From Strigamia acuminata (lineage: Eukaryota; Arthropoda; Chilopoda; Geophilomorpha; Linotaeniidae), in contig OX442314.1 of NCBI GenBank assembly GCA_949358305.1, forward strand, positions 32,979,608 to 33,043,607: a stretch of 64,000 nt of DNA. Direction: 5' to 3'. A program made the position numbers and the translations under genes. Below are positions 1 to 64,000 of this stretch, in pieces; position 1 is the first letter of the stretch; every line of letters begins with the position of its first letter. Under the pieces are notes generated by a model, which saw only the letters and a program-made list of their open reading frames with translations, had not been told where the DNA came from and did no database searches.

Positions 1-3000
1 AGGTGGCGATGGCGCACGAACGGGCAGCGGTGGTGCATGTGTTGGAGCAACATTTTGTGGTACGATAACGGGTGGAATGGTGAGCAGCGGATCAGGCACG
101 GGCGCAGGCACAGGTACAGGCGGTGCAGTTGGTTGAGAAGTGATGGAAAAAGGAAGAAGAGAACTTCTACAATCTTTCCCCCCATTTTGTGGCAACAAAC
201 TCGGATCTGCGCGACGTCGCAACTGGTCAATGTGTCGATTCCACGTCACGTCGAGAGCGACTTCAATATCGTAAGTAGATGAAGAAGTCTTCTTTTTAAC
301 TATACCGGGTATCCACTTAGGAGTGCCACGGTAATCCCGCGCGAACACAAGGTCCCCGACTTCAAAACGGCGCGGAATGTCAATCTGATCAACATCGGGT
401 AGAAGTCGCGGATTCAGCAAATGTAGTCGGGTCCGCATTTCACGCTGAAGGAAGGCGACAGCTGGTGAAACTTTCGTCGTAGCGTGAGGTGTTGTGCGAT
501 ACGACGCGATGAAACGGGACACGGCATCCGACAAGGAAAAATTCAAGGTTAGAAATTTATCAACTTGGGTTTTAAAAGTCTTCACGAAACCCTCAACCGC
601 GCCATTTGTAGCTGGATGGTATGGCGGTGAGAGAGTGTGACGAATTCCATTTATCGCCAAGAACTGGCGAAATTCCTGCGAGGTAAACTGTGGTCCGTTG
701 TCGGTGTGGAAATGCAACGGCAAACCGTGATTTTCGAACCAAGACTTGATCACGTCAATAGTGGCGGCGGCGGTCGTTGTTGACATCTTACGCACTTCGC
801 ACCACTTGGTTTTGGCGTCAACCGCCAGCAGGAACATCGAGTTGTGAAACGGACCGGCGAAATCGAGATGCACCCGTCCCCACACCTGGTCTGGAACTGG
901 CCAACTGACGGTGTTTGATTTGGGCGGATCGGGCAAGCTTCGCTGGCATACATCGCAACTCTTAACTGTGCGCTCGATGTCAGCGTCGATTCCAGGCCAC
1001 CAAACCGTGGCTCGCGCCAACGATTTGGTACGGACAATGCCGTAATGACCTGCGTGGAGCTCGACCAACACCGAACGACGGACAGTTTTCGGGATCACCA
1101 ACCTATCAGAGAGAAATAAAAATTCGTCAAAGGTTGAGAACGAGTCCCGGTGTTTATAAAATTCAGCGGTGTCCGGCGTGCGTGATTCCCATCCGGTGCG
1201 AACATGTCGCAAAACAGCTTGCAATACTTCGTCGGCTGCATAAGCAGCTTTCAGAGAAGTAGCAGTCATGGGGAAATCTGAAATGAAAGCAGAATAAATT
1301 TTGTTAATGCCGACTTCCAAATCTTCTTTGCTGTCCACACTCGGTTGTGGATTACGAGACAAGCCATCGGCAATGGCGTTGTCCACAGCAGGCACGTGTT
1401 CAATAATGAAATCATATGCGGATAAAAATACCGCCCAACGATGCAGTCGTGCAGCCACGATCTGGTTACATCCTTTTTTCTCTCCGAATATCGAGACAAG
1501 GGGTTTGTGATCCGTACGCAGGAAGAAACGACGCCCAAACAGATAGTGATGGAATTTCCTAATGCCATAAATAATGGCGAATCCTTCACGCTCTATCTGT
1601 GCGTAGTTCTTCTGCGCGGCCGACAAGAGAGAACTCGCAAAAGCAATTGGCTTGTGATTACCATCGGAATCAAGATGAGAAAGGAATGCTCCCACACCTA
1701 CCGGGGAAGCATCAACCGTCAAGAATAATTTTTTGGACTGGTCAAAGTGGGCTAGTGCCGACTCAGTGGACACAGCAACCTTAACCTTTTTCCATGTGGA
1801 CTCGTGCTCCTCTGTCCACTTCCACTCGACATCGTCACGTGTTAAACGATATAACGGTTCGAGCAGAGTAGACAAATTTGCAACAAAGCGACCGTAGTAA
1901 TTGATGAGACCAAGGAACGATTTCAAAGAGGTTACATCACTGGGGCGCCTTGCATCTCTGAGTGGAGCGAGCTTTGAATCTATCGGGGAAATACCTAGTT
2001 TAGAAATGTTTAAACCTAAAAACTGGATCGATTGCTGTAAAAAGTGACACTTCCGGCGATTCAACGTGAGACCGGCTCCACCGAACGTCGTCAAAAGCAC
2101 GTCCAAATTTTGCAGGTGAACCGCGTTGGTCGCACCTGTCACGGCGGAGTCATCTATGAATGGTTGCGCACTATTCACCTTGGCTGTCAACTGGTCCATC
2201 GTTTGCTGGAATAGAGCGGGAGCGGATGAAATGCCATAAAACAACCTATTTACTCTGAAAAGGCCCAAATGAGTATTAATTGTGCAACACATTTTGCTCT
2301 CCTCATCTAATTCCAATTGATTGAAAGCTGAATTCATATCCAATACTGAATAAGTTTCCCCTCCCGACAATTTGGCGGTCACATCTGCAAATAGAGGCAA
2401 AGGATATGAGTTGGGAAAAATAGCTTTGTTAATTGTCCGGTTATAGCAACCAGCCAATTTGATGGTGCCGTCAGACTTTTTAACATGCATCACGGGCGTT
2501 GCCCAACGTGATGATGCAACCGGGGAAATAATACCCAGCGCTTGTAAGCGCGCCAACTCAGCCTCGACCAGCGGCTTAACTGCTATGGGAACTGGATAGG
2601 CTTTTAGAAAAATCGGCTGTACCGCCGGATCAACGTCAATGTGAACAGTGGACTTGTTAAAGCGACCGATTTCATCTCGGAAAGTGTGCTCATGCTTCAG
2701 CAACAGCGTTTCCAAAGCTTTGGCTGAAGTGGAATCTAAAACCTCGGGTTTGGGAGCAACGGAATCGGTCTTGTAAATTTTCGCGCCGACCGCTTCGGCA
2801 GTTTTCGAAAGGAGTCCAAACATACACAACCAACCTCTGCCCAACAACGGAACTGGACCATCCCGTGCGACACAGAGCGGCAATTGAAAATTTCGATTTT
2901 TAAACCTGACTGGAACCTCGATAACCCCCTCCATCTGTATTTGGTCGCCTGAGTACGTGTACATGTTGCACGGAATGGTCTGCAATGGAAAATGAGAAAA

Positions 3001-3999
3001 ATGTTTTAAATACAGATCCAAAGCAATAATTGAAGCACCTGCCCCAGTGTCCATCTCCATATCGAGATTGACACCATCGATACAAATAGTTATCATGACT
3101 GGCTTCACACGTGGCAAGTACACGGAATTCACTGCAGTTGCAGGACCAGAGCGGACTTGATAAAAGTCCATATCGTCGGTAAAGCGAACAACGTGAGTGG
3201 AATTCGATTTCGGAATCTGGGAGCGACACACCGGACGAATATGTCCAGTCTTTCCACAGCCATGGCACTTGGCGTCTCGAAAACGACACGAATCGCGCGA
3301 GTGGTTCGATTTCCCACAAGCCGAGCACCCCGACGCATTTCCTTTACTGGATGGTTGGTGTGGAGTTGGAAAGGCAACATTTTTCTTCGCGAAACGCTTC
3401 CCGCCTCGTCTGTTCGGCTCGTATCGCGGCTTTGACTCGTGGAGTTTATGCACAGGAGTGGCAGCAGTATTCTGAGCAGCAATAGTCGAAAATTCCTTCG
3501 ATGACACCTCAGCGGAAGCCGCAAAAGCAACGGCGTCGTCAAAAGTTAAGTCAGTTTTCAGTGTTAAGGCGTGTTGGACTTGCTCGTTTTGCAAGCCACA
3601 TAAAAATCGATTCCGCAGCTCGTCCGATTTATTGTCGGCAAAGTCGCAATTTTGGGCGAGATCTTGGAGAGCCAACGAGTATTCAGTGACGGTCTCACCT
3701 GCTTGGCGATCACGCCGATGAAATCGACGTATTTCGGCCAAAACGAGCGGCTTCGGGCGCGCGTTCTTCTGCATGAGCGCCACTAATTCGTCGTACTTGA
3801 ATTCGGCCGGCTTCTTGGGTGCTGTAAGCGACACCAATAGCTTCAACGTCGGCATGCCCACGTACGCGAGCAGCGTGTGAACCTGCTCCAAATCGTCAAC
3901 TATTTTGTTGCAGGCGAAAATACTCGCCATACGCAAACAATAAAGTTCCCAATCATCACCGGAATCGTATTCACGAAGCGTGCCTTTCAACGCCGACAT
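1..3999 (-). CDS. Ty3/gypsy Gag-Pol polyprotein, open to left edge (partial)
   Basis: I read the minus strand codon by codon from the ATG at 3997-3999 to the window edge and found no stop in 1333 codons. Domains in order are: a Gag region; two CCHC-type knuckles (about 3330-3240); an aspartic protease with DTGA (about 3045); reverse transcriptase with FIDD in the YxDD position (2149-2160); RNase H (about 1720-1330); an H2C2 finger (about 1060-920); an integrase core with D at 817-819, D at 700-702 and E at 592-594; and a basic C-terminal tail. The last two acidic residues are 35 residues apart, the DD35E spacing of retroviral-type integrases. Gag and Pol share one frame. This gene order (RT before integrase) defines Ty3/gypsy. 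The uninterrupted frame suggests a young and perhaps competent element, but its 3' end and second LTR are outside the window. Confidence 0.93.
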   Translation of the reverse strand, partial: MSALKGTLREYDSGDDWELYCLRMASIFACNKIVDDLEQVHTLLAYVGMPTLKLLVSLTAPKKPAEFKYDELVALMQKNARPKPLVLAEIRRFHRRDRQAGETVTEYSLALQDLAQNCDFADNKSDELRNRFLCGLQNEQVQHALTLKTDLTFDDAVAFAASAEVSSKEFSTIAAQNTAATPVHKLHESKPRYEPNRRGGKRFAKKNVAFPTPHQPSSKGNASGCSACGKSNHSRDSCRFRDAKCHGCGKTGHIRPVCRSQIPKSNSTHVVRFTDDMDFYQVRSGPATAVNSVYLPRVKPVMITICIDGVNLDMEMDTGAGASIIALDLYLKHFSHFPLQTIPCNMYTYSGDQIQMEGVIEVPVRFKNRNFQLPLCVARDGPVPLLGRGWLCMFGLLSKTAEAVGAKIYKTDSVAPKPEVLDSTSAKALETLLLKHEHTFRDEIGRFNKSTVHIDVDPAVQPIFLKAYPVPIAVKPLVEAELARLQALGIISPVASSRWATPVMHVKKSDGTIKLAGCYNRTINKAIFPNSYPLPLFADVTAKLSGGETYSVLDMNSAFNQLELDEESKMCCTINTHLGLFRVNRLFYGISSAPALFQQTMDQLTAKVNSAQPFIDDSAVTGATNAVHLQNLDVLLTTFGGAGLTLNRRKCHFLQQSIQFLGLNISKLGISPIDSKLAPLRDARRPSDVTSLKSFLGLINYYGRFVANLSTLLEPLYRLTRDDVEWKWTEEHESTWKKVKVAVSTESALAHFDQSKKLFLTVDASPVGVGAFLSHLDSDGNHKPIAFASSLLSAAQKNYAQIEREGFAIIYGIRKFHHYLFGRRFFLRTDHKPLVSIFGEKKGCNQIVAARLHRWAVFLSAYDFIIEHVPAVDNAIADGLSRNPQPSVDSKEDLEVGINKIYSAFISDFPMTATSLKAAYAADEVLQAVLRHVRTGWESRTPDTAEFYKHRDSFSTFDEFLFLSDRLVIPKTVRRSVLVELHAGHYGIVRTKSLARATVWWPGIDADIERTVKSCDVCQRSLPDPPKSNTVSWPVPDQVWGRVHLDFAGPFHNSMFLLAVDAKTKWCEVRKMSTTTAAATIDVIKSWFENHGLPLHFHTDNGPQFTSQEFRQFLAINGIRHTLSPPYHPATNGAVEGFVKTFKTQVDKFLTLNFSLSDAVSRFIASYRTTPHATTKVSPAVAFLQREMRTRLHLLNPRLLPDVDQIDIPRRFEVGDLVFARDYRGTPKWIPGIVKKKTSSSTYDIEVALDVTWNRHIDQLRRRADPSLLPQNGGKDCRSSLLPFSITSQPTAPPVPVPAPVPDPLLTIPPVIVPQNVAPTHAPPLPVRAPSPP

Positions 4000-4183
4000 C
4001 TTGATGGCAAGGAGGCGGAATACGGTACAAATAACGCGAAAATTCGAAGCACGGAACGACTAGGCCTACTTCGGGGACGGCGTGGTCAGCGACGGTCAAA
4101 AACGGCCAAAAAGTTCATCAAACGATCAAAAACTCACAAATAAAGTTGATACGAAGCAGCATCTGGTTGTGGGTCGTCGATTG

Positions 4184-4201
4184 CGATCCTCCTCGTCGCC
4201 A
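4184..4201 (-). other. Primer-binding site of the minus-strand gypsy element
   Basis: On the minus strand TGGCGACGAGGAGGATCG lies directly inside the LTR end and about 185 bases upstream of the Gag ATG. A TGG start is expected because the site pairs with the CCA end of a tRNA. I cannot assign the tRNA with certainty. Confidence 0.6.
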
Positions 4202-4206
4202 ATTAT

Positions 4207-4372
4207 TGTGTATTTATCGTTGATGTAGTTAGTGGTCAAGAAAGCAACATGTCAGCTAAGTTAAAACTAAAATGACTGATTTATTCTGATATTACAATAT
4301 AGGTGGCGCTGCTCTTAAAAGCGCCAAAACATAACGATTGGTCAAGATTGACCGATGGAGTAGGACACTCCA
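4207..4372 (-). repeat. LTR of the minus-strand gypsy element
   Basis: This segment lies between the primer-binding site and a point where the flank becomes homologous to a second genomic copy (4373 onward matches about 10088 onward). Read on the minus strand it starts TGGAGTGTCC, contains AATAAA, and ends ..ACACA about five bases from the primer site. The length of about 166 bases is short but possible for an insect gypsy LTR. The other LTR is outside the window, so the ends are inferred. Confidence 0.55.
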
Positions 4373-4419
4373 ATCGGCGCAGAGTGGCTATTTGTATTAG
4401 AATTGTAGCCACAATGTAA

Positions 4420-4974
4420 ATGCCATTTGATAAAAAGTTCATCATTGGCGTCTATCATTCCGTGACAAGAAGTGACCGATTTGCTTTACAGCCTATGGCT
4501 GAAATCTCTATAAAACCAATTAAAAAATGGAGGAAAAAGACGGTTTTTATTCCAAACGTGATCGTTTTCCCTCCATTCGAGGACGTTCCCCGTTTAATGG
4601 AAATGTTCATCGAAGAAGTAAACACAATTCTTCAAAAGATGAAAAGAAGAGAATGTAAAGCCGAAGAAACCTTTTTTATGGCAGCCTACATCCACAATTC
4701 CTTCATTGACATCCATCCTTTTGTGGATGGAAACGGTCGCATCGCAACATTATTAGCGTCGTTGTCCCTTATAATAAGGAAATTTCCACCAATTTGCATA
4801 AGAGCTTGCAATAAAAATTATTATTTTAAAGCGCTTGTTGAAATGTGCACAACAAAAGATACGTCAATATTGGCTAACTTTTTTGCAAACGAAATGCGTA
4901 TCACACAAGAATTAATGGCAATATTAATTAATGTCAGTAGTGAATTCAAAAATTACATGCAACAAAACAGCTGA
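4420..4974 (+). CDS. Fic-domain protein, probable C-terminal exon or truncated gene
   Basis: The 184-codon frame carries a perfect Fic signature, HPFxxGNGR, at residues 99-107 (HPFVDGNGR). It sits in the usual helical context, preceded by PPFEDVPRLM (residues 51-60), which matches the flap/helix region of Fido proteins. Fic enzymes usually transfer AMP from ATP to a protein hydroxyl; the signature His is the base and the Asp and Gly/Asn residues bind Mg-phosphate. All of these are present. Residues 1-45 look unlike the start of a Fic fold, so the true protein may begin in an upstream exon, now separated by the gypsy insertion. No inhibitory (S/T)xxxE(G/N) helix is visible. A second, broken copy lies at 10088. 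Whether the gene is host-native or acquired cannot be told here. Confidence 0.75.
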   Translation: MPFDKKFIIGVYHSVTRSDRFALQPMAEISIKPIKKWRKKTVFIPNVIVFPPFEDVPRLMEMFIEEVNTILQKMKRRECKAEETFFMAAYIHNSFIDIHPFVDGNGRIATLLASLSLIIRKFPPICIRACNKNYYFKALVEMCTTKDTSILANFFANEMRITQELMAILINVSSEFKNYMQQNS

Positions 4975-5470
4975 TGGTGCCTTACATACACGGAGAAAAG
5001 CCATCATGACTGCAGCACAAAGACACATCACCAAAACCGATGTGTCTGATTGTTAAGATTCCCAATCCCCAGCCAGGGCCGTCGCACGCTAGTCAACCGA
5101 CTGGCAGTGTATCAACCACCCGTTCCTGATTGGAGGCTGGACTTTTATTAAGAGATTGATTGCTAACCATAGCAATCAATGTCATCATCATGAAACTTCC
5201 ATATTTCCCCCTTAGAAACGATTGACCAGGTAACGGCATAATAAAGTGTGAAACTACTTTCATTTAATTTCTAATCTAAAATTTTTGTTGCCTTTCTCCT
5301 CCAGTTTTTTAATTTGCTAGTGATGATATGGAGGCTTGAGATTTTCTTCAAGTATGGCTACTGTGAGAGTGAAATTTCCATTCTAAGAAGACAGCTAAAT
5401 GCCATGCCAAGACATGCATTCGGCAACCATTCTAGGCCCTGTAATAACAGAAGCAATGAATTAGGGAAAT
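4975..5470 (+). other. Non-coding spacer, unit A
   Basis: No supported gene. From about 5150 it is homologous to 11239 onward (shared GTAACGGCATAATAAAGTG block and neighbours), so it belongs to the duplicated unit A/B. Confidence 0.5.
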
Positions 5471-5923
5471 TCTGAAGTGACTACCGTAAGAGCAAAGTAT
5501 GAAGAAGTGATGAATGTTCAAGTAAATCAGTGTGGACTGTTTGTTGATGTAAATAATCCCATTCTGGCTGCATCGCCTGATGGCATTGGAACACTAAGTA
5601 ATGAGACGTACATTCTTGAGATTTAATGTCCATACACTTCTAGAAAGTGTCCATCAGTAAGCCAAGCTTGCAGTTCATTTAAGTCCTTCCCTCTCTCAAA
5701 AACTGCAAAAGGCCGAATTTCAACTGAGTAAAGGCCATCCTTACTACTTTCAAATTCAGATCCAGTTACAATGTACAGGTGTAAAAAGATGCGATTTTGT
5801 AGTTTATATTGACAAGGACGAAATATTGAACTTAAACACTGACAAATGCATCCCCCTCAATCATGTAGAAATATTATTCGCCTCAAAAATAAATCCAACT
5901 GGCACAGAATTAGAACAGTATAG
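5471..5923 (+). pseudogene. YqaJ-type (PD-(D/E)XK) exonuclease fragment, unit A
   Basis: Reading from 5471 gives a GLFVD..NPILAASPDG stretch (about 5540-5590). This is the conserved acidic motif region of YqaJ/lambda-exonuclease-like nucleases, followed by LEI-stop-CP. The expected motif is E-x-K-C-P, so the catalytic lysine codon is a TAA at 5624-5626. In another frame, 5724-5923 encodes the family's C-terminal strand and helix (GHPYYFQIQ.QLQCTG...DFVVY). The segment ends at AG|GTAAGG, a good 5' splice site at 5923/5924. It is therefore an exon remnant of a multi-exon gene with at least one stop and one frameshift. A second copy is at 11645-11926. Confidence 0.72.
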
Positions 5924-6075
5924 GTAAGGAATATATTTCGCACATTAAAGAGACGCGCGAAATAGGGTCCTGGCTGGTTAATAAAATGCATTTATATGTC
6001 CTCCAATATTTTATTACAAAAAAAAACAAAGGCCCTGAAAAGTGACACAAATATCAATTCTTTTTACCTAGGTAA

Positions 6076-6107
6076 CCTAACCTAACCTAACCTAACCTAA
6101 CCTAACC
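6076..6107 (+). repeat. Interstitial telomere-type repeat (CCTAA)6
   Basis: Six uninterrupted CCTAA units plus CC. TTAGG is the ancestral arthropod telomere repeat. The array is flanked on both sides by sequence that also flanks the array at 12079, so it was copied with unit A/B and is not a chromosome end. Confidence 0.9.
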
Positions 6108-6113
6108 GACTAT

Positions 6114-6317
6114 ATGAGTTGACGGGACCTGAAGGATTGCATGGAGAAAGCTGGAAAGGTGGTGCACGCGGAAGCGCATAGAATTAGGAAAAACGAAGGT
6201 TTTGTTGATTTTGCGACGGAACGGGATCGAGGAATGGCGATCGAAATGTTCCACAACACCGAATTGCACGGGCGGCGCGTGCGATTGGTAAGACCGAACA
6301 TGGAGATGAGTGTTTAA
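6114..6317 (+). pseudogene. SR splicing factor RRM2-like fragment, unit A
   Basis: Sixty-seven codons in one frame start MS-stop-RDLKDCMEKAGKV and include RKNEGFVDFA and GRRVRLV. This matches the second RRM of SRSF4/5/6-type SR proteins, whose hallmark is SWQDLKD...NEGxxEFxx...GRKIRLV. The only disabling change I see is TGA at 6120-6122 in place of TGG (copy B still has TGG there). It lies immediately after the CCTAA array. No RS tail is attached. Confidence 0.75.
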
Positions 6318-6421
6318 TTCATGTCATTTGAAGAGTGTTTATTTTTAGTTACAATATATTATGTCATGTGTATCAGTACAGGATTACCAGCTAGTAGAAT
6401 TAATTTCTTTGTAACAATTAG

Positions 6422-6559
6422 ACCTCCAGCAGTGATGCCCAATCAAAAGGAGGAATCGAAAAGAAGAGTAAGAAACCGAAAATGCTCAATTCAAAAGGAG
6501 GAATCGGAAAGAAGAGTAAGAAACCGTCCAAGAAACCGTCAAAACCTGCCAAATACTAG
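6422..6559 (+). CDS. Possible terminal exon: Lys/Ser-rich basic tail
   Basis: After a plausible acceptor (..TTTCTTTGTAACAATTAG|ACC) the frame encodes about 45 residues rich in K, S, P and G, with a duplicated unit (SKGGIxKKSKKP) and a C-terminal KKPSKKPSKPAKY. An in-frame stop just upstream of 6422 fits an exon start. The tail resembles linker-histone or chromatin-protein C-termini in composition only, so I do not assign a function. The stop TAG is supplied by the first bases of the hAT element that follows. In the uninserted state the next codon would be TAA, seen after the right target duplication. Confidence 0.35.
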   Translation, partial: TSSSDAQSKGGIEKKSKKPKMLNSKGGIGKKSKKPSKKPSKPAKY

Positions 6560-8595
6560 GGATTGCAGTACCAGTTTCAGTATCGGTTCCAGTACCGGTA
6601 TTGGTACCGAGATTCAGTACCAGTCTTGGTATTGAGGTTTTTTTTTCTGTCGGTACGGAGGGCCGGTACTAGTACCGTAAGCTTTTTTTGGTACCGGAAC
6701 CGTCCCTCACACTGGAACCGGAACCGGTACTTTACATCATCATAAACAACACAACAACGCCAACTACTACCAGCATTTCTAATGATGTAGGAGGTGACTA
6801 ATTTTATTTCACTCGTTATTTACTCTTTTTAAAAACTTTGAAATAGTAATAAAATGGCAAATGGCTGAACTAGAACAGCAAGCATTTGAATATGGCATAA
6901 AAAAAAGACTTTTACTAAATTTCCAAATCTGGTGCCACAACTTCAAACCCCAATATCTCAACAACCAGACCACGGATTTTTTTATTTAAAAAACCAAACG
7001 ATATAGAGGACCTTCTCCTCTACAAACCCTAAAAGGCAGAACACTCTACCCCTCTTGGTTTTCGAGCGGCGACCGCTTGAATTTGGCGCAACTGAAATTA
7101 GAAAACCCAAATATTCCATGTTTTTAGCATTTTTGATTTCAGCGTTTTTGATTTCAGGGTTTTTGTTTTCCGCATTTTTGTAATTCAGCGTTTTATGTTT
7201 TCAGCGTTGTTGTATTTCAGAGTTTTTGATTTCCGTGCTTGCTACACGAAGGATTCCCGAAGTGCTCCCCAGCAGGCTCCCCAATGTTTAAGTGTCCGCC
7301 GCTTGAAACGAAAACTAAGAGGGGTAGAGTGTTTGACCCATCTTAGGAGTCCAAAGGACATAAATCATGATCATCAGCAGGCTCCGCTAATGTCAATCAT
7401 TGCCACCAGGTGTCGCGGCGGCCATCTTTGTTGTTGTCAAAAACACACGTGTTGGCCAAATTCCTTCGGAAATCTTTAAGACCCGGATTTTGCGCATGCG
7501 CAGAATCTGGGTCAGATAATGCCCATCTTAGGGAGAGATGGGAGGCCAATTCTTTCGGGTTGGAAGGGTTAAGGGTTTGTAGAGAAGGTCCTCTATACTG
7601 TTTAGTTATTTAAATAAAAAAATCCGTGATCAGGTTGTTGAGATATTGGGGTTTGAAGTTGTGGCACCAGATTTGGAAATTTAGTACAAGTCTTTTTTGT
7701 GCCATATTCAAATGCTTGCTGCTCGAAAACTAAGAGGAGTAGAGACTTGTGCTGTTCAAGGTTTGTTTGGGAGAAAGTCCTCTATATTTTCGTGTAAAAA
7801 CCATTGAAATCCGTGGTAAAAATAATTGGGATTTGTTCTATCTGTAGTTTGGGCAAATGTGAATGTGGTGCCAACTTCAGCCTGGTGAATAAATTGCAGT
7901 ACTTTAGTATTATCTAATTATACATGACAAATAAACATTTTTGTTGAAAAATAGATTGACTTTCCAGAACCGGAACCAATACCGGTGCCAGTACCGCTTT
8001 CGGTAGTAGTACCGGCCCCAATACCGGAGCCCATTTTTCATTCGGGACCGGAACTGAATATAGTACCGGAAAAAAATTTCAGTACCGTGTGAAAATCCCA
8101 GTTTGTGAATGTTAAAAGTTCTCTTTTTGATGTAAATTCAGTTGGTTCAGGTTTCGAAAATGTCTAAGTTCTTTTTCAGTGTGTGAATACAAATAAATTC
8201 TAACTGCTCAACAAGAGCAGTCCTGCTTGGGTAAAGTGAAAATGTTGTACTGGTTTATTCTCGTTGGAAAACGATGTTAAATACACAAAATAATTAGTTC
8301 TTGGAAACAAGAACAAAAACATGCACAATAATTAGTTCTCAGAAAATGAGAACAAAAAGTCAAAAAAGGTCACAGACCCAAAACAATACAAAAACGTCAC
8401 CACATCTGGTGGAAATTAGAAACAACAAAGACTCGGGTTTTCCCTTCAAAATTTTGCAGAAGGCAATTAAAACAGATTACAAAAAATCCAAATATTCCCA
8501 ACACCAATTTAATATAAAATTGAAATACACTAAAACACTAGTTTTCACATACCGAATACCGGTACCATGAAAACCGTCCGGTACTGCAATCCCTA
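6557..8595. mobile_element. Non-autonomous hAT element 1 (2039 bp)
   Basis: The ends are perfect inverted repeats TAGGGATTGCAGTACC and GGTACTGCAATCCCTA. They are flanked by an exact 8-bp target duplication CCAAATAC (6549-6556 and 8596-8603). TAGGG/CAGGG ends with 8-bp duplications are diagnostic of hAT. Both sub-terminal zones are dense in degenerate GGTACC/ACCGGTAC motifs, typical of hAT transposase-binding arrays. No transposase frame is present. Unit B lacks the element, so insertion followed duplication. Confidence 0.88.
6868..7725. repeat. Long inverted repeat nested inside hAT element 1
   Basis: The arm at about 6868-7040 is the reverse complement of about 7572-7725 (for example, the GTGGCACCAGATTTGG block occurs in both orientations). 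The intervening DNA includes GCGTTTT/TTTGATTTC repeats and no gene. It is probably an older foldback element. A related fragment lies at 18040-18620. Confidence 0.65.
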
Positions 8596-8603
8596 CCAAA
8601 TAC

Positions 8604-9900
8604 TAACTTACTTATTTAACCTGATGCATTTTGAGGCAAAAGGTTATTTTTAATTTTTTTTGCTTTACTCCAAACCGTCCCATCGTTGTTCCAACTAAAT
8701 TTGATTAAATTTTAGCCTGATAATTAATTTTTTGGTCTCAATGATTTTATGGGCCTACATGTGAATCTATGGTGTCGAGGTTAATTTTTTGGGCCTAAAC
8801 TTGAATTTTTGATCATGTCATTTTTGTCATTGTATTGTTTTTATTTTATTAGTTTACCTTTTCAATCAAAACATTGTGATTGTTCAGTTGCTGCTTGTTT
8901 TTGGTCAAGTAAAGATCAAACAGAATTTGTTTTTCATTAATGAACAAGAACCCACACCAAAAAGAATTAACTGGATTACCACATACATGGGCACCTTTAA
9001 AATAAGCCAGAGTTTACAAGGATTGCGCACAGGCGTTTGAGCAGAAAGACCTTTTATGTGAGTCCAATGGCTCACCGATTCCAATTAGCAGTTTAACTGG
9101 TAGAATGTGGTCTTCTTAGACATGCGTTTGGTGGATGTTGACTTGGCAGTAATGGTGCACCAAGCATGATCTAGAGGGATCGACAGCAAAGAGCAATTGC
9201 CAAACGACCTAGCTTGTGATGTAGATCTACCAACCGTGTGGACAGTGACGGACCAATATGCTAGTTGGCAGCAATAAACCTAAAGTACAGTACACCTAAG
9301 TAATTTTGCATCTTGTGTAGTTCCCGACCTCTTACAGCAGGTCAGGCATTACAATACACAATCAATAATAATAATAATAATAATAAATCTAAATCTCACA
9401 ACACAGTCCATATACAATATTGGTACCGCCATATTATCCGAGTGTTAAATTTAAAATGGCAGATATAAATTTTTCCTTTTTCTTCTGCTTTATTAAGATG
9501 GGCAGGCACACTTCAAATCCCAAAGAAGGGCAAGTTTAACCCCTTCAACCCCAGAGATGGAAAAACTTTTCTTTGCTTAAAATGAGCAGATATATTATTT
9601 ATTTCTTCTGCTTTAAAACGGCCAGGCATAAATATTTCTTTTTTCTGCCCTAAAATGGCAACTCTTGATCCCGGGAGGACAATTTCGACCCTAAGATGAA
9701 AACGCACATTTTACATCATTTACATCATTTTTCCTTTTTATATGACGTCCATTTTCCAAACTACCTTAAAAATTTAACCATTTTCATTTGTTATTATGGT
9801 TAATAATTTAGAACTAGCAAACCCGCTAATCCTTTTTAAGACTGTTCAGGATCTTATTATGATGTTTACTTGTTTTATATATACTTGTTTATCTTTTTAG
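8604..9900 (+). repeat. Unit A intergenic segment (paired with 12380-13340)
   Basis: No gene is seen. From about 8830 to 9858 it aligns by eye with unit B (shared GAACCCACACCAAAAAGAA and GGGAGGACAATTTCGACCC blocks). A (TAA)n microsatellite occurs at about 9365-9387 and again in unit B at about 12848. Part of its distal end recurs in unit C near 26110. Confidence 0.6.
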
Positions 9901-10006
9901 ATGTAAGACATGTCTTACAGTTATCGCTGCCAACCAACAATTGCCATTGAGACACGATCATGCGGGATTCCAAGCACCAACTGCCCAAATTGTTTCAGAA
10001 ATATAA
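9901..10006 (+). CDS. Possible terminal exon with CxxC...HxH zinc-finger-like half
   Basis: The acceptor TATCTTTTTAG|A is followed by 34 codons starting at 9902. They read CKTC then about 13 residues, then HDH, then a stop at 10004. The layout resembles the C-terminal half of a FLYWCH-type finger, but the exon is short, no upstream exon was identified, and the resemblance may be chance. Confidence 0.25.
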
Positions 10007-10087
10007 GATACAATATGTAAATATAATTTTAATTGTATTATTTTATACTTTATTTTTATATTTTTATATAGTCATTACAAGGACCAC

Positions 10088-10345
10088 TCATCGGCGCAGA
10101 GGGGCTATTTGTATTAGAATTGTAGCCACAATGTAAATGCCATTTGATAGAAAGTTCATCATTGACGTCCATCATTCCGTGACAAGAAGTGACCGTTTTG
10201 CTTTACAGCCTACGTGTGAAAACTCCATAAAACCAATTAAAAAATAGAGGAACAGGACGGTTTTTATTCCGAATGTGGTTGTTTTCCCTCCATTTGAGGA
10301 CGTTCCCCGTTTAATGGAACTGTTCATCGAAGAAGTCAATAACGT
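10088..10345 (+). pseudogene. Truncated Fic gene copy, unit B
   Basis: Closely similar to 4373-4620. The copy has a TAG in place of TGG in the AAAAAATGGAGG segment (about 10244), and homology stops around 10340, well before the HPFxxGNGR motif. It therefore lacks the catalytic loop. It is preceded by TTTTTATATAG|TCATT, a candidate acceptor, suggesting that the homologous region of both copies starts as an exon. Confidence 0.75.
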
Positions 10346-10519
10346 GTCGTTGGGTTATTTTAATTGTTTTTGTTTTTTCAAGTGGTGGTCGCTAAAGTGG
10401 AATGATCTTTTATTTTATTTTAACTGTTTTTGTTTCTGCTTAAATTTTTTAGTGTAACTGCGCGCAAGACCGCTTTAAAAATCTCAGTACAGACATACAA
10501 GTATGTTGTCTGTTCCTCA

Positions 10520-11226
10520 TTAATGACGACCCCGCCACCCAATGAGGCAAAAAAGACCAAGTTGGACGTCTAAATGTCGGACTGGTGGGACCTCCAATCC
10601 CTTTGCCATCAAGCCCAGGCAGACTTCATGGCAAAACGGCTGCGGACTCGCATCAAACAGCATGCGACAAGTTTGCGAGCAGAAGGGCCAAAAAGCAGGC
10701 CACACAGCAGAAGCTGAGGCTGCGTCCCAGCCGCAGCAGCCCAACCCCAACCCGAAGTATTGCACAACGTGTTGGTCCATTCGAACGACACCTTGGCCCA
10801 ACACAACTAACCCCATTGGAAGTCTTCGAACAAGAAATTTCGAACGCTCCTGTCCGCACCCGGAGTTGAGACAGGATTCCGATCCTGACACAGTCCCTAG
10901 CCGATATGCCGATGGACCTACAGCAGGCCGGCACTAGCGCTGAGTTGCCAGCGGTCCAACGGCCACCCATCGACTCCGAGTCGGACGTGATGCAGTTGGC
11001 GGGACTCGATGGCTTGTCTCTTGAACAACATTTGCAGCGCTTAGCCCCTGCTGAAGACTTGGGTTCTGTGCATCGTGACCCCCGTAATTTTTGGAAGTTT
11101 GTTAAACCGAGATATCGTCCCACTCACTTGGACGTTGTCTTGGACAATGGGGAGGGGCCTCCTTACTGCGGACGCAACTATCCTGGAAGGATTATTTATG
11201 TGGTGTATTGGCACCACATGGAATGA
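10520..11226 (+). other. GC-richer coding-like block, unidentified
   Basis: This stretch is richer in GC than its surroundings and has overlapping open frames on + (131 codons at 10542, 94 at 10585 and 106 at 10906). The 10906 frame (ATG) has acidic and aromatic residues (DPRNFWKFVKPRY...) and looks the most protein-like. Homology passes between frames without a clear single reading, so it may be a frameshifted exon. It is absent from unit A. I do not recognise it. Confidence 0.3.
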
Positions 11227-11644
11227 TGACGACGTGTTAAGAGATTGATTGCTAACCATCATCATGAAGCTTCTATATTTTACCCGGGACGTGGTAAGTG
11301 CAGCGACCTGAAATGGTTAACCAGGTAACGGCATAATAAAGTGTAAAACTCCTACTTTCATTTAATTTCTAATCTAAAATTTTCGTTGCCTTTCTCCTCC
11401 ACTTTTTTTAATTTGCTAGTGATGATATGGGGGTTTGAAATTTTATTTTATTTTCTTCACGTATGGCTACTGAGAGTGAAATTTCCATTCTAAGAAGACA
11501 GCTAAATGCCATGCCAAGACATGCATTCGGCAACCAAACTAAATGTCACAAAGATGACTTGCAAACAAGATACTGAATCTGATAGTTAAAAGAATGAACA
11601 ATGAACTAATGAACTAATGAACTAATGATGACTACAATTGAAGA

Positions 11645-11926
11645 TGTATCCATCAGATAGTCAAGCTTGCAGTTCATTTAAGTTCCTTCCCTCTCTCAAA
11701 TACTGCAAAAGGCCGAATTTCAACTGATGAGTAAAGGCCATCCTTACTACTTTCAAATTCAGATCCAGTTACAATGTACAGGTGTAAAAGGATGCGATTT
11801 TGTGGTTTATTTGGACGAGGGCAAAATATTGAACTTAAACACTGACAAATGCATCCCCCTCAATCATGTAGAAATATTATTCGCCTCAAAAATAAATCCA
11901 ACTGGCACAGAATTAAACCAGCGTAG
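11645..11926 (+). pseudogene. YqaJ-type exonuclease fragment, unit B
   Basis: Retains the C-terminal part (GHPYYFQIQ...CDFVVYLDEG...) in one clean frame from 11727 and ends at TAG|GTAAAA, matching the splice site of unit A. The ASPDG and ExK region has been lost and replaced by unrelated sequence with a short GAACTAAT(G) tandem repeat near 11606-11628. Confidence 0.65.
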
Positions 11927-12078
11927 GTAAAAAATGTATTTCGCACATTAAAGAGACGCGCGAAATAGGGTCCTGGCTGGTTAATAAAATGCATTTGTAC
12001 GCCCTCCAATATTTTATTACGAAAAAAAACAAAGGCCCTGAAAAGTGACACAAATATCAATTCTTTTTACCTAGGTAA

Positions 12079-12105
12079 CCTAACCTAACCTAACCTAACC
12101 TAACC
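12079..12105 (+). repeat. Interstitial telomere-type repeat (CCTAA)5
   Basis: Five CCTAA units in the same context as the array at 6076, one unit shorter. Confidence 0.88.
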
Positions 12106-12111
12106 GACTAT

Positions 12112-12294
12112 ATGAGTTGGCGGGACCTGAAGGATTGCATGGAGAAGGCTGAAAAGGTGGTGCCCGCGGAAGCGCATAGAATTAGGAAAAAACGAAGGTT
12201 TTGTTGATTTTGCGACGGAATTGGATCGAGGAATGACGATCGAAATGTTCCACAACACCGAATTGCAAGACCGAACGTGGAGATGAGTGTTTAA
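12112..12294 (+). pseudogene. SR splicing factor RRM2-like fragment, unit B
   Basis: Starts MSWRDLKD with the tryptophan intact. It is then frameshifted by one extra A in the AGGAAAAAACGAAGG run and has lost the segment encoding HGRRVRLV. It is more decayed than the unit A copy, and the two carry different lesions. Confidence 0.7.
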
Positions 12295-13475
12295 TTTATG
12301 TCATTTGAAGAGTGTTTATTTTTAGTTACAATATATTATGTCATGTGTATCAGTATAACATTAGAATGTGTCATTGTATTGTTTCTTTGTTTTATTAGTT
12401 TACCTTTTTAATCAAAACATTGTGATTGTTCAGTTGTTGCTTGTTTTTGGTCAAGTAAAGATCAAACAGTATTTGTTTATCATTAATGCACAAGAACCCA
12501 CACCAAAAAGAATTAACTGGATTACCACGTGAGCACCTTTAAAATAAGCCTTGCAAAGGATTGCGCACAGGCGTTTGTGCAGAAAGACCTTTTATATCAG
12601 CACGAGGGCACGAGTAATGGTGCACCAAGCTTGATCTAGAGGGATCGACAACAAAGAGCATTTGCCAAACGACCTAGCTTGTGATGTAGGTCTACCAACC
12701 GTGTGGACAGTGACTGACCAATACGCTAGTTGGGACCGATACGCTAGTTGGCAGCAATAAACCTAAAGTACTGTACACCTAAGTAATTTTGCATCTTGTG
12801 TAGTACCCGACTTCTTACAGCAGGTCAGCCGTTACAATACACAATCAATAATAATAATAAAAATAAATCTAAATCTCACAACACAGCCCATATACCTTCG
12901 AACAATATTGGTACCGTCATATTATCCAAGTGTTAAATGTAAAATGGCAGATATAAATTTTTCTTTTTTCTTCTGCTTTATTAAGATGGGCAGGCACACT
13001 TCAAATCCCAAAGAAGGGCAAGTTTATCCCCTCCAACCCCAGAGAAGGAAAAACTTTTCTTTGCTTTAAATGAGCAGATATATTGTTTATGTCTTCTGCT
13101 TTAAAACGGACAAACATAAATATTTCCTTTTTCTGCCCTAAAATGGCAACTCTTGATCCCGGGAGGACAATTTCGACCCTAAGATGAAAACGCACATTTT
13201 ACATCATTTAAATCATTTTTCTTTTTTATATGACGTCCATTTTCCAAAAAATTTAACCATTTTTATTTGTTATTTTGGTTAATAATTCAGAACTAGCAAA
13301 CCCGCTCATCCTTTTTAAGACTGTTCAGTATCTTATTAAATTCCAGCAGATAATTTCTGTTGGAATTTAATCAATAAGCTGGCATATATTTCTTTCACAT
13401 GTCATGTTGTAGCTATCCACACTCACAACATGCACCATTTTCCAATACTGTTTCCATCGGCTTATTAGTTATGAA

Positions 13476-14002
13476 TAGACCCCGGATATGTATGCAAAAT
13501 AAATTCCGTTATATGCGCATATAATATGCACCAAAAATTCCAATATATGCAAAAAAAAAAATTGAAATATGCAAAATAAAAAAATTTATTCGAGTGAAAT
13601 CAGGTGTCAAATAACAACTAAATGCCATTTCATAGTGTTCTTGATGTAAATGAACAAATATTAGCAATTACAATTCATTTTTTCTACTTTTTTATTTGTT
13701 TATATCTTAAAATCTTTTCCAGACACTAATTTAGTGACTTCCCCTGGTGTCTGTTTTTGGCGAAATCTTCAGTTTTATGAACGTAAGAATGCGTACATGA
13801 TACGTGTCTTGAAAAAAAGGCAAAAATTGATACGTACATGTTACGTATCGTCAAAAGGGACATAAATTGCCGTTTTTTCCCGGAAAAATGGCAATATATG
13901 CATTTATTTTTCGATTTTCGGCAAATATGCAATATAAGCCAATTTCGGCTAAATATGCAAAATACATATGCAACATGCATTTATGCATTTATCCGGGGTC
14001 TA
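13476..14002. mobile_element. Non-autonomous hAT element 2 (527 bp)
   Basis: Terminal inverted repeats TAGACCCCGGATA and TATCCGGGGTCTA, flanked by the 8-bp duplication GTTATGAA (13468-13475 and 14003-14010). The paralogous site in unit C (about 26398-26415) reads GTTATGAAAAGAATTGG with no insert, a clean empty site. The interior is AT-rich with many ATATGCA motifs and no transposase. Confidence 0.92.
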
Positions 14003-14046
14003 GTTATGAAAAGAATTGGCGAGCTGCACTGCATTGTGTTCATTAT

Positions 14047-14180
14047 CATTCAATGTGTCGGCGCCATTTGATTTGAATGCAGTCTTGCCATACCAAAATC
14101 ATGTAAACGCTCTTCTATTTTAGTAAATGCTACACTCATTTGATTTGAATGCAGTCTTACAGTAGTCTAAATCAAGAAAG
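14047..14180 (+). repeat. Relic of TFIIB-like gene 3' flank
   Basis: Contains two copies of a CACTCATTTGATTTGAATGC / CAGTCTTACAGTA unit. The same unit follows the stop codons of the TFIIB-like genes (about 17800-17940, 24520, 28770) and occurs three times in unit C (26440-26600). It therefore marks a former TFIIB-like copy whose coding part is gone. Confidence 0.6.
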
Positions 14181-14399
14181 CGAGAAAGAGGAATAGAAAG
14201 CCCCAAAAGTAGTGATAACATGGAATCTAGAACGGAATTCGTGCAGCAACGACCCAAAAATTTGGCAACAACAAAAAAATTGAAAATAAATCAACTTTTT
14301 TTTAAAAAAAATTTTCACAAATAAATATTGTGTTCCCAAAACAAGATTTACCGGTAATAATAATACATGTTGTTCAAAATGGCGACTACGATATCATGA

Positions 14400-14800
14400 T
14401 GCAATTCAAATGGCGGCGATGAAAGAACGAGAAAGGAGAAAAAAATCCGTAATAAATAAATACCGAAACACACTCCAGATAATGACTCGAAATTAAATCG
14501 TAATCCAAACCATTTTCATCAAAACTCGAGCATAAAACATGAAAACAAACGAAGAAAAGCGGTGAGCACGAATAAATCACCGCCACAACGAACCGACAAA
14601 CAACGAGCTTCTTCTTCAGCTGTGGAGAATAATTGCGCATGCGTGACATACTCTCGTACCCGGCTCAACTCGTATACTCTCGAAGACGTTTATAACGCAA
14701 ATAACAATTAAAAATTATAATTCCTAAAAAAAACTCGGAAACTCCAACAAAATCAACTCACCGTGTTCAGGCTCGGTTGAAAACTGTAGAAACCTGTAAA
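14400..14800 (+). repeat. Duplicated upstream flank, unit B (paired with 27400-27750)
   Basis: Nearly co-linear with 27400-27750 of unit C (AACTCGAGCATAAAACATG, GTTCAGGCTCGGTTGAAAAC and neighbours). It lies upstream of the TFIIB-like gene in both units. No gene is supported in it. Confidence 0.7.
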
Positions 14801-14807
14801 AACTGGT

Positions 14808-15106
14808 GTTTTAAAAGGACATGCCAATTGGGGGGAATTGGAGGTGGCGCCATGTTTGGCCACCAGAGGGTCACTTCAGTGACCCACAATGAAAACGGGT
14901 TGTTCTATTTTCAATGTATAAAGGGGGCGAAATAGTAAAGTAGCATTTCCTGTTTAATAAACAATCACTGTTCAAAATGTAATCCACCGTGTATACATGC
15001 TTTTCTTGCAATCCAAACTAATCGGCTAAAACTAAAGACCATCGGACTTTAAAAGGTGTTTTATTTGGTTTTCCATTATAATTGGAGTTGATAGAATCAA
15101 CAAAAC
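14808..15106. mobile_element. Insert of about 300 bp of unknown type in unit B
   Basis: Absent from unit C, where GTTGAAACCCC continues directly. It contains TATAAAGGGGGCGAAAT and AATAAA-like strings and has GGTGTTTTA near both ends, suggesting a solo LTR or MITE. Exact ends and type are unresolved. Confidence 0.4.
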
Positions 15107-15109
15107 CCC

Positions 15110-15720
15110 ACGATAATAAATTATTTCCAGGACGGTTTAAGCGATACGCACAACAATAAAAATATAATAATAAAATTTAAAAACAACTCTGCAAACAGGT
15201 GTCTACAAGTTATTAGGCATGTGACAACTAATTTACCATCAGACAAAAACGCAGGTATTCCAGGTGACATTTGTCCCCAAGGTCCGATGTTGACCGAACT
15301 GTCACTGTTAAAACTACAGTGGGTTTTTAAGAAGGATTGTGTTGTTGTGAAGCGAACCCCAAAGAGGGAGTTTGACCAGTTTGAGTGTTTTAATCATTTT
15401 ATGTCGTTTTTTGAGTGTTTCATCACGTTTTATCATTAGTTCTCAGGATTGCAGAGTGTATTTGTACTACTTTTCAAGTGATTTTGCATGTTTTATCGGA
15501 TTTTGTCATCGTTTTGAGATATTTAATAAAGATTATGTTTTTTAGTTCATTTCGGTAGTAAAAGCAAACTCATGCTAAGAAATTGGATAAAGACGACACG
15601 AATTTAGATGTAATTAATGTGAATTTGAATGGATTTGACGTGAAAATCTATACGAAGTCGAACGATACGAGGCCACACACGGAATGGCAACGTCGACGCT
15701 ACGTGCGTGCGGAATCGCGT
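15110..15720 (+). other. Leader region upstream of the TFIIB-like fusion gene
   Basis: No gene is supported. A 71-codon frame at 15583 continues into the promoter motifs and is probably fortuitous. AATAAA-like strings at about 15526 suggest the end of some earlier unit. Confidence 0.35.
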
Positions 15721-15724
15721 GGAA

Positions 15725-15796
15725 TCTCGCGAGATCTCGCGAGTTTTGCGAGAACCAATCAGCGATTAGTGTATAATCCTTTTGTCTCTATTTAAA
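15725..15796 (+). promoter_or_regulatory. Promoter: TCTCGCGAGA tandem, CCAAT box, TATTTAAA
   Basis: TCTCGCGAGA (15725-15734) is followed directly by TCTCGCGAGT (15735-15744), a CCAAT box (15755-15759) and TATTTAAA (15789-15796). TCTCGCGAGA is a known palindromic element of metazoan housekeeping-type promoters. The first ATG of the TFIIB-like fusion frame lies 130 bases past the TATA-like box. The order and spacing fit a real core promoter. Confidence 0.65.
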
Positions 15797-15925
15797 CCGT
15801 GCATATTACGATGAATAAACCACTTGTTATTTTACTAACCTCCTGATTGCTTCGTGCCCGATATTTTCAATCGTCAGGAAGAAACGTCACTTTTGTTTTA
15901 TACAAATTTATTGAAGAATCCCGTG

Positions 15926-17767
15926 ATGACAACAATAAGTTCCGACTTAGTATGCAACCAACAACCACCAACAGACGAAAAAATGCCGACTCGAACAAAA
16001 TTGGGCGACAAATCGAGTAAAGCCAAGCGATTGGAAAAGCAGAGGATTAAACGGAAAGAAGCTGCCAAAGTGATCCGTAAAACCACAAAGATGCGGACGC
16101 GGTCAGTTGAGGAGCAAACTTTTGCCATGGCGAAAACGGTCTTAGGACAAAAGAAGAAAGTCAAAGCGAGTTTAAATAGAAGAAAACGACTCCTCGCCGA
16201 CACAGAATACGTGGAAGGTTTAATAGACGCCGACGAAGAGAATTCAGCGCTGCACAGACACTTGATGACGTTAGATGGAATCGAGTTTGTCTCATCACCG
16301 TCCCTGTCTCTCATTACGACTTTCCAAGACGAAGAAGAAGAAGAAGAAGAGAAAGAAAGTAGTAACGGATTGTTTAGACGCAATTCAGATGAAATTGAGG
16401 CAAATATTGATCTTGAATCAGATTATGAAATATATATTGCCCAAATACCGGCCGACATACGAGGCGTGTATATTTCCGCTGCGATGCCGCCAGATGCTGA
16501 AGCGAAGAATACGGAAAAGGAACGAGCGACGAAAGGAGCCGAGTGGGCCTTCAGGATTAGGCGTTACAACCGACGGAAAGAAGCGTGGGACAAGCACTTT
16601 TTGAGTTTATGGACGGAGCAAAGCGGGCGGCTCAAACAAGAGCTGAAAGACAGCAGAATGACGATCCTCGAGTTAAAAACGAAATTCGCGGAGAAACGCG
16701 ACCACTTGTTGACAAAATCTAAATTGGCTTCTGTGGTCAGAGAAGCCAGCACGCAGAAACTCAAACCGAAACCGAAACAAAACCGCAGTGAAAAGATAAG
16801 TTTGGAGCTGCAAACTCCAGAATACACTTCAGAAATCACAAGTAACATCTCAGAGGAACGAGACACGTAAGCATAAAGTTTTATTTTATTTCTTTGCACT
16901 TTCCATATAAAACAGACTGCTCATTCTTTATAATTGTATAACATCACAGGTTCCACCAATCCAAGACGAACAAACGAAAGAATGAATTTCCTGCGCCTCG
17001 CGCAACCAAAAACATCCACAAGCCTTTCCGTAATTACTGCCTTGACGAATTAACGTCGACCGACCCGAAAACCGACAAACCAGACACTGGCAAGCCGAAA
17101 AAAGTCTCCAAAGACGTCCGTATTACTCCATCGTCACAAATAAGCAGAATTTGTGACAAATTACAGATCATACCCAAAGAGGTCGCGGACAAAGCCCTAA
17201 AATTGTTCGATCAAGTGCGTTGCTGGGAAAAGGTCGAAGGAGTGCCTCTCTGGGAAAACATCAGAGCACCGCGTAACCACGTCGCATTAGTCACTTCTTG
17301 TCTGTACTTCGAGTGCGGTCGCAATCATGTTCCGGTTACGATTCGTTGAGATTTTAGAGGCAAGCTCTTCGACACACTTGAGGAAATCTGTAAATCGATC
17401 GTGGAGGGCGATTTTAACGAAATTCGGCAAGAGTGTGGTAGCTACTGCTGAGGATTTCGTTTCGAGATTTTGCAAAGGTTTGGATCTGCCGGAAGCGGTG
17501 GAAAGTGCGGCTAAGGAGATTGCCAGAAATGCCCATAAACTGGATCTAGTAGCCGGAAGAATACCGACGTGGGTGGCCTCCGCTGCTATTTACATGGCGT
17601 CTCAAGCGTCGAGAGAGAAGAGATCGCGGAGGAAGATTGCGAGTGTGGTCGGACTTACCGATCAGACGATTATAAAGTCGTATGAACTGATGATCCCCTA
17701 TGCAGCCCAATTGTTTCCACAAAATTTTCGGTTCTTTACTGCTATAAAAGATTTACCAGAGAGATGA
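15926..17767 (+). CDS. TFIIB-like gene 1: unknown N-terminal exon spliced to a TFIIB core, one frameshift
   Basis: Exon 1 (15926-16866, ATG) encodes about 314 charged residues: a basic segment, a poly-Glu run (about 16333-16355), then helical Lys/Glu-rich sequence. I recognise no domain. A GT..AG intron (16867-16949) joins it in phase to exon 2, which begins the same core as the gene at 27927. The core has two cyclin-like repeats of TFIIB, which in eukaryotes binds TBP-DNA and positions RNA polymerase II. Exon 2 reads to VPVTIR, then one extra T near 17350 shifts the frame. The remainder (to 17767; DFVSRFC...ASAAIYMASQAS...KSYELM) continues in the next frame. No N-terminal CxxC zinc ribbon exists. 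The frameshift marks a pseudogene, an unrecognised intron or a sequence error. Confidence 0.75.
16867..16949 (+). other. 83-bp intron of TFIIB-like gene 1
   Basis: Donor GAGACAC|GTAAGC and acceptor ACATCACAG|GTTCC. Removing it joins the two frames in phase. The TAA that ends the unspliced frame lies at the donor itself. The same region is visible upstream of gene 2 (about 27850-27911) with the acceptor AACACAG kept but the donor lost. Confidence 0.7.
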
Positions 17768-18030
17768 TTTGCCACACTCATTCATATAAAAAAAATAAAT
17801 TTTTATTTATTAAATATCACACACAATTGATTTGAATGCAGTTTTACAGTACCAATATTAAGAAATTATAATTTTATTTGGTAAATGTTACACTTAATTG
17901 ATTTGAATGTAGTTTTACAGCACCAAAATCATGTAGAAATTGATCAAATAAAAAAAATAAAAATATACCAGTAATAATATATGTTGTACATACAAAATGA
18001 CGACTAAGCTTACGATATCATCACGGACCT
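17768..18030 (+). other. 3' flank of TFIIB-like gene 1
   Basis: Carries AATAAA at about 17796 shortly after the stop. Two units of TTGATTTGAATG / CAGTTTTACAG(T/C)ACCA follow, shared with the other TFIIB-like copies. No gene. Confidence 0.55.
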
Positions 18031-18039
18031 AATAAAGAG

Positions 18040-18620
18040 GGGCATGGCGGTAACGGTAAGGCTGGAGATTGAATTCGTGCGATTTTTCCGTTGCGCCACA
18101 TTCAAACGGTCGCCGCTCGAAAACCAAGAAGGGCAGAGCGTTGTCCTTTTCAGTAGGTCGTCTATAAATAAAAACCCGTGGTGAGATATGTTGTTGAAAT
18201 ATTGGAGTTTGAAATTGTGGCACCAGATTCGGAAGTTTTTGCTGTAAATATTTCGTATTCTTTATTTTATGCATTTCGTATATATTTGTGCAGCCCTTAT
18301 CCTTTGTACATTTCGTATTACTGTTTTTCATGGCAAAATAGCCATTTTGTTGTCTCCATCATATGCAAGTTGTTTTCAAGCATTAAACCATGCAAGTATG
18401 TTAAACCTTGGACGTCCAAGGTTTAAGTGTCCAGTGCTCGAAAACTAAGAGGGGTAGGGTGTTGTGCGTTTCACGGTTTGTTAAGGAGAAAGTCCTCTAT
18501 TTTTGAACGTAAAAACCATTGAAATCCGTAATAAAAAAAATAAAAAAAATTGGGATTCGTTCTATCTGTAGTTTGGGCGAATGTGAATGTGGTGCCAACT
18601 TCAGCCTGGTCAGCAATTGA
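18040..18620. repeat. Repeat fragment related to the interior of hAT element 1
   Basis: Shares several blocks with 7040-7900, including TTCAGCCTGGT at the right end, GAGAAAGTCCTCTAT and GTGGCACCAGATT. It has no ends of its own and no TSD was found. It abuts the BEL/Pao-like fragment. Confidence 0.6.
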
Positions 18621-18651
18621 GCGACGTCATTGACGAACTGGCAACTTACAA

Positions 18652-19330
18652 CGCCTAGAAGACATTAGAGCAAAGGTCAATCTCCTTAAGCGGCCAGCAA
18701 AGGTTTCTACAAAACTGTCAGGACAGTTCGGGTCTCACCCAGATCTGAATTCAACTATGAATTCCGGATTCCTAAACCTGTCGTCAACTGCAAGTAAAAA
18801 GAATAAAGCGAGGTTACCCAAGATAGAGATTCCAAAAGTCAGTGGCGACCCAATTGAATACAGGGGTTTTGCAAACCTGTTCAGAGTCTGCAGTGGACCA
18901 GAACGCCGATTTGTCAAAGGTCGAGAAACTGCAATATTTGCGATCCAGTTGCATTGGAGCAGGGCTGGACTGGGAACAAATTTATGGCCGGGAAATCTGG
19001 GTGTCCGGGCCACAATTAATGAAGTCGGGACAGGCTACAGCCGGCTGCGACGGGCCACAGCGGCCACGGGCCACCGGGAAACTCCCGGTAGCCCGCCGGG
19101 CCAGTCCAGCACTGCATTGGAGCAGCCAAGGCAGCCATTAAATCGAATCAAAATCGCATACTCGTGTGTGTATATTGCGATGGAGATCACTTCGATGCCA
19201 ACTGCAATGCGGAATCGGATATACCTGCCAAAATCGAAATCGTTAAGCGAAAAAGTTTGTTTTAATTGCTTACGACAGTTATACTGCAAGAGACTGTTCG
19301 ATGAAATGCTGTCCGTGGCCAGCACAATTC
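18652..19330 (+). pseudogene. BEL/Pao-type retrotransposon Gag fragment
   Basis: One frame gives RLPKIEIPKVSGDP, a hallmark of the DUF1759 Gag domain of BEL/Pao elements. A second frame continues ADLSKVEKLQYLRSS, and a third gives a CxYCxGxHFxxxC knuckle near 19168-19200. Three frames are needed, so it is dead. It is further interrupted by a small hAT MITE at 18960-19114. Confidence 0.8.
18960..19114. mobile_element. hAT MITE 3 (155 bp), GC-rich
   Basis: Imperfect ends CAGGGCTGGACTGG and CCAGTCCAGCACTG, with an exact 8-bp duplication CATTGGAG (18952-18959 and 19115-19122). The GC-rich body contrasts sharply with its AT-rich surroundings. It is nested in the BEL/Pao Gag remnant. Confidence 0.88.
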
Positions 19331-19845
19331 TGTGTGCTGGGAGAGAGGCGTTGCCGCAAACCAGGACGACGCGTCGTCGGTTAATGCGGTGTGTTTGAGG
19401 AGGCGAACATGTATTTGGTGAATAACATTTCATCCTTGTTTTCGTCCGCAGATTCGTCGCTGGTTATTTTGGTTACTGCCGGCCGTTTCAATATTTGCGA
19501 GGACGATTTTAAAGGTTGCATCTGCATCTTGAGAATTTTGTGAGGTCAATTGAAAATTTGTGAATTCGTCAATCCATCCATTTGCATCGCTATTGCCAAC
19601 AAGGCTTAGATTTTAAAAATAAATAATAACACCAATTTATGAAAACGTCATGAGTTACGTTTTTTTTTAAATAACTAGACACAGGACAACACTCAAAGTG
19701 GAAATTAAAATTTTAATTTTCAGAAAATGTGATTAAAGCGAGTACAAAACAATGGTAAACTTAAATTTCTATCGAATTCATTCGCAACACTATTAAATAT
19801 CATGAACGTCCTATGAACGTTTGTAATTGTAACGTCGTACATAAG
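19331..19845 (+). other. Spacer upstream of the TBP-like gene
   Basis: The first 100 bases may be the decayed end of the BEL/Pao Gag. The rest is AT-rich with no supported gene. Confidence 0.4.
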
Positions 19846-19876
19846 TATAAAACAAGTAGTATATATCCGTTCAATC
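19846..19876 (+). promoter_or_regulatory. TATA box and initiator of the TBP-like gene
   Basis: TATAAAA at 19846-19852 is followed about 27 bases later by TCAATC (19871-19876), a partial match to the arthropod initiator. The ATG lies about 50 bases further on, at 19922. Spacing is right for a TATA/Inr core promoter. Confidence 0.6.
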
Positions 19877-19921
19877 AACAAGAACATGTCATTAACTTGA
19901 TTCTCTCAAACCGAACCAGTC

Positions 19922-20665
19922 ATGTCAAATCCTACTCAAGCGATGCTGGCCGAACTCAATAAGGAATTCGAGAATGAACAGTCTGGGCCGTCTGGGGATG
20001 GTCTAAGGCTACAAAATATTGTGGCCACAGCACAGATGAACTGCAAATTAAATTTGGGAAACGTCACTTTGAACGCACGAAACTGCGAGTACGACCCAAA
20101 AAAATTTCCGGCCGTAGTAATGCGAATCCGAAAACCAAAAACGACAGCACTTATTTTTAGTAATGGTAAACTCGTCTGTATTGGTGCAAAAACTGAAGAG
20201 CTGGCGCGAACTGCCGTGAAAAGATTTGCAAGAATTGTTCAAAGAGTAGGATATGAAGTGAAACTTTGCAAATTCGAAATCCAAAATATAGTGGCAAGTG
20301 CTGATCTCAAAGGGAAAATTAATTTAACTATAGTAGACTTGTATCCCCCATGCGAGACACCTACTGGCGACCTCGCGGAAATTAGTTACCAACCAGAATT
20401 ATTTCCTGGCTTAGCTTATCGATTGCGGAAACCTTGTGTTGTAATTTTGGCGTTTGAATCAGGTAAAATAGTCATCACAGGCGCTCACAAGACGTCAGAA
20501 ATCGTCGAAGCGTATGATATCGTTTTGCCAATATTACAACAGTATGTGAAAAACAACGAAAATTATCTTACGCCAAAAGAACACTACGACAACAGCGTGA
20601 AATATAAACTTTTGAGAAACGAAGCAGAACTGGAGAATAGAAGGAGAAAAATGCAAAAACTGTAA
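19922..20665 (+). CDS. TBP-like protein (TATA-binding protein paralogue), intact, single exon
   Basis: The 247-residue intact frame has the two saddle repeats of TBP: residues about 29-118 (LQNIVATAQ...KFPAVVMRIRKPKTTALIFSNGK) and about 119-209 (IQNIVASAD...ELFPGLAYRL...VILAFESGK). The four phenylalanines that kink the TATA box are all present at F62, F79, F161 and F178. TBP nucleates preinitiation complexes in the nucleus. In the C-terminal stirrup, which contacts TFIIB, YQPEL replaces the canonical YEPEL, so the residue equivalent to human Glu284 is Gln, while the following Glu and Leu are kept. Repeat 2 has extra residues (about 140-150) and there is a basic C-terminal tail (210-247). Human TBP's Gln-rich N-terminus is absent. 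The lack of introns suggests a retrocopy or a rapidly evolving TRF. It lies about 2.2 kb downstream of TFIIB-like gene 1. Confidence 0.93.
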   Translation: MSNPTQAMLAELNKEFENEQSGPSGDGLRLQNIVATAQMNCKLNLGNVTLNARNCEYDPKKFPAVVMRIRKPKTTALIFSNGKLVCIGAKTEELARTAVKRFARIVQRVGYEVKLCKFEIQNIVASADLKGKINLTIVDLYPPCETPTGDLAEISYQPELFPGLAYRLRKPCVVILAFESGKIVITGAHKTSEIVEAYDIVLPILQQYVKNNENYLTPKEHYDNSVKYKLLRNEAELENRRRKMQKL

Positions 20666-21660
20666 ATAAAATAAAACAAGTAAAACAAAAAAACTACGTT
20701 TTTGAAAAAGACTTTTATGCTGTATCCCTGCGAAATTAGAATCCAGAATAAAAATTTGGCAATTGACAGATCGTTTTTTAGCAAATAAAAAAAAACTAAA
20801 GTTCAGATCAAAAAATTGTTGGCACCCTTTAAAAGAGCGGCAAATTCTGCACAGGAAACATATTTTAAATATTCTAATCGGTTCATTTTTGATTTTTTTA
20901 GGGTCGAATTCAAATTTCCCACTAAATTTGCCATGCGGTCGCTGGCTACAATCGTAAAAAAACTTACTTTTTCTTTACCGAATCAAAAGAAAAAATTCAC
21001 AGGCTTGCGCAGAATGCAATTTCGAATCGAATAAGCCTGGTTTCAGAAGTTTTAAATCTCTTTTTAGTACCGAAAACATCAAAATTCGTATCAGACGAAC
21101 ATTTTGGCATTCATTAAAAAACACGGGTTCCGCCAGGTGGCGCTCCGGTATGCTTACAGTTTGCCGTAAATCAGAGTTTTCAGCATTCGTACTTCCAGTC
21201 CACAGCGCTTAAAAATGAGTCTTTTTTTTCTTTTCTTTTATTATAATGTGTAGAATGACCTGTTCTAGGGCTTGACGTCGGCCAAAATTTAATTTTTTGT
21301 TTCGCTGAATTAATTTTTGGAAAAAACACCCAAAATTAGACAAACCAGAAGTTGAAACACACACACACACACACAAACGTTCAAGGTAAGTTAAATAAAA
21401 GCCTTTAATAATAAAACAAGACAATTTCCAAACTACCGGTACAAACATTCCTGCTATTTTTTTTGTATATTATTCTGTTCAATTTATCTCCCATTGCAAT
21501 AAACACTGGGCTTCATAAATGTACACTTTTGCCAAAGTATTTGATATTTTCTGCCAGAGATGTGTATGTCCAAATCCAAACACATCCAAAGTAACAGCGA
21601 TGAATTCTTATAATCAAAGCGTAACGACAACATCCACTGGCCGAACGTTCCTGTTATAAT
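20666..21660 (+). other. 3' flank of the TBP-like gene, with an (AC)n microsatellite
   Basis: No gene. AATAAA occurs right after the stop and again near 20747. (AC)n lies at about 21358-21376. From about 21420 to 21658 it matches unit C at about 29360-29540, showing that the TBP region was duplicated together with the TFIIB-like gene. Confidence 0.6.
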
Positions 21661-21859
21661 TTGTGACGGTTATAAACCCGTAGTTATCAATGTTCACAAT
21701 AGATGGCGCTGTTTACTAAACGCGCGTAATTCAAACTCGAGAAAAGTAAAAGTTGTGATGAATCATTACTTTGACACGGAAAATAAAATATAACTATTTT
21801 ATTAAATATAATTTAAGTATTAGTATAGTAGTAAAGTAGTATTAGTATTAGTGTGGGGA

Positions 21860-22960
21860 GTTACTACACGGGAGGGACGCATACATCACGTAAAGACGAG
21901 ACAAATGTGACCAACTGGCCACTGCCAGTCGGCACTGGCAACAGTAAAGAGAGGATCCTCAGCAGCTCCTACGGCTTACCGTCGGAGCTACGTCCTGATT
22001 GTAGCCAATCAGGATAGAGGATTCTGCAAGGTCTTTTCGAGGTCCGGACTGACCACGAGGGACAGAACAACACCAGCCACGAGAGTGACTGGTCGCGTTG
22101 CTATTGTAGGTGACGATGGCGATTACGATCGCGATGGCAATACCAATAACTGGCAAGGTCGCCCTCAAGTCTGAAGGGACTTGAGCCGACCCGTTGGGCC
22201 GTGATGCGAGGCACGGCGTGGTATTAGACTAACCGACCACGCTGCCCATGTGGCCTTCGGCCACGTGGTCAGCGGTTGGTCTGGGTTGGGTTGCTGAAAG
22301 GTAACTCAACATCCAAGGCAATAACACGACGACACACTAACCCCTAGACAACCATGGCAATAAAAAATATCAATCATAAACTGTGTGTCTCTGTGTTTTG
22401 TATAATCGTGAATGGTGTCCAAACGCCCATGGTCCTCCCCTGACCATTAGGCGACCGACCGCCACTCACACAGAGACTCCAGATTGTTGGGTTTTGGCCT
22501 TTAATCGTTGTCTAGGGGTTGGGGTCTACTGCCTCACTGTGTGGAGTGCTGTTAGGCATGCTACACCGGCAACCAGCGTAGCCCCCATGTACAAAGTGGT
22601 CGGATGCCTCAGACGAACATTCTGCTGTACTTACCTAGAGCCCATGTAGCCATTCATGGTAATGCAACAGCCATCATACTGCAACTGAGCGTCACAGTGG
22701 TGAATGGTGAGAGGAACGGAGTAGTAGTTGTCTCTACTATGGTTGGGACCGTGGCAGCTGCACCTGACACGTCTTTACCCTCAATTCCCTCAGCAACGTC
22801 TCTTCTGTCACCACACCACTCTGCTCTTACCTCACCTGCTAGGTCAGTCTACTCCTCCAAGGAGGGGACGGCTTGGGGCCGCCAGGCGGTGTGTGGAGTG
22901 ACGTAGGCAACTAGGGTGGCTAAACGATCACACTCGCTTAACCCTTGGATGGAGGCATAA
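21860..22960. other. GC-rich block with inverted repeats, unidentified
   Basis: GC content rises sharply between about 21860 and 22950. It contains a strong hairpin (CATGTGGCC 22247-22255 against GGCCACGTG 22259-22267) and an inverted pair AACCCCTAGACAAC (22339-22352) / GTTGTCTAGGGGTT (22507-22520). Short open frames (88 and 100 codons) have no recognisable domain. It is probably a transposable element or its leader and is absent from unit C. Confidence 0.35.
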
Positions 22961-23418
22961 GGCTATACGGATTTATGAACAAGCTCTTTCTTGAATAGGA
23001 AAATTTTTTTTTCTATAAATTATTTTTGCTGAAAATTTGTGACTTTGTTTATCTGATAATAAAGTAAATATCAGGTGAAATTTGTATTGATTTATCATTT
23101 ATTTAATTAGTTATTCTAATTGCAAAATTGGTGCCCCTTAAAACTCCAGTAAAATTTATAAACAGGCTTTGCTGCTTTAGTAAAGAGCGCTTCAGTGAAC
23201 AGCCTTTTTACATTTACTGGTAGTGTTTAAAACCATCACCAGATGGTTCAAAGTTCATAATTCTTGCATTAACATATTGCGCCCTCTATAAAATTAGTAA
23301 AGAACTACAAAAAACCTAAACAGCGCTTCCACTAATTGACCTGAAAATTGTCCTTAAATCCGTAATGGCTTATACCAGAACGGCACATTTTACCCTTATG
23401 CCTCAAGGGTTAAACATG
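22961..23418. other. AT-rich spacer, nothing recognised
   Basis: No gene, inverted repeat or unit homology was seen. Confidence 0.4.
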
Positions 23419-23742
23419 TTACAATTTCCTCAAAGTCAGCATGTGCGTGTTGATGATCACTTCTTTGCGCCCGAATCGTTTCTGCAAGAGTTCTACGGCA
23501 GCTTTATAATTCTCGTTGCTAATTTTTAAACCTTTGTCGACTGCTGCCGCTGTGCCCTCCAAAACCGAATTTAAGTATACAAACTTTGCTTTTGTGGTGA
23601 TCGACCCGTTACTGTTCACACTCAAATCTAAGTTGGACCAAAAGTTGCTCCATTCCGTTGGGTTACCACTGAATTTCGAGATCTCCAGCTTCGGAAGTCG
23701 AATGTTCCCGCCGTTTGATCCATTGTTCGAAACGACGCCATT
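23419..23742 (-). pseudogene. BEL/Pao-type Gag fragment (DUF1759), minus strand
   Basis: The minus-strand frame runs IRLPKLEISKFSGNPTEW...GTAAAVDKGL...AVELLQKRFGRKEVIINTHM and stops at 23419-23421. This is the DUF1759 Gag core of BEL/Pao elements. Both ends are truncated. Its 5' end abuts directly on the TFIIB-like fragment at about 23744. Confidence 0.85.
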
Positions 23743-23744
23743 TG

Positions 23745-24525
23745 TAGGTTTGGATCTGCCAGACGCGGTGGAAAGTTCGGCTAAGGAGATTGTAAGAAAT
23801 GCCCATAAACTGGGTCTAGTAACCGGAAGATTGTCGGCGTCGGTGGCGTCCGCTGCTGCTTACATGGCGTCCCAAACGTCGAGAGAGAAGAGATCGCGGA
23901 AAGAAATTGCGAGTGTGGTAGGAATTGCCGATCCGACGATTGTAAAGTCGTATGAACTAATGATTGTCAAAACTGAGTTGATCAGTTTTATTTTATATGT
24001 ATTCAATTTGTATAATCAATTTTATTCTGTTTGTTTTCAATTTATATAATCAGTTTTATTCTATTTGTTTTTGATTCATATCATTTAGAGTTTTTATTAG
24101 ATAATTTTCAGTGCTTTTAATTATATAATTTTAGTGTTTTTGTCTAATTATATTTCAACATTTAGGTCACATTTGTTTACAATTTTAGTTTGTGTGGTCT
24201 TTGCTGTTAGAGTGACCCCTCCTCAGTTGAGGGGGATTTTGGTGTTCTGTTTTATTTCCCCTTTCCTTGTGTAAACAACTGTGACACCCACCTATTAGTG
24301 CCACACACTTTGAAATAAAGTAAACCAGTCTCACATCAACTGACCAGTCAAGTCGTGTCATTTTTGTGTCTTTCAAAACTAATTTTAATAAACTTCTAAT
24401 CGAGGACTGTATTTCCCCATATTTCCCTATCCAAATCGGAAAATGATGCCCCGTGCAGCCGAATTGTTTCCACAGGATTTTCGGTTTTATACTGCTATAG
24501 AAGATTTACCAGAGATGAATTGCTA
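23745..24525 (+). pseudogene. TFIIB-like fragment 3, split by an insertion
   Basis: Starts abruptly at GLDLPDAVESSAKEI, the middle of cyclin repeat 2, and runs through ASAAAYMASQ to KSYELM (about 23968). It resumes at about 24442 with AAELFPQDFRFYTAIEDLPE. The missing stretch is an insertion of about 470 bases. The N-terminal two thirds are replaced by the BEL/Pao Gag remnant. The flank after 24525 matches the 3' flanks of the other TFIIB-like copies. Confidence 0.8.
23969..24441. mobile_element. Insertion in TFIIB-like fragment 3, probable solo LTR
   Basis: The insert starts TGTCAAAACTG and contains AATAAAG and T-rich repeats. It is flanked by AATGAT-like sequence on both sides (about 23963-23968 and about 24440-24445). 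The 3' terminus is not a clear CA, so the solo-LTR call is tentative. Confidence 0.45.
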
Positions 24526-24793
24526 CACTCATTCATTTAAATGTAGTTTTGCTGTACACAATTCTTCACGACCTCGCCAGAGAAGAAACTCGAGTTCCGT
24601 GAACTCGAGGAGACCATGGATGACAAAGCAGGTCTGAAATTGCAAACCAGACTGCCATTTGTATTTAGGCCTGGCCAACTGAATGCTGCCGCTCGGATAT
24701 AATAAGTACCGTATTCATATACGGGACGTCGCCGTTAAGAAATTGATTCTGATCAAGTAATTGATTCTGATCAGACTGAAAATGCAACTAATG
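24526..24793 (+). other. Flank of TFIIB-like fragment 3
   Basis: The first 40 bases match the common TFIIB 3' flank. The rest shows no gene. Confidence 0.4.
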
Positions 24794-24797
24794 TTAA

Positions 24798-25401
24798 CCC
24801 TCAGATGGTCAATCTCCAAAGACGACGCTTTGGTGCCCACAATGTACCTATTTGGGTGCAAAATAATTAAATAAAAAAGGCCCGTAGCTGAAGCGCTTTA
24901 GGGTAGTGCGAAAAATTGTCGCACTTGGCGCTCCTGTTTTTGGTCTCCCCATGCTTCGGTTTGGTTAAAAATATCAATATTATATATACATAATTATATA
25001 CATAATAGTGAGAACGAATTTGGAATGGAATTGAAACGGAATTGGAACGAAATTAGAACAAAATGGAAACGTAATCGAAACGCGTAATCACTTGTGTTGG
25101 ACTACTAGCGCCATACGGTGTCTGCTGGTAAAAATGGGAAGCACTAAGTAGAAGCGCTTTTATGTGATTGGGAGAAGCCAACTTAAATTTAAGCTGGGAT
25201 TTCTAAGGGGCAGAATTTTTAAAGGTGAATAAATAAATAAATAACGCACTCCACAGAACACTCCAAAATTTTTTTTAGACAAACCTTATTGTTGTGTGAA
25301 CAAAGTCAGAAATTTTCAGAAAATTATATTACACCAAAAAAAGTTTTCCTATTCAAGAAGAGTGTTGCACCCAAATAGGTATAGGGTTGCCCATCTGAGG
25401 G
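24798..25401. mobile_element. piggyBac-type MITE (604 bp)
   Basis: TTAA lies on both sides (24794-24797 and 25402-25405). Ends CCCTCAGATGG and CCATCTGAGGG extend into a longer imperfect inverted repeat containing ACCTATTTGGGTGCAA. TTAA targets and CCC(T) ends are piggyBac hallmarks. No transposase is present. Confidence 0.85.
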
Positions 25402-25405
25402 TTAA

Positions 25406-26110
25406 TATAATTAGTGTACAGAAGCTAGTACCTAACATCTAATGAAAAAAAGACTTTTTCCTAAAAATCCTTTCTTGACGTGTACAAGTCCATCCAGAGA
25501 TGTGCCTCGCTGCTACCGTAGTGGTCATCACTTCCAACATCCTAATCAGATTTCCTATTCCAATCCCAATCCCTTTTTTGTGTTGTGTTCTGAGATGTGT
25601 ATACTTTAATGATAAACTTGTGTCTACTTTAGAAAATTGCAATTTTCTTAAAAAAATTTTAGTATATAAGATTTGAGGAGTAGTCATTTTTAGACTAAAC
25701 AAATGTTGCTCCATAAGTTTACAATTGGAAATTTCTGTCTATCTCTAATGGTTTCTAAGATAAATTTCCAATGACCTTGATGTAACATCCAAACGTCACC
25801 CTACTTTTAATAATTTACCGCCATTGGATTAGATGCATTGTCTGCACTTTCAGAAATATTTAGTAGAGTTACAGACTTTTTTCACAGGGAGAGAAACCAG
25901 TTGGGGTGACATTACAATTGTTAGAATTGTGTGACTTTGTAGTAATGGCGATTTTGATAACAGTGAAGCATGGTAGGAGAAGTCCTGATGGGTTGGGTCC
26001 TCTTTTTCTTAGATGACATAATAGACATGGCCATGTACAAGAAAATATTCCAGACTAAATATCCTTCCATTTGCACAAGATGCAGGCGACATCTCACAAT
26101 GCTCATTATG
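25406..26110. other. Spacer, nothing recognised
   Basis: Short open frames on both strands (up to 98 codons) overlap and show no domain. No terminal repeats were found. Confidence 0.4.
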
Positions 26111-27780
26111 CAGATGAAAGGTGGACTCCATTTTCCAAACCTTAAAAACCTTACAAATTTAACTCTTTTTTTATTTGTTATGTTGGTTAAGAAAATAGAA
26201 CTAGCAAACCGGCTCATCCTTTTTAAGACTGCTTTAAGACTGTTTTAAGACTGTTCAGGATCTTAATAAATTCCAGCAGATAATTTATGTTGGAATTTAA
26301 TCACTAAGTTGGCATAAACTTTCTTCACTTGCCATGTTGTATCTATCCACACTCAAAGCATGCACCATCTTCAATACTGTTTCCATCAGCTTATTAGTTA
26401 TGAAAAGAATTGGCCTCATCTTTCAGTGCGTCGGCGCCATTTAATTTGAATGCAGTCTTGCCATACCAAAATCAGGTAAACACAATTCTGTTTGGTAAAT
26501 GCTACACTCATTTCATTTGAGTGCAGTCTTACAGTACCAATATTAAGAAAAGACTATCTTATTCGGTAAATGCTACACTCATTTGATTTGAATGCAGTCT
26601 TACAGTAGCCTAAATTAAGAAAGCGAAAAAGAGGAATAGAAAGCACCAAAAGAAGTGATAACATGGAATCTAGAACGGAATTCGTGCAGCAACGACCCAA
26701 AAATTGGCAACAACAAAAAAATTGAAAATAAATCAACGTTTTTTTAAAAATGATTTAACAAATAAATATTGTGTTCCCAAAACAAGATTTACCGGTAATA
26801 ATAATACATGTTCTACAAAATGGCGACTACGATATCATGATGCAATTCAAATGGCTGGCGATGAAAGAACAAGGAGAAAGAAGAAAAAATCGGGCTTACT
26901 TTAGAAAAGGGCCCGCTTCGGAATGGGCCCAAAATTTGGTTTCTTACCAAACAAGGTACGCTGAGTCCGAAAATGACACTCAAAAGTGTCGGAAATTAAG
27001 TTATCTGGTTGAAAATGCTGAGTAAAAGATCTCGTTTACATGAGCCAAAGGGCTGTGTGGCCGCCATTGTTGCTTGATTATCTTGCTGCTCGATTATCTC
27101 TGTCTGCATAAAAAAAACGGGTTAGGTGAGGTTCCTGGTATCAAGGGGGGGGCGCTAGCCCCCCCTTGTTAGGAAAAAAAAGAAAAAAACACGCAATCGA
27201 CGCATCGAGCAATAATGGCGGCCACGCGGCCGTGCATTCTGTGCATTCGACGTAGTCCGAAGCTGTTTTCGACCGGAACGCTTCATTTCCGACAATTTTT
27301 AGGTGTCATTTTCGGACACAGCACGCTTTAATTAGTAAGTAAAAAAAGTTTGGGCCCGTTCCGAAGCGGGCCCTTTTCTAAAGTAACTCCAAAAAATCCG
27401 TAATTAATAAATACCGAAAGGCACACCAGATAATGACTCGAAATTAAATCGTAATCCAAACCATTTTCAATCAAAACTCGAGCATAAAACATGAAAACAA
27501 ATGAAGAAAAGCGGCGAGCACGAATAAATCGCCGCAACAACGAACCGACAAACAAAGAGCTTCTTCTTCAGCTACAAAGAATCATTGCGCATGCGCCACA
27601 TACCCTCGTATCCGCTCAACTCGAATACTCTCGAAAACGTTTATAACGCAGATAACAATGAAAAATTATAATTCATAAAAAACTCGCAAACTCCCGGAAA
27701 ACTCGGAAAACCAACTTACCGTGTTCAGGCTCGGTTGAAAACTGTTGAAACCCCGCGATAACAAATTATTTCCAGGACGG
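26110..27780 (+). repeat. Segmental duplication unit C, 5' part
   Basis: Matches 9720-9858 at its start, then 13300-13475 and 14003-14800 of unit B (GTTATGAAAAGAATTGG, CGGAATTCGTGCAGCAACGA, GTTCAGGCTCGGTTGAAAAC). It lacks hAT element 2 but has its own MITE at 26892-27390. It leads into TFIIB-like gene 2. Confidence 0.8.
26892..27390. mobile_element. MITE with long terminal inverted repeats and 8-bp TSD (499 bp)
   Basis: Terminal repeats contain TTACTTTAGAAAAGGGCCCG on the left and its near-exact reverse complement on the right, with starts GGGC and GGAG. The exact 8-bp duplication AAAAAATC lies at 26884-26891 and 27391-27398. Unit B at about 14444 has the single-copy empty site. The GG.. ends with an 8-bp duplication could fit P, Merlin or MULE types, so I leave the superfamily open. 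Confidence 0.85.
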
Positions 27781-27926
27781 TCCAAGCTCGAGAACACACT
27801 TCAGAAATCACAAGTAACATCGATCATACGTTCTCAGAGGAACGAGACAACCGTTTTATTTTATTTCTATATAAAACAGACTGCTCATTCTTTCTAATTG
27901 AATAACACAGTGTGCGCCGAACCAAA

Positions 27927-28766
27927 ATGGTGAAACTAGATCCTGCCAAAAGCAACAAGAGAGACAAACGAAAGGATGAATTTCCTGCGCCTCGCACAAT
28001 CAAAAACAATCCACAGCTTTTCCACAATTACTGCTACGACGAATTAACGTCGACCGACCCGAAAACCGACAAACCAGACACTGGCAAGCCGAAAAATGTC
28101 TCCAAACACGTCCGTATTACTCCAAATAAGCAAATAAGTAGAATTTGTGACAAATTACCGATCATACCCAAAGAGGTCGCGGACAAAGCCCTAAAATTGT
28201 TTGATCAAGTGCGTTGCTGGGAAAAGATCGAAGGAGTGCCTAAGTGGGACAACATCGGAGCAGCGCGTAACCACGTCGCATTAGTCACTTCCTGTCTGCA
28301 CTTCGAATGCTGCCGGAATCATGTTCCGGTTACGATTCGTGAGATGTTAGAGGTCAGCTCTTCGACACAATTGAGGAAATCTGTAAATCGATCGTCAAGG
28401 GCGATTTTAACGAAATTAGGCAAGAGTGTGGTAGCTACTGCTGACGATTTCGTTTCGAGATTTTGCAAAGGTTTGGATCTGCCGGACGCGTTGGAAAGTG
28501 CGGCTAAGGAGATTGCCAGTAATGCCCATAAACTGGATCTAGTAGCCGGAAGAATGCCGGCGTCGGTAGCCTCCGCTGCTGTTTACATGGCGTCTCAAGC
28601 GTCGAGACCGAGAGAGAAGAGATCGCGGAGGGAGATTGCGAGTGTGATGGGACTTGCCGAGGCGACGATTATAAAGTCGTATGAACTGATGATCCCCTAT
28701 GCAGCCGAATTGTTTCCACAGGATTTTGTGTTCTATACTGATATAGAAGATTTACCCGAGAGATGA
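27927..28766 (+). CDS. TFIIB-like gene 2, intact core
   Basis: The 279-residue intact frame begins at ATG 27927. A GTG fifteen bases upstream is in frame but is not a plausible start. Residues 1-65 are basic and have no CxxC zinc ribbon or B-finger. Residues about 69-165 and 172-265 are the two cyclin repeats, with DFVSRFCKGLDLP, LDLVAGRMPASVASAAVYMASQ and ELFPQDF. These align by eye with the TFIIB core that binds TBP-DNA. In the second helix-turn-helix, ATIIKSYELM replaces the VTIRQSYRLI of human TFIIB, so the Val and Arg that read the BRE are Ala and Ile. Without the ribbon it would not recruit RNA polymerase II in the usual way. Upstream 27788-27850 is a relic of the end of exon 1 of gene 1. 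It may be functional or a very recent pseudogene. Confidence 0.87.
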   Translation: MVKLDPAKSNKRDKRKDEFPAPRTIKNNPQLFHNYCYDELTSTDPKTDKPDTGKPKNVSKHVRITPNKQISRICDKLPIIPKEVADKALKLFDQVRCWEKIEGVPKWDNIGAARNHVALVTSCLHFECCRNHVPVTIREMLEVSSSTQLRKSVNRSSRAILTKLGKSVVATADDFVSRFCKGLDLPDALESAAKEIASNAHKLDLVAGRMPASVASAAVYMASQASRPREKRSRREIASVMGLAEATIIKSYELMIPYAAELFPQDFVFYTDIEDLPER

Positions 28767-29202
28767 TTTGCTACACTCATCCATATTAAGAAAATACATT
28801 TTTATTTAGTAAATGTAGTTTTACAGTACCAATATTATGTAGAATTTGTGCAGCAAAGATCCAATAATTGGCAGCAATAAAAAAAATCTAGTAAATAACA
28901 AATCAACAATTTCATTTAAATGATTTCACACATAAATATTGTATTCCGTTAGTAGATCGATCGAAATTAGATCAAATAAAAAAAATAAAAATAAAAATAT
29001 ACCAGTAATATTAAATTTTGTACTAAATGGTGACTAGATACAGTAGTGATCAAAAGTATGCATCCAAACGGTTTTTCTTGATTTGCCAAAAGGTTTGTAA
29101 TTTTAACCACTTATTACCAGCACTAAATAGAATATTCCTACAAAAAATTGGATCAATCCATCAATAACTTTTTTTTTTATTGCTAAAAATGTCCAAATGC
29201 TT
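28767..29202 (+). other. 3' flank of TFIIB-like gene 2
   Basis: Contains the common TFIIB 3'-flank unit. Near 29041 it has ACAGTAGTGATCAAAAGTATG, reminiscent of a Tc1/mariner-type terminal sequence, for which I found no partner. No gene. Confidence 0.45.
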
Positions 29203-29323
29203 TGAAAATTATCTGAAGCCTACAAACACTACGAAAACAGCGTAAAATATAAACTTTTGAGATACGAAGCTCGACAAGCAGCAGAATGCGGCTGGGAAAA
29301 ATGCAAAAATTGTAAATAAAATT
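29203..29323 (+). pseudogene. 3' stub of a second TBP-like gene, unit C
   Basis: Aligns with the last about 110 bases of the TBP-like gene (20558-20670): ACACTACGA(C/A)AACAGCGT followed by AAATATAAACTTTTGAGA and a shared TAAATAAAAT end. Everything encoding the saddle is gone. It lies downstream of TFIIB-like gene 2 exactly as TBP lies downstream of gene 1. Confidence 0.8.
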
Positions 29324-29541
29324 AAATTAAATTAAATAAAATTAAATAAAACAAAACAATTTCCAAACTAAAAACATTACTGCTAATTTTTTTTTATTAT
29401 TCTGTTCAATTTATTTCCCATTGCAATAAACACTGAGCTTCATAAATGTACACTTTTGCCAAAGTATCAGAGATTTGTATGTCCAAATACCAAAGTATGA
29501 TCAAAGCAACGACAACATCCACTGACAGAACGCTCACGTTA
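29324..29541 (+). repeat. Duplicated TBP downstream flank, unit C
   Basis: Matches 21420-21658 (CCATTGCAATAAACACTG, CTTCATAAATGTACACTTTT). A run of AAATTAAAT repeats precedes it. Confidence 0.7.
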
Positions 29542-30153
29542 TCAATTATATTCTCCACGATTCACTCTTGACGCTTTCTTGAATTTAGTCGTCTTTTCTT
29601 CGTTCTTTCCAAGCGGCCAATCACAATCCAGAAATGATCTTTCCTTTTCTAGCTCCATCCAGCTAACTATAATGGGCCGGGTACCGTAGGTGATCACCTG
29701 TGATTCTTCAGCTGTATTTAGTTTAAAAGCATCATATTTATCCTGTTCATCATCCAAACGAACAATCTGTTTCGGATTGTTAGTGAAATCGAGATATTTT
29801 TGGTATAACTTTCTCCTAGATGCATTCATATTGTGTTTACGACTCATGTGCTCACGGATCGAGTTCTCCAGTGGCGTGGTCACGTGGCAAACCCAAGATT
29901 TCCAAACATGTTGATTGCGCTCGGCCAAATAGCGCGCTTGATCGGAAACTAAGCATTTCATTTCGTCGCGCAATGCTTTATCGTCTGAGAGCCATTCGGA
30001 GGCTAATCTGCGAAGTAGATTGTGGACATTACTTTGTTCGGTAGATCTTCTTTGACGCATGTTTCGAATAGAGTCTATCTCCGTCTGATAGTCCGTGCTT
30101 GTCCATTTTTTGCCGAATATGTTTGACGAGCTTACATGTATAAACCTCGCCAT
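29542..30153 (-). CDS. Hypothetical 203-residue protein, possibly FAM228-like
   Basis: Intact frame from ATG 30151-30153. It is rich in charged residues and has no membrane segment. The section WVCHVTTPLENSIREHMSRK followed by a KLYQKYLDFTNN / YDAFKL stretch recalls the conserved block of FAM228 proteins (…DPLxxxI…RRxEL..YL…N…). These are poorly characterised animal proteins with no firm function. The match is from memory and weak in places. It is intronless in this window and lies just past the duplicated TBP flank. No copy is seen in unit B. Confidence 0.5.
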   Translation of the reverse strand: MARFIHVSSSNIFGKKWTSTDYQTEIDSIRNMRQRRSTEQSNVHNLLRRLASEWLSDDKALRDEMKCLVSDQARYLAERNQHVWKSWVCHVTTPLENSIREHMSRKHNMNASRRKLYQKYLDFTNNPKQIVRLDDEQDKYDAFKLNTAEESQVITYGTRPIIVSWMELEKERSFLDCDWPLGKNEEKTTKFKKASRVNRGEYN

Positions 30154-30422
30154 TATTTACTAGTGGTGTAATAATAGAGATTTTTGCATAGTTCCGCAGT
30201 AACATCTGAGTAGTTCCGCACTCAATTCAAGTTAATTTTGATTATTTATCTTTTTCTTAAATCTTTTTTTAAAAATAAATACCCAGTCATTTTAGTGAGA
30301 CTCCAACTGCAATACATCTACCAAAAAATTAAGCTATAATGTATTTATTTAATTTTTAATTTTTGCATTTTAAATTGAATTGTACAGCATTTTACGTGTT
30401 TCCTGTTTCCTGAATTTTATAG
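30154..30422. other. Spacer upstream of the P2X7-C-like exon
   Basis: AT-rich and mostly T-rich toward the acceptor at 30421-30422. It could be the intron preceding the next exon. Confidence 0.4.
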
Positions 30423-30667
30423 GTGTAAATGTGATAAATGTGCAGCAATGCCTGATTCCACTGAAAATGTATGCTGCAAATCTTACAAAAAAATGGCTGA
30501 TTGTATGACAGATTCAAATAATTCCTTGAACAGTATTACTGATCATCCTGGTTTTTGGTCGTCTCGATGGTCAAGTGCGAGCAGAGCAATGCCGTCGTGC
30601 CTTCTGAGAATGTTGCAGTGCCGCGCATCTTCAGTTTCGACTCCATCAAGACGAATGATTCAACTTC
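30423..30667 (+). pseudogene. P2X7-receptor C-terminal-domain-like exon, broken by a copia insertion
   Basis: After TTTTATAG, codons read CKCDKCAAMP...ENVCC...ITDHPGF. This is the cysteine-rich pattern CxCxxCxxM...ExVCC...C-I-T-x-H-P-G-F of the P2RX7 cytoplasmic ballast-type domain, found as a stand-alone module in many invertebrate proteins. The cysteine before ITxHPGF is Ser here. The frame remains open to the copia insertion at 30668 and continues for about 45 codons on the other side (47252 onward). Function of the module in invertebrates is unclear. Confidence 0.55.
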
Positions 30668-31137
30668 TGTTGGTCAAATGACCACTTACTTGTCTGCCTG
30701 ATTCAGCATTTATTCACACTCTCATGCTGTTTCGTACGCAATTCCGTACAATTTGTCTTATTGTCTATGAGATTTGTTCTTATCTGTGAGATTCGTTCTT
30801 AACTTAAGTATAATGTTAGTATTTGGCACCAGAGTGCCATTCTGTACACTTTTCAATTTCCAAGATGGATGCCACCATAGGTTTTGTGCTGCTCCATCTC
30901 AATTCATTTGTATTGGACACATTATGTGAGTTATTATTTTATTAAAAGATAGTATTTTGTTTAACAAGTGTTGTTGTTTGTTCTGCACGGAATTATAAGT
31001 GCAGAACACGTCGTTTCGTGCAGAAACGACTCGTTACGTTGTCGATACGTTCGCGTGTGAAACGCGACGCCATTACGGCAATTTGCCGCACGCTTCCCGG
31101 CGATATTTCGCCAATATCTGCGCCCCTCTGTCCTACA
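30668..31137 (+). repeat. copia 5' LTR (470 bp)
   Basis: Shorter than the 3' LTR by 67 bp. The segment between ACCACTTA and CTTGTCTGCC is missing, with short similar sequences at the breakpoints. R/U5 contains two hairpins, GTCGTTTC/GAAACGAC and TCTGCAC/GTGCAGA. The sequence after the LTR, TTGGTAGCAGAGG, resembles a tRNA-iMet-type primer site. Confidence 0.92.
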
Positions 31138-32039
31138 TTTGGTAGCAGAGGATGGTTGCCAGATAAAGCAACCATTCTCCAACTAATTTTTGATTCATTT
31201 ATCGCGAAAGCGATTTTTGCGTCGAAAAATTGTTTATTTTCAGGCTTCACGAATTCACACGGCGCCATTTTGTTTCCTGGACGTCGCCGACGTTTCCACG
31301 ACGTTACCGATAGCCAGGGCTATCGATTTCAACGATATTCGTTTAATTTTGTCCGAATTCTCGCGGGTTTCGCGGTTTTCGAGGCAAATTTCTTTTATTT
31401 TTGCAGATTTTTCGACAAAACTGGATTTTCGACACTGCTTAGCACGAAGCGGCAGTTCCAACGAGAACTGAACACTAGATTGTTCGCAGCTTAGTTCCCC
31501 GGTGAACGGCGGTTATCACCGATCTGTGCAAGTGGACGAAGAGCCTCGATTTATTCGAGAAGATTTCGGATTTCACATCCGAAATAGCGCTTTCTCCAGC
31601 TTTTCGAGAAAGCTGCGCCGTGCCTTCATTTGCACGAGGATCGCATCCGCGATTGATTCATCTATTTCTCCTTCTTGTCGCAATTATCTTGTTAGCATTA
31701 AGGGTATTTTGGTGTGGGACCTTATTAGTATCGGCGCAACCCTTCGGACATTCCGTCCAAGTTGCGTTTGTATTCAGAGACAAGGCTGAGCCCTGCGCCA
31801 CCTAGCATTCCCGCGACCCCAGGTGGTCACAAAGGACGCTAGGGGGACACTTGCCTCTGGTTCTTAGCTGATTGTAGCATCGGCTCCCCGTTGAAGGTTT
31901 CCGCCTCGAAAGTGTGTGTGAAGTGCTTCAGTTTAGTGCTCCGAATCGAAAGTCGACATTTGTGCAGTGCTCCAGTGTCTACTGTACCATTCCTTGAGTC
32001 AGTGTGTTCGTCGCATTGTGTCGAGTTTTCTGCTCCGCA
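31138..32039 (+). other. copia leader (about 900 bp)
   Basis: No gene. It starts with the primer-binding site (TGGTAGCAGAGG) and has short overlapping open frames without domains. It presumably holds the packaging region. Confidence 0.6.
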
Positions 32040-32972
32040 ATGAAGAAAGCGTCGGAATTATCGGGCGGCACGGTTCCCGTACTCACCGTTGGGAACTATG
32101 AATCATGGCAACGTTCCATGCGTATGCTCTTGAAGTCCGAAGGCTTATGGAGACAAGTGACCGAGGAAAAGGAGGCCGAGCATCTAGCCACTTTAAATGA
32201 GAAGGAAAAGGACCGTTATGCTGTGAAAAAGGACAAAGCACTCGGCCACATCTATATTCACGTTAGCGAAGCTAAACGTTCTGCCCTTGATGCTTGCAAT
32301 ACACCAAAAGAAGCATGGGATAAGTTGGCTACTATTTACGCACCGAGTTCCAGGGCCAGACGATCGGCCATGAGATGGGAATTTTTGAGCCTCCAACTCA
32401 AACCCGGTGAAGACATGCCTGATTTCATTGGAAGAGTGGACCATTTTGTTCAACAATTAAAAGACGTTGGTGAAAATGTCTCAGAAGAACATCATTCTTT
32501 CCAATATCTCAAGGGTTTACCACCGGAATATGCCCAGGCCACGTTTGCAGTCTACCACTGGCCAGACCCGAACTTTACTCCAACTAAAGTGGCAGAACAG
32601 TTATTGTCCGAGCAGATGCGTTTAAAGGCCATGGGATTGACTAGCCAACCGTCTGCACATACTTCAACAGGGCAATTTCGCCAGCGTAATCAATCTCGCG
32701 GACCGCGGGATTTGTCTAAAATCAAATGTTTCAACTGTGACCAAATGGGTCATTACGCTAACCGTTGCCCACAACCACCACGTGGAGACAGGAATCAGTC
32801 CACAGCTTCAGTCCAGCGTTCGTCGCGAAGTAAAAGCCGCAGACGTAACAAAAATGCCGCTGCCAAGGTTGAAGACACCCGTCCACGTGGAAGTTCGCGT
32901 CCGAAGCGAGAGGGGACATTCTTTTGCAGTGCTCCGCAGATTATTGAGCGTCCTACGGTCCATTTCATGTAA
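32040..32972 (+). CDS. copia Gag
   Basis: The 310-codon frame from ATG 32040 has the UBN2/Retrotran_gag-type pattern (NYESWQRSMRMLLKSEGLW near the N-terminus, AWDKLATIYAPSS...RWEFLSLQLKPGEDM in the middle). A CCHC knuckle CFNCDQMGHYANRC follows (about 32730-32770), then a basic tail. Gag forms the particle shell and its knuckle binds the RNA. The frame ends in TAA at 32970-32972, and protease coding begins in the same frame right after. Confidence 0.93.
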   Translation: MKKASELSGGTVPVLTVGNYESWQRSMRMLLKSEGLWRQVTEEKEAEHLATLNEKEKDRYAVKKDKALGHIYIHVSEAKRSALDACNTPKEAWDKLATIYAPSSRARRSAMRWEFLSLQLKPGEDMPDFIGRVDHFVQQLKDVGENVSEEHHSFQYLKGLPPEYAQATFAVYHWPDPNFTPTKVAEQLLSEQMRLKAMGLTSQPSAHTSTGQFRQRNQSRGPRDLSKIKCFNCDQMGHYANRCPQPPRGDRNQSTASVQRSSRSKSRRRNKNAAAKVEDTRPRGSSRPKREGTFFCSAPQIIERPTVHFM

Positions 32973-35900
32973 TCCAATGAATGGATCGTGGATTGCGGTG
33001 CAACGGATCACGTTTCTCACGTGCGTGGCTGGTTTACAGACTTTTCGAATATCCAGCCATTTGATATTGCGTTAGGCCAAGGCAAATCACAGGTGACAGG
33101 AAGAGGAACAGTTCAATTGCTCACGTCGGTCGACGACACGGATTGCACCATCAATTTGAAGAACGTTCTCTTTGCGCCGAATTTCGAAGCCAATTTGATT
33201 TCGGTGTCAAAGATTGATAAGACCAATCATCATGTGCATTTCTTTAATGAAGAGGTGAATGTTTATCAAACAGACTTCTGTTCACCTATTATTCGTGCGA
33301 GAGAACGCGGTGGATTATACTATTTGGACGGTTTATGCTCAACGCATCTTGTGACGCCAACTGTTTCAACAATTACTCAACCGCCAGTCCAAATATCACT
33401 CCAACCTGTGCAAACACTAGTCACAACGGAAGTAGATTTCGACAACGTGCCAAAGCCAAAGAAGGGAAAACAAAAGCAACGGGAAATTTCAGACTTTCGT
33501 ATTACCGTGCCTGCTGTCGAACCAACGAAGCAAATGCCAGTTCAGCAAATCCCTAACCCTCCTTTGCCTGCACAAGTTACCGTTCCTCCGCCTACACAGA
33601 AAGACCCTGTTATCCCATCCTACACGGATATCCTAAAGTCATTACCTCCTTCCTCTCCTCCTAGCACAACTTCTAGTCCAAAAGAGAAAGTTGTTGCTAA
33701 TCCCACCACAGTGAAGGATGCGACTGGTTTGTGGCACAGTCGTCTTGGCCATCTTCATACCAACGCCATGAAGTTGTTAGCGGCCAATGAACAAGTCCAT
33801 GGAATGGAGCCAGCAGAAGTCTGTCAAGAGTTGGCCTGCAATGACTGTCGAATTGCTAAATCTACAAGAATTTCTCACAAGCCAGATCCGCATCCCATGA
33901 CGTCGAAGCCATTAGATCTTTTACACATGGATCTGTGGGGGCCAGCCCCAGTCACTTCTTTGGGCGGCTCGGATTATGTATTCACCATAATTGACGATGC
34001 AACACGCTACACCTGGATTTTTCCTCTGACACACAAATCTCAGACATTTGCTGCATTTAAAGACTTCGTCACCAGAGTTGAGCGGATTCAGAACACTACC
34101 GTAAAGGCAATCAGATCCGATAGAGGCGGCGAATTCATGTCAAATGAATTCTTGCATTATCTCCAAGAAAAGGGTATCCAGGGACAGCGAACTAACCCCG
34201 CATCGCCACAAATGAACGGGACGGCAGAAAGGATAAACCGGACAATGGCCGACAATGTCCGATCGATTATCTCAGAAACAAAGCTCCCTGATAGACTCTG
34301 GGCCGAATTAGCCGTTACCTTCGCGTATATAAAGAATAGGAGCCCACATTCCAGACTAAAACATCAAGTCCCATACATTCTTTGGCGACAAAGAGATTTA
34401 TCATTGCATCACCTACGTAAAATAGGATCCAAATGTTGGGTGCATTACACTGGACCGGGACGCAAGAAACTGGAAGCGCGTGCCTGGGAACGATACCTAG
34501 TTGGCTACGCCACCGGCACTCGCGGCTACAGAGTCTGGAACCCTGTCGAAGACAGGGTGTATGAATCTATTCACGTCAAGATCGACGAGCATCAATCTTA
34601 TCGAAGTCTTTGCGAGGTTCAACGCAACGACCTGATGAAACATACCTTGAAAACGGCAATGGACAACAATCCGTATCATTTGATGATAATGTCAGATATC
34701 ATCGTTGGCCGAAAGGGTCCGACTCTGATCGCTCTGATAACAGCGATAACGATGATGACAATGGCAATGACAACCAGACATCAACATCTGGGTCAATGCA
34801 TACACCTCTTGTCTTCTTGCCGCCTCCGACGACACCTGAGCAGCGATTATTGGATGCATGTGCGTTGGAATTACCAAGCTCTGCAAGTTTGAGACAATCT
34901 CAATCGTATCCTATTTTATGGATTCCACCAGATGAGGACGATACAGATGCCAATATTGACAAAATAGATGAACTTTCGCATTATCCTGGAACATCTGAAT
35001 TCACCGGTACGTCGCCCGAACAATCGCCATGTCAAACTCCGCCACCTTCACTTGATCGGTCGCGTCGTCAATCACCACCAACTTCGCCTGACAGGTCGCA
35101 TCATGAATCCGAAGCGTCAGCTGGACAGTTAGCTCATCAATCTCCGCCCGGTTCACCAGCACGATATATCACGTATCGTCGCAAAGGGCGTGGAGCAGAC
35201 TCAGGGAGTCATACTGTACCAGTATTTGATGACACTCCAATGTCTCCTGCTCCGATTCCTACCATAACAGGAACTGAAGTTCCAGCAGCGACTGAGCGTC
35301 ATACAGCACATATGTGGCGACTTGTCGGCGGGAATTCAGAATGCAGTAATTGGAGACGCGAAGAGCATCTTAGAAAAGATCAAGTACCTGGGAAGATTAG
35401 GACTGACGTTTACTAGTTTCCAATGCCTGGAATCAGACTCAGATCACCGAAAGACATTGAGGAATATTGCATGCTCAACAACATAGACTATGAGCCTGAA
35501 CTCTTCACGTTCCGCAACATTGAATACACGTTGCCAATTATCCCAGGACCTCAACATGCAGCCCATCTTTGTCGAACGGAACCGGCCTCTTATGCCGAAA
35601 TACCCAAATTCACGGATGCTCCGAAATGGCGCGAAGCCATCGATGAGGAGTTGGGAACGTTCGTTGAGAGAGAGGTCTATGTAGAAGTCCCTAGACCACC
35701 TGATACTACCATCTTGGGCTGCAAGTGGATCTTCAAATTGAAGACGGATGTAACCGGCACCATCACCCGATACAGGGCCCGTCTAGTCGCGCAGGGATTT
35801 CGTCAAACCCTGGGCGTGGATTATGATGAAGTTTTCAGCCCAGTGGTGAATTTTGTTTTAATTCGCCTATTCTTCTGTCTCCTAGTTGTGTTGCGTGGTT

Positions 35901-36554
35901 GGAAGGACGCCCATCTTGACGTTAAATGTGCGTACCTGTATGGTGAGTTAAAGCACAAGGTTTACATGAGGATCCCTGCAGGTGCCACATGCTCCAACCC
36001 CAACAATGTGTGGTTACTCGTAAAATCACTCTACGGACTGCACCAATCAGGAAGGCAGTGGTTTGAAAAGCTGGATGAAGCCCTGCGAGACCTTGGATTC
36101 AAGAAGATGCCAGCATGTAACTGTGTCTACACTTTTGGAAATTCCGCCGTAATGCTGATCTACGTCGATGACATTGTTCTCTTTTATGCATCTGACAGCA
36201 TTTTCAACCAGTTGCTTGCCCTCATCAGTTCGAAGTTCCAATTACGAGACTACTGGGCCTCGAGTTCATACGTGACGCAGGACGCACGTTTATCACGCAA
36301 CGTGCGTACATCGCAAAACTTGTGAAGAAGTTTGACATTGCAATCTACAATCGCGTCAAAGTTCCCGTGACTCCCGGCACCACACTCGTGAGAGGGTCAA
36401 CTGAAAACTTGGCAGACTTTCCCTACAGGTCACTCATTGGATCCTTATTATTTCTGGCGTCGAGGACGCGCCCTGACATTCTCTACTCAGTGATTGCTCT
36501 GGCCCAATTCAATACGTGTTATAATCAAACGCACATCCGTGCATTGCTACAAGT
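32973..36554 (+). pseudogene. copia Pol: protease, integrase and reverse transcriptase, broken
   Basis: Protease DCGATDH is at about 32991. Integrase has an H-x3-H…C-x2-C finger (HSRLGHLH...CNDC, about 33735-33850) and catalytic residues in HMDLWG (about 33930), RSDRGGEF (about 34120) and MNGTAERINRT (about 34215). A frameshift lies near 34610, a TAG at 35414, reverse transcriptase from about 35580 with YVDDIV (about 36162), and another frameshift near 36250. The frame is finally cut by the nested element at 36555. Acidic, Ser/Pro-rich sequence links integrase to RT. Confidence 0.9.
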
Positions 36555-38454
36555 TGTGACGGTGACGACCACAACTCCCATTTAACAATGGTACCGGGAA
36601 GAGATCGCAATAAATAAACAGTGAATACAATACGAGATAAATACAAGACAGTTTATTGTTGGCAAACAATATGGATGAGCTAAATTATACATAGGACTAA
36701 TGCCGACATTTGGCAAGTTAAATCAGCTATTAAACTATACAAAGAATTGGCCAACTGGCCCTAGAATAATATCACTACGGGTCTGGAATATGGGAGCGGT
36801 TTCCCCATCGCTCGACCTGATTATAGATGTCATCTTAAGCCGGATGGCTGTGTCCTGGAGTCCGATACGGCTTCGCTGGTTTCCTTGGTTCGCTGTGTAA
36901 ACTATCGCACGTCGATAAATCGAATGATCTGAGCATTGCGGTTGACTTTGTCTGCACCGCCACAACTTTGGGAGGATATTGGTGTAAGTAAATGTATTCA
37001 TTTACTTATCAATATTCCACTTATGAATTATATTTAATTCATATCGTTGTGAATTCTTATTTAGATATTTCGGGAATAAGTTGTCGTCAACTTATCGGTT
37101 ATATTGAGTTCAATATGAGATTAAGTCTTCTGACTTGATTTTGGTCCAACTGGTTGTCGAGTTTAAGTTTTGCTGTTATAAATAAAATGAAGATTAAGCT
37201 TCCCGTCGCAACACACAATTGCCATCGATTAGAATATACGCCTTGCCATGCAGAACGGTATCAAGCGTCCCCGGCGTCGCAGCACGGTCGTCCATCGAGT
37301 GGTTGACGGTACCACGTACACAGGGGTCGATAGCTCGCGGCTCCGCACAGCAGTTTTATCTCTCGCGGTACTAATAATAGACCGACTGCTTTGGCATCGA
37401 ATACCATGAGAATCAGCTTGCCAAACACTTGGTGCTACTCGTGGTTACTGTAAAACAGACTGCTTTGGCACCATCAGGTGAAGGAACCGATTCTCAACAA
37501 TACCGATGCTACTCGTGGTAACGGAATACGTTCATACCGAAAAAGACAACTTGGTCCTGTCCGGAGGATACTGAATTGCACAACGGCGGGTTCTCCTTCG
37601 GCGTCGCAACCGTAGACTGTAACATTTATGCAACATAATAATCCCAGCACTTCGACTTCAATTGCCGGCGGTGGCATGATTCTGTAGAATCATGCAACGG
37701 TTCTTTGCGAATAAATCAACAAAGAACCAAAAGGTTTTTTACGTGAACAACGAATCATACTTCTTAAGTAACAATACCAAACAGAAATAATCAAACAGAG
37801 CTGCAGAATGGCCGGTTGTTTGGGTTTATATAACCTGACTGGATTAAGGATTAATCCAGTTATCCAATTGGAACATGGGTTCCACGAATCCCTCCAATCC
37901 CGTATCACCGGAAGTGGATACGGAGGAACAATGTGCTAATTCTCACCACAACCGGAACTGGATACCCAGGACCGGAAATGGATCCACCAATCAGATCTAT
38001 TGGTTGATCGATTGATCACCAAATGTCCTGTCCCGCAGAAAATGGAAGTTACATTGTATTTAACATCACAAGACATTAATATATCTTTATATTAATGTTC
38101 ACAAAGCTTCGTTTCATTCTAGTAAATATAGTTTTATATTTATTTACATGTTTTATATTCATATCTTGAATTTGCCGCTAAATCGTAATCGCGCCATCTT
38201 GTGGCAACATTGCGCATTGACAAATGCGGTTTTAGCAGACGACTCTTCGTGATTCGGCCGGAATCCTTTGATATCAAGTAGGAATGAGTGTTTATTCTTA
38301 ATAAACGAACATCTTTGTATTTGAAACATCATAAATAACTTTATTCCAGACATTTATCAGTTTTACACAGAATATCTTCGAGATATCATGATAATGGCGC
38401 AACAGCGCTTCTTTCTAAGAAAATAGGCATTTATAGCCATTGTAAACCGTCACA
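36555..38454 (-). repeat. LTR of copy 1 (1900 bp), sense 3' LTR
   Basis: In sense (minus) orientation it begins TGTGACGG and ends CCGTCACA. It has TATATAAA (about 37830) and AATAAA motifs toward its 3' end. It is preceded in sense by AAGGGGGATG, a polypurine tract. Identical to 44055-45954. Confidence 0.93.
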
Positions 38455-39048
38455 CATCCCCCTTAATAACACAATTATATAAAATTTTATAGAGTTTTCG
38501 TTATTCTCCTAATTAGCATAAATGCTATTTTCGGACTTGATGTATCTTGGAGATACCGTGACTTCCAATTTCGAATTTGAGCTTACATAAACTAACTTGA
38601 ATTATCTAAGTTCTGATTTTCTGCCGAAATAATCTTTTCTAATAGCCTAAATTCAAGTCCAGAATTTATTTCCAAGTCTTCTTTTTGAAGAAACTTTCGT
38701 CATACATAAAATCATCATTTGTGTTATCACAAAATATTTATTTCATATGCCTAGTCAGATGTATCGCTATAAATATACAATAAATAGCTTTTAGATGATA
38801 AGAGTTGACAATTAAGAAATCATAATTGTCCCCCTTAATTGTCATGACCGGAGTCACTTGGTATTCTTTGTACAATTGACTAATTTAATTAAACTAGTTG
38901 TCTTAATAATGTAGCATTACTTTTCAAAATTTTGTTAATTCTAACTTTTATATTTTGTCCCCCTTTTCTTTAGAAGAGAGGTCATGATTTTTAGAAGAGG
39001 ATTTTCTGTTTACACTATAATCGGGGAATCTTTGTGTATCATATCATG

Positions 39049-40530
39049 TTAATCAACATGATTCTTTGCTAAATATTGAGCTCGCATATTTGCAAATTTC
39101 CGAGATCTCTCAGCCTGCTGTACTGATTTCTTTCGACGTTTTTTCTTTGGGCAGTTACACACAGTGTACTCACTTGGCAGTGTAAATGACCGTGACGACC
39201 CAACTTTTTGTTTTAGGTCATCTCTGGAAAACCATACATGAATGGGACCCTCATTGGAAAACCATACGTGGAAAGGACCCATATTTGGAATTGTGAAATC
39301 CCGCAACAAACGAGGGGATCTATATTTGACTCTAAGTCGTGGAACTGATGATTGGAAACCTGGGTTTTCAGTCAGTTTTTGAACATGTTGGTTTGTACTT
39401 GAAGTTTCTTCATCACCAGCTGGACTTGGTGACCGAAAACGCTTTTTTGAAGTTCTTAATTCCTCTCGTTGAGATGAATTATTCTGGATATTGCAGGGTT
39501 GCTTTCCAGACGCAAATTGTTGTATCTCCGTCAGATTGACGACTGGGACGGGTTTTAGTCGTTGGTTACGGTATTGATTTCGAAATACGAATTGTTGCGC
39601 TTCGTTTATATTTTTAAATTCAGCTGAATTTAACTGGTATTGTTTACAATACTGTTCGAATTGATACCGGATCTCCCGTGGGTTAGTCAAAAAACTTTCT
39701 TTTTTAGGTTTAAAATCATTCTCATTATCGTGTTGGTAATACTTTTTCAAGGGAAAAGTTTGCTTGACCTTTTTTCGATTTGAAATGGGCGTTAGGTAGA
39801 ATTGTCTTGGCTGGGGACTCTTCTTGGTAGACAAATCATACGTCCGCAAACATGAGTTTGTGATCGGCGATCGGGCACGTTGTTGTACGTTATTTGACTG
39901 CAAATGTTTGTTTGGAGTCCGAATATCTTTCCTTTGCGTTGATATTGGTGGCCCAAAACTTTTGTTTACGGTTCCCAATTCTTTTGATAGCGGTAGGTTA
40001 ATCGACAGATTAAGGCTAGCCACATATCGTTGTGCTTCAGCTGGATTAGCATATCGAACTGAAATTAGCTGATCTCGATTGTAAACGAGTTTTAATTTGT
40101 TCTGAACAACCGACTGGTTAGTTAACGAACTCTCTGGACGAGAATTATTAGGTTTATAATTCTCTTCCCCCTTATCTACCGAATTAGGTGGTTTAAACTT
40201 TTCTAACTTAGATCCCCTACTGGATGTTTGAAACATAGTATGAGAATCTTGATTCACTAAGTTTCGGCTGTATGTTTGTGGATTCCGTACTGGATCTTGA
40301 TGTGAAGATTGAGATTGGGTACGATCTCGCCAGTTCCTAGCTTTTACATAGTCTGAAGCTTCGATTATATTTTTAAACTTGGTTTTATCCAGTCCATGAC
40401 GATTACAATACAGAGTAAAATGATCGGGAATCTTTTCTGTTTGATCGCCAAGTGGTACAGAACTTAAATTTAAGTTTGTCTGCTTATTATTTCCTTTTGG
40501 ATCGATCATATTCAATGGTTTTTGAGCCAT
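39049..40530 (-). CDS. Novel 493-residue protein of the 9.4-kb LTR element, copy 1
   Basis: Intact frame from ATG 40528-40530; an upstream TTG gives a longer but unlikely start. I do not recognise a family. It has a repeated unit of about 35 residues at 34-68 and 287-321 (pattern F..YC.....L....FKNI.EA...V..RN..R) and a weaker relative at 153-175. An eight-residue motif GPxHVWFS is repeated in tandem (418-425 and 428-435), CNCPKKKRRKKS (458-469) looks like a nuclear-localisation signal, and overall it is basic and rich in Asn, Gln and Ser. No CCHC, DTG or YxDD motif is visible. It could be a Gag-like or nucleic-acid-binding accessory protein. The copy at 56285 differs at four residues (R131H, S378N, E454Q, K463E). 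Confidence 0.8.
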   Translation of the reverse strand: MAQKPLNMIDPKGNNKQTNLNLSSVPLGDQTEKIPDHFTLYCNRHGLDKTKFKNIIEASDYVKARNWRDRTQSQSSHQDPVRNPQTYSRNLVNQDSHTMFQTSSRGSKLEKFKPPNSVDKGEENYKPNNSRPESSLTNQSVVQNKLKLVYNRDQLISVRYANPAEAQRYVASLNLSINLPLSKELGTVNKSFGPPISTQRKDIRTPNKHLQSNNVQQRARSPITNSCLRTYDLSTKKSPQPRQFYLTPISNRKKVKQTFPLKKYYQHDNENDFKPKKESFLTNPREIRYQFEQYCKQYQLNSAEFKNINEAQQFVFRNQYRNQRLKPVPVVNLTEIQQFASGKQPCNIQNNSSQREELRTSKKRFRSPSPAGDEETSSTNQHVQKLTENPGFQSSVPRLRVKYRSPRLLRDFTIPNMGPFHVWFSNEGPIHVWFSRDDLKQKVGSSRSFTLPSEYTVCNCPKKKRRKKSVQQAERSRKFANMRAQYLAKNHVD

Positions 40531-43500
40531 AAAAAAATTCAAAATCTGACGATTTTAATTCTTTAATTTATAAAGAAGACGAATATAATACACTTTTCAA
40601 CAAGAAACACTTCTAAATTTTACTTTTGACAAAATAAAATTAAACTTCGCGTTTGTTTGACACGTGTTAGCTTTTGCAGGTTACACGGCACACAAAATTC
40701 GAATCGTGACTGAAATCGGGACGGCGTGGTCAAGATGACTCTGGAACACGTCTTCTGGTCTGGTCTGGATGCGAATGATCAGTATCTGATCTGGTCCTCC
40801 TTTAATAGCAGGGGGCTGGGGATCCCTAGATCTCCCAACTTCTGATTGGCGGATGTTAGTGTCGGCCAATGGTATAAAGGACGTTACATCTATTTAGTAG
40901 TTCTCTACTAAGTCCGTTCCCTTCGAGATTCAATTTTACCGATAAAATAAAATTCCTTCGGGAAGACATTCGTAAAATATTGTATTTTTCAAATGAAAAT
41001 AAAATAAACTTACTTCAATCTTCTTGAACTTTGGGATTTTTACCAATCCAAATAATTAAATAACTTTTCTTCAAAAAATATTTTTCTTTGATTATTCCGT
41101 TTAGTGTGTAATATCATTACAACCACAGTTTTAATAAAGTTTTCTCAAACTCTCAATTTTTCTTATTCTTATTCAATTATCGTTCAAATAATCATTCCTT
41201 TGTAATTGAAATCTATTTTCGATTCCCAACATTGTGTATTCATTTCCAATAGGAAGAATAATTTGACCAAGTCTTTACTTTTTCGGGTTTAAATTCCATT
41301 TTTCGAGTGTGAAAAAATAAATTTTCACCATCCATCTCCCCCTTTTTTAACAAATTTTTTTAACAAATAAAAATTCGTTAAAATTCTTTAAATTTGTTTT
41401 GCGAGAAAAATTATCTAATTCTCTAATCTTCCAAAAGAAAATATTCGAAATTTTACTTTAAACGATAAAGTTATTGGTACAAATGTGTACTTGTTTTTCG
41501 GGAGAAAACTATTCGACAATCCTTTAGACTTTTGGGTAAAAATTATTCATCAAATCTTTCTTTTTTGATGACAATTGCTTTGATTTTTCGAAAGAAAATA
41601 TCTAGCTAAATTCCACTTTTCCTGAGCGGACAATTGTTTTCACAATTAGTTATTCCTTTGCGATATTTACGAAGGACGTGTCTTTGATTATTCGTTTTAA
41701 TAATTTTCGTCCCCCTTATCTCTAATAACGAGATGTTTTTGCAGAGATCTTTTATCTTTTGAATGAAAGAATATTTAAATCTCAATTGTCGTAAATACCT
41801 TCATCTGCTGCAGCATTTCCTCAATTTGAACTTTTCAAATGAAAAGACAAATCTGGAGAACTTTCACTGTCAAACTTCTATTCCTATCGCGCCAAAATTC
41901 GTAATTCACTGGTTTGGAATTCCGTATAACACGTGACACAATAACAGTATCGATGTCACAATTAAGCAGTTTACTACTCGGTCCGCGCGAGGACATGTAA
42001 ATTACTTTTTTCCGATAAAAATAATTTTTCTTTGAAAAATATTTGAAATTGATTTTTCACAACTACTTTTGAATGAAATAAAATGAAGTTATTCCAACTT
42101 TTCGTTAATTGCTCACACATAACATTCCCTTTACTGTGGGATTTGCATCGAAATTCCATTTTTAAAGAACCTTTCTTTTACTTATCGCAAATAAAACATA
42201 TTCAATCGTTTTTCTGATTAAACTTTAACACGTAAATTACGAACGAAATATATGATGACATTCCATTAACCTTTAGGAAAATTGACTAAATTCTTAATTT
42301 TTAGAGAAAAATAATGTATCTAGAATCTTTCCTTTTCCGAATAAAATCTATGTTCAAAATAGAAGATAAATCTTGTGCAATTCTTAGTTTTTTCGAATGG
42401 AAAAATACAACTTTTCATCAGCGGTGATTTATTTGATTTTTCCGAAAGAAAAATAATTACTTTGAAACTTATTTTCTTCGTTTAAATCAGCTATCTGATT
42501 TTAAAGCTTCAATCCAATCAAAAAATATTCGCTCCGTAAATATTTCATGTGGCAAAGTTCATAGCCACAAATGGATTTGTTATTCCGGTTTTAAGAAATC
42601 ATGTGGGAAAATGTCCGATTAGATTACTAAAAATATTCGTTGTTTTTCAAACAGCTAAATTTCATTTAGAAATTCTCAAAATTTGGGAGACCCAAATATC
42701 GTTGGAAACTTAAAACACTGTTAAATTTCCGAAAGGAAAGATTGAATGAAATCCTTTTACTTTTCCGAGGGAAAGCGTTTATCGTGATTCGTAACTTTCA
42801 ATGTAAAAAATACTATTCTATGTGGTCGGCAACTTCATTCGCCGCCATTTTATATTTTCTTAATTTCCATTGTCCCGAAGGAAAAAATGTACTTTTTGTG
42901 AAAATAGTTAATTCCTTCAAATAAAGGTAATATTCATTTCGATTTGCAAATCTTTTCTGCGAAATGGAGTGTGTTGTTTTTCTCCAACAACTAAATTATC
43001 TTTGGTACCGATGGCAGTGGAAAAATTAGTTCGCGACACTTAAATAAATCTCTACGAACTTTCTGTAACATTTCTCCGCTGTCTTTTATCTGTTGTCCGC
43101 CATAATTTCCAAGCATTCGTTCGCACCTTGCGTTGAAGGTTTGAGTAGCTTCCCTGCTGCGTTTGATACGGAGATCGACGCGTATTGCTATGGCGCGTGG
43201 TCGCTGGCTATCGGTGTCGACGTACAGTTACAAGAAACTTAATTTCTTGTAAATATTTCCAAATAGTTGCGGTGTTTTCTTCGTTTTAACTTTTCAGGTG
43301 GAAAGATAAATTCGTAAGAAGTCCGCCTTCTAAACTTGTATGTTTTTAGCTTTTCGAAATAAAACAAACTTCGAAAAAAAATATCTGTATTCTTATTTCA
43401 CTCGAAACTTTTTTGATTTCTTATTTAAAATACTTCGTATTCCTTAAATTGTCGAACGAAAATAGTAAAGAGAGTTCACTAAACGTTTCCATTTCGTCAG

Positions 43501-44054
43501 TTTAACTTTTCACATGAAAATATAAACTGAAAATCTATTTGTCTGTTTTAACTAAAATTTTTTAGTTAATATCGGATTCAAGATTCGCTTTTGCAATTCG
43601 ATCGAATTAATTTGCAACCTATTTCAGTGATCGTGTGATAGGTCTATAACTTCCGAAATTCCTAGTTAAAGGACTGTTTTGGTGTTTCTCAAGAAAATAA
43701 ACATGGTTTGAAACTTGTCTGTTTTTTAACTAAATCTTTTAGTTAAATATTTATCTCAAAATTCACTTTTACAATTCTATCGAATTTAATTGCAACCTAA
43801 TCTCGGTGGGACCTCCACGTGTGAGATTAGGTGGTAGTCTTTGAAATCCCTAAAATCTTCAAACGAAAATAATGAAGGAAAATCTACTACGTATTTCTAT
43901 TTCATCAGTTTAACTTCTTCACATGGAAATATAAACTGAAAATTTAATCTGTCTATTTTTAACTTAAATCTTTTAGTTAAATATTTATCTCCAATATTCA
44001 CTGTTGCAATTCAATCGAATTTAATTGCAACCTAATCTCGGTGGGACCTCCACG
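40531..44054 (-). other. Long leader of copy 1
   Basis: The sense 5' leader is about 3.5 kb of AT-rich DNA without a gene. The primer site and its repeat lie at the 44.05-kb end. Tracts of TCCCCCTT (AAGGGGGA in sense) recur. Confidence 0.6.
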
Positions 44055-45954
44055 TGTGACGGTGACGACCACAACTCCCATTTAACAATGGTACCGGGAA
44101 GAGATCGCAATAAATAAACAGTGAATACAATACGAGATAAATACAAGACAGTTTATTGTTGGCAAACAATATGGATGAGCTAAATTATACATAGGACTAA
44201 TGCCGACATTTGGCAAGTTAAATCAGCTATTAAACTATACAAAGAATTGGCCAACTGGCCCTAGAATAATATCACTACGGGTCTGGAATATGGGAGCGGT
44301 TTCCCCATCGCTCGACCTGATTATAGATGTCATCTTAAGCCGGATGGCTGTGTCCTGGAGTCCGATACGGCTTCGCTGGTTTCCTTGGTTCGCTGTGTAA
44401 ACTATCGCACGTCGATAAATCGAATGATCTGAGCATTGCGGTTGACTTTGTCTGCACCGCCACAACTTTGGGAGGATATTGGTGTAAGTAAATGTATTCA
44501 TTTACTTATCAATATTCCACTTATGAATTATATTTAATTCATATCGTTGTGAATTCTTATTTAGATATTTCGGGAATAAGTTGTCGTCAACTTATCGGTT
44601 ATATTGAGTTCAATATGAGATTAAGTCTTCTGACTTGATTTTGGTCCAACTGGTTGTCGAGTTTAAGTTTTGCTGTTATAAATAAAATGAAGATTAAGCT
44701 TCCCGTCGCAACACACAATTGCCATCGATTAGAATATACGCCTTGCCATGCAGAACGGTATCAAGCGTCCCCGGCGTCGCAGCACGGTCGTCCATCGAGT
44801 GGTTGACGGTACCACGTACACAGGGGTCGATAGCTCGCGGCTCCGCACAGCAGTTTTATCTCTCGCGGTACTAATAATAGACCGACTGCTTTGGCATCGA
44901 ATACCATGAGAATCAGCTTGCCAAACACTTGGTGCTACTCGTGGTTACTGTAAAACAGACTGCTTTGGCACCATCAGGTGAAGGAACCGATTCTCAACAA
45001 TACCGATGCTACTCGTGGTAACGGAATACGTTCATACCGAAAAAGACAACTTGGTCCTGTCCGGAGGATACTGAATTGCACAACGGCGGGTTCTCCTTCG
45101 GCGTCGCAACCGTAGACTGTAACATTTATGCAACATAATAATCCCAGCACTTCGACTTCAATTGCCGGCGGTGGCATGATTCTGTAGAATCATGCAACGG
45201 TTCTTTGCGAATAAATCAACAAAGAACCAAAAGGTTTTTTACGTGAACAACGAATCATACTTCTTAAGTAACAATACCAAACAGAAATAATCAAACAGAG
45301 CTGCAGAATGGCCGGTTGTTTGGGTTTATATAACCTGACTGGATTAAGGATTAATCCAGTTATCCAATTGGAACATGGGTTCCACGAATCCCTCCAATCC
45401 CGTATCACCGGAAGTGGATACGGAGGAACAATGTGCTAATTCTCACCACAACCGGAACTGGATACCCAGGACCGGAAATGGATCCACCAATCAGATCTAT
45501 TGGTTGATCGATTGATCACCAAATGTCCTGTCCCGCAGAAAATGGAAGTTACATTGTATTTAACATCACAAGACATTAATATATCTTTATATTAATGTTC
45601 ACAAAGCTTCGTTTCATTCTAGTAAATATAGTTTTATATTTATTTACATGTTTTATATTCATATCTTGAATTTGCCGCTAAATCGTAATCGCGCCATCTT
45701 GTGGCAACATTGCGCATTGACAAATGCGGTTTTAGCAGACGACTCTTCGTGATTCGGCCGGAATCCTTTGATATCAAGTAGGAATGAGTGTTTATTCTTA
45801 ATAAACGAACATCTTTGTATTTGAAACATCATAAATAACTTTATTCCAGACATTTATCAGTTTTACACAGAATATCTTCGAGATATCATGATAATGGCGC
45901 AACAGCGCTTCTTTCTAAGAAAATAGGCATTTATAGCCATTGTAAACCGTCACA
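44055..45954 (-). repeat. LTR of copy 1 (1900 bp), sense 5' LTR
   Basis: Identical by eye to 36555-38454 over its length. It is followed in sense by CG and TGGAGGTCCCACCGAGAT, complementary to the 3' end of eukaryotic tRNA-Gln. Confidence 0.93.
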
Positions 45955-46487
45955 AAGTCATGCAATACGTTGCCAACACTGCGAACTTGTGCATTGAATT
46001 GTCTGGTTGCACATCATCACAACTGTGGGCATTCACTGATGCGTCATGGGCAAGTGATCCAGAAACCTCCTTAAGCTTCGGTGGCTACATCACCTACGTT
46101 GGAAACGTGCCGATCGGCTGGTCTTGCCGAAAACAGTCAACCGTGGCATGCTCAACAATGGAAGCGGAGTTCATCGCCCTTGTTGAGTGTGTCAAGGAGC
46201 TGTACTGGTTGAATCATGTGTATACCCAGTTTCCAGCGTTGAATCGTCTATCTCGACCCGTCGTTTATTCCGACGCCCTGGCCAGCATACAGTTCACCTC
46301 AAACGATGTGGAGAACTCGAAGACTCGACATATCCGCGTTCGTTATCACTGGCTCAGGGAGTGGTTTACGGCGGGACGCTTTGATCTCCGAAAAGTGGAA
46401 AGCGAGTTCAATGTCGCGGACATTTTCACGAAATGGCTCAGTTCGGAGCGTCTACGATCGCTGATTGCCAACATCTTCAGATCATAG
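45955..46487 (+). CDS. copia RNase H fragment
   Basis: Intact C-terminal frame after the nested insertion: FTDASWASDPE...GWSCRKQSTVACSTMEAEF...NDVENSKTRHIRVRYHWLRE...FNVADIFTKWLS, typical copia RNase H with its Asp/Glu/Asp catalytic signatures. It is separated from RT by the 9.4-kb element; removing that insertion leaves the reading frame continuous. Confidence 0.93.
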
Positions 46488-46709
46488 AACTGCACTACCT
46501 TCTGTAATGACATTCCTAAGTTATTTTTTCCCAAAGTTGAGGATAATCAAGTTCAGTGGGAATTCTCGGGCTTCCTTAGTGAAGAGTTCTTCAATTTCAG
46601 TACCCGGCTTGATTATACGCCCATGTTATTATTTACTTTTCTAAATGTGATACACTGTAATTCCAGTATATGATTGTATTTTCCCTCATTTGCTATCGAA
46701 GAGGGGATT
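46488..46709 (+). other. copia 3' untranslated segment with polypurine tract
   Basis: GAAGAGGGGATT lies immediately before the 3' LTR. No gene. Confidence 0.7.
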
Positions 46710-47246
46710 TGTTGGTCAAATGACCACTTATTTGTCAATACCAAATGTGGTTATCGTTATTTCAGTGTTTAGTTCATTGTATTATTTATATTTATCACTT
46801 GTCTGCCTGATTCGGCATTTATTCACACTCTCATGCTGTTTCGTACGCAATTCCGTACAATTTGTCTTATTGTCTATGAGATTTGTTCTTATCTGTGAGA
46901 TTCGTTCTTAACTTAAGTATAATGTTAGTATTTGGCACCAGAGTGCCATTCTGTACACTTTTCAATTTCCAAGATGGATGCCACCATAGGTTTTGTGCTG
47001 CTCCATCTCAATTCATTTGTATTGGACACATTATGTGAGTTATTATTTTATTAAAAGATAGTATTTTGTTTAACAAGTGTTGTTGTTTGTTCTGCACGGA
47101 ATTATAAGTGCAGAACACGTCGTTTCGTGCAGAAACGACTCGTTACGTCGTCGATACGTTTGCATGTTAAACGCGTCCCCATTACGGCAATTTGCCGCAC
47201 GCTTCCCGGCGATATTTCGCCAATATCTGCGCCCCTCTGTCCTACA
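46710..47246 (+). repeat. copia 3' LTR (537 bp)
   Basis: Starts TGTTGGTCAAATG and ends TCCTACA, followed by the TSD ACTTC. It retains the 67-bp segment lost from the 5' LTR and differs from it at several further sites. Confidence 0.93.
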
Positions 47247-47251
47247 ACTTC

Positions 47252-49080
47252 CAGTTCTCCTCAGGGACAGTTTCTCGTTACTTAAGCGGCGGTCAGCAGT
47301 CGATTTCCGAGGTTCAGATACGTCAAACACAACGCAATGTCCTGCTAGAAGACAGAAACAGACTTGAACTTTATTTCTCAGTAGCTTTAAGAGTTGATTT
47401 TATTGTGAAATAGGTTTAAGTTAGACTTTAAGTGGTTTTTTGGGTTTTTTCTGTGCGCTATGGGAAGAGTGACCCCAATGTGTCTGCCATAGGCACCAGA
47501 TATGGTGCTTGAAAAAGTGTTTTCCCTTTCTTTAACTGCTCAATCGTCTGAGTTGAAGCTGTTTTGAGCTTTTGTCTTAGTTTACAGGAACACATCCGTA
47601 TCTGGTAGCTGCGCACAACCGTTTGAGCGCGGGAAATCTCTCATATTTTCGCTTTCTTTCTCCTCTCGTTTGTCTTCTGGTTTCAATCAGCCTCTGAATA
47701 GGTTTTTTACGTGCTCTCAGCACCTCTCTGTCAATTCTGCACAAAATGTAAGGTCGATGTTTCGTCTCGAGCAGCTTCAATTTTTGGTCGCTCCTTTTCA
47801 ATGCAAAAAGTGTCTCCTTTTTGTGTGTGTAAGAAATAAGCACGACTTGTCAGGTTGAAGTTTAAACAGGTACTAACTTTATTCTATTCAAAACTGTTCA
47901 TTATATAGCAAAAAGGGGGAATTCTCAGAATTGAGACAAAAGAGGGGGGGGGGTTACAAAGTTCAAAAACCGCAAACAAAACACCACCACCGATGGCAGC
48001 AATTAACAACTTCCTTTCCTTTCAACAATATTTTTCCCAATTAAAGCACTCAAATTAAAGTCTCAAAGGTTCTTCTCCAAAAAGGTTTAAGTCTACACAA
48101 AAATAGTCCTAACATTTCATATCTAAAAATTCCAGTTTTCACACTCTCTTTCCTTGAGTTTACTCCACTTGCACTCTTCTAATCTAATTTAATTTTTAGT
48201 TGAGCTTTAAGAGTTTCTGCTTTGCTGTCTCACAAACAGTATTGCAGTTAGTAGAATCAGTTAGGTTTTTGGCTCAATTCAAGCAGCCATATTGTGTGTC
48301 AAACCACATTTCGACCCTTTCTTACGTGTGAGGACCCCGCCACACAGGTGGTGGTCAAGCTCCTCTCGTTTCTCGTTTGTTCTCAGGAAATTTGAGTTTT
48401 TTAGTTGAGTTTTAATTAGCTTTCTTGTTCAACACATCTGTTGACAACTTACTTTAGATGTTAGTAAGGCGTGGCTCACGCAAGCAGCCTTCTTAGCGTC
48501 TTTACTGACTAGAATGGCACTGTGCTCGGAGCAGTGACCACTTCCTCTTCCGTTCTGATTCGTTTGCGATAGGAAAAACGTTTTTTTTGTGTTGTTTGCG
48601 CTCATACAGAGCACAGAGACGCTCGGGTCATGTCCCTTGAGCATGTCCCAGTTTTAGATTTGACCGGTCATGTGGGCCGTCTACATGGAAAAGAACGCCG
48701 TTTCTAGGGCGGTGGTTCATCGAGTTTCTTCTTTGGTTTTTGCATGTATATTTCCCTGTTTGAAGTCTTGCATGCACTTCTTATCTAGCCAGTTTTTGGA
48801 TGCCATGGTCTTGTCCATGAGCATTGATCCTTGAGTGTTAGGTGTCACTTAGAGTCTTTGCGAGCGGTATCAAGCGCTTGACCATGCATCATTGGTCTTG
48901 TTGTCTTCTTAGATTAGGGATTACTCACCTTTCACGTATCTTAGCAATTAGTAAGCCTGCTATTTTTGCGGACTGAAAACAGTGAAATTGTGGGTGGAAA
49001 GCGGCATTAAAAAACGGCATTTTGCGAACTTATGGCGGACTTATTGCAGGCTCATCCGGGAAGTTTTTTGACCAAAATTT
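47252..49080. other. Unassigned region after copia
   Basis: The first about 135 bases continue the open frame interrupted by copia. The rest is moderately T-rich with scattered short hairpins and a G-run (about 47945). No gene or element ends were established. Confidence 0.35.
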
Positions 49081-49394
49081 CAAGGTTTTAAAGGAAATTT
49101 GAAGTTTTTAAACGAAATTTGAAGTTTTTAAACGAAATTTGAAGTTTTTAAACGAAATTTGAAGTTTTTAAACAAAATTTGAAGTTTTTAAACGAAATTT
49201 GAAGTTTTTAAACGAAATTTGAAGTTTTTAAACGAAATTTGAAGTTTTTAAACGAAATTTGAAGTTTTTAAACGAAATTTGAAGTTTTTAAACGAAATTT
49301 GAAGTTTTTAAACGAAATTTGAAGTTTTTAAACGAAATTTGAAGTTTTTAAACATAATTGAGGTTTTTAAACAAAATTTGAAGTTTTTAAACAT
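49081..49394. repeat. 20-bp tandem repeat (minisatellite), about 15 units
   Basis: Unit GAAGTTTTTAAACGAAATTT is repeated nearly perfectly, with one or two degenerate units at each end and one unit carrying AACAAAATTT. TTTAAA is at its centre. There is no unique spacer between units. Confidence 0.95.
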
Positions 49395-50749
49395 GATACG
49401 GTATCACGCAATACGCACATTCACTCGATTTTCGTAACAAACCCCCCAAAATTGGCAAATTGCAGACTTTCCGAAAAATTGCGGCATTACGATCTGATTG
49501 CGGCAATTGCGGACTAAAAAACACCTCCAATTTCAAAAATTTTGTTGTCAAAATGCTCTATTTGCATTATCCACACTTATGACACCATTTAGGAGAAGTT
49601 TTATTTTCCACAAAAATAGCAGCTTTAGCAATTAGCTTTGGTTGTTGTTCTTGTTGTAGCGCAAGTGTTCTTGTCATTCGAATTGATTGTCCCGCACGCG
49701 CTGGCCAACGGTTTAAGCGTCCGCACTGGTGGTGAGCCACGGTGCATTTACGGACCACCTCTTTCTTGCTCGGTCAATACACCTGCCCTTCTCACATTGG
49801 TGAGTTGGGAGATGTCTTTCTTGTTTCTTTTTCACTGTGAAGATGATTTGTCCTAATTCTTAGAGTTTAGCCATGAGTGTGGTCAATGTGAGTCGACGCA
49901 TGCAGTCACATTAGCTTCTTCTCTTCGGATTTTATCGCTCAACCATGAGGTTGGGTTGGGGGGTTTCAATCCGTCTTGCACACTAGGTGCTTGACGCAAG
50001 CCATCGTTCTGAGGCACATTCAGCCCTGCAGTTCCTTAACGGTGATGGTCATCGACGATGGCCTGAGACCTGGAACGCAGTTTTGTTAGCAGTAGCGGTC
50101 AACCTCTCGACACTTCTTATCTTCTTTGTCTTGTAAGGGGCACCACTGAAGTGGTGACACCTCTCGACCCATGTGGTGACCTCAAATATTCGTATCTGAG
50201 TGCTCACCATATTTCCAAATTGTCTTATGATCATATCAAACATTCCTATATGTTTTGTTTCAATGTAAATTGAAATAAAACATACATTAATAAAATATAA
50301 AACAAGACACAATATTACCCAAATAATATTGTGTTTTGCAGCAAGTTTTGGCCCAGCAACAGCGTCAACCAATCACGCTGCAGCGTGCATTGCTTTGATG
50401 ATGCTGCTAGGCGTGTGCCTGGGCGGAGCATCCCCTCCTCTCACGCGTGCCTGGCTCAATTGTTGCACACGACCCGAAGGCGGCCGTGTGTGATCTTTGT
50501 GCAACTCGTCATCTGCGCAGCTTTACTGAGCAGATTTAGGAGTGAGCCAAACGGTTTTGGCCCACTCTTCCCGCATTCTTGATTCTGCCTCCAAACTGTT
50601 CACAACCGTGTCAAACTTATGCCAAAAACTGCTAAGTGTGATCTGTGATATTGGACAAATTGAGTTTCATTGCTGGTCTGTACCCATTGTACGGAATAGC
50701 GCTTTCATTGCTTGAATTACTACGCGTAATTTAAGCCATTTCTGTGTGG
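49395..50749. other. Unassigned region, probably including the 5' part of an LTR
   Basis: Contains several perfect short inverted repeats: ACAATATTA/TAATATTGT (about 50311-50334), CACCACT/AGTGGTG (about 50138) and GGTCATC/GATGGCC (about 50046). AATAAA strings lie near 50290. The hairpin array that follows and the Gag downstream suggest that an LTR starts somewhere here, but its start cannot be fixed without the 3' LTR. Confidence 0.4.
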
Positions 50750-50848
50750 AATTGACATAGAGCTTGCTCTGTCAATTTGTAGTTCTTTGTGTCGAGCTTG
50801 CTCCACAAAGGAATCTGTGTGTTAAGACGGATTGTTACGTCGAGCTTG
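50750..50848 (+). promoter_or_regulatory. Bulged-hairpin array, hairpins 1, 2 and left half of 3
   Basis: Hairpin 1 (50750-50777): arms AATTGAC/GTCAATT, bulge AT, tip AGAGC-TT-GCTCT. Hairpin 2 (50785-50810): arms CTTTGTG/CACAAAG, bulge TC, tip GAGC-TT-GCTC. Hairpin 3: left arm ATTGTTACG (50831-50839), bulge TC, GAGC-TT-G; its right half is at 60278-60290. All share the two-base 5' bulge and the tip, while the arms differ. Confidence 0.75.
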
Positions 50849-52761
50849 TATGACGGTTTACAATGGCTATAAATGCCTATTTTCTATCAAGAAAGCGCTG
50901 TTGCGCCAATATGATGGTATTTTTACAATATTCTGTGTAAAACTGATAAATGTCTAGAATAAAGTCATTTATGATGTTTCAAATACAAAGATGTTCGTTT
51001 ATTAAGAATAAACACTAATTTCCACATGATACTAAAGTATCACGGCATAATTACGAAGATTCGTCTGCTAAAACCCGCATTTGTCAATGCTCCATATTGC
51101 CACTAGATGGCGCGATCGCAATTAGCGATAAATTCGAATACGAACTTGAAAACCTCATGATTAAATATAAACGTATATTTAATCAAGTGAATAAATTGTG
51201 TTAAATATTAATATAAATATATATTAAGTATCTGACATTGTTAAATACAATGTAACTTCCATTTCTGCGGGACAGAATGTTTAGCGATCAATCGGTCAAC
51301 CGATCAATCTGATTGGTGGAACCCATTTCCGGTCCTGGGTATCCAGTTCCGGTTGTAACAAGGATTAGCATAATTTGCATAAATGCTCCTCCGTATCCAC
51401 TTCCGGTGATACGGGATTGGAGGGATTCGTGGAACCCATGTTCCAATTGGATGACTGGATTAATCCTTAAATCCAGTCAGGTTATATAAACCCAAACAAT
51501 CGGCCATTCCGCAGCTCTGTTTGATTATTTCTGTTTGGTATTGTTACTTAAGAAGTATGATTCGTTGTTCACGTAAAAAACCTTTTGGTTCTTTGTTGAT
51601 TTATTCGCAAAGAACCGTTGCATGATTCTACAGAATCATGCCACCGCCGGCAATTGAAGTCGAAGTGCTGGGATTATTATGTTGCATAAATGTTACAGTC
51701 TACGGTTGCGACGCCGAAGGAGAACCCGCCGTTGTGCAATTCAGTATCCTCCGGACAGGACCAAGTTGTCTTTTTCGGTATGAACGTATTCCGTTACCAC
51801 GAGTAGCATCGGTATTGTTGAGAATCGGTTCCTTCACCTGATGGTGCCAAAGCAGTCTGTTTTACAGTAACCACGAGTAGCACCAAGTGTTTGGCAAGCT
51901 GATTCTCATGGTATTCGATGCCAAAGCAGTCGGTCTATTATTAGTACCGCGAGAGATAAAACTGCTGTGCGGAGCCGCGAGCTATCGACCCCTGTGTACG
52001 TGGTACCGTCAACCACTCGATGGACGACCGTGCTGCGACGCCGGGGACGCTTGATACCGTTCTGCATGGCAAGGCGTATATTCTAATCGATGGCAATTGT
52101 GTGTTGCGACGGGAAGCTTAATCTTCATTTTATTTATAACAGCAAAACTTAAACTCGACAACCAGTTGGACCAAAATCAAGTCAGAAGACTTAATCTCAT
52201 ATTGAACTCAATATAACCGATAAGTTGACGACAACTTATTCCCGAAATATCTAAATAAGAATTCACAACGATATGAATTAAATATAATTCATAAGTGGAA
52301 TATTGATAAGTAAATGAATACATTTACTTACACCAATATCCTCCCAAAGTTGTGGCGGTGCAGACAAAGTCAACCGCAATGCTCAGATCATTCGATTTAT
52401 CGACGTGCGATAGTTTACACAGCGAACCAAGGAAACCAGCGAAGCCGTATCGGACTCCAGGACACAGCCATCCGGCTTAAGATGACATCTATAATCAGGT
52501 CGAGCGATGGGGAAACCGCTCCCATATTCCAGACCCGTAGTGATATTATTCTAGGGCCAGTTGGCCAATTCTTTGTATAGTTTAATAGCTGATTTAACTT
52601 GCCAAATGTCGGCATTAGTCCTATGTATAATTTAGCCTTGATATTATTGTTTACCAACAATAAACTGTCTTGTATTTATCTCGTATTGTATTCACTGTTT
52701 ATTTATTGCGATCTCTTCCCGGTACCATTGTTAAATGGGAGTTGTGGTCGTCACCGTCACA
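50849..52761 (+). repeat. 5' LTR of copy 2 (1913 bp)
   Basis: TATA box in GGTTATATAAACCC (about 51481). AATAAA near 52669 and ATTTATTG follow toward the end ..CACCGTCACA. Short open frames inside it (67, 88 and 81 codons) are preserved in all four LTRs only because the LTRs are near-identical. Confidence 0.92.
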
Positions 52762-52763
52762 CG

Positions 52764-52781
52764 TGGAGGTCCCACCGAGAT
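52764..52781 (+). other. Primer-binding site, tRNA-Gln type, copy 2
   Basis: TGGAGGTCCCACCGAGAT starts two bases after the LTR. It is complementary to the CCA end of eukaryotic tRNA-Gln (…ATCTCGGTGGGACCTCCA, from memory). A second identical site lies at 52999-53016 within a tandem duplication of about 235 bp. Confidence 0.8.
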
Positions 52782-55700
52782 TAGGTTGCAATTAAATTCG
52801 ATTGAATTGCAATAGTGAATATTGGAGATAAATATTTAACTAAAAGATTTAAGTTAAAAATAGACAGATTAAATTTTCAGTTTATATTTCCATGTGAAGA
52901 AGTTAAACTGATGAAATAGAAATACGTAGTAGATTTTCCTTCATTATTTTCGTTTGAAGATTTTAGGGATTTCAAAGACTACCACCTAATCTCACACGTG
53001 GAGGTCCCACCGAGATTAGGTTGCAATTAAATTCGATAGAATTGTAAAAGTGAATTTTGAGATAAATATTTAACTAAAAGATTTAGTTAAAAAACAGACA
53101 AGTTTCAAACCATGTTTATTTTCTTGAGAAACACCAAAACAGTCCTTTAACTAGGAATTTCGGAAGTTATAGACCTATCACACGATCACTGAAATAGGTT
53201 GCAAATTAATTCGATCGAATTGCAAAAGCGAATCTTGAATCCGATATTAACTAAAAAATTTTAGTTAAAACAGACAAATAGATTTTCAGTTTATATTTTC
53301 ATGTGAAAAGTTAAACTGACGAAATGGAAACGTTTAGTGAACTCTCTTTACTATTTTCGTTCGACAATTTAAGGAATACGAAGTATTTTAAATAAGAAAT
53401 CAAAAAAGTTTCGAGTGAAATAAGAATACAGATATTTTTTTCGAAGTTTGTTTTATTTCGAAAAGCTAAAAACATACAAGTTTAGAAGGCGGACTTCTTA
53501 CGAATTTATCTTTCCACCTGAAAAGTTAAAACGAAGAAAACACCGCAACTATTTGGAAATATTTACAAGAAATTAAGTTTCTTGTAACTGTACGTCGACA
53601 CCGATAGCCAGCGACCACGCGCCATAGCAATACGCGTCGATCTCCGTATCAAACGCAGCAGGGAAGCTACTCAAACCTTCAACGCAAGGTGCGAACGAAT
53701 GCTTGGAAATTATGGCGGACAACAGATAAAAGACAGCAGAGAAATGTTACAGAAGGTTCGTAGAGATTTATTTAAGTGTCGCGAACTAATTTTTCCACTG
53801 CCATCGGTACCAAAGATAATTTAGTTGTTGGAGAAAAACAACACACTCCATTTCGCAGAAAAGATTTGCAAATCGAAATGAATATTACCTTTATTTGAAG
53901 GAATTAACTATTTTCACAAAAAGGAAAATTTTTCCTTCGGGACAATGGAAATTAAGAAAATATAAAATGGCGGCGAATGAAGTTGCCGACCACGTAGAAT
54001 AGTATTTTTTACATTGAAAGTTACGAATCACGATAAACGCTTTCCCTCGGAAAAGTAAAAGGATTTCATTCAATCTTTCCTTTCGGAAATTTAACAGTGT
54101 TTTAAGTTTCCAACGATATTTGGGTCTCCCAAATTTTGAGAATTTCTAAATGAAATTTAGCTGTTTGAAAAACAACGAATATTTTTAGTAATCTAATCGG
54201 ACATTTTCCCACATGATTTCTTAAAACCGGAATAACAAATCCATTTGTGGCTATGAACTTTGCCACATGAAATATTTACGGAGCGAATATTTTTTGATTG
54301 GATTGAAGCTTTAAAATCAGATAGCTGATTTAAACGAAGAAAATAAGTTTCAAAGTAATTATTTTTCTTTCGGAAAAATCAAATAAATCACCGCTGATGA
54401 AAAGTTGTATTTTTCCATTCGAAAAAACTAAGAATTGCACAAGATTTATCTTCTATTTTGAACATAGATTTTATTCGGAAAAGGAAAGATTCTAGATACA
54501 TTATTTTTCTCTAAAAATTAAGAATTTAGTCAATTTTCCTAAAGGTTAATGGAATGTCATCATATATTTCGTTCGTAATTTACGTGTTAAAGTTTAATCA
54601 GAAAAACGATTGAATATGTTTTATTTGCGATAAGTAAAAGAAAGGTTCTTTAAAAATGGAATTTCGATGCAAATCCCACAGTAAAGGGAATGTTATGTGT
54701 GAGCAATTAACGAAAAGTTGGAATAACTTCATTTTATTTCATTCAAAAGTAGTTGTGAAAAATCAATTTCAAATATTTTTCAAAGAAAAATTATTTTTAT
54801 CGGAAAAAAGTAATTTACATGTCCTCGCGCGGACCGAGTAGTAAACTGCTTAATTGTGACATCGATACTGTTATTGTGTCACGTGTTATACGGAATTCCA
54901 AACCAGTGAATTACGAATTTTGGCGCGATAGGAATAGAAGTTTGACAGTGAAAGTTCTCCAGATTTGCCTTTTCATTTGAAAAGTTCAAATTGAGGAAAT
55001 GCTGCAGCAGATGAAGGTATTTACGACAATTGAGATTTAAATATTCTTTCATTCAAAAGATAAAAGATCTCTGCAAAAACATCTCGTTATTAGAGATAAG
55101 GGGGACGAAAATTATTAAAACGAATAATCAAAGACACGTCCTTCGTAAATATCGCAAAGGAATAACTAATTGTGAAAACAATTGTCCGCTCAGGAAAAGT
55201 GGAATTTAGCTAGATATTTTCTTTCGAAAAATCAAAGCAATTGTCATCAAAAAAGAAAGATTTGATGAATAATTTTTACCCAAAAGTCTAAAGGATTGTC
55301 GAATAGTTTTCTCCCGAAAAACAAGTACACATTTGTACCAATAACTTTATCGTTTAAAGTAAAATTTCGAATATTTTCTTTTGGAAGATTAGAGAATTAG
55401 ATAATTTTTCTCGCAAAACAAATTTAAAGAATTTTAACGAATTTTTATTTGTTAAAAAAATTTGTTAAAAAAGGGGGAGATGGATGGTGAAAATTTATTT
55501 TTTCACACTCGAAAAATGGAATTTAAACCCGAAAAAGTAAAGACTTGGTCAAATTATTCTTCCTATTGGAAATGAATACACAATGTTGGGAATCGAAAAT
55601 AGATTTCAATTACAAAGGAATGATTATTTGAACGATAATTGAATAAGAATAAGAAAAATTGAGAGTTTGAGAAAACTTTATTAAAGTTGTGGTTGTAACG

Positions 55701-56284
55701 ATATCACACACTAACGGAATAATTAAAAGAAAAATATTTTTTGAAGAAAAGTTATTTAATTATTTGGATTGGTAAAAATCCCAAAGTTCAAGAAGATTGA
55801 AGTAAGTTTATTTTATTTTCATTTGAAAAATACAATATTTTACGAATGTCTTCCCGAAGGAATTTTATTTTATCGGTAAAATTGAATCTCGAAGGGAACG
55901 GACTTAGTAGAGAACTACTAAATAGATGTAACGTCCTTTATACCATTGGCCGACACTAACATCCGCCAATCAGAAGTTGGGAGATCTAGGGATCCCCAGC
56001 CCCCTGCTATTAAAGGAGGACCAGATCAGATACTGATCATTCGCATCCAGACCAGACCAGAAGACGTGTTCCAGAGTCATCTTGACCACGCCGTCCCGAT
56101 TTCAGTCACGATTCGAATTTTGTGTGCCGTGTAACCTGCAAAAGCTAACACGTGTCAAACAAACGCGAAGTTTAATTTTATTTTGTCAAAAGTAAAGTTT
56201 AGAAGTGTTTCTTGTTGAAAAGTGTATTATATTCGTCTTCTTTATAAATTAAAGAATTAAAATCGTCAGATTTTGAATTTTTTT
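52782..56284 (+). other. Long leader of copy 2
   Basis: About 3.5 kb, AT-rich, no supported gene. It begins with about 235-bp tandem repeats (two full and one degraded unit, each with GGTTGCAA(A)TTAATTCGAT). AAGGGGGA tracts occur at about 55098 and 55470. The same small open frames appear in the antisense position in copy 1. Confidence 0.6.
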
Positions 56285-57766
56285 ATGGCTCAAAAACCAT
56301 TGAATATGATCGATCCAAAAGGAAATAATAAGCAGACAAACTTAAATTTAAGTTCTGTACCACTTGGCGATCAAACAGAAAAGATTCCCGATCATTTTAC
56401 TCTGTATTGTAATCGTCATGGACTGGATAAAACCAAGTTTAAAAATATAATCGAAGCTTCAGACTATGTAAAAGCTAGGAACTGGCGAGATCGTACCCAA
56501 TCTCAATCTTCACATCAAGATCCAGTACGGAATCCACAAACATACAGCCGAAACTTAGTGAATCAAGATTCTCATACTATGTTTCAAACATCCAGTAGGG
56601 GATCTAAGTTAGAAAAGTTTAAACCACCTAATTCGGTAGATAAGGGGGAAGAGAATTATAAACCTAATAATTCTCATCCAGAGAGTTCGTTAACTAACCA
56701 GTCGGTTGTTCAGAACAAATTAAAACTCGTTTACAATCGAGATCAGCTAATTTCAGTTCGATATGCTAATCCAGCTGAAGCACAACGATATGTGGCTAGC
56801 CTTAATCTGTCGATTAACCTACCGCTATCAAAAGAATTGGGAACCGTAAACAAAAGTTTTGGGCCACCAATATCAACGCAAAGGAAAGATATTCGGACTC
56901 CAAACAAACATTTGCAGTCAAATAACGTACAACAACGTGCCCGATCGCCGATCACAAACTCATGTTTGCGGACGTATGATTTGTCTACCAAGAAGAGTCC
57001 CCAGCCAAGACAATTCTACCTAACGCCCATTTCAAATCGAAAAAAAGTCAAGCAAACTTTTCCCTTGAAAAAGTATTACCAACACGATAATGAGAATGAT
57101 TTTAAACCTAAAAAAGAAAGTTTTTTGACTAACCCACGGGAGATCCGGTATCAATTCGAACAGTATTGTAAACAATACCAGTTAAATTCAGCTGAATTTA
57201 AAAATATAAACGAAGCGCAACAATTCGTATTTCGAAATCAATACCGTAACCAACGACTAAAACCCGTCCCAGTCGTCAATCTGACGGAGATACAACAATT
57301 TGCGTCTGGAAAGCAACCCTGCAATATCCAGAATAATTCATCTCAACGAGAGGAATTAAGAACTTCAAAAAAGCGTTTTCGGTCACCAAGTCCAGCTGGT
57401 GATGAAGAAACTTCAAATACAAACCAACATGTTCAAAAACTGACTGAAAACCCAGGTTTCCAATCATCAGTTCCACGACTTAGAGTCAAATATAGATCCC
57501 CTCGTTTGTTGCGGGATTTCACAATTCCAAATATGGGTCCTTTCCACGTATGGTTTTCCAATGAGGGTCCCATTCATGTATGGTTTTCCAGAGATGACCT
57601 AAAACAAAAAGTTGGGTCGTCACGGTCATTTACACTGCCAAGTCAGTACACTGTATGTAACTGCCCAAAGGAAAAACGTCGAAAGAAATCAGTACAGCAG
57701 GCTGAGAGATCTCGGAAATTCGCAAATATGCGAGCTCAATATTTAGCAAAGAATCATGTTGATTAA
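56285..57766 (+). CDS. Novel 493-residue protein of the 9.4-kb LTR element, copy 2
   Basis: Intact frame from ATG 56285. It has the same architecture as the copy at 39049-40530: about 35-residue repeats at 34-68 and 287-321, a GPxHVWFS tandem, a basic cluster at 458-469. It differs there by Glu for Lys at 463. Both copies being open after insertion into different hosts argues that the protein is made and needed, or that both insertions are very young. The ATG follows a short leader in which a U-rich run (ATTTTTTTATGG) abuts the start. Confidence 0.8.
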   Translation: MAQKPLNMIDPKGNNKQTNLNLSSVPLGDQTEKIPDHFTLYCNRHGLDKTKFKNIIEASDYVKARNWRDRTQSQSSHQDPVRNPQTYSRNLVNQDSHTMFQTSSRGSKLEKFKPPNSVDKGEENYKPNNSHPESSLTNQSVVQNKLKLVYNRDQLISVRYANPAEAQRYVASLNLSINLPLSKELGTVNKSFGPPISTQRKDIRTPNKHLQSNNVQQRARSPITNSCLRTYDLSTKKSPQPRQFYLTPISNRKKVKQTFPLKKYYQHDNENDFKPKKESFLTNPREIRYQFEQYCKQYQLNSAEFKNINEAQQFVFRNQYRNQRLKPVPVVNLTEIQQFASGKQPCNIQNNSSQREELRTSKKRFRSPSPAGDEETSNTNQHVQKLTENPGFQSSVPRLRVKYRSPRLLRDFTIPNMGPFHVWFSNEGPIHVWFSRDDLKQKVGSSRSFTLPSQYTVCNCPKEKRRKKSVQQAERSRKFANMRAQYLAKNHVD

Positions 57767-58350
57767 CATGATATGATACACAAAGATTCCCCGATTATAG
57801 TGTAAACAGAAAATCCTCTTCTAAAAATCATGACCTCTCTTCTAAAGAAAAGGGGGACAAAATATAAAGTTAAAATTAACAATTCTCGAAAAGTAATATT
57901 ACAGTATTAAAAGACAACTAGTTTAAATTAAAATTAGTCAATTGTACAAAGAATACCAAGTGACTCCGGTCATGACAATTAAGGGGGACATTTTGATTCT
58001 TAAATTGTCAACTCTTATCATCTAAAAGCTATTTATTGTATATTTATAGCGATACATCTGACTAGGCATATGAAATAAATATTTTGTGATAACACAAATG
58101 ATGATTTTATGTATGACGAAAGTTTCTTCAAAAAGAAGACTTGGAAATAAATTCTGGACTTGAATTTAGGCTATTAGAAAAGATTATTTCGGCAGAAAAT
58201 CAGAACTTAGATAATTCAAGTTAGTTTATGTAAACTCAAATTCGAAATTGGAAGTCACGGCATCTCCAAGATACATCAAGTCCGAAAATAGCATTTATGC
58301 TAATTAGGAGAATAACGAAAACTCTATAAAATATTATATAGTTGTGTTAT
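57767..58350 (+). other. 3' untranslated part of copy 2
   Basis: No gene. Includes AAGGGGGAC tracts at about 57850 and 57982 before the terminal polypurine tract. Confidence 0.6.
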
Positions 58351-58361
58351 TAAGGGGGATG
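58351..58361 (+). other. Polypurine tract of copy 2
   Basis: TAAGGGGGATG directly precedes the 3' LTR, the place where plus-strand DNA synthesis is primed. Confidence 0.75.
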
Positions 58362-60274
58362 TATGACGGTTTACAATGGCTATAAATGCCTATTTTCTAT
58401 CAAGAAAGCGCTGTTGCGCCAATATGATGGTATTTTTACAATATTCTGTGTAAAACTGATAAATGTCTAGAATAAAGTCATTTATGATGTTTCAAATACA
58501 AAGATGTTCGTTTATTAAGAATAAACACTAATTTCCACATGATACTAAAGTATCACGGCATAATTACGAAGATTCGTCTGCTAAAACCCGCATTTGTCAA
58601 TGCTCCATATTGCCACTAGATGGCGCGATCGCAATTAGCGATAAATTCGAATACGAACTTGAAAACCTCATGATTAAATATAAACGTATATTTAATCAAG
58701 TGAATAAATTGTGTTAAATATTAATATAAATATATATTAAGTATCTGACATTGTTAAATACAATGTAACTTCCATTTCTGCGGGACAGAATGTTTAGCGA
58801 TCAATCGGTCAACCGATCAATCTGATTGGTGGAACCCATTTCCGGTCCTGGGTATCCAGTTCCGGTTGTAACAAGGATTAGCATAATTTGCATAAATGCT
58901 CCTCCGTATCCACTTCCGGTGATACGGGATTGGAGGGATTCGTGGAACCCATGTTCCAATTGGATGACTGGATTAATCCTTAAATCCAGTCAGGTTATAT
59001 AAACCCAAACAATCGGCCATTCCGCAGCTCTGTTTGATTATTTCTGTTTGGTATTGTTACTTAAGAAGTATGATTCGTTGTTCACGTAAAAAACCTTTTG
59101 GTTCTTTGTTGATTTATTCGCAAAGAACCGTTGCATGATTCTACAGAATCATGCCACCGCCGGCAATTGAAGTCGAAGTGCTGGGATTATTATGTTGCAT
59201 AAATGTTACAGTCTACGGTTGCGACGCCGAAGGAGAACCCGCCGTTGTGCAATTCAGTATCCTCCGGACAGGACCAAGTTGTCTTTTTCGGTATGAACGT
59301 ATTCCGTTACCACGAGTAGCATCGGTATTGTTGAGAATCGGTTCCTTCACCTGATGGTGCCAAAGCAGTCTGTTTTACAGTAACCACGAGTAGCACCAAG
59401 TGTTTGGCAAGCTGATTCTCATGGTATTCGATGCCAAAGCAGTCGGTCTATTATTAGTACCGCGAGAGATAAAACTGCTGTGCGGAGCCGCGAGCTATCG
59501 ACCCCTGTGTACGTGGTACCGTCAACCACTCGATGGACGACCGTGCTGCGACGCCGGGGACGCTTGATACCGTTCTGCATGGCAAGGCGTATATTCTAAT
59601 CGATGGCAATTGTGTGTTGCGACGGGAAGCTTAATCTTCATTTTATTTATAACAGCAAAACTTAAACTCGACAACCAGTTGGACCAAAATCAAGTCAGAA
59701 GACTTAATCTCATATTGAACTCAATATAACCGATAAGTTGACGACAACTTATTCCCGAAATATCTAAATAAGAATTCACAACGATATGAATTAAATATAA
59801 TTCATAAGTGGAATATTGATAAGTAAATGAATACATTTACTTACACCAATATCCTCCCAAAGTTGTGGCGGTGCAGACAAAGTCAACCGCAATGCTCAGA
59901 TCATTCGATTTATCGACGTGCGATAGTTTACACAGCGAACCAAGGAAACCAGCGAAGCCGTATCGGACTCCAGGACACAGCCATCCGGCTTAAGATGACA
60001 TCTATAATCAGGTCGAGCGATGGGGAAACCGCTCCCATATTCCAGACCCGTAGTGATATTATTCTAGGGCCAGTTGGCCAATTCTTTGTATAGTTTAATA
60101 GCTGATTTAACTTGCCAAATGTCGGCATTAGTCCTATGTATAATTTAGCCTTGATATTATTGTTTACCAACAATAAACTGTCTTGTATTTATCTCGTATT
60201 GTATTCACTGTTTATTTATTGCGATCTCTTCCCGGTACCATTGTTAAATGGGAGTTGTGGTCGTCACCGTCACA
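58362..60274 (+). repeat. 3' LTR of copy 2 (1913 bp)
   Basis: Same sequence as 50849-52761 by eye, starting TATGACGG and ending CCGTCACA, then the TSD CTTG. Confidence 0.92.
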
Positions 60275-60277
60275 CTT

Positions 60278-60393
60278 GCTCCGTAATAATCACTTTCACT
60301 GTGTGTGAGAAGTATTCTCGTGTCGAGCGTGCTCCACGAGGGTTTTAGTATATCTAGCAACGTATTTTAGCGTCGAGTTTACTCCGTTAAAAT
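60278..60393 (+). promoter_or_regulatory. Bulged-hairpin array, right half of 3, hairpins 4 and 5
   Basis: Right half of hairpin 3: G-CTC then CGTAATAAT (60282-60290), pairing with ATTGTTACG through one G-U pair. Hairpin 4 (60317-60340): CTCGTG/CACGAG, bulge TC, GAGC-GT-GCTC. Hairpin 5 (60364-60393): ATTTTAGCG/CGTTAAAAT with one G-U pair, bulge TC, tip GAGT-TT-ACTC, a compensated change of the tip stem. Confidence 0.75.
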
Positions 60394-60668
60394 CCCGCGC
60401 TCACACGACGCCATCGACGCCATCTTGGAGCCAACGGTCAACTGTGAGTGTACATTTGAAGAAGAAGCCAGATCGACCCCAAACATTTTAAATAATACCT
60501 CCTGTGTATTTTGAACAATTAAAACTATCTAATTTTTCCTTTACTCTGTGTAAAATCATTCCCCTAGACACACATTTGGCCACAGAGTAGAAGTCCTGTA
60601 CGGCATCTCACCGACGATTGCTTGATAAGTTTACTCAATTTATTAAGTAAAAACCCGGATCGCCGCAC
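60279..60668 (+). repeat. 3' part of the LTR of the downstream retroelement
   Basis: Continues the sequence interrupted at 50848 and ends ..CCGCA(CT) just before the primer site at 60670. AATAA-type strings occur near 60492. The start of the LTR lies left of the nested element and cannot be fixed. Confidence 0.6.
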
Positions 60669-60669
60669 T

Positions 60670-60687
60670 TGGGGGCCCGTCCGGGAT
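60670..60687 (+). other. Primer-binding site, tRNA-Pro type
   Basis: TGGGGGCCCGTCCGGGAT differs at one base from the well-known tRNA-Pro primer site. It lies 70 bases upstream of the Gag ATG. Confidence 0.7.
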
Positions 60688-60757
60688 AGTTTTGATTGTT
60701 AAAATCCGATTTTTGCAAAAAGATCCTTTATTTCCATTGTTCTCTCAATTTGACAAA

Positions 60758-63655
60758 ATGGCGACGCCAATGCAAATTGTGAAACGACAGCGAGGTCGAC
60801 CAAGCACTCAGAAACGAGCAGCGACGGTTTTGCCGGCTCTCGAGCCTGAAATGCTTGTGGAGAAAATTATTTCCGAGGAAATAACACCAGTTCCAGATCC
60901 GAAACAACTTAAGGATGCGGAAAATGAAGTTGCTAGAGCATTAAGCGCTTCAAGTGCGAGTTCTAACGAACAAGAACTCCCGCCACTTCCACTGGAGGAA
61001 GTGGAAAATACGTTACGAGAAATGGAAAGTGAATCGTCTCACGAATCCCCTCCTCGCATGACCATGCTGGATGCTTTGAGAAATCAAGCACGCCAGGATG
61101 GCGCCCAAATAACGGACGACATGACGGTGGAAGAGATTCATCGCGCCATGATACGACTTCACACTGACCGAGCCGTTTCAGATTTAAAATTTGAAATGGA
61201 ACGGAAAGAAGCAGAGCTTCAACAACAAAAAGCGGAGGTTGAGCTTCAACATATGGAACTCAATCGACAGAATGAGGAATTTCTAGCCCAAAAAGCTAGA
61301 GAATACAGATTAAAAGGTGAAGTGGAAGATCTTTCTAAAATGAATGTTAGAAATGAACTTTCAATTCGCTCACACCAAGAGGCGCGAAAACAACTCGAAC
61401 TTACTAAAAGCAAGTTGGAGTTAAAAAATAAAGAATTGATTGATTTGGCAGACCACTACCAACGTAATCACAATCAATTAGTGAGATATGCTGCTGAATT
61501 GGACACACGAGCCAAAACACAGCGTACTCGCGAAAGTCGAATAGCAAGGCACGAAGACGAGATTTTCCACTCGCTGGATCAACCCAGTACGAGCGGACAA
61601 GTCAAGTTTAGCAACCCTGCTGATCAATTACCACCCGTAGAAGCGGACAATCAACTAAGAGAGAATGAAATTCTCAGAGCTGATTTGTTGCGCGCTCAAG
61701 AAGAGCTTGCAGAAATGAAAGATCGTTTGCAAGCAAGGAACTACACGGAACAAATGGTACGACCTGAATTGGTAGCACCGACTGTTCCTATTTTGACTCC
61801 CGAAACAATAACAATATCTGTTGTTTCCGAGTTAAGTAGCCAATCTGGATTATCAAGTGATGACGACCAACGTTCGCGTCGTTGCCATCGCTCGAAAAGA
61901 AAACGTCCTTCAGATTCCGAGGAAAGGAGAGCTGATCGCAATCCGCTTCCTGGAAATCGAAATCCTATTTTTCATAACAGTGATCGACTGTTAGGAATGG
62001 TAGATGACCGAAATAGGCAGCATGAAACTGGTGTTCATGCTGCCCGAACGATGCCAATTGCTGCCCAACAGCAAGAATCGTCGAAAAGAAGTCGACGAGA
62101 CATAATTCCGTTACGCGAACCACCTGACGGACATGGAAGCCCACCAGGTGGGGGACAGTATAGGAGAAACCCGCCAGATGGAGGAAATCCAGATGGACAT
62201 GGAGATGGACCACCTGGAGGTGGACGCCGACCGCCAGACGATGACGGCGACCCACCCGACCCACCTGAAACACCACATTTTAACACGCCTTCAAATTCAC
62301 AATCTGATTCAAAGTCGGATTCTGATGTGAATGCGCAACAAGAACGCGATAATCGACATCGATCGCATCGACGTCGACATCGAGGCCATTCTTCACGGCA
62401 TAATACTCATTATTACACTGCTGAGGAAATTGATCGATTATTAGCTGATCGTCGATCTTCCGATCGATCTGACGCTACTGCCGATAATGCTGACATTGCA
62501 TTACGACAGAAAATTGCACAATACACTGCCAACAACTGGACTCACGATCTAGTTGATGAAAGAACTATTAGATGGGATCACATCAAACTCGCTTTATTCG
62601 ATGGAGAATGGGAAGCTGGATCCACTCTTTTAGATGAAGTTTTACGAATTTCAAGGTTGAATGGCATTGCTTGTCACACTGCTTTGAAAAGAGTAGTACC
62701 AAAAGCTCTTATAGACCGAGCTGAAAAATGGTTTTATTCAAAACAATTTCAAAATTGGAATCACTTTGTAGAGGAATTCATGACTGAATATGGAGAGTCA
62801 AGTGAAGACTTACTACAAATGTGGGATAATCTTTCTCAAAATAAAGGCGAAAGTCTTCGCTCTTATTTAAGAAGGACTGAGGATTTATTGGTCACTCTCC
62901 CTTATACGATGGGAGACGCAGCCATTGATCGTCAATTCCGTCGTGGATTGACAGATTATTCAAAAAATGTTCTACTTTCAGTACGAGCACCTTATCCGGG
63001 TGGTTTCGCTGAATTAGCCAAATTTATGCGAGCTAACCAGATAAGAATTGATGAAAATTATAAAGCTTATCTACCAGCTGATGAAAAAGTTGCGTACGCT
63101 AAGCGGCAGCAAAGGAGAAAGGAATTGGCAAAAGACACACGTTTTGCTAACACCCCTCTTTTGCAACCCCCAAAGCGAGGAGATTTTTTGGCAGAGACTG
63201 CTAAGGAATCTAAAAAGGGATCGGATGGGAAAAATCCACATCCAACCCCTAAAGCTCACTTAGCCGAAGTGACAGAAATGGAAACTGCTTCTGAACCAGA
63301 GAAATCTGACTCGGAACCAGAAAGTGAGGCTGCAGCTGCTTTATTAGCCCGTAATAACGCAGTAGCTCGAAAATTTGGACCAAAGATGGCGCCTAAAAAC
63401 GTTACTTTTGGTTCACCAAAAACAGACGCGCTCAGTAGATCGAAGTCGCTGACCCCTAAAAAGGATGAAGCCAAACGTTCAAGTTCGCCTTCACCAAAGG
63501 TCGCTAAATCGCCAGCTACTGATCCGTGTAACATCTGCAAAAAATTGGGACATTGGGCTAAAGAGTGTCCTGATAGGAAATCGAGCAAAGACAAGATTAT
63601 TGAGGAGTTCGAAAAATCGATGAAATCAATCGGCGAACTTCTAAAAAACTTGTAA
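60758..63655 (+). CDS. LTR retrotransposon Gag (965 residues)
   Basis: The frame from ATG 60758 starts MATPMQIVKRQRGR. A long coiled coil spans about residues 140-350 (heptad-rich Glu, Lys, Gln and Leu), followed by an RS-like segment and a Pro/Gly/Asp-rich linker (about 450-510). A helical capsid-like region comes next (about 590-780: WFYSKQFQNWNHFVEEFMTEYG...LRSYLRRTEDLL..LP). A single CCHC knuckle CNICKKLGHWAKEC lies at about 924-937. The Retrotran_gag-like pattern fits Ty3/gypsy-type Gag, but it is unusually long because of the coiled coil. It ends with TAA at 63653 immediately after a -1 slippery heptamer. Confidence 0.88.
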   Translation: MATPMQIVKRQRGRPSTQKRAATVLPALEPEMLVEKIISEEITPVPDPKQLKDAENEVARALSASSASSNEQELPPLPLEEVENTLREMESESSHESPPRMTMLDALRNQARQDGAQITDDMTVEEIHRAMIRLHTDRAVSDLKFEMERKEAELQQQKAEVELQHMELNRQNEEFLAQKAREYRLKGEVEDLSKMNVRNELSIRSHQEARKQLELTKSKLELKNKELIDLADHYQRNHNQLVRYAAELDTRAKTQRTRESRIARHEDEIFHSLDQPSTSGQVKFSNPADQLPPVEADNQLRENEILRADLLRAQEELAEMKDRLQARNYTEQMVRPELVAPTVPILTPETITISVVSELSSQSGLSSDDDQRSRRCHRSKRKRPSDSEERRADRNPLPGNRNPIFHNSDRLLGMVDDRNRQHETGVHAARTMPIAAQQQESSKRSRRDIIPLREPPDGHGSPPGGGQYRRNPPDGGNPDGHGDGPPGGGRRPPDDDGDPPDPPETPHFNTPSNSQSDSKSDSDVNAQQERDNRHRSHRRRHRGHSSRHNTHYYTAEEIDRLLADRRSSDRSDATADNADIALRQKIAQYTANNWTHDLVDERTIRWDHIKLALFDGEWEAGSTLLDEVLRISRLNGIACHTALKRVVPKALIDRAEKWFYSKQFQNWNHFVEEFMTEYGESSEDLLQMWDNLSQNKGESLRSYLRRTEDLLVTLPYTMGDAAIDRQFRRGLTDYSKNVLLSVRAPYPGGFAELAKFMRANQIRIDENYKAYLPADEKVAYAKRQQRRKELAKDTRFANTPLLQPPKRGDFLAETAKESKKGSDGKNPHPTPKAHLAEVTEMETASEPEKSDSEPESEAAAALLARNNAVARKFGPKMAPKNVTFGSPKTDALSRSKSLTPKKDEAKRSSSPSPKVAKSPATDPCNICKKLGHWAKECPDRKSSKDKIIEEFEKSMKSIGELLKNL
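63643..63649 (+). promoter_or_regulatory. Programmed -1 frameshift site A AAA AAC
   Basis: The heptamer is in the correct phase (gag codons CTA AAA AAC TTG TAA). The -1 frame is open from here to the window end, as required for Gag-Pol fusion. Confidence 0.8.
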
Positions 63656-64000
63656 GCGCGCATCCAGACGGTCTAGTGGATGTGACGCCTACCGCCTCGG
63701 AAGACAAACTAACACCATCTCAAATTTTAGATGATTTTTTAAATACTCAGATTAAATTAGAAATTGAAAATAATTTAGTATTTCCAAAAATTGATGTTTC
63801 CAGTTTAAGGCTTGTGCTACAAAATGAAAACATCACTGAAGAATTTTTTAAAGAAAAAGTTCAACAAATAAAAGTTGATTGGGAATCTAAAATAAAAGAT
63901 GCTGTTACTTTACTAGATGAAAAAGCTAGGCCAACACCTGAAATTGTCGAAAGGTCAGATAAAATTGATTTACCTGGTCTTGACGAATGCATTGAAAAAT
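63652..64000 (+). CDS. Start of Pol in the -1 frame (partial, runs off right edge)
   Basis: 116 codons without a stop in the -1 frame relative to Gag. The sequence is acidic and helical with no protease motif reached yet. It has no need for its own ATG if made by frameshifting. Confidence 0.65.

Follow-up and report, generated by a model that had tools for sequence, protein, structure and literature searches.

HIV-1 and HIV-2 TAR is a single LTR hairpin whose apical hexaloop is read by cyclin T1. The upper stem of HIV-1 TAR is GAGC/GCUC, identical to that of the array described here, and the bulge of HIV-2 TAR has two bases. Retroviral RRE, CTE and packaging hairpins are likewise cis structures of unspliced RNA, read by viral or host proteins, and the dimer-initiation (kissing) hairpin requires a self-complementary loop long enough to kiss. 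To our knowledge, no TAR-like system has been described outside vertebrate retroviruses, and searches of the open-licence literature found no TAR-like control system there. Lentiviral TAR and 7SK are both known to contain arginine sandwich motifs. In 7SK motif 3, a U-U bulge sits above a purine and makes a triple with an A-U pair that lies two steps higher (PMC6189040).

The window analyzed here, a 64,000-nucleotide stretch of the Strigamia acuminata genome, holds an array of five hairpins. The array resembles TAR in being made of LTR hairpins with a 5' pyrimidine bulge that starts with U, a paired purine below the bulge, and a G-C and then an A-U pair above it. It differs in having five hairpins in a row and in sitting in an arthropod Ty3/gypsy-type element. 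Its loops are two or three bases long in 300 of 300 hairpins, in place of a hexaloop, so it is not a TAR element proper; loops of this length are also too short for a kissing hairpin. Unlike RRE, CTE and packaging hairpins, it repeats a short hairpin whose stem is free and whose head is fixed. Stem-loop 1 of 7SK shares the two-base bulge with the same head and also carries several motifs in one RNA, but there they lie inside a single helix turn of a single stem (PMC6189040). The array has one per separate hairpin.

The hairpin array and the insertion that splits it

All features given below lie on the plus strand. The outer 5' LTR (50172-60667) belongs to a Ty3/gypsy-type element, and its limits were taken from the paired LTRs of other copies. 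Its 5' part (50172..50848, starting TGTGGTGACC) contains hairpin 1 (50749..50778; GAATTGACA-TA-GAGC-TT-GCTC-TGTCAATTT), hairpin 2 (50783..50812; TTCTTTGTG-TC-GAGC-TT-GCTC-CACAAAGGA) and the 5' half of hairpin 3 (50830..50848; GATTGTTACG-TC-GAGC-TTG). The tip of hairpin 3, which is uninterrupted in other copies, is cut by an inner LTR element of 9426 bp (50849..60274; LTR starts at 50849 and 58362), whose two LTRs are identical over 1.9 kb and which has a 4-bp target duplication, CTTG. The 3' half of hairpin 3 (CTTGCTCCGTAATAATC) follows at 60275..60291, succeeded by hairpin 4 (60314..60343; ATTCTCGTG-TC-GAGC-GT-GCTC-CACGAGGGT) and hairpin 5 (60364..60393; ATTTTAGCG-TC-GAGT-TT-ACTC-CGTTAAAAT). 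The 3' part of the outer LTR extends over 60279..60667 and ends in GATCGCCGCA.

An earlier note on this DNA had described five hairpins with a shared plan, all of which are present where it placed them, in the LTR upstream of Gag. The span that it gave, 50750..60393, was right as a location, but the array is in fact about 215 bp long, as seen uninterrupted in copy L008, and is split by an LTR element that had escaped notice. Insertion of the inner element into the tip of hairpin 3 explains why the array spans 9.6 kb in the window. The bulge had been read as TC and once as AT; the odd one, in hairpin 1, is TA when the full arm pairs, so that all five bulges open with T. A loop of two bases holds as written for this DNA, and copies show TT, GT, CT, TTA, CTA, TCA and TAA.

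A stem that closes the array, with strands TGTGTG (50743..50748) and CACACG (60402..60407), was predicted from 62 copies by RNAalifold; it is weaker than the hairpins because only one-sided changes occur there. Downstream of the array lies ATTAAA (60518..60523), a candidate poly(A) signal, and AATAAA was seen by eye at the corresponding place in two further LTR families, B and C. The primer-binding site TTGGGGGCCCGTCCGGGAT (60669..60687), which we take to be tRNA-Pro-like, is matched by strings resembling it in family C and in other copies. It is followed by a gag ORF of 987 aa (60692..63655) with Retrotrans_gag (PF03732) and a CCHC knuckle.

Chance expectation was assessed at several levels. 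The window contains GAGCNNGCTC three times where 0.20 occurrences are expected, and GTCGAGCNTGCTCC occurs 426 times genome-wide against 3 for a reversed control. Scanning for single hairpins (the head plus at least 6 of 8 arm pairs) gave five hits in the window, of which four belong to the array, where a Markov model predicts 2.65. Folding energy is modestly low: the z-score of the whole array in one copy was only -2.3 on the plus and -3.3 on the minus strand, and 120-base windows over the array reached at most -1.9 and -2.5, respectively. The case stands on the array and its covariation, not on single hairpins or energy.

Covariation in the stems

A covariation check over element copies, of the kind that the earlier note had proposed, supported the structure. 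Of the 3984 pair cells in 62 distinct copies, 98.9% are paired, a share that falls to 38-48% if the partners are slid. Both sides have changed in 125 cells, compared with 40.9 in column shuffles, and this number is above that for slid pairings as well. The joint signal (total G 481.9) exceeds a tree-aware null with a mean of 50 and a maximum of 140 (60 rows), and 7 of the 20 pairs with both columns varying lie beyond this null. Parsimony places 16 double changes on the tree with Watson-Crick pairs at both ends. Hairpins 1, 2 and 5 thus keep their stems by compensatory change; in hairpins 3 and 4 no double change was found in the 62 copies, and hairpin 4 shows one-sided changes only. Two other counts were not above shuffles: pairs with any double change (8 against 7.4, with 8 reached in 228 of 500 shuffles) and pair types (43 against 47.9). 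Selection for pairing, which had been claimed from the window, is close to shown.

A neutral by-product, in which one palindrome was tandemly duplicated or descent among young copies mimics covariation, would owe its appeal to the close relatedness of the copies, to a block of hairpins 1-2 that is duplicated at three loci, and to the fact that shuffles ignore relatedness and recombination between copies falls outside the models. The five arms are unrelated, however, so that tandem duplication of one palindrome, named in advance as an outcome that would speak against selection, does not describe the whole array. The tree-aware null is exceeded, the parsimony double changes have Watson-Crick pairs at both ends, and the plan is kept in a second, more diverged family. 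We regard this explanation as very improbable.

The strand on which pairing matters was approached through one-sided changes. At reference-Watson-Crick pairs, arm cells include 90 G-U, 14 A-C and 15 other. Over all arm pairs there are 229 G-U, 14 A-C and 16 other, a count that is biased towards G-U because pairs were defined from one reference copy with G-U allowed. Setting aside the four reference-G-U pairs leaves 33 inferred arm events that lead to G-U and 13 that lead to A-C, which departs from the lean of unpaired columns at only P = 0.05. The tips show about equal numbers of both (A-C 10, G-U 8). Since one-sided arm changes are mostly to G-U and not to A-C, a sense-strand RNA is favored as the selected molecule, though not proven, in line with the RNA structure that had been suggested as the target. 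Selection at the level of RNA is very probable.

The same counts bear on a function in DNA, either as cruciforms or as paired, inverted half-sites to which a dimeric protein would bind. Regulatory DNA does reside in LTRs, the tips GAGCNNGCTC are near-palindromic, and the event-level strand test is only borderline. Against this, G-U and A-C are both mismatches in DNA and yet differ widely among arm cells, the 5' bulge breaks DNA symmetry, and the arms are free as long as they pair, a freedom that a sequence-specific DNA binder would forbid. A cruciform or dimer site is accordingly disfavored, and we consider a DNA-level function improbable.

The fixed head in two LTR families

In 300 hairpins of 60 copies of the family to which the outer element belongs (family A), the base below the bulge is a purine in 299, the first bulge base is U in 299, and the pairs above the bulge are G-C in 290 and A-U in 299; these copies include 38 found via the tip pattern itself, which biases the figures for hairpins 3 and 4. 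In the 22 copies chosen without the tip pattern, U is present in 109 of 110 hairpins, A-U in 109 of 110 and G-C in 102 of 110. The pair just below the bulge is G-C or A-U in 293 of the 300 hairpins; bulge base 2, tip pair 4 and the loop are variable.

Family B, the more diverged LTR family, has 17 recognized hairpins in 15 of 21 loci, all of the form R-T-N-GA, with U as the first bulge base in 17 of 17 and tip pair 3 being G-C, C-G or T-A; the other 6 loci yielded no head hairpin. The head is thus fixed in family A and in the recognized hairpins of a second LTR family, the constant letters being purine-U-N-G-A around a two-base 5' bulge. A scan of family B by structure only gave 32 hits, compared with 29 for the opposite strand and 20.3 for shuffles. 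A scan that omitted the bulge was also in excess (32 against 16.1), so the bulge is not specifically responsible for the excess. Outside these two families, no such heads were found in one LTR read from the related family C (RT ~75% identical), in the inner element's LTR, or in five stretches of 2.1 kb that lie upstream of RTs with 73-77% identity, of which three (L111, L112 and L115) and not the other two (L113 and L114) include the LTR end, judged by a primer-site-like string.

The array may be an RNA structure without arginine recognition, with hairpins that stabilize the 3' UTR or whose shape is the signal for Gag assembly or packaging, for example, and with the U-N-G-A head a relic of the lineage. 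Pairing is likewise kept in further LTR hairpins across 48 LTRs, among them those at LTR positions 78-113 (61 G-U and 4 A-C cells) and 132-167 (53 G-U and 1 A-C), counts that carry the same reference bias; much of the LTR RNA therefore seems structured. Family C retains hairpins without this head (by eye), and six of the structure-only hits in family B are a recurring hairpin with a CA or CG bulge and a TCG/CGA tip, again without the head. We judge this alternative less likely than not. Against it, copies or families share the purine, the U, the G-C and the A-U but differ in their stems, loop, bulge base 2 and upper tip pairs.

The bulge had been proposed as a protein-binding site, and the fixed letters sharpen that suggestion. 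The fixed head has a bulge-opening U, a Watson-Crick pair below, and G-C and then A-U above; in these letters it agrees with the published definition of the arginine sandwich motif known from TAR and 7SK (PMC6189040).

Candidate ligands and implications

We propose that the LTR transcript carries the array as a functional RNA domain that offers an arginine-rich protein a multivalent docking site, a reading that we hold at about even confidence. Each unit would combine a replaceable stem with a fixed recognition head of a paired purine, a U-N bulge, and a paired G and A. The head may fold as an arginine sandwich, in which the bulge U would join the A-U pair two steps above it in a triple and an arginine would stack between that U and the purine below. 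The ligand would most likely be the element's own Gag, which has arginine-rich segments RSRRRHRSKRKRP and RSHRRRHRGHSSRRN (read from another copy), or the product of a conserved, arginine-rich third ORF (ORF3). Binding would mark unspliced RNA for the element's use, in export or packaging. Transcriptional control in the style of Tat and TAR is possible, and would require the array to lie near the RNA 5' end.

The element has the Ty3/gypsy domain set (PF03732, PF00098, PF00078, PF17917, PF17921 and PF00665), LTRs and a primer-binding site. It is like Ty3/gypsy elements with an extra ORF in having gag, a pol with RT, RNase H and integrase, a tRNA-type primer site and a third ORF. That the host is an arthropod is borne out by 54 matches to a cuticle domain typical of arthropods. 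ORF3 DNA is present at 40 of 40 scored places (96 candidates). With each copy compared with one reference copy, dN/dS is 0-0.17 in the C-terminal part of ORF3 (7 copies) and 0.04-0.21 in the 5' part of gag (10 copies). In exon 2 of ORF3, which follows a short upstream exon, the top 19-residue hydropathy is 1.09, and no Pfam match, transmembrane segment or Env domain was found, so the element was not classed as an errantivirus or retrovirus with an envelope. Matches of ORF3 pieces to Bcl-2 (E 0.15) and Bestrophin-like (E 0.33) Pfam profiles fell below the cut-off and are not believed, and the Pfam profile matches include no Tat homologue. The predicted folds of ORF3 matched no PDB or viral structure below E 0.001; of five models of the middle part, the best had a mean pLDDT of 67 and the remaining four 44-47, and the model of the N-terminal part is unreliable (pLDDT 44). 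Being arginine-rich, without a strongly hydrophobic segment (as scored in exon 2) and without a Pfam or PDB match, ORF3 differs from the extra ORFs of those elements and is not an obvious envelope.

Mimicry of host 7SK, with the array binding a HEXIM-like protein or the P-TEFb machinery and not a protein of the element, would account for the identity of the head with 7SK motif 3 (A39-U40-U41, triple with A43) (PMC6189040). The literature includes studies of 7SK or HEXIM in Drosophila and silkworm. Against such mimicry, the window has no Rfam match at gathering level, 7SK included, and nothing links the array to the RNA 5' end; we judge it highly unlikely. At E<=1, an Rfam search of five loci gave five microRNA hits (E 0.26-0.6), far below the cut-offs and none in the family-A array.

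A bolder form of the docking-site proposal is that an arthropod LTR lineage independently evolved a TAR-like system, either as a row of arginine sandwiches read by ORF3 or Gag, or as an imitation of 7SK that captures the elongation machinery; we consider this unlikely but worth stating. If the docking-site reading is true, a row of five with exchangeable stems would mean that the motif has arisen in an unrelated lineage, in a young arthropod retroelement, and the copies would provide a natural variant series from which the requirements of arginine-rich proteins could be read. It would also hint that some Ty3/gypsy elements are regulated in a Tat- or Rev-like way through a third ORF other than an envelope.

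Five hairpins in a divided LTR

All five hairpins of a shared plan described in the earlier note were recovered as stated, with small corrections only. They lie in the 5' LTR (50172-60667) of a Ty3/gypsy-type element, the outer element of the window and a member of what we call family A. The LTR is directly followed by a primer-binding site at 60669-60687, which we take to be tRNA-Pro-like, and further downstream by a gag ORF with a Retrotrans_gag domain and a CCHC knuckle. The array had been placed at 50750..60393, where the five hairpins are indeed present; its apparent span of 9.6 kb arose because a second LTR element of 9426 bp, whose two LTRs are identical and whose target duplication is CTTG, inserted at 50849-60274 in the tip of hairpin 3 and split the outer LTR. 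Comparison of the two LTRs within each of two other family-A copies put the LTR length at about 1.08 kb (TGTGGTGACC..GATCGCCGCA), with 99.8% identity between the LTRs of each copy. The inner element is very young, with identical LTRs of 1.9 kb; it has a AAGGGGGA tract ahead of its 3' LTR and a single ORF of 497 aa without a Pfam match, and its LTR is itself full of short palindromes. A 20-bp tandem repeat array (49005-49444, start-to-start spacing 20) lies beside the outer element, and a copia-type element with gag, integrase and RVT_2 domains occupies 32004-36325.

Over the 237.5 Mb (157 contigs) used for genome-wide counts, there are 426 occurrences of the tip string GTCGAGCNTGCTCC versus 3 of its reversed control, and 1390 versus 185 of a looser pattern for the head (the fixed part of the hairpin around the bulge). 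The same genome has 54 matches to PF00379, a cuticle domain typical of arthropods, which identifies the host as an arthropod. We viewed 81 array sequences, comprising 80 loci (with some places represented twice) and the joined flanks of the window, and distinguished 45 arrangements. By our count, 69 of the 81 share a single order of the five hairpins; three (L041, L042 and L080) have seven through doubling of hairpins 1-2, and one hairpin is missing or broken in eight. Locus L043 is a member of another family. The exact string ATAGAGCTTACTCT also occurs singly at several genomic places (e.g. on C1 at 3919128, 4627445 and 5522374), which may represent another repeat with one such head.

Covariation and probable selection on RNA

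Pairing was assessed in an alignment of 62 distinct array regions out of 99 loci, with pairs defined by the structure of one copy. It is kept in 98.9% of 3984 cells (one base pair in one copy each) and drops to 38-48% after a shift of the partners by 1-3 columns, and double-sided changes were found in 125 cells versus 40.9 in shuffles. Among these regions, neither the number of pairs showing any double change (8 versus 7.4) nor that of pair types (43, below the 47.9 of shuffles) exceeded shuffles; thus, the signal resides in the frequency with which matched letters co-occur. Because the copies are related, a tree-aware null without recombination between copies was used, in which each column was simulated independently along the tree in 400 runs, on 60 rows (L051 and L053, in which one end runs into foreign sequence, were dropped). 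Total G was 481.9 versus a null mean of 50 and maximum of 140, and of 20 pairs with variation in both columns, 7 lay beyond the null. All seven are in hairpins 1, 2 and 5, for which the proposed compensation of the arms is borne out across copies; hairpins 3 and 4 have one-sided changes, mostly to G-U, plus a few broken cells.

G-U and A-C are both mismatched in DNA, whereas only A-C is in sense RNA. Across all arm pairs, non-Watson-Crick cells comprise 229 G-U, 14 A-C and 16 other, the first count being partly built in because the structure of the reference copy has four G-U pairs; without these, the numbers are 90, 14 and 15, and G-U reaches at least four copies at 6 of 61 pairs versus 0 of 61 for A-C. 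Arm changes inferred to have started from a Watson-Crick pair number 33 to G-U and 13 to A-C (44 and 13 including the four pairs), with a P of 0.002 against an even split. Unpaired columns also lean to changes of the G-U-making kind (121 versus 84); with this lean as the expectation, P is 0.05 (0.003 including the four reference pairs). The tips have no G-U lean (G-U 8, A-C 10). Since G-U is mismatched in DNA and not in sense RNA, these sequence comparisons favour selection at the level of RNA over DNA, for which the persistence of G-U is the stronger indication. On evidence from one genome, we consider it highly probable that the hairpins are under selection as RNA.

A fixed head in two LTR families

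Among the 300 hairpins of 60 family-A copies, 38 of which were obtained through the tip pattern, favouring hairpins 3 and 4, a purine stands 5' in the pair below the bulge in 299, the first bulge base is U in 299, and the pair above the bulge is G-C in 290, followed by A-U in 299. At the second bulge base C, U and A all occur, tip pair 4 is either C-G or U-A with one U-G exception, and seven loop forms are present. In the 22 copies found by similarity alone, U, A-U and G-C are present in 109, 109 and 102 of 110 hairpins, respectively, and hairpins 1, 2 and 5 of all 60 copies have them in 179, 179 and 175 of 180.

Family B, a different and far more diverged LTR family reached through L043, gave 42 matches (68-100% identity) from 40 scored of 56 candidates. 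A scan of 21 loci (L043 and L120-L139) by structure alone, with no letters required, returned 32 matches versus 20.3 in shuffles and 29 on the other strand; bulge-less hairpins are in excess too (32 versus 16.1), and the enrichment is therefore not peculiar to bulged ones. Of the 32 bulged matches, 17 from 15 loci stand in one flanking context recognised by eye, mostly GAGTCCCG..CGGAACTC and variants, and all 17 have R-T-N-GA. Their tip pair 3 is G-C, C-G or T-A, which leaves R, U, G and A as the letters that the two families share. Six other matches are a recurring hairpin with bulge CA/CG and tip TCG/CGA, lacking the U-N-G-A head (L122, L130, L135, L137, L138 and L139), and the last nine appear to be chance matches. 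In L120-L139 a further hairpin around TAACG lies upstream of those with the head; its arms read CTTTGGG..CCCAAAG, or TCTCGGG..CCCGAGA in other copies, and by eye seem to covary.

Place in the RNA and candidate protein partners

The LTRs of families A, B and C (the last with an RT about 75% identical) have the same landmarks: a TGCGCAG element follows the LTR start, and then come the array region, a signal of the poly(A) type and CCCTAGACA, as judged by alignment for A and C and by eye for B and C. The array precedes the candidate poly(A) signal and would thus always be part of the 3' UTR; with transcription starting upstream of it, it would belong to the 5' leader as well. Three long LTR hairpins of 14-16 bp, at LTR positions 78-113, 132-167 and 1029-1061 (reference L008:834-1911), stay paired in 48 LTRs with many more G-U than A-C, making the array one part of a structured LTR; hairpin 10-29 likewise stays paired in the 48 LTRs but has no G-U excess (G-U 2, A-C 4). 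Hairpin 1029-1061 lies near the LTR end, beside the primer-binding site. RNAalifold predicts a stem closing the whole array.

The products of gag and of ORF3, the third ORF of family-A elements, are candidate partners of the heads. Gag of one copy has the arginine-rich segments RSRRRHRSKRKRP and RSHRRRHRGHSSRRN; the 5' part of gag has dN/dS of 0.04-0.21 in ten of 28. ORF3 (L082:2701-5537) is probably spliced. Its exon 2 spans 747 codons from stop to stop and is probably preceded by a short upstream exon, with predicted splicing from a GT donor to an AG acceptor. ORF3 is 10.6% arginine with RS-like stretches, has no strongly hydrophobic stretch and no match in Pfam or PDB. Its C-terminal part is under purifying selection, with dN/dS of 0-0.17 over the last 67-250 codons in seven copies picked from 21 matches as differing from the reference (one, L010, has an internal stop), and ORF3 DNA is present at 40 of 40 scored places (of 96 candidates). 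From its composition, low dN/dS and presence at all scored places, ORF3 has the look of a genuine, conserved gene that is not an obvious envelope.

In the arginine sandwich motif, as outlined in PMC6189040, a bulge pyrimidine forms the cap by joining a stem pair in a triple, and the base of the motif is the paired nucleotide immediately preceding the bulge. The paper gives U23 with A27-U38 over A22 for TAR, and U40 with A43-U66 and A39 for 7SK motif 3, whose bulge is U40 U41. The heads of families A and B have identical letters at identical places, and the bulge of 7SK motif 3 has two bases, as here; the resemblance is one of secondary structure and letters only. On the evidence of this one genome, a Tat/TAR-like or 7SK-mimic control system seems unlikely to us, and to the docking of an arginine-rich protein on these heads via an arginine sandwich we give an even chance.
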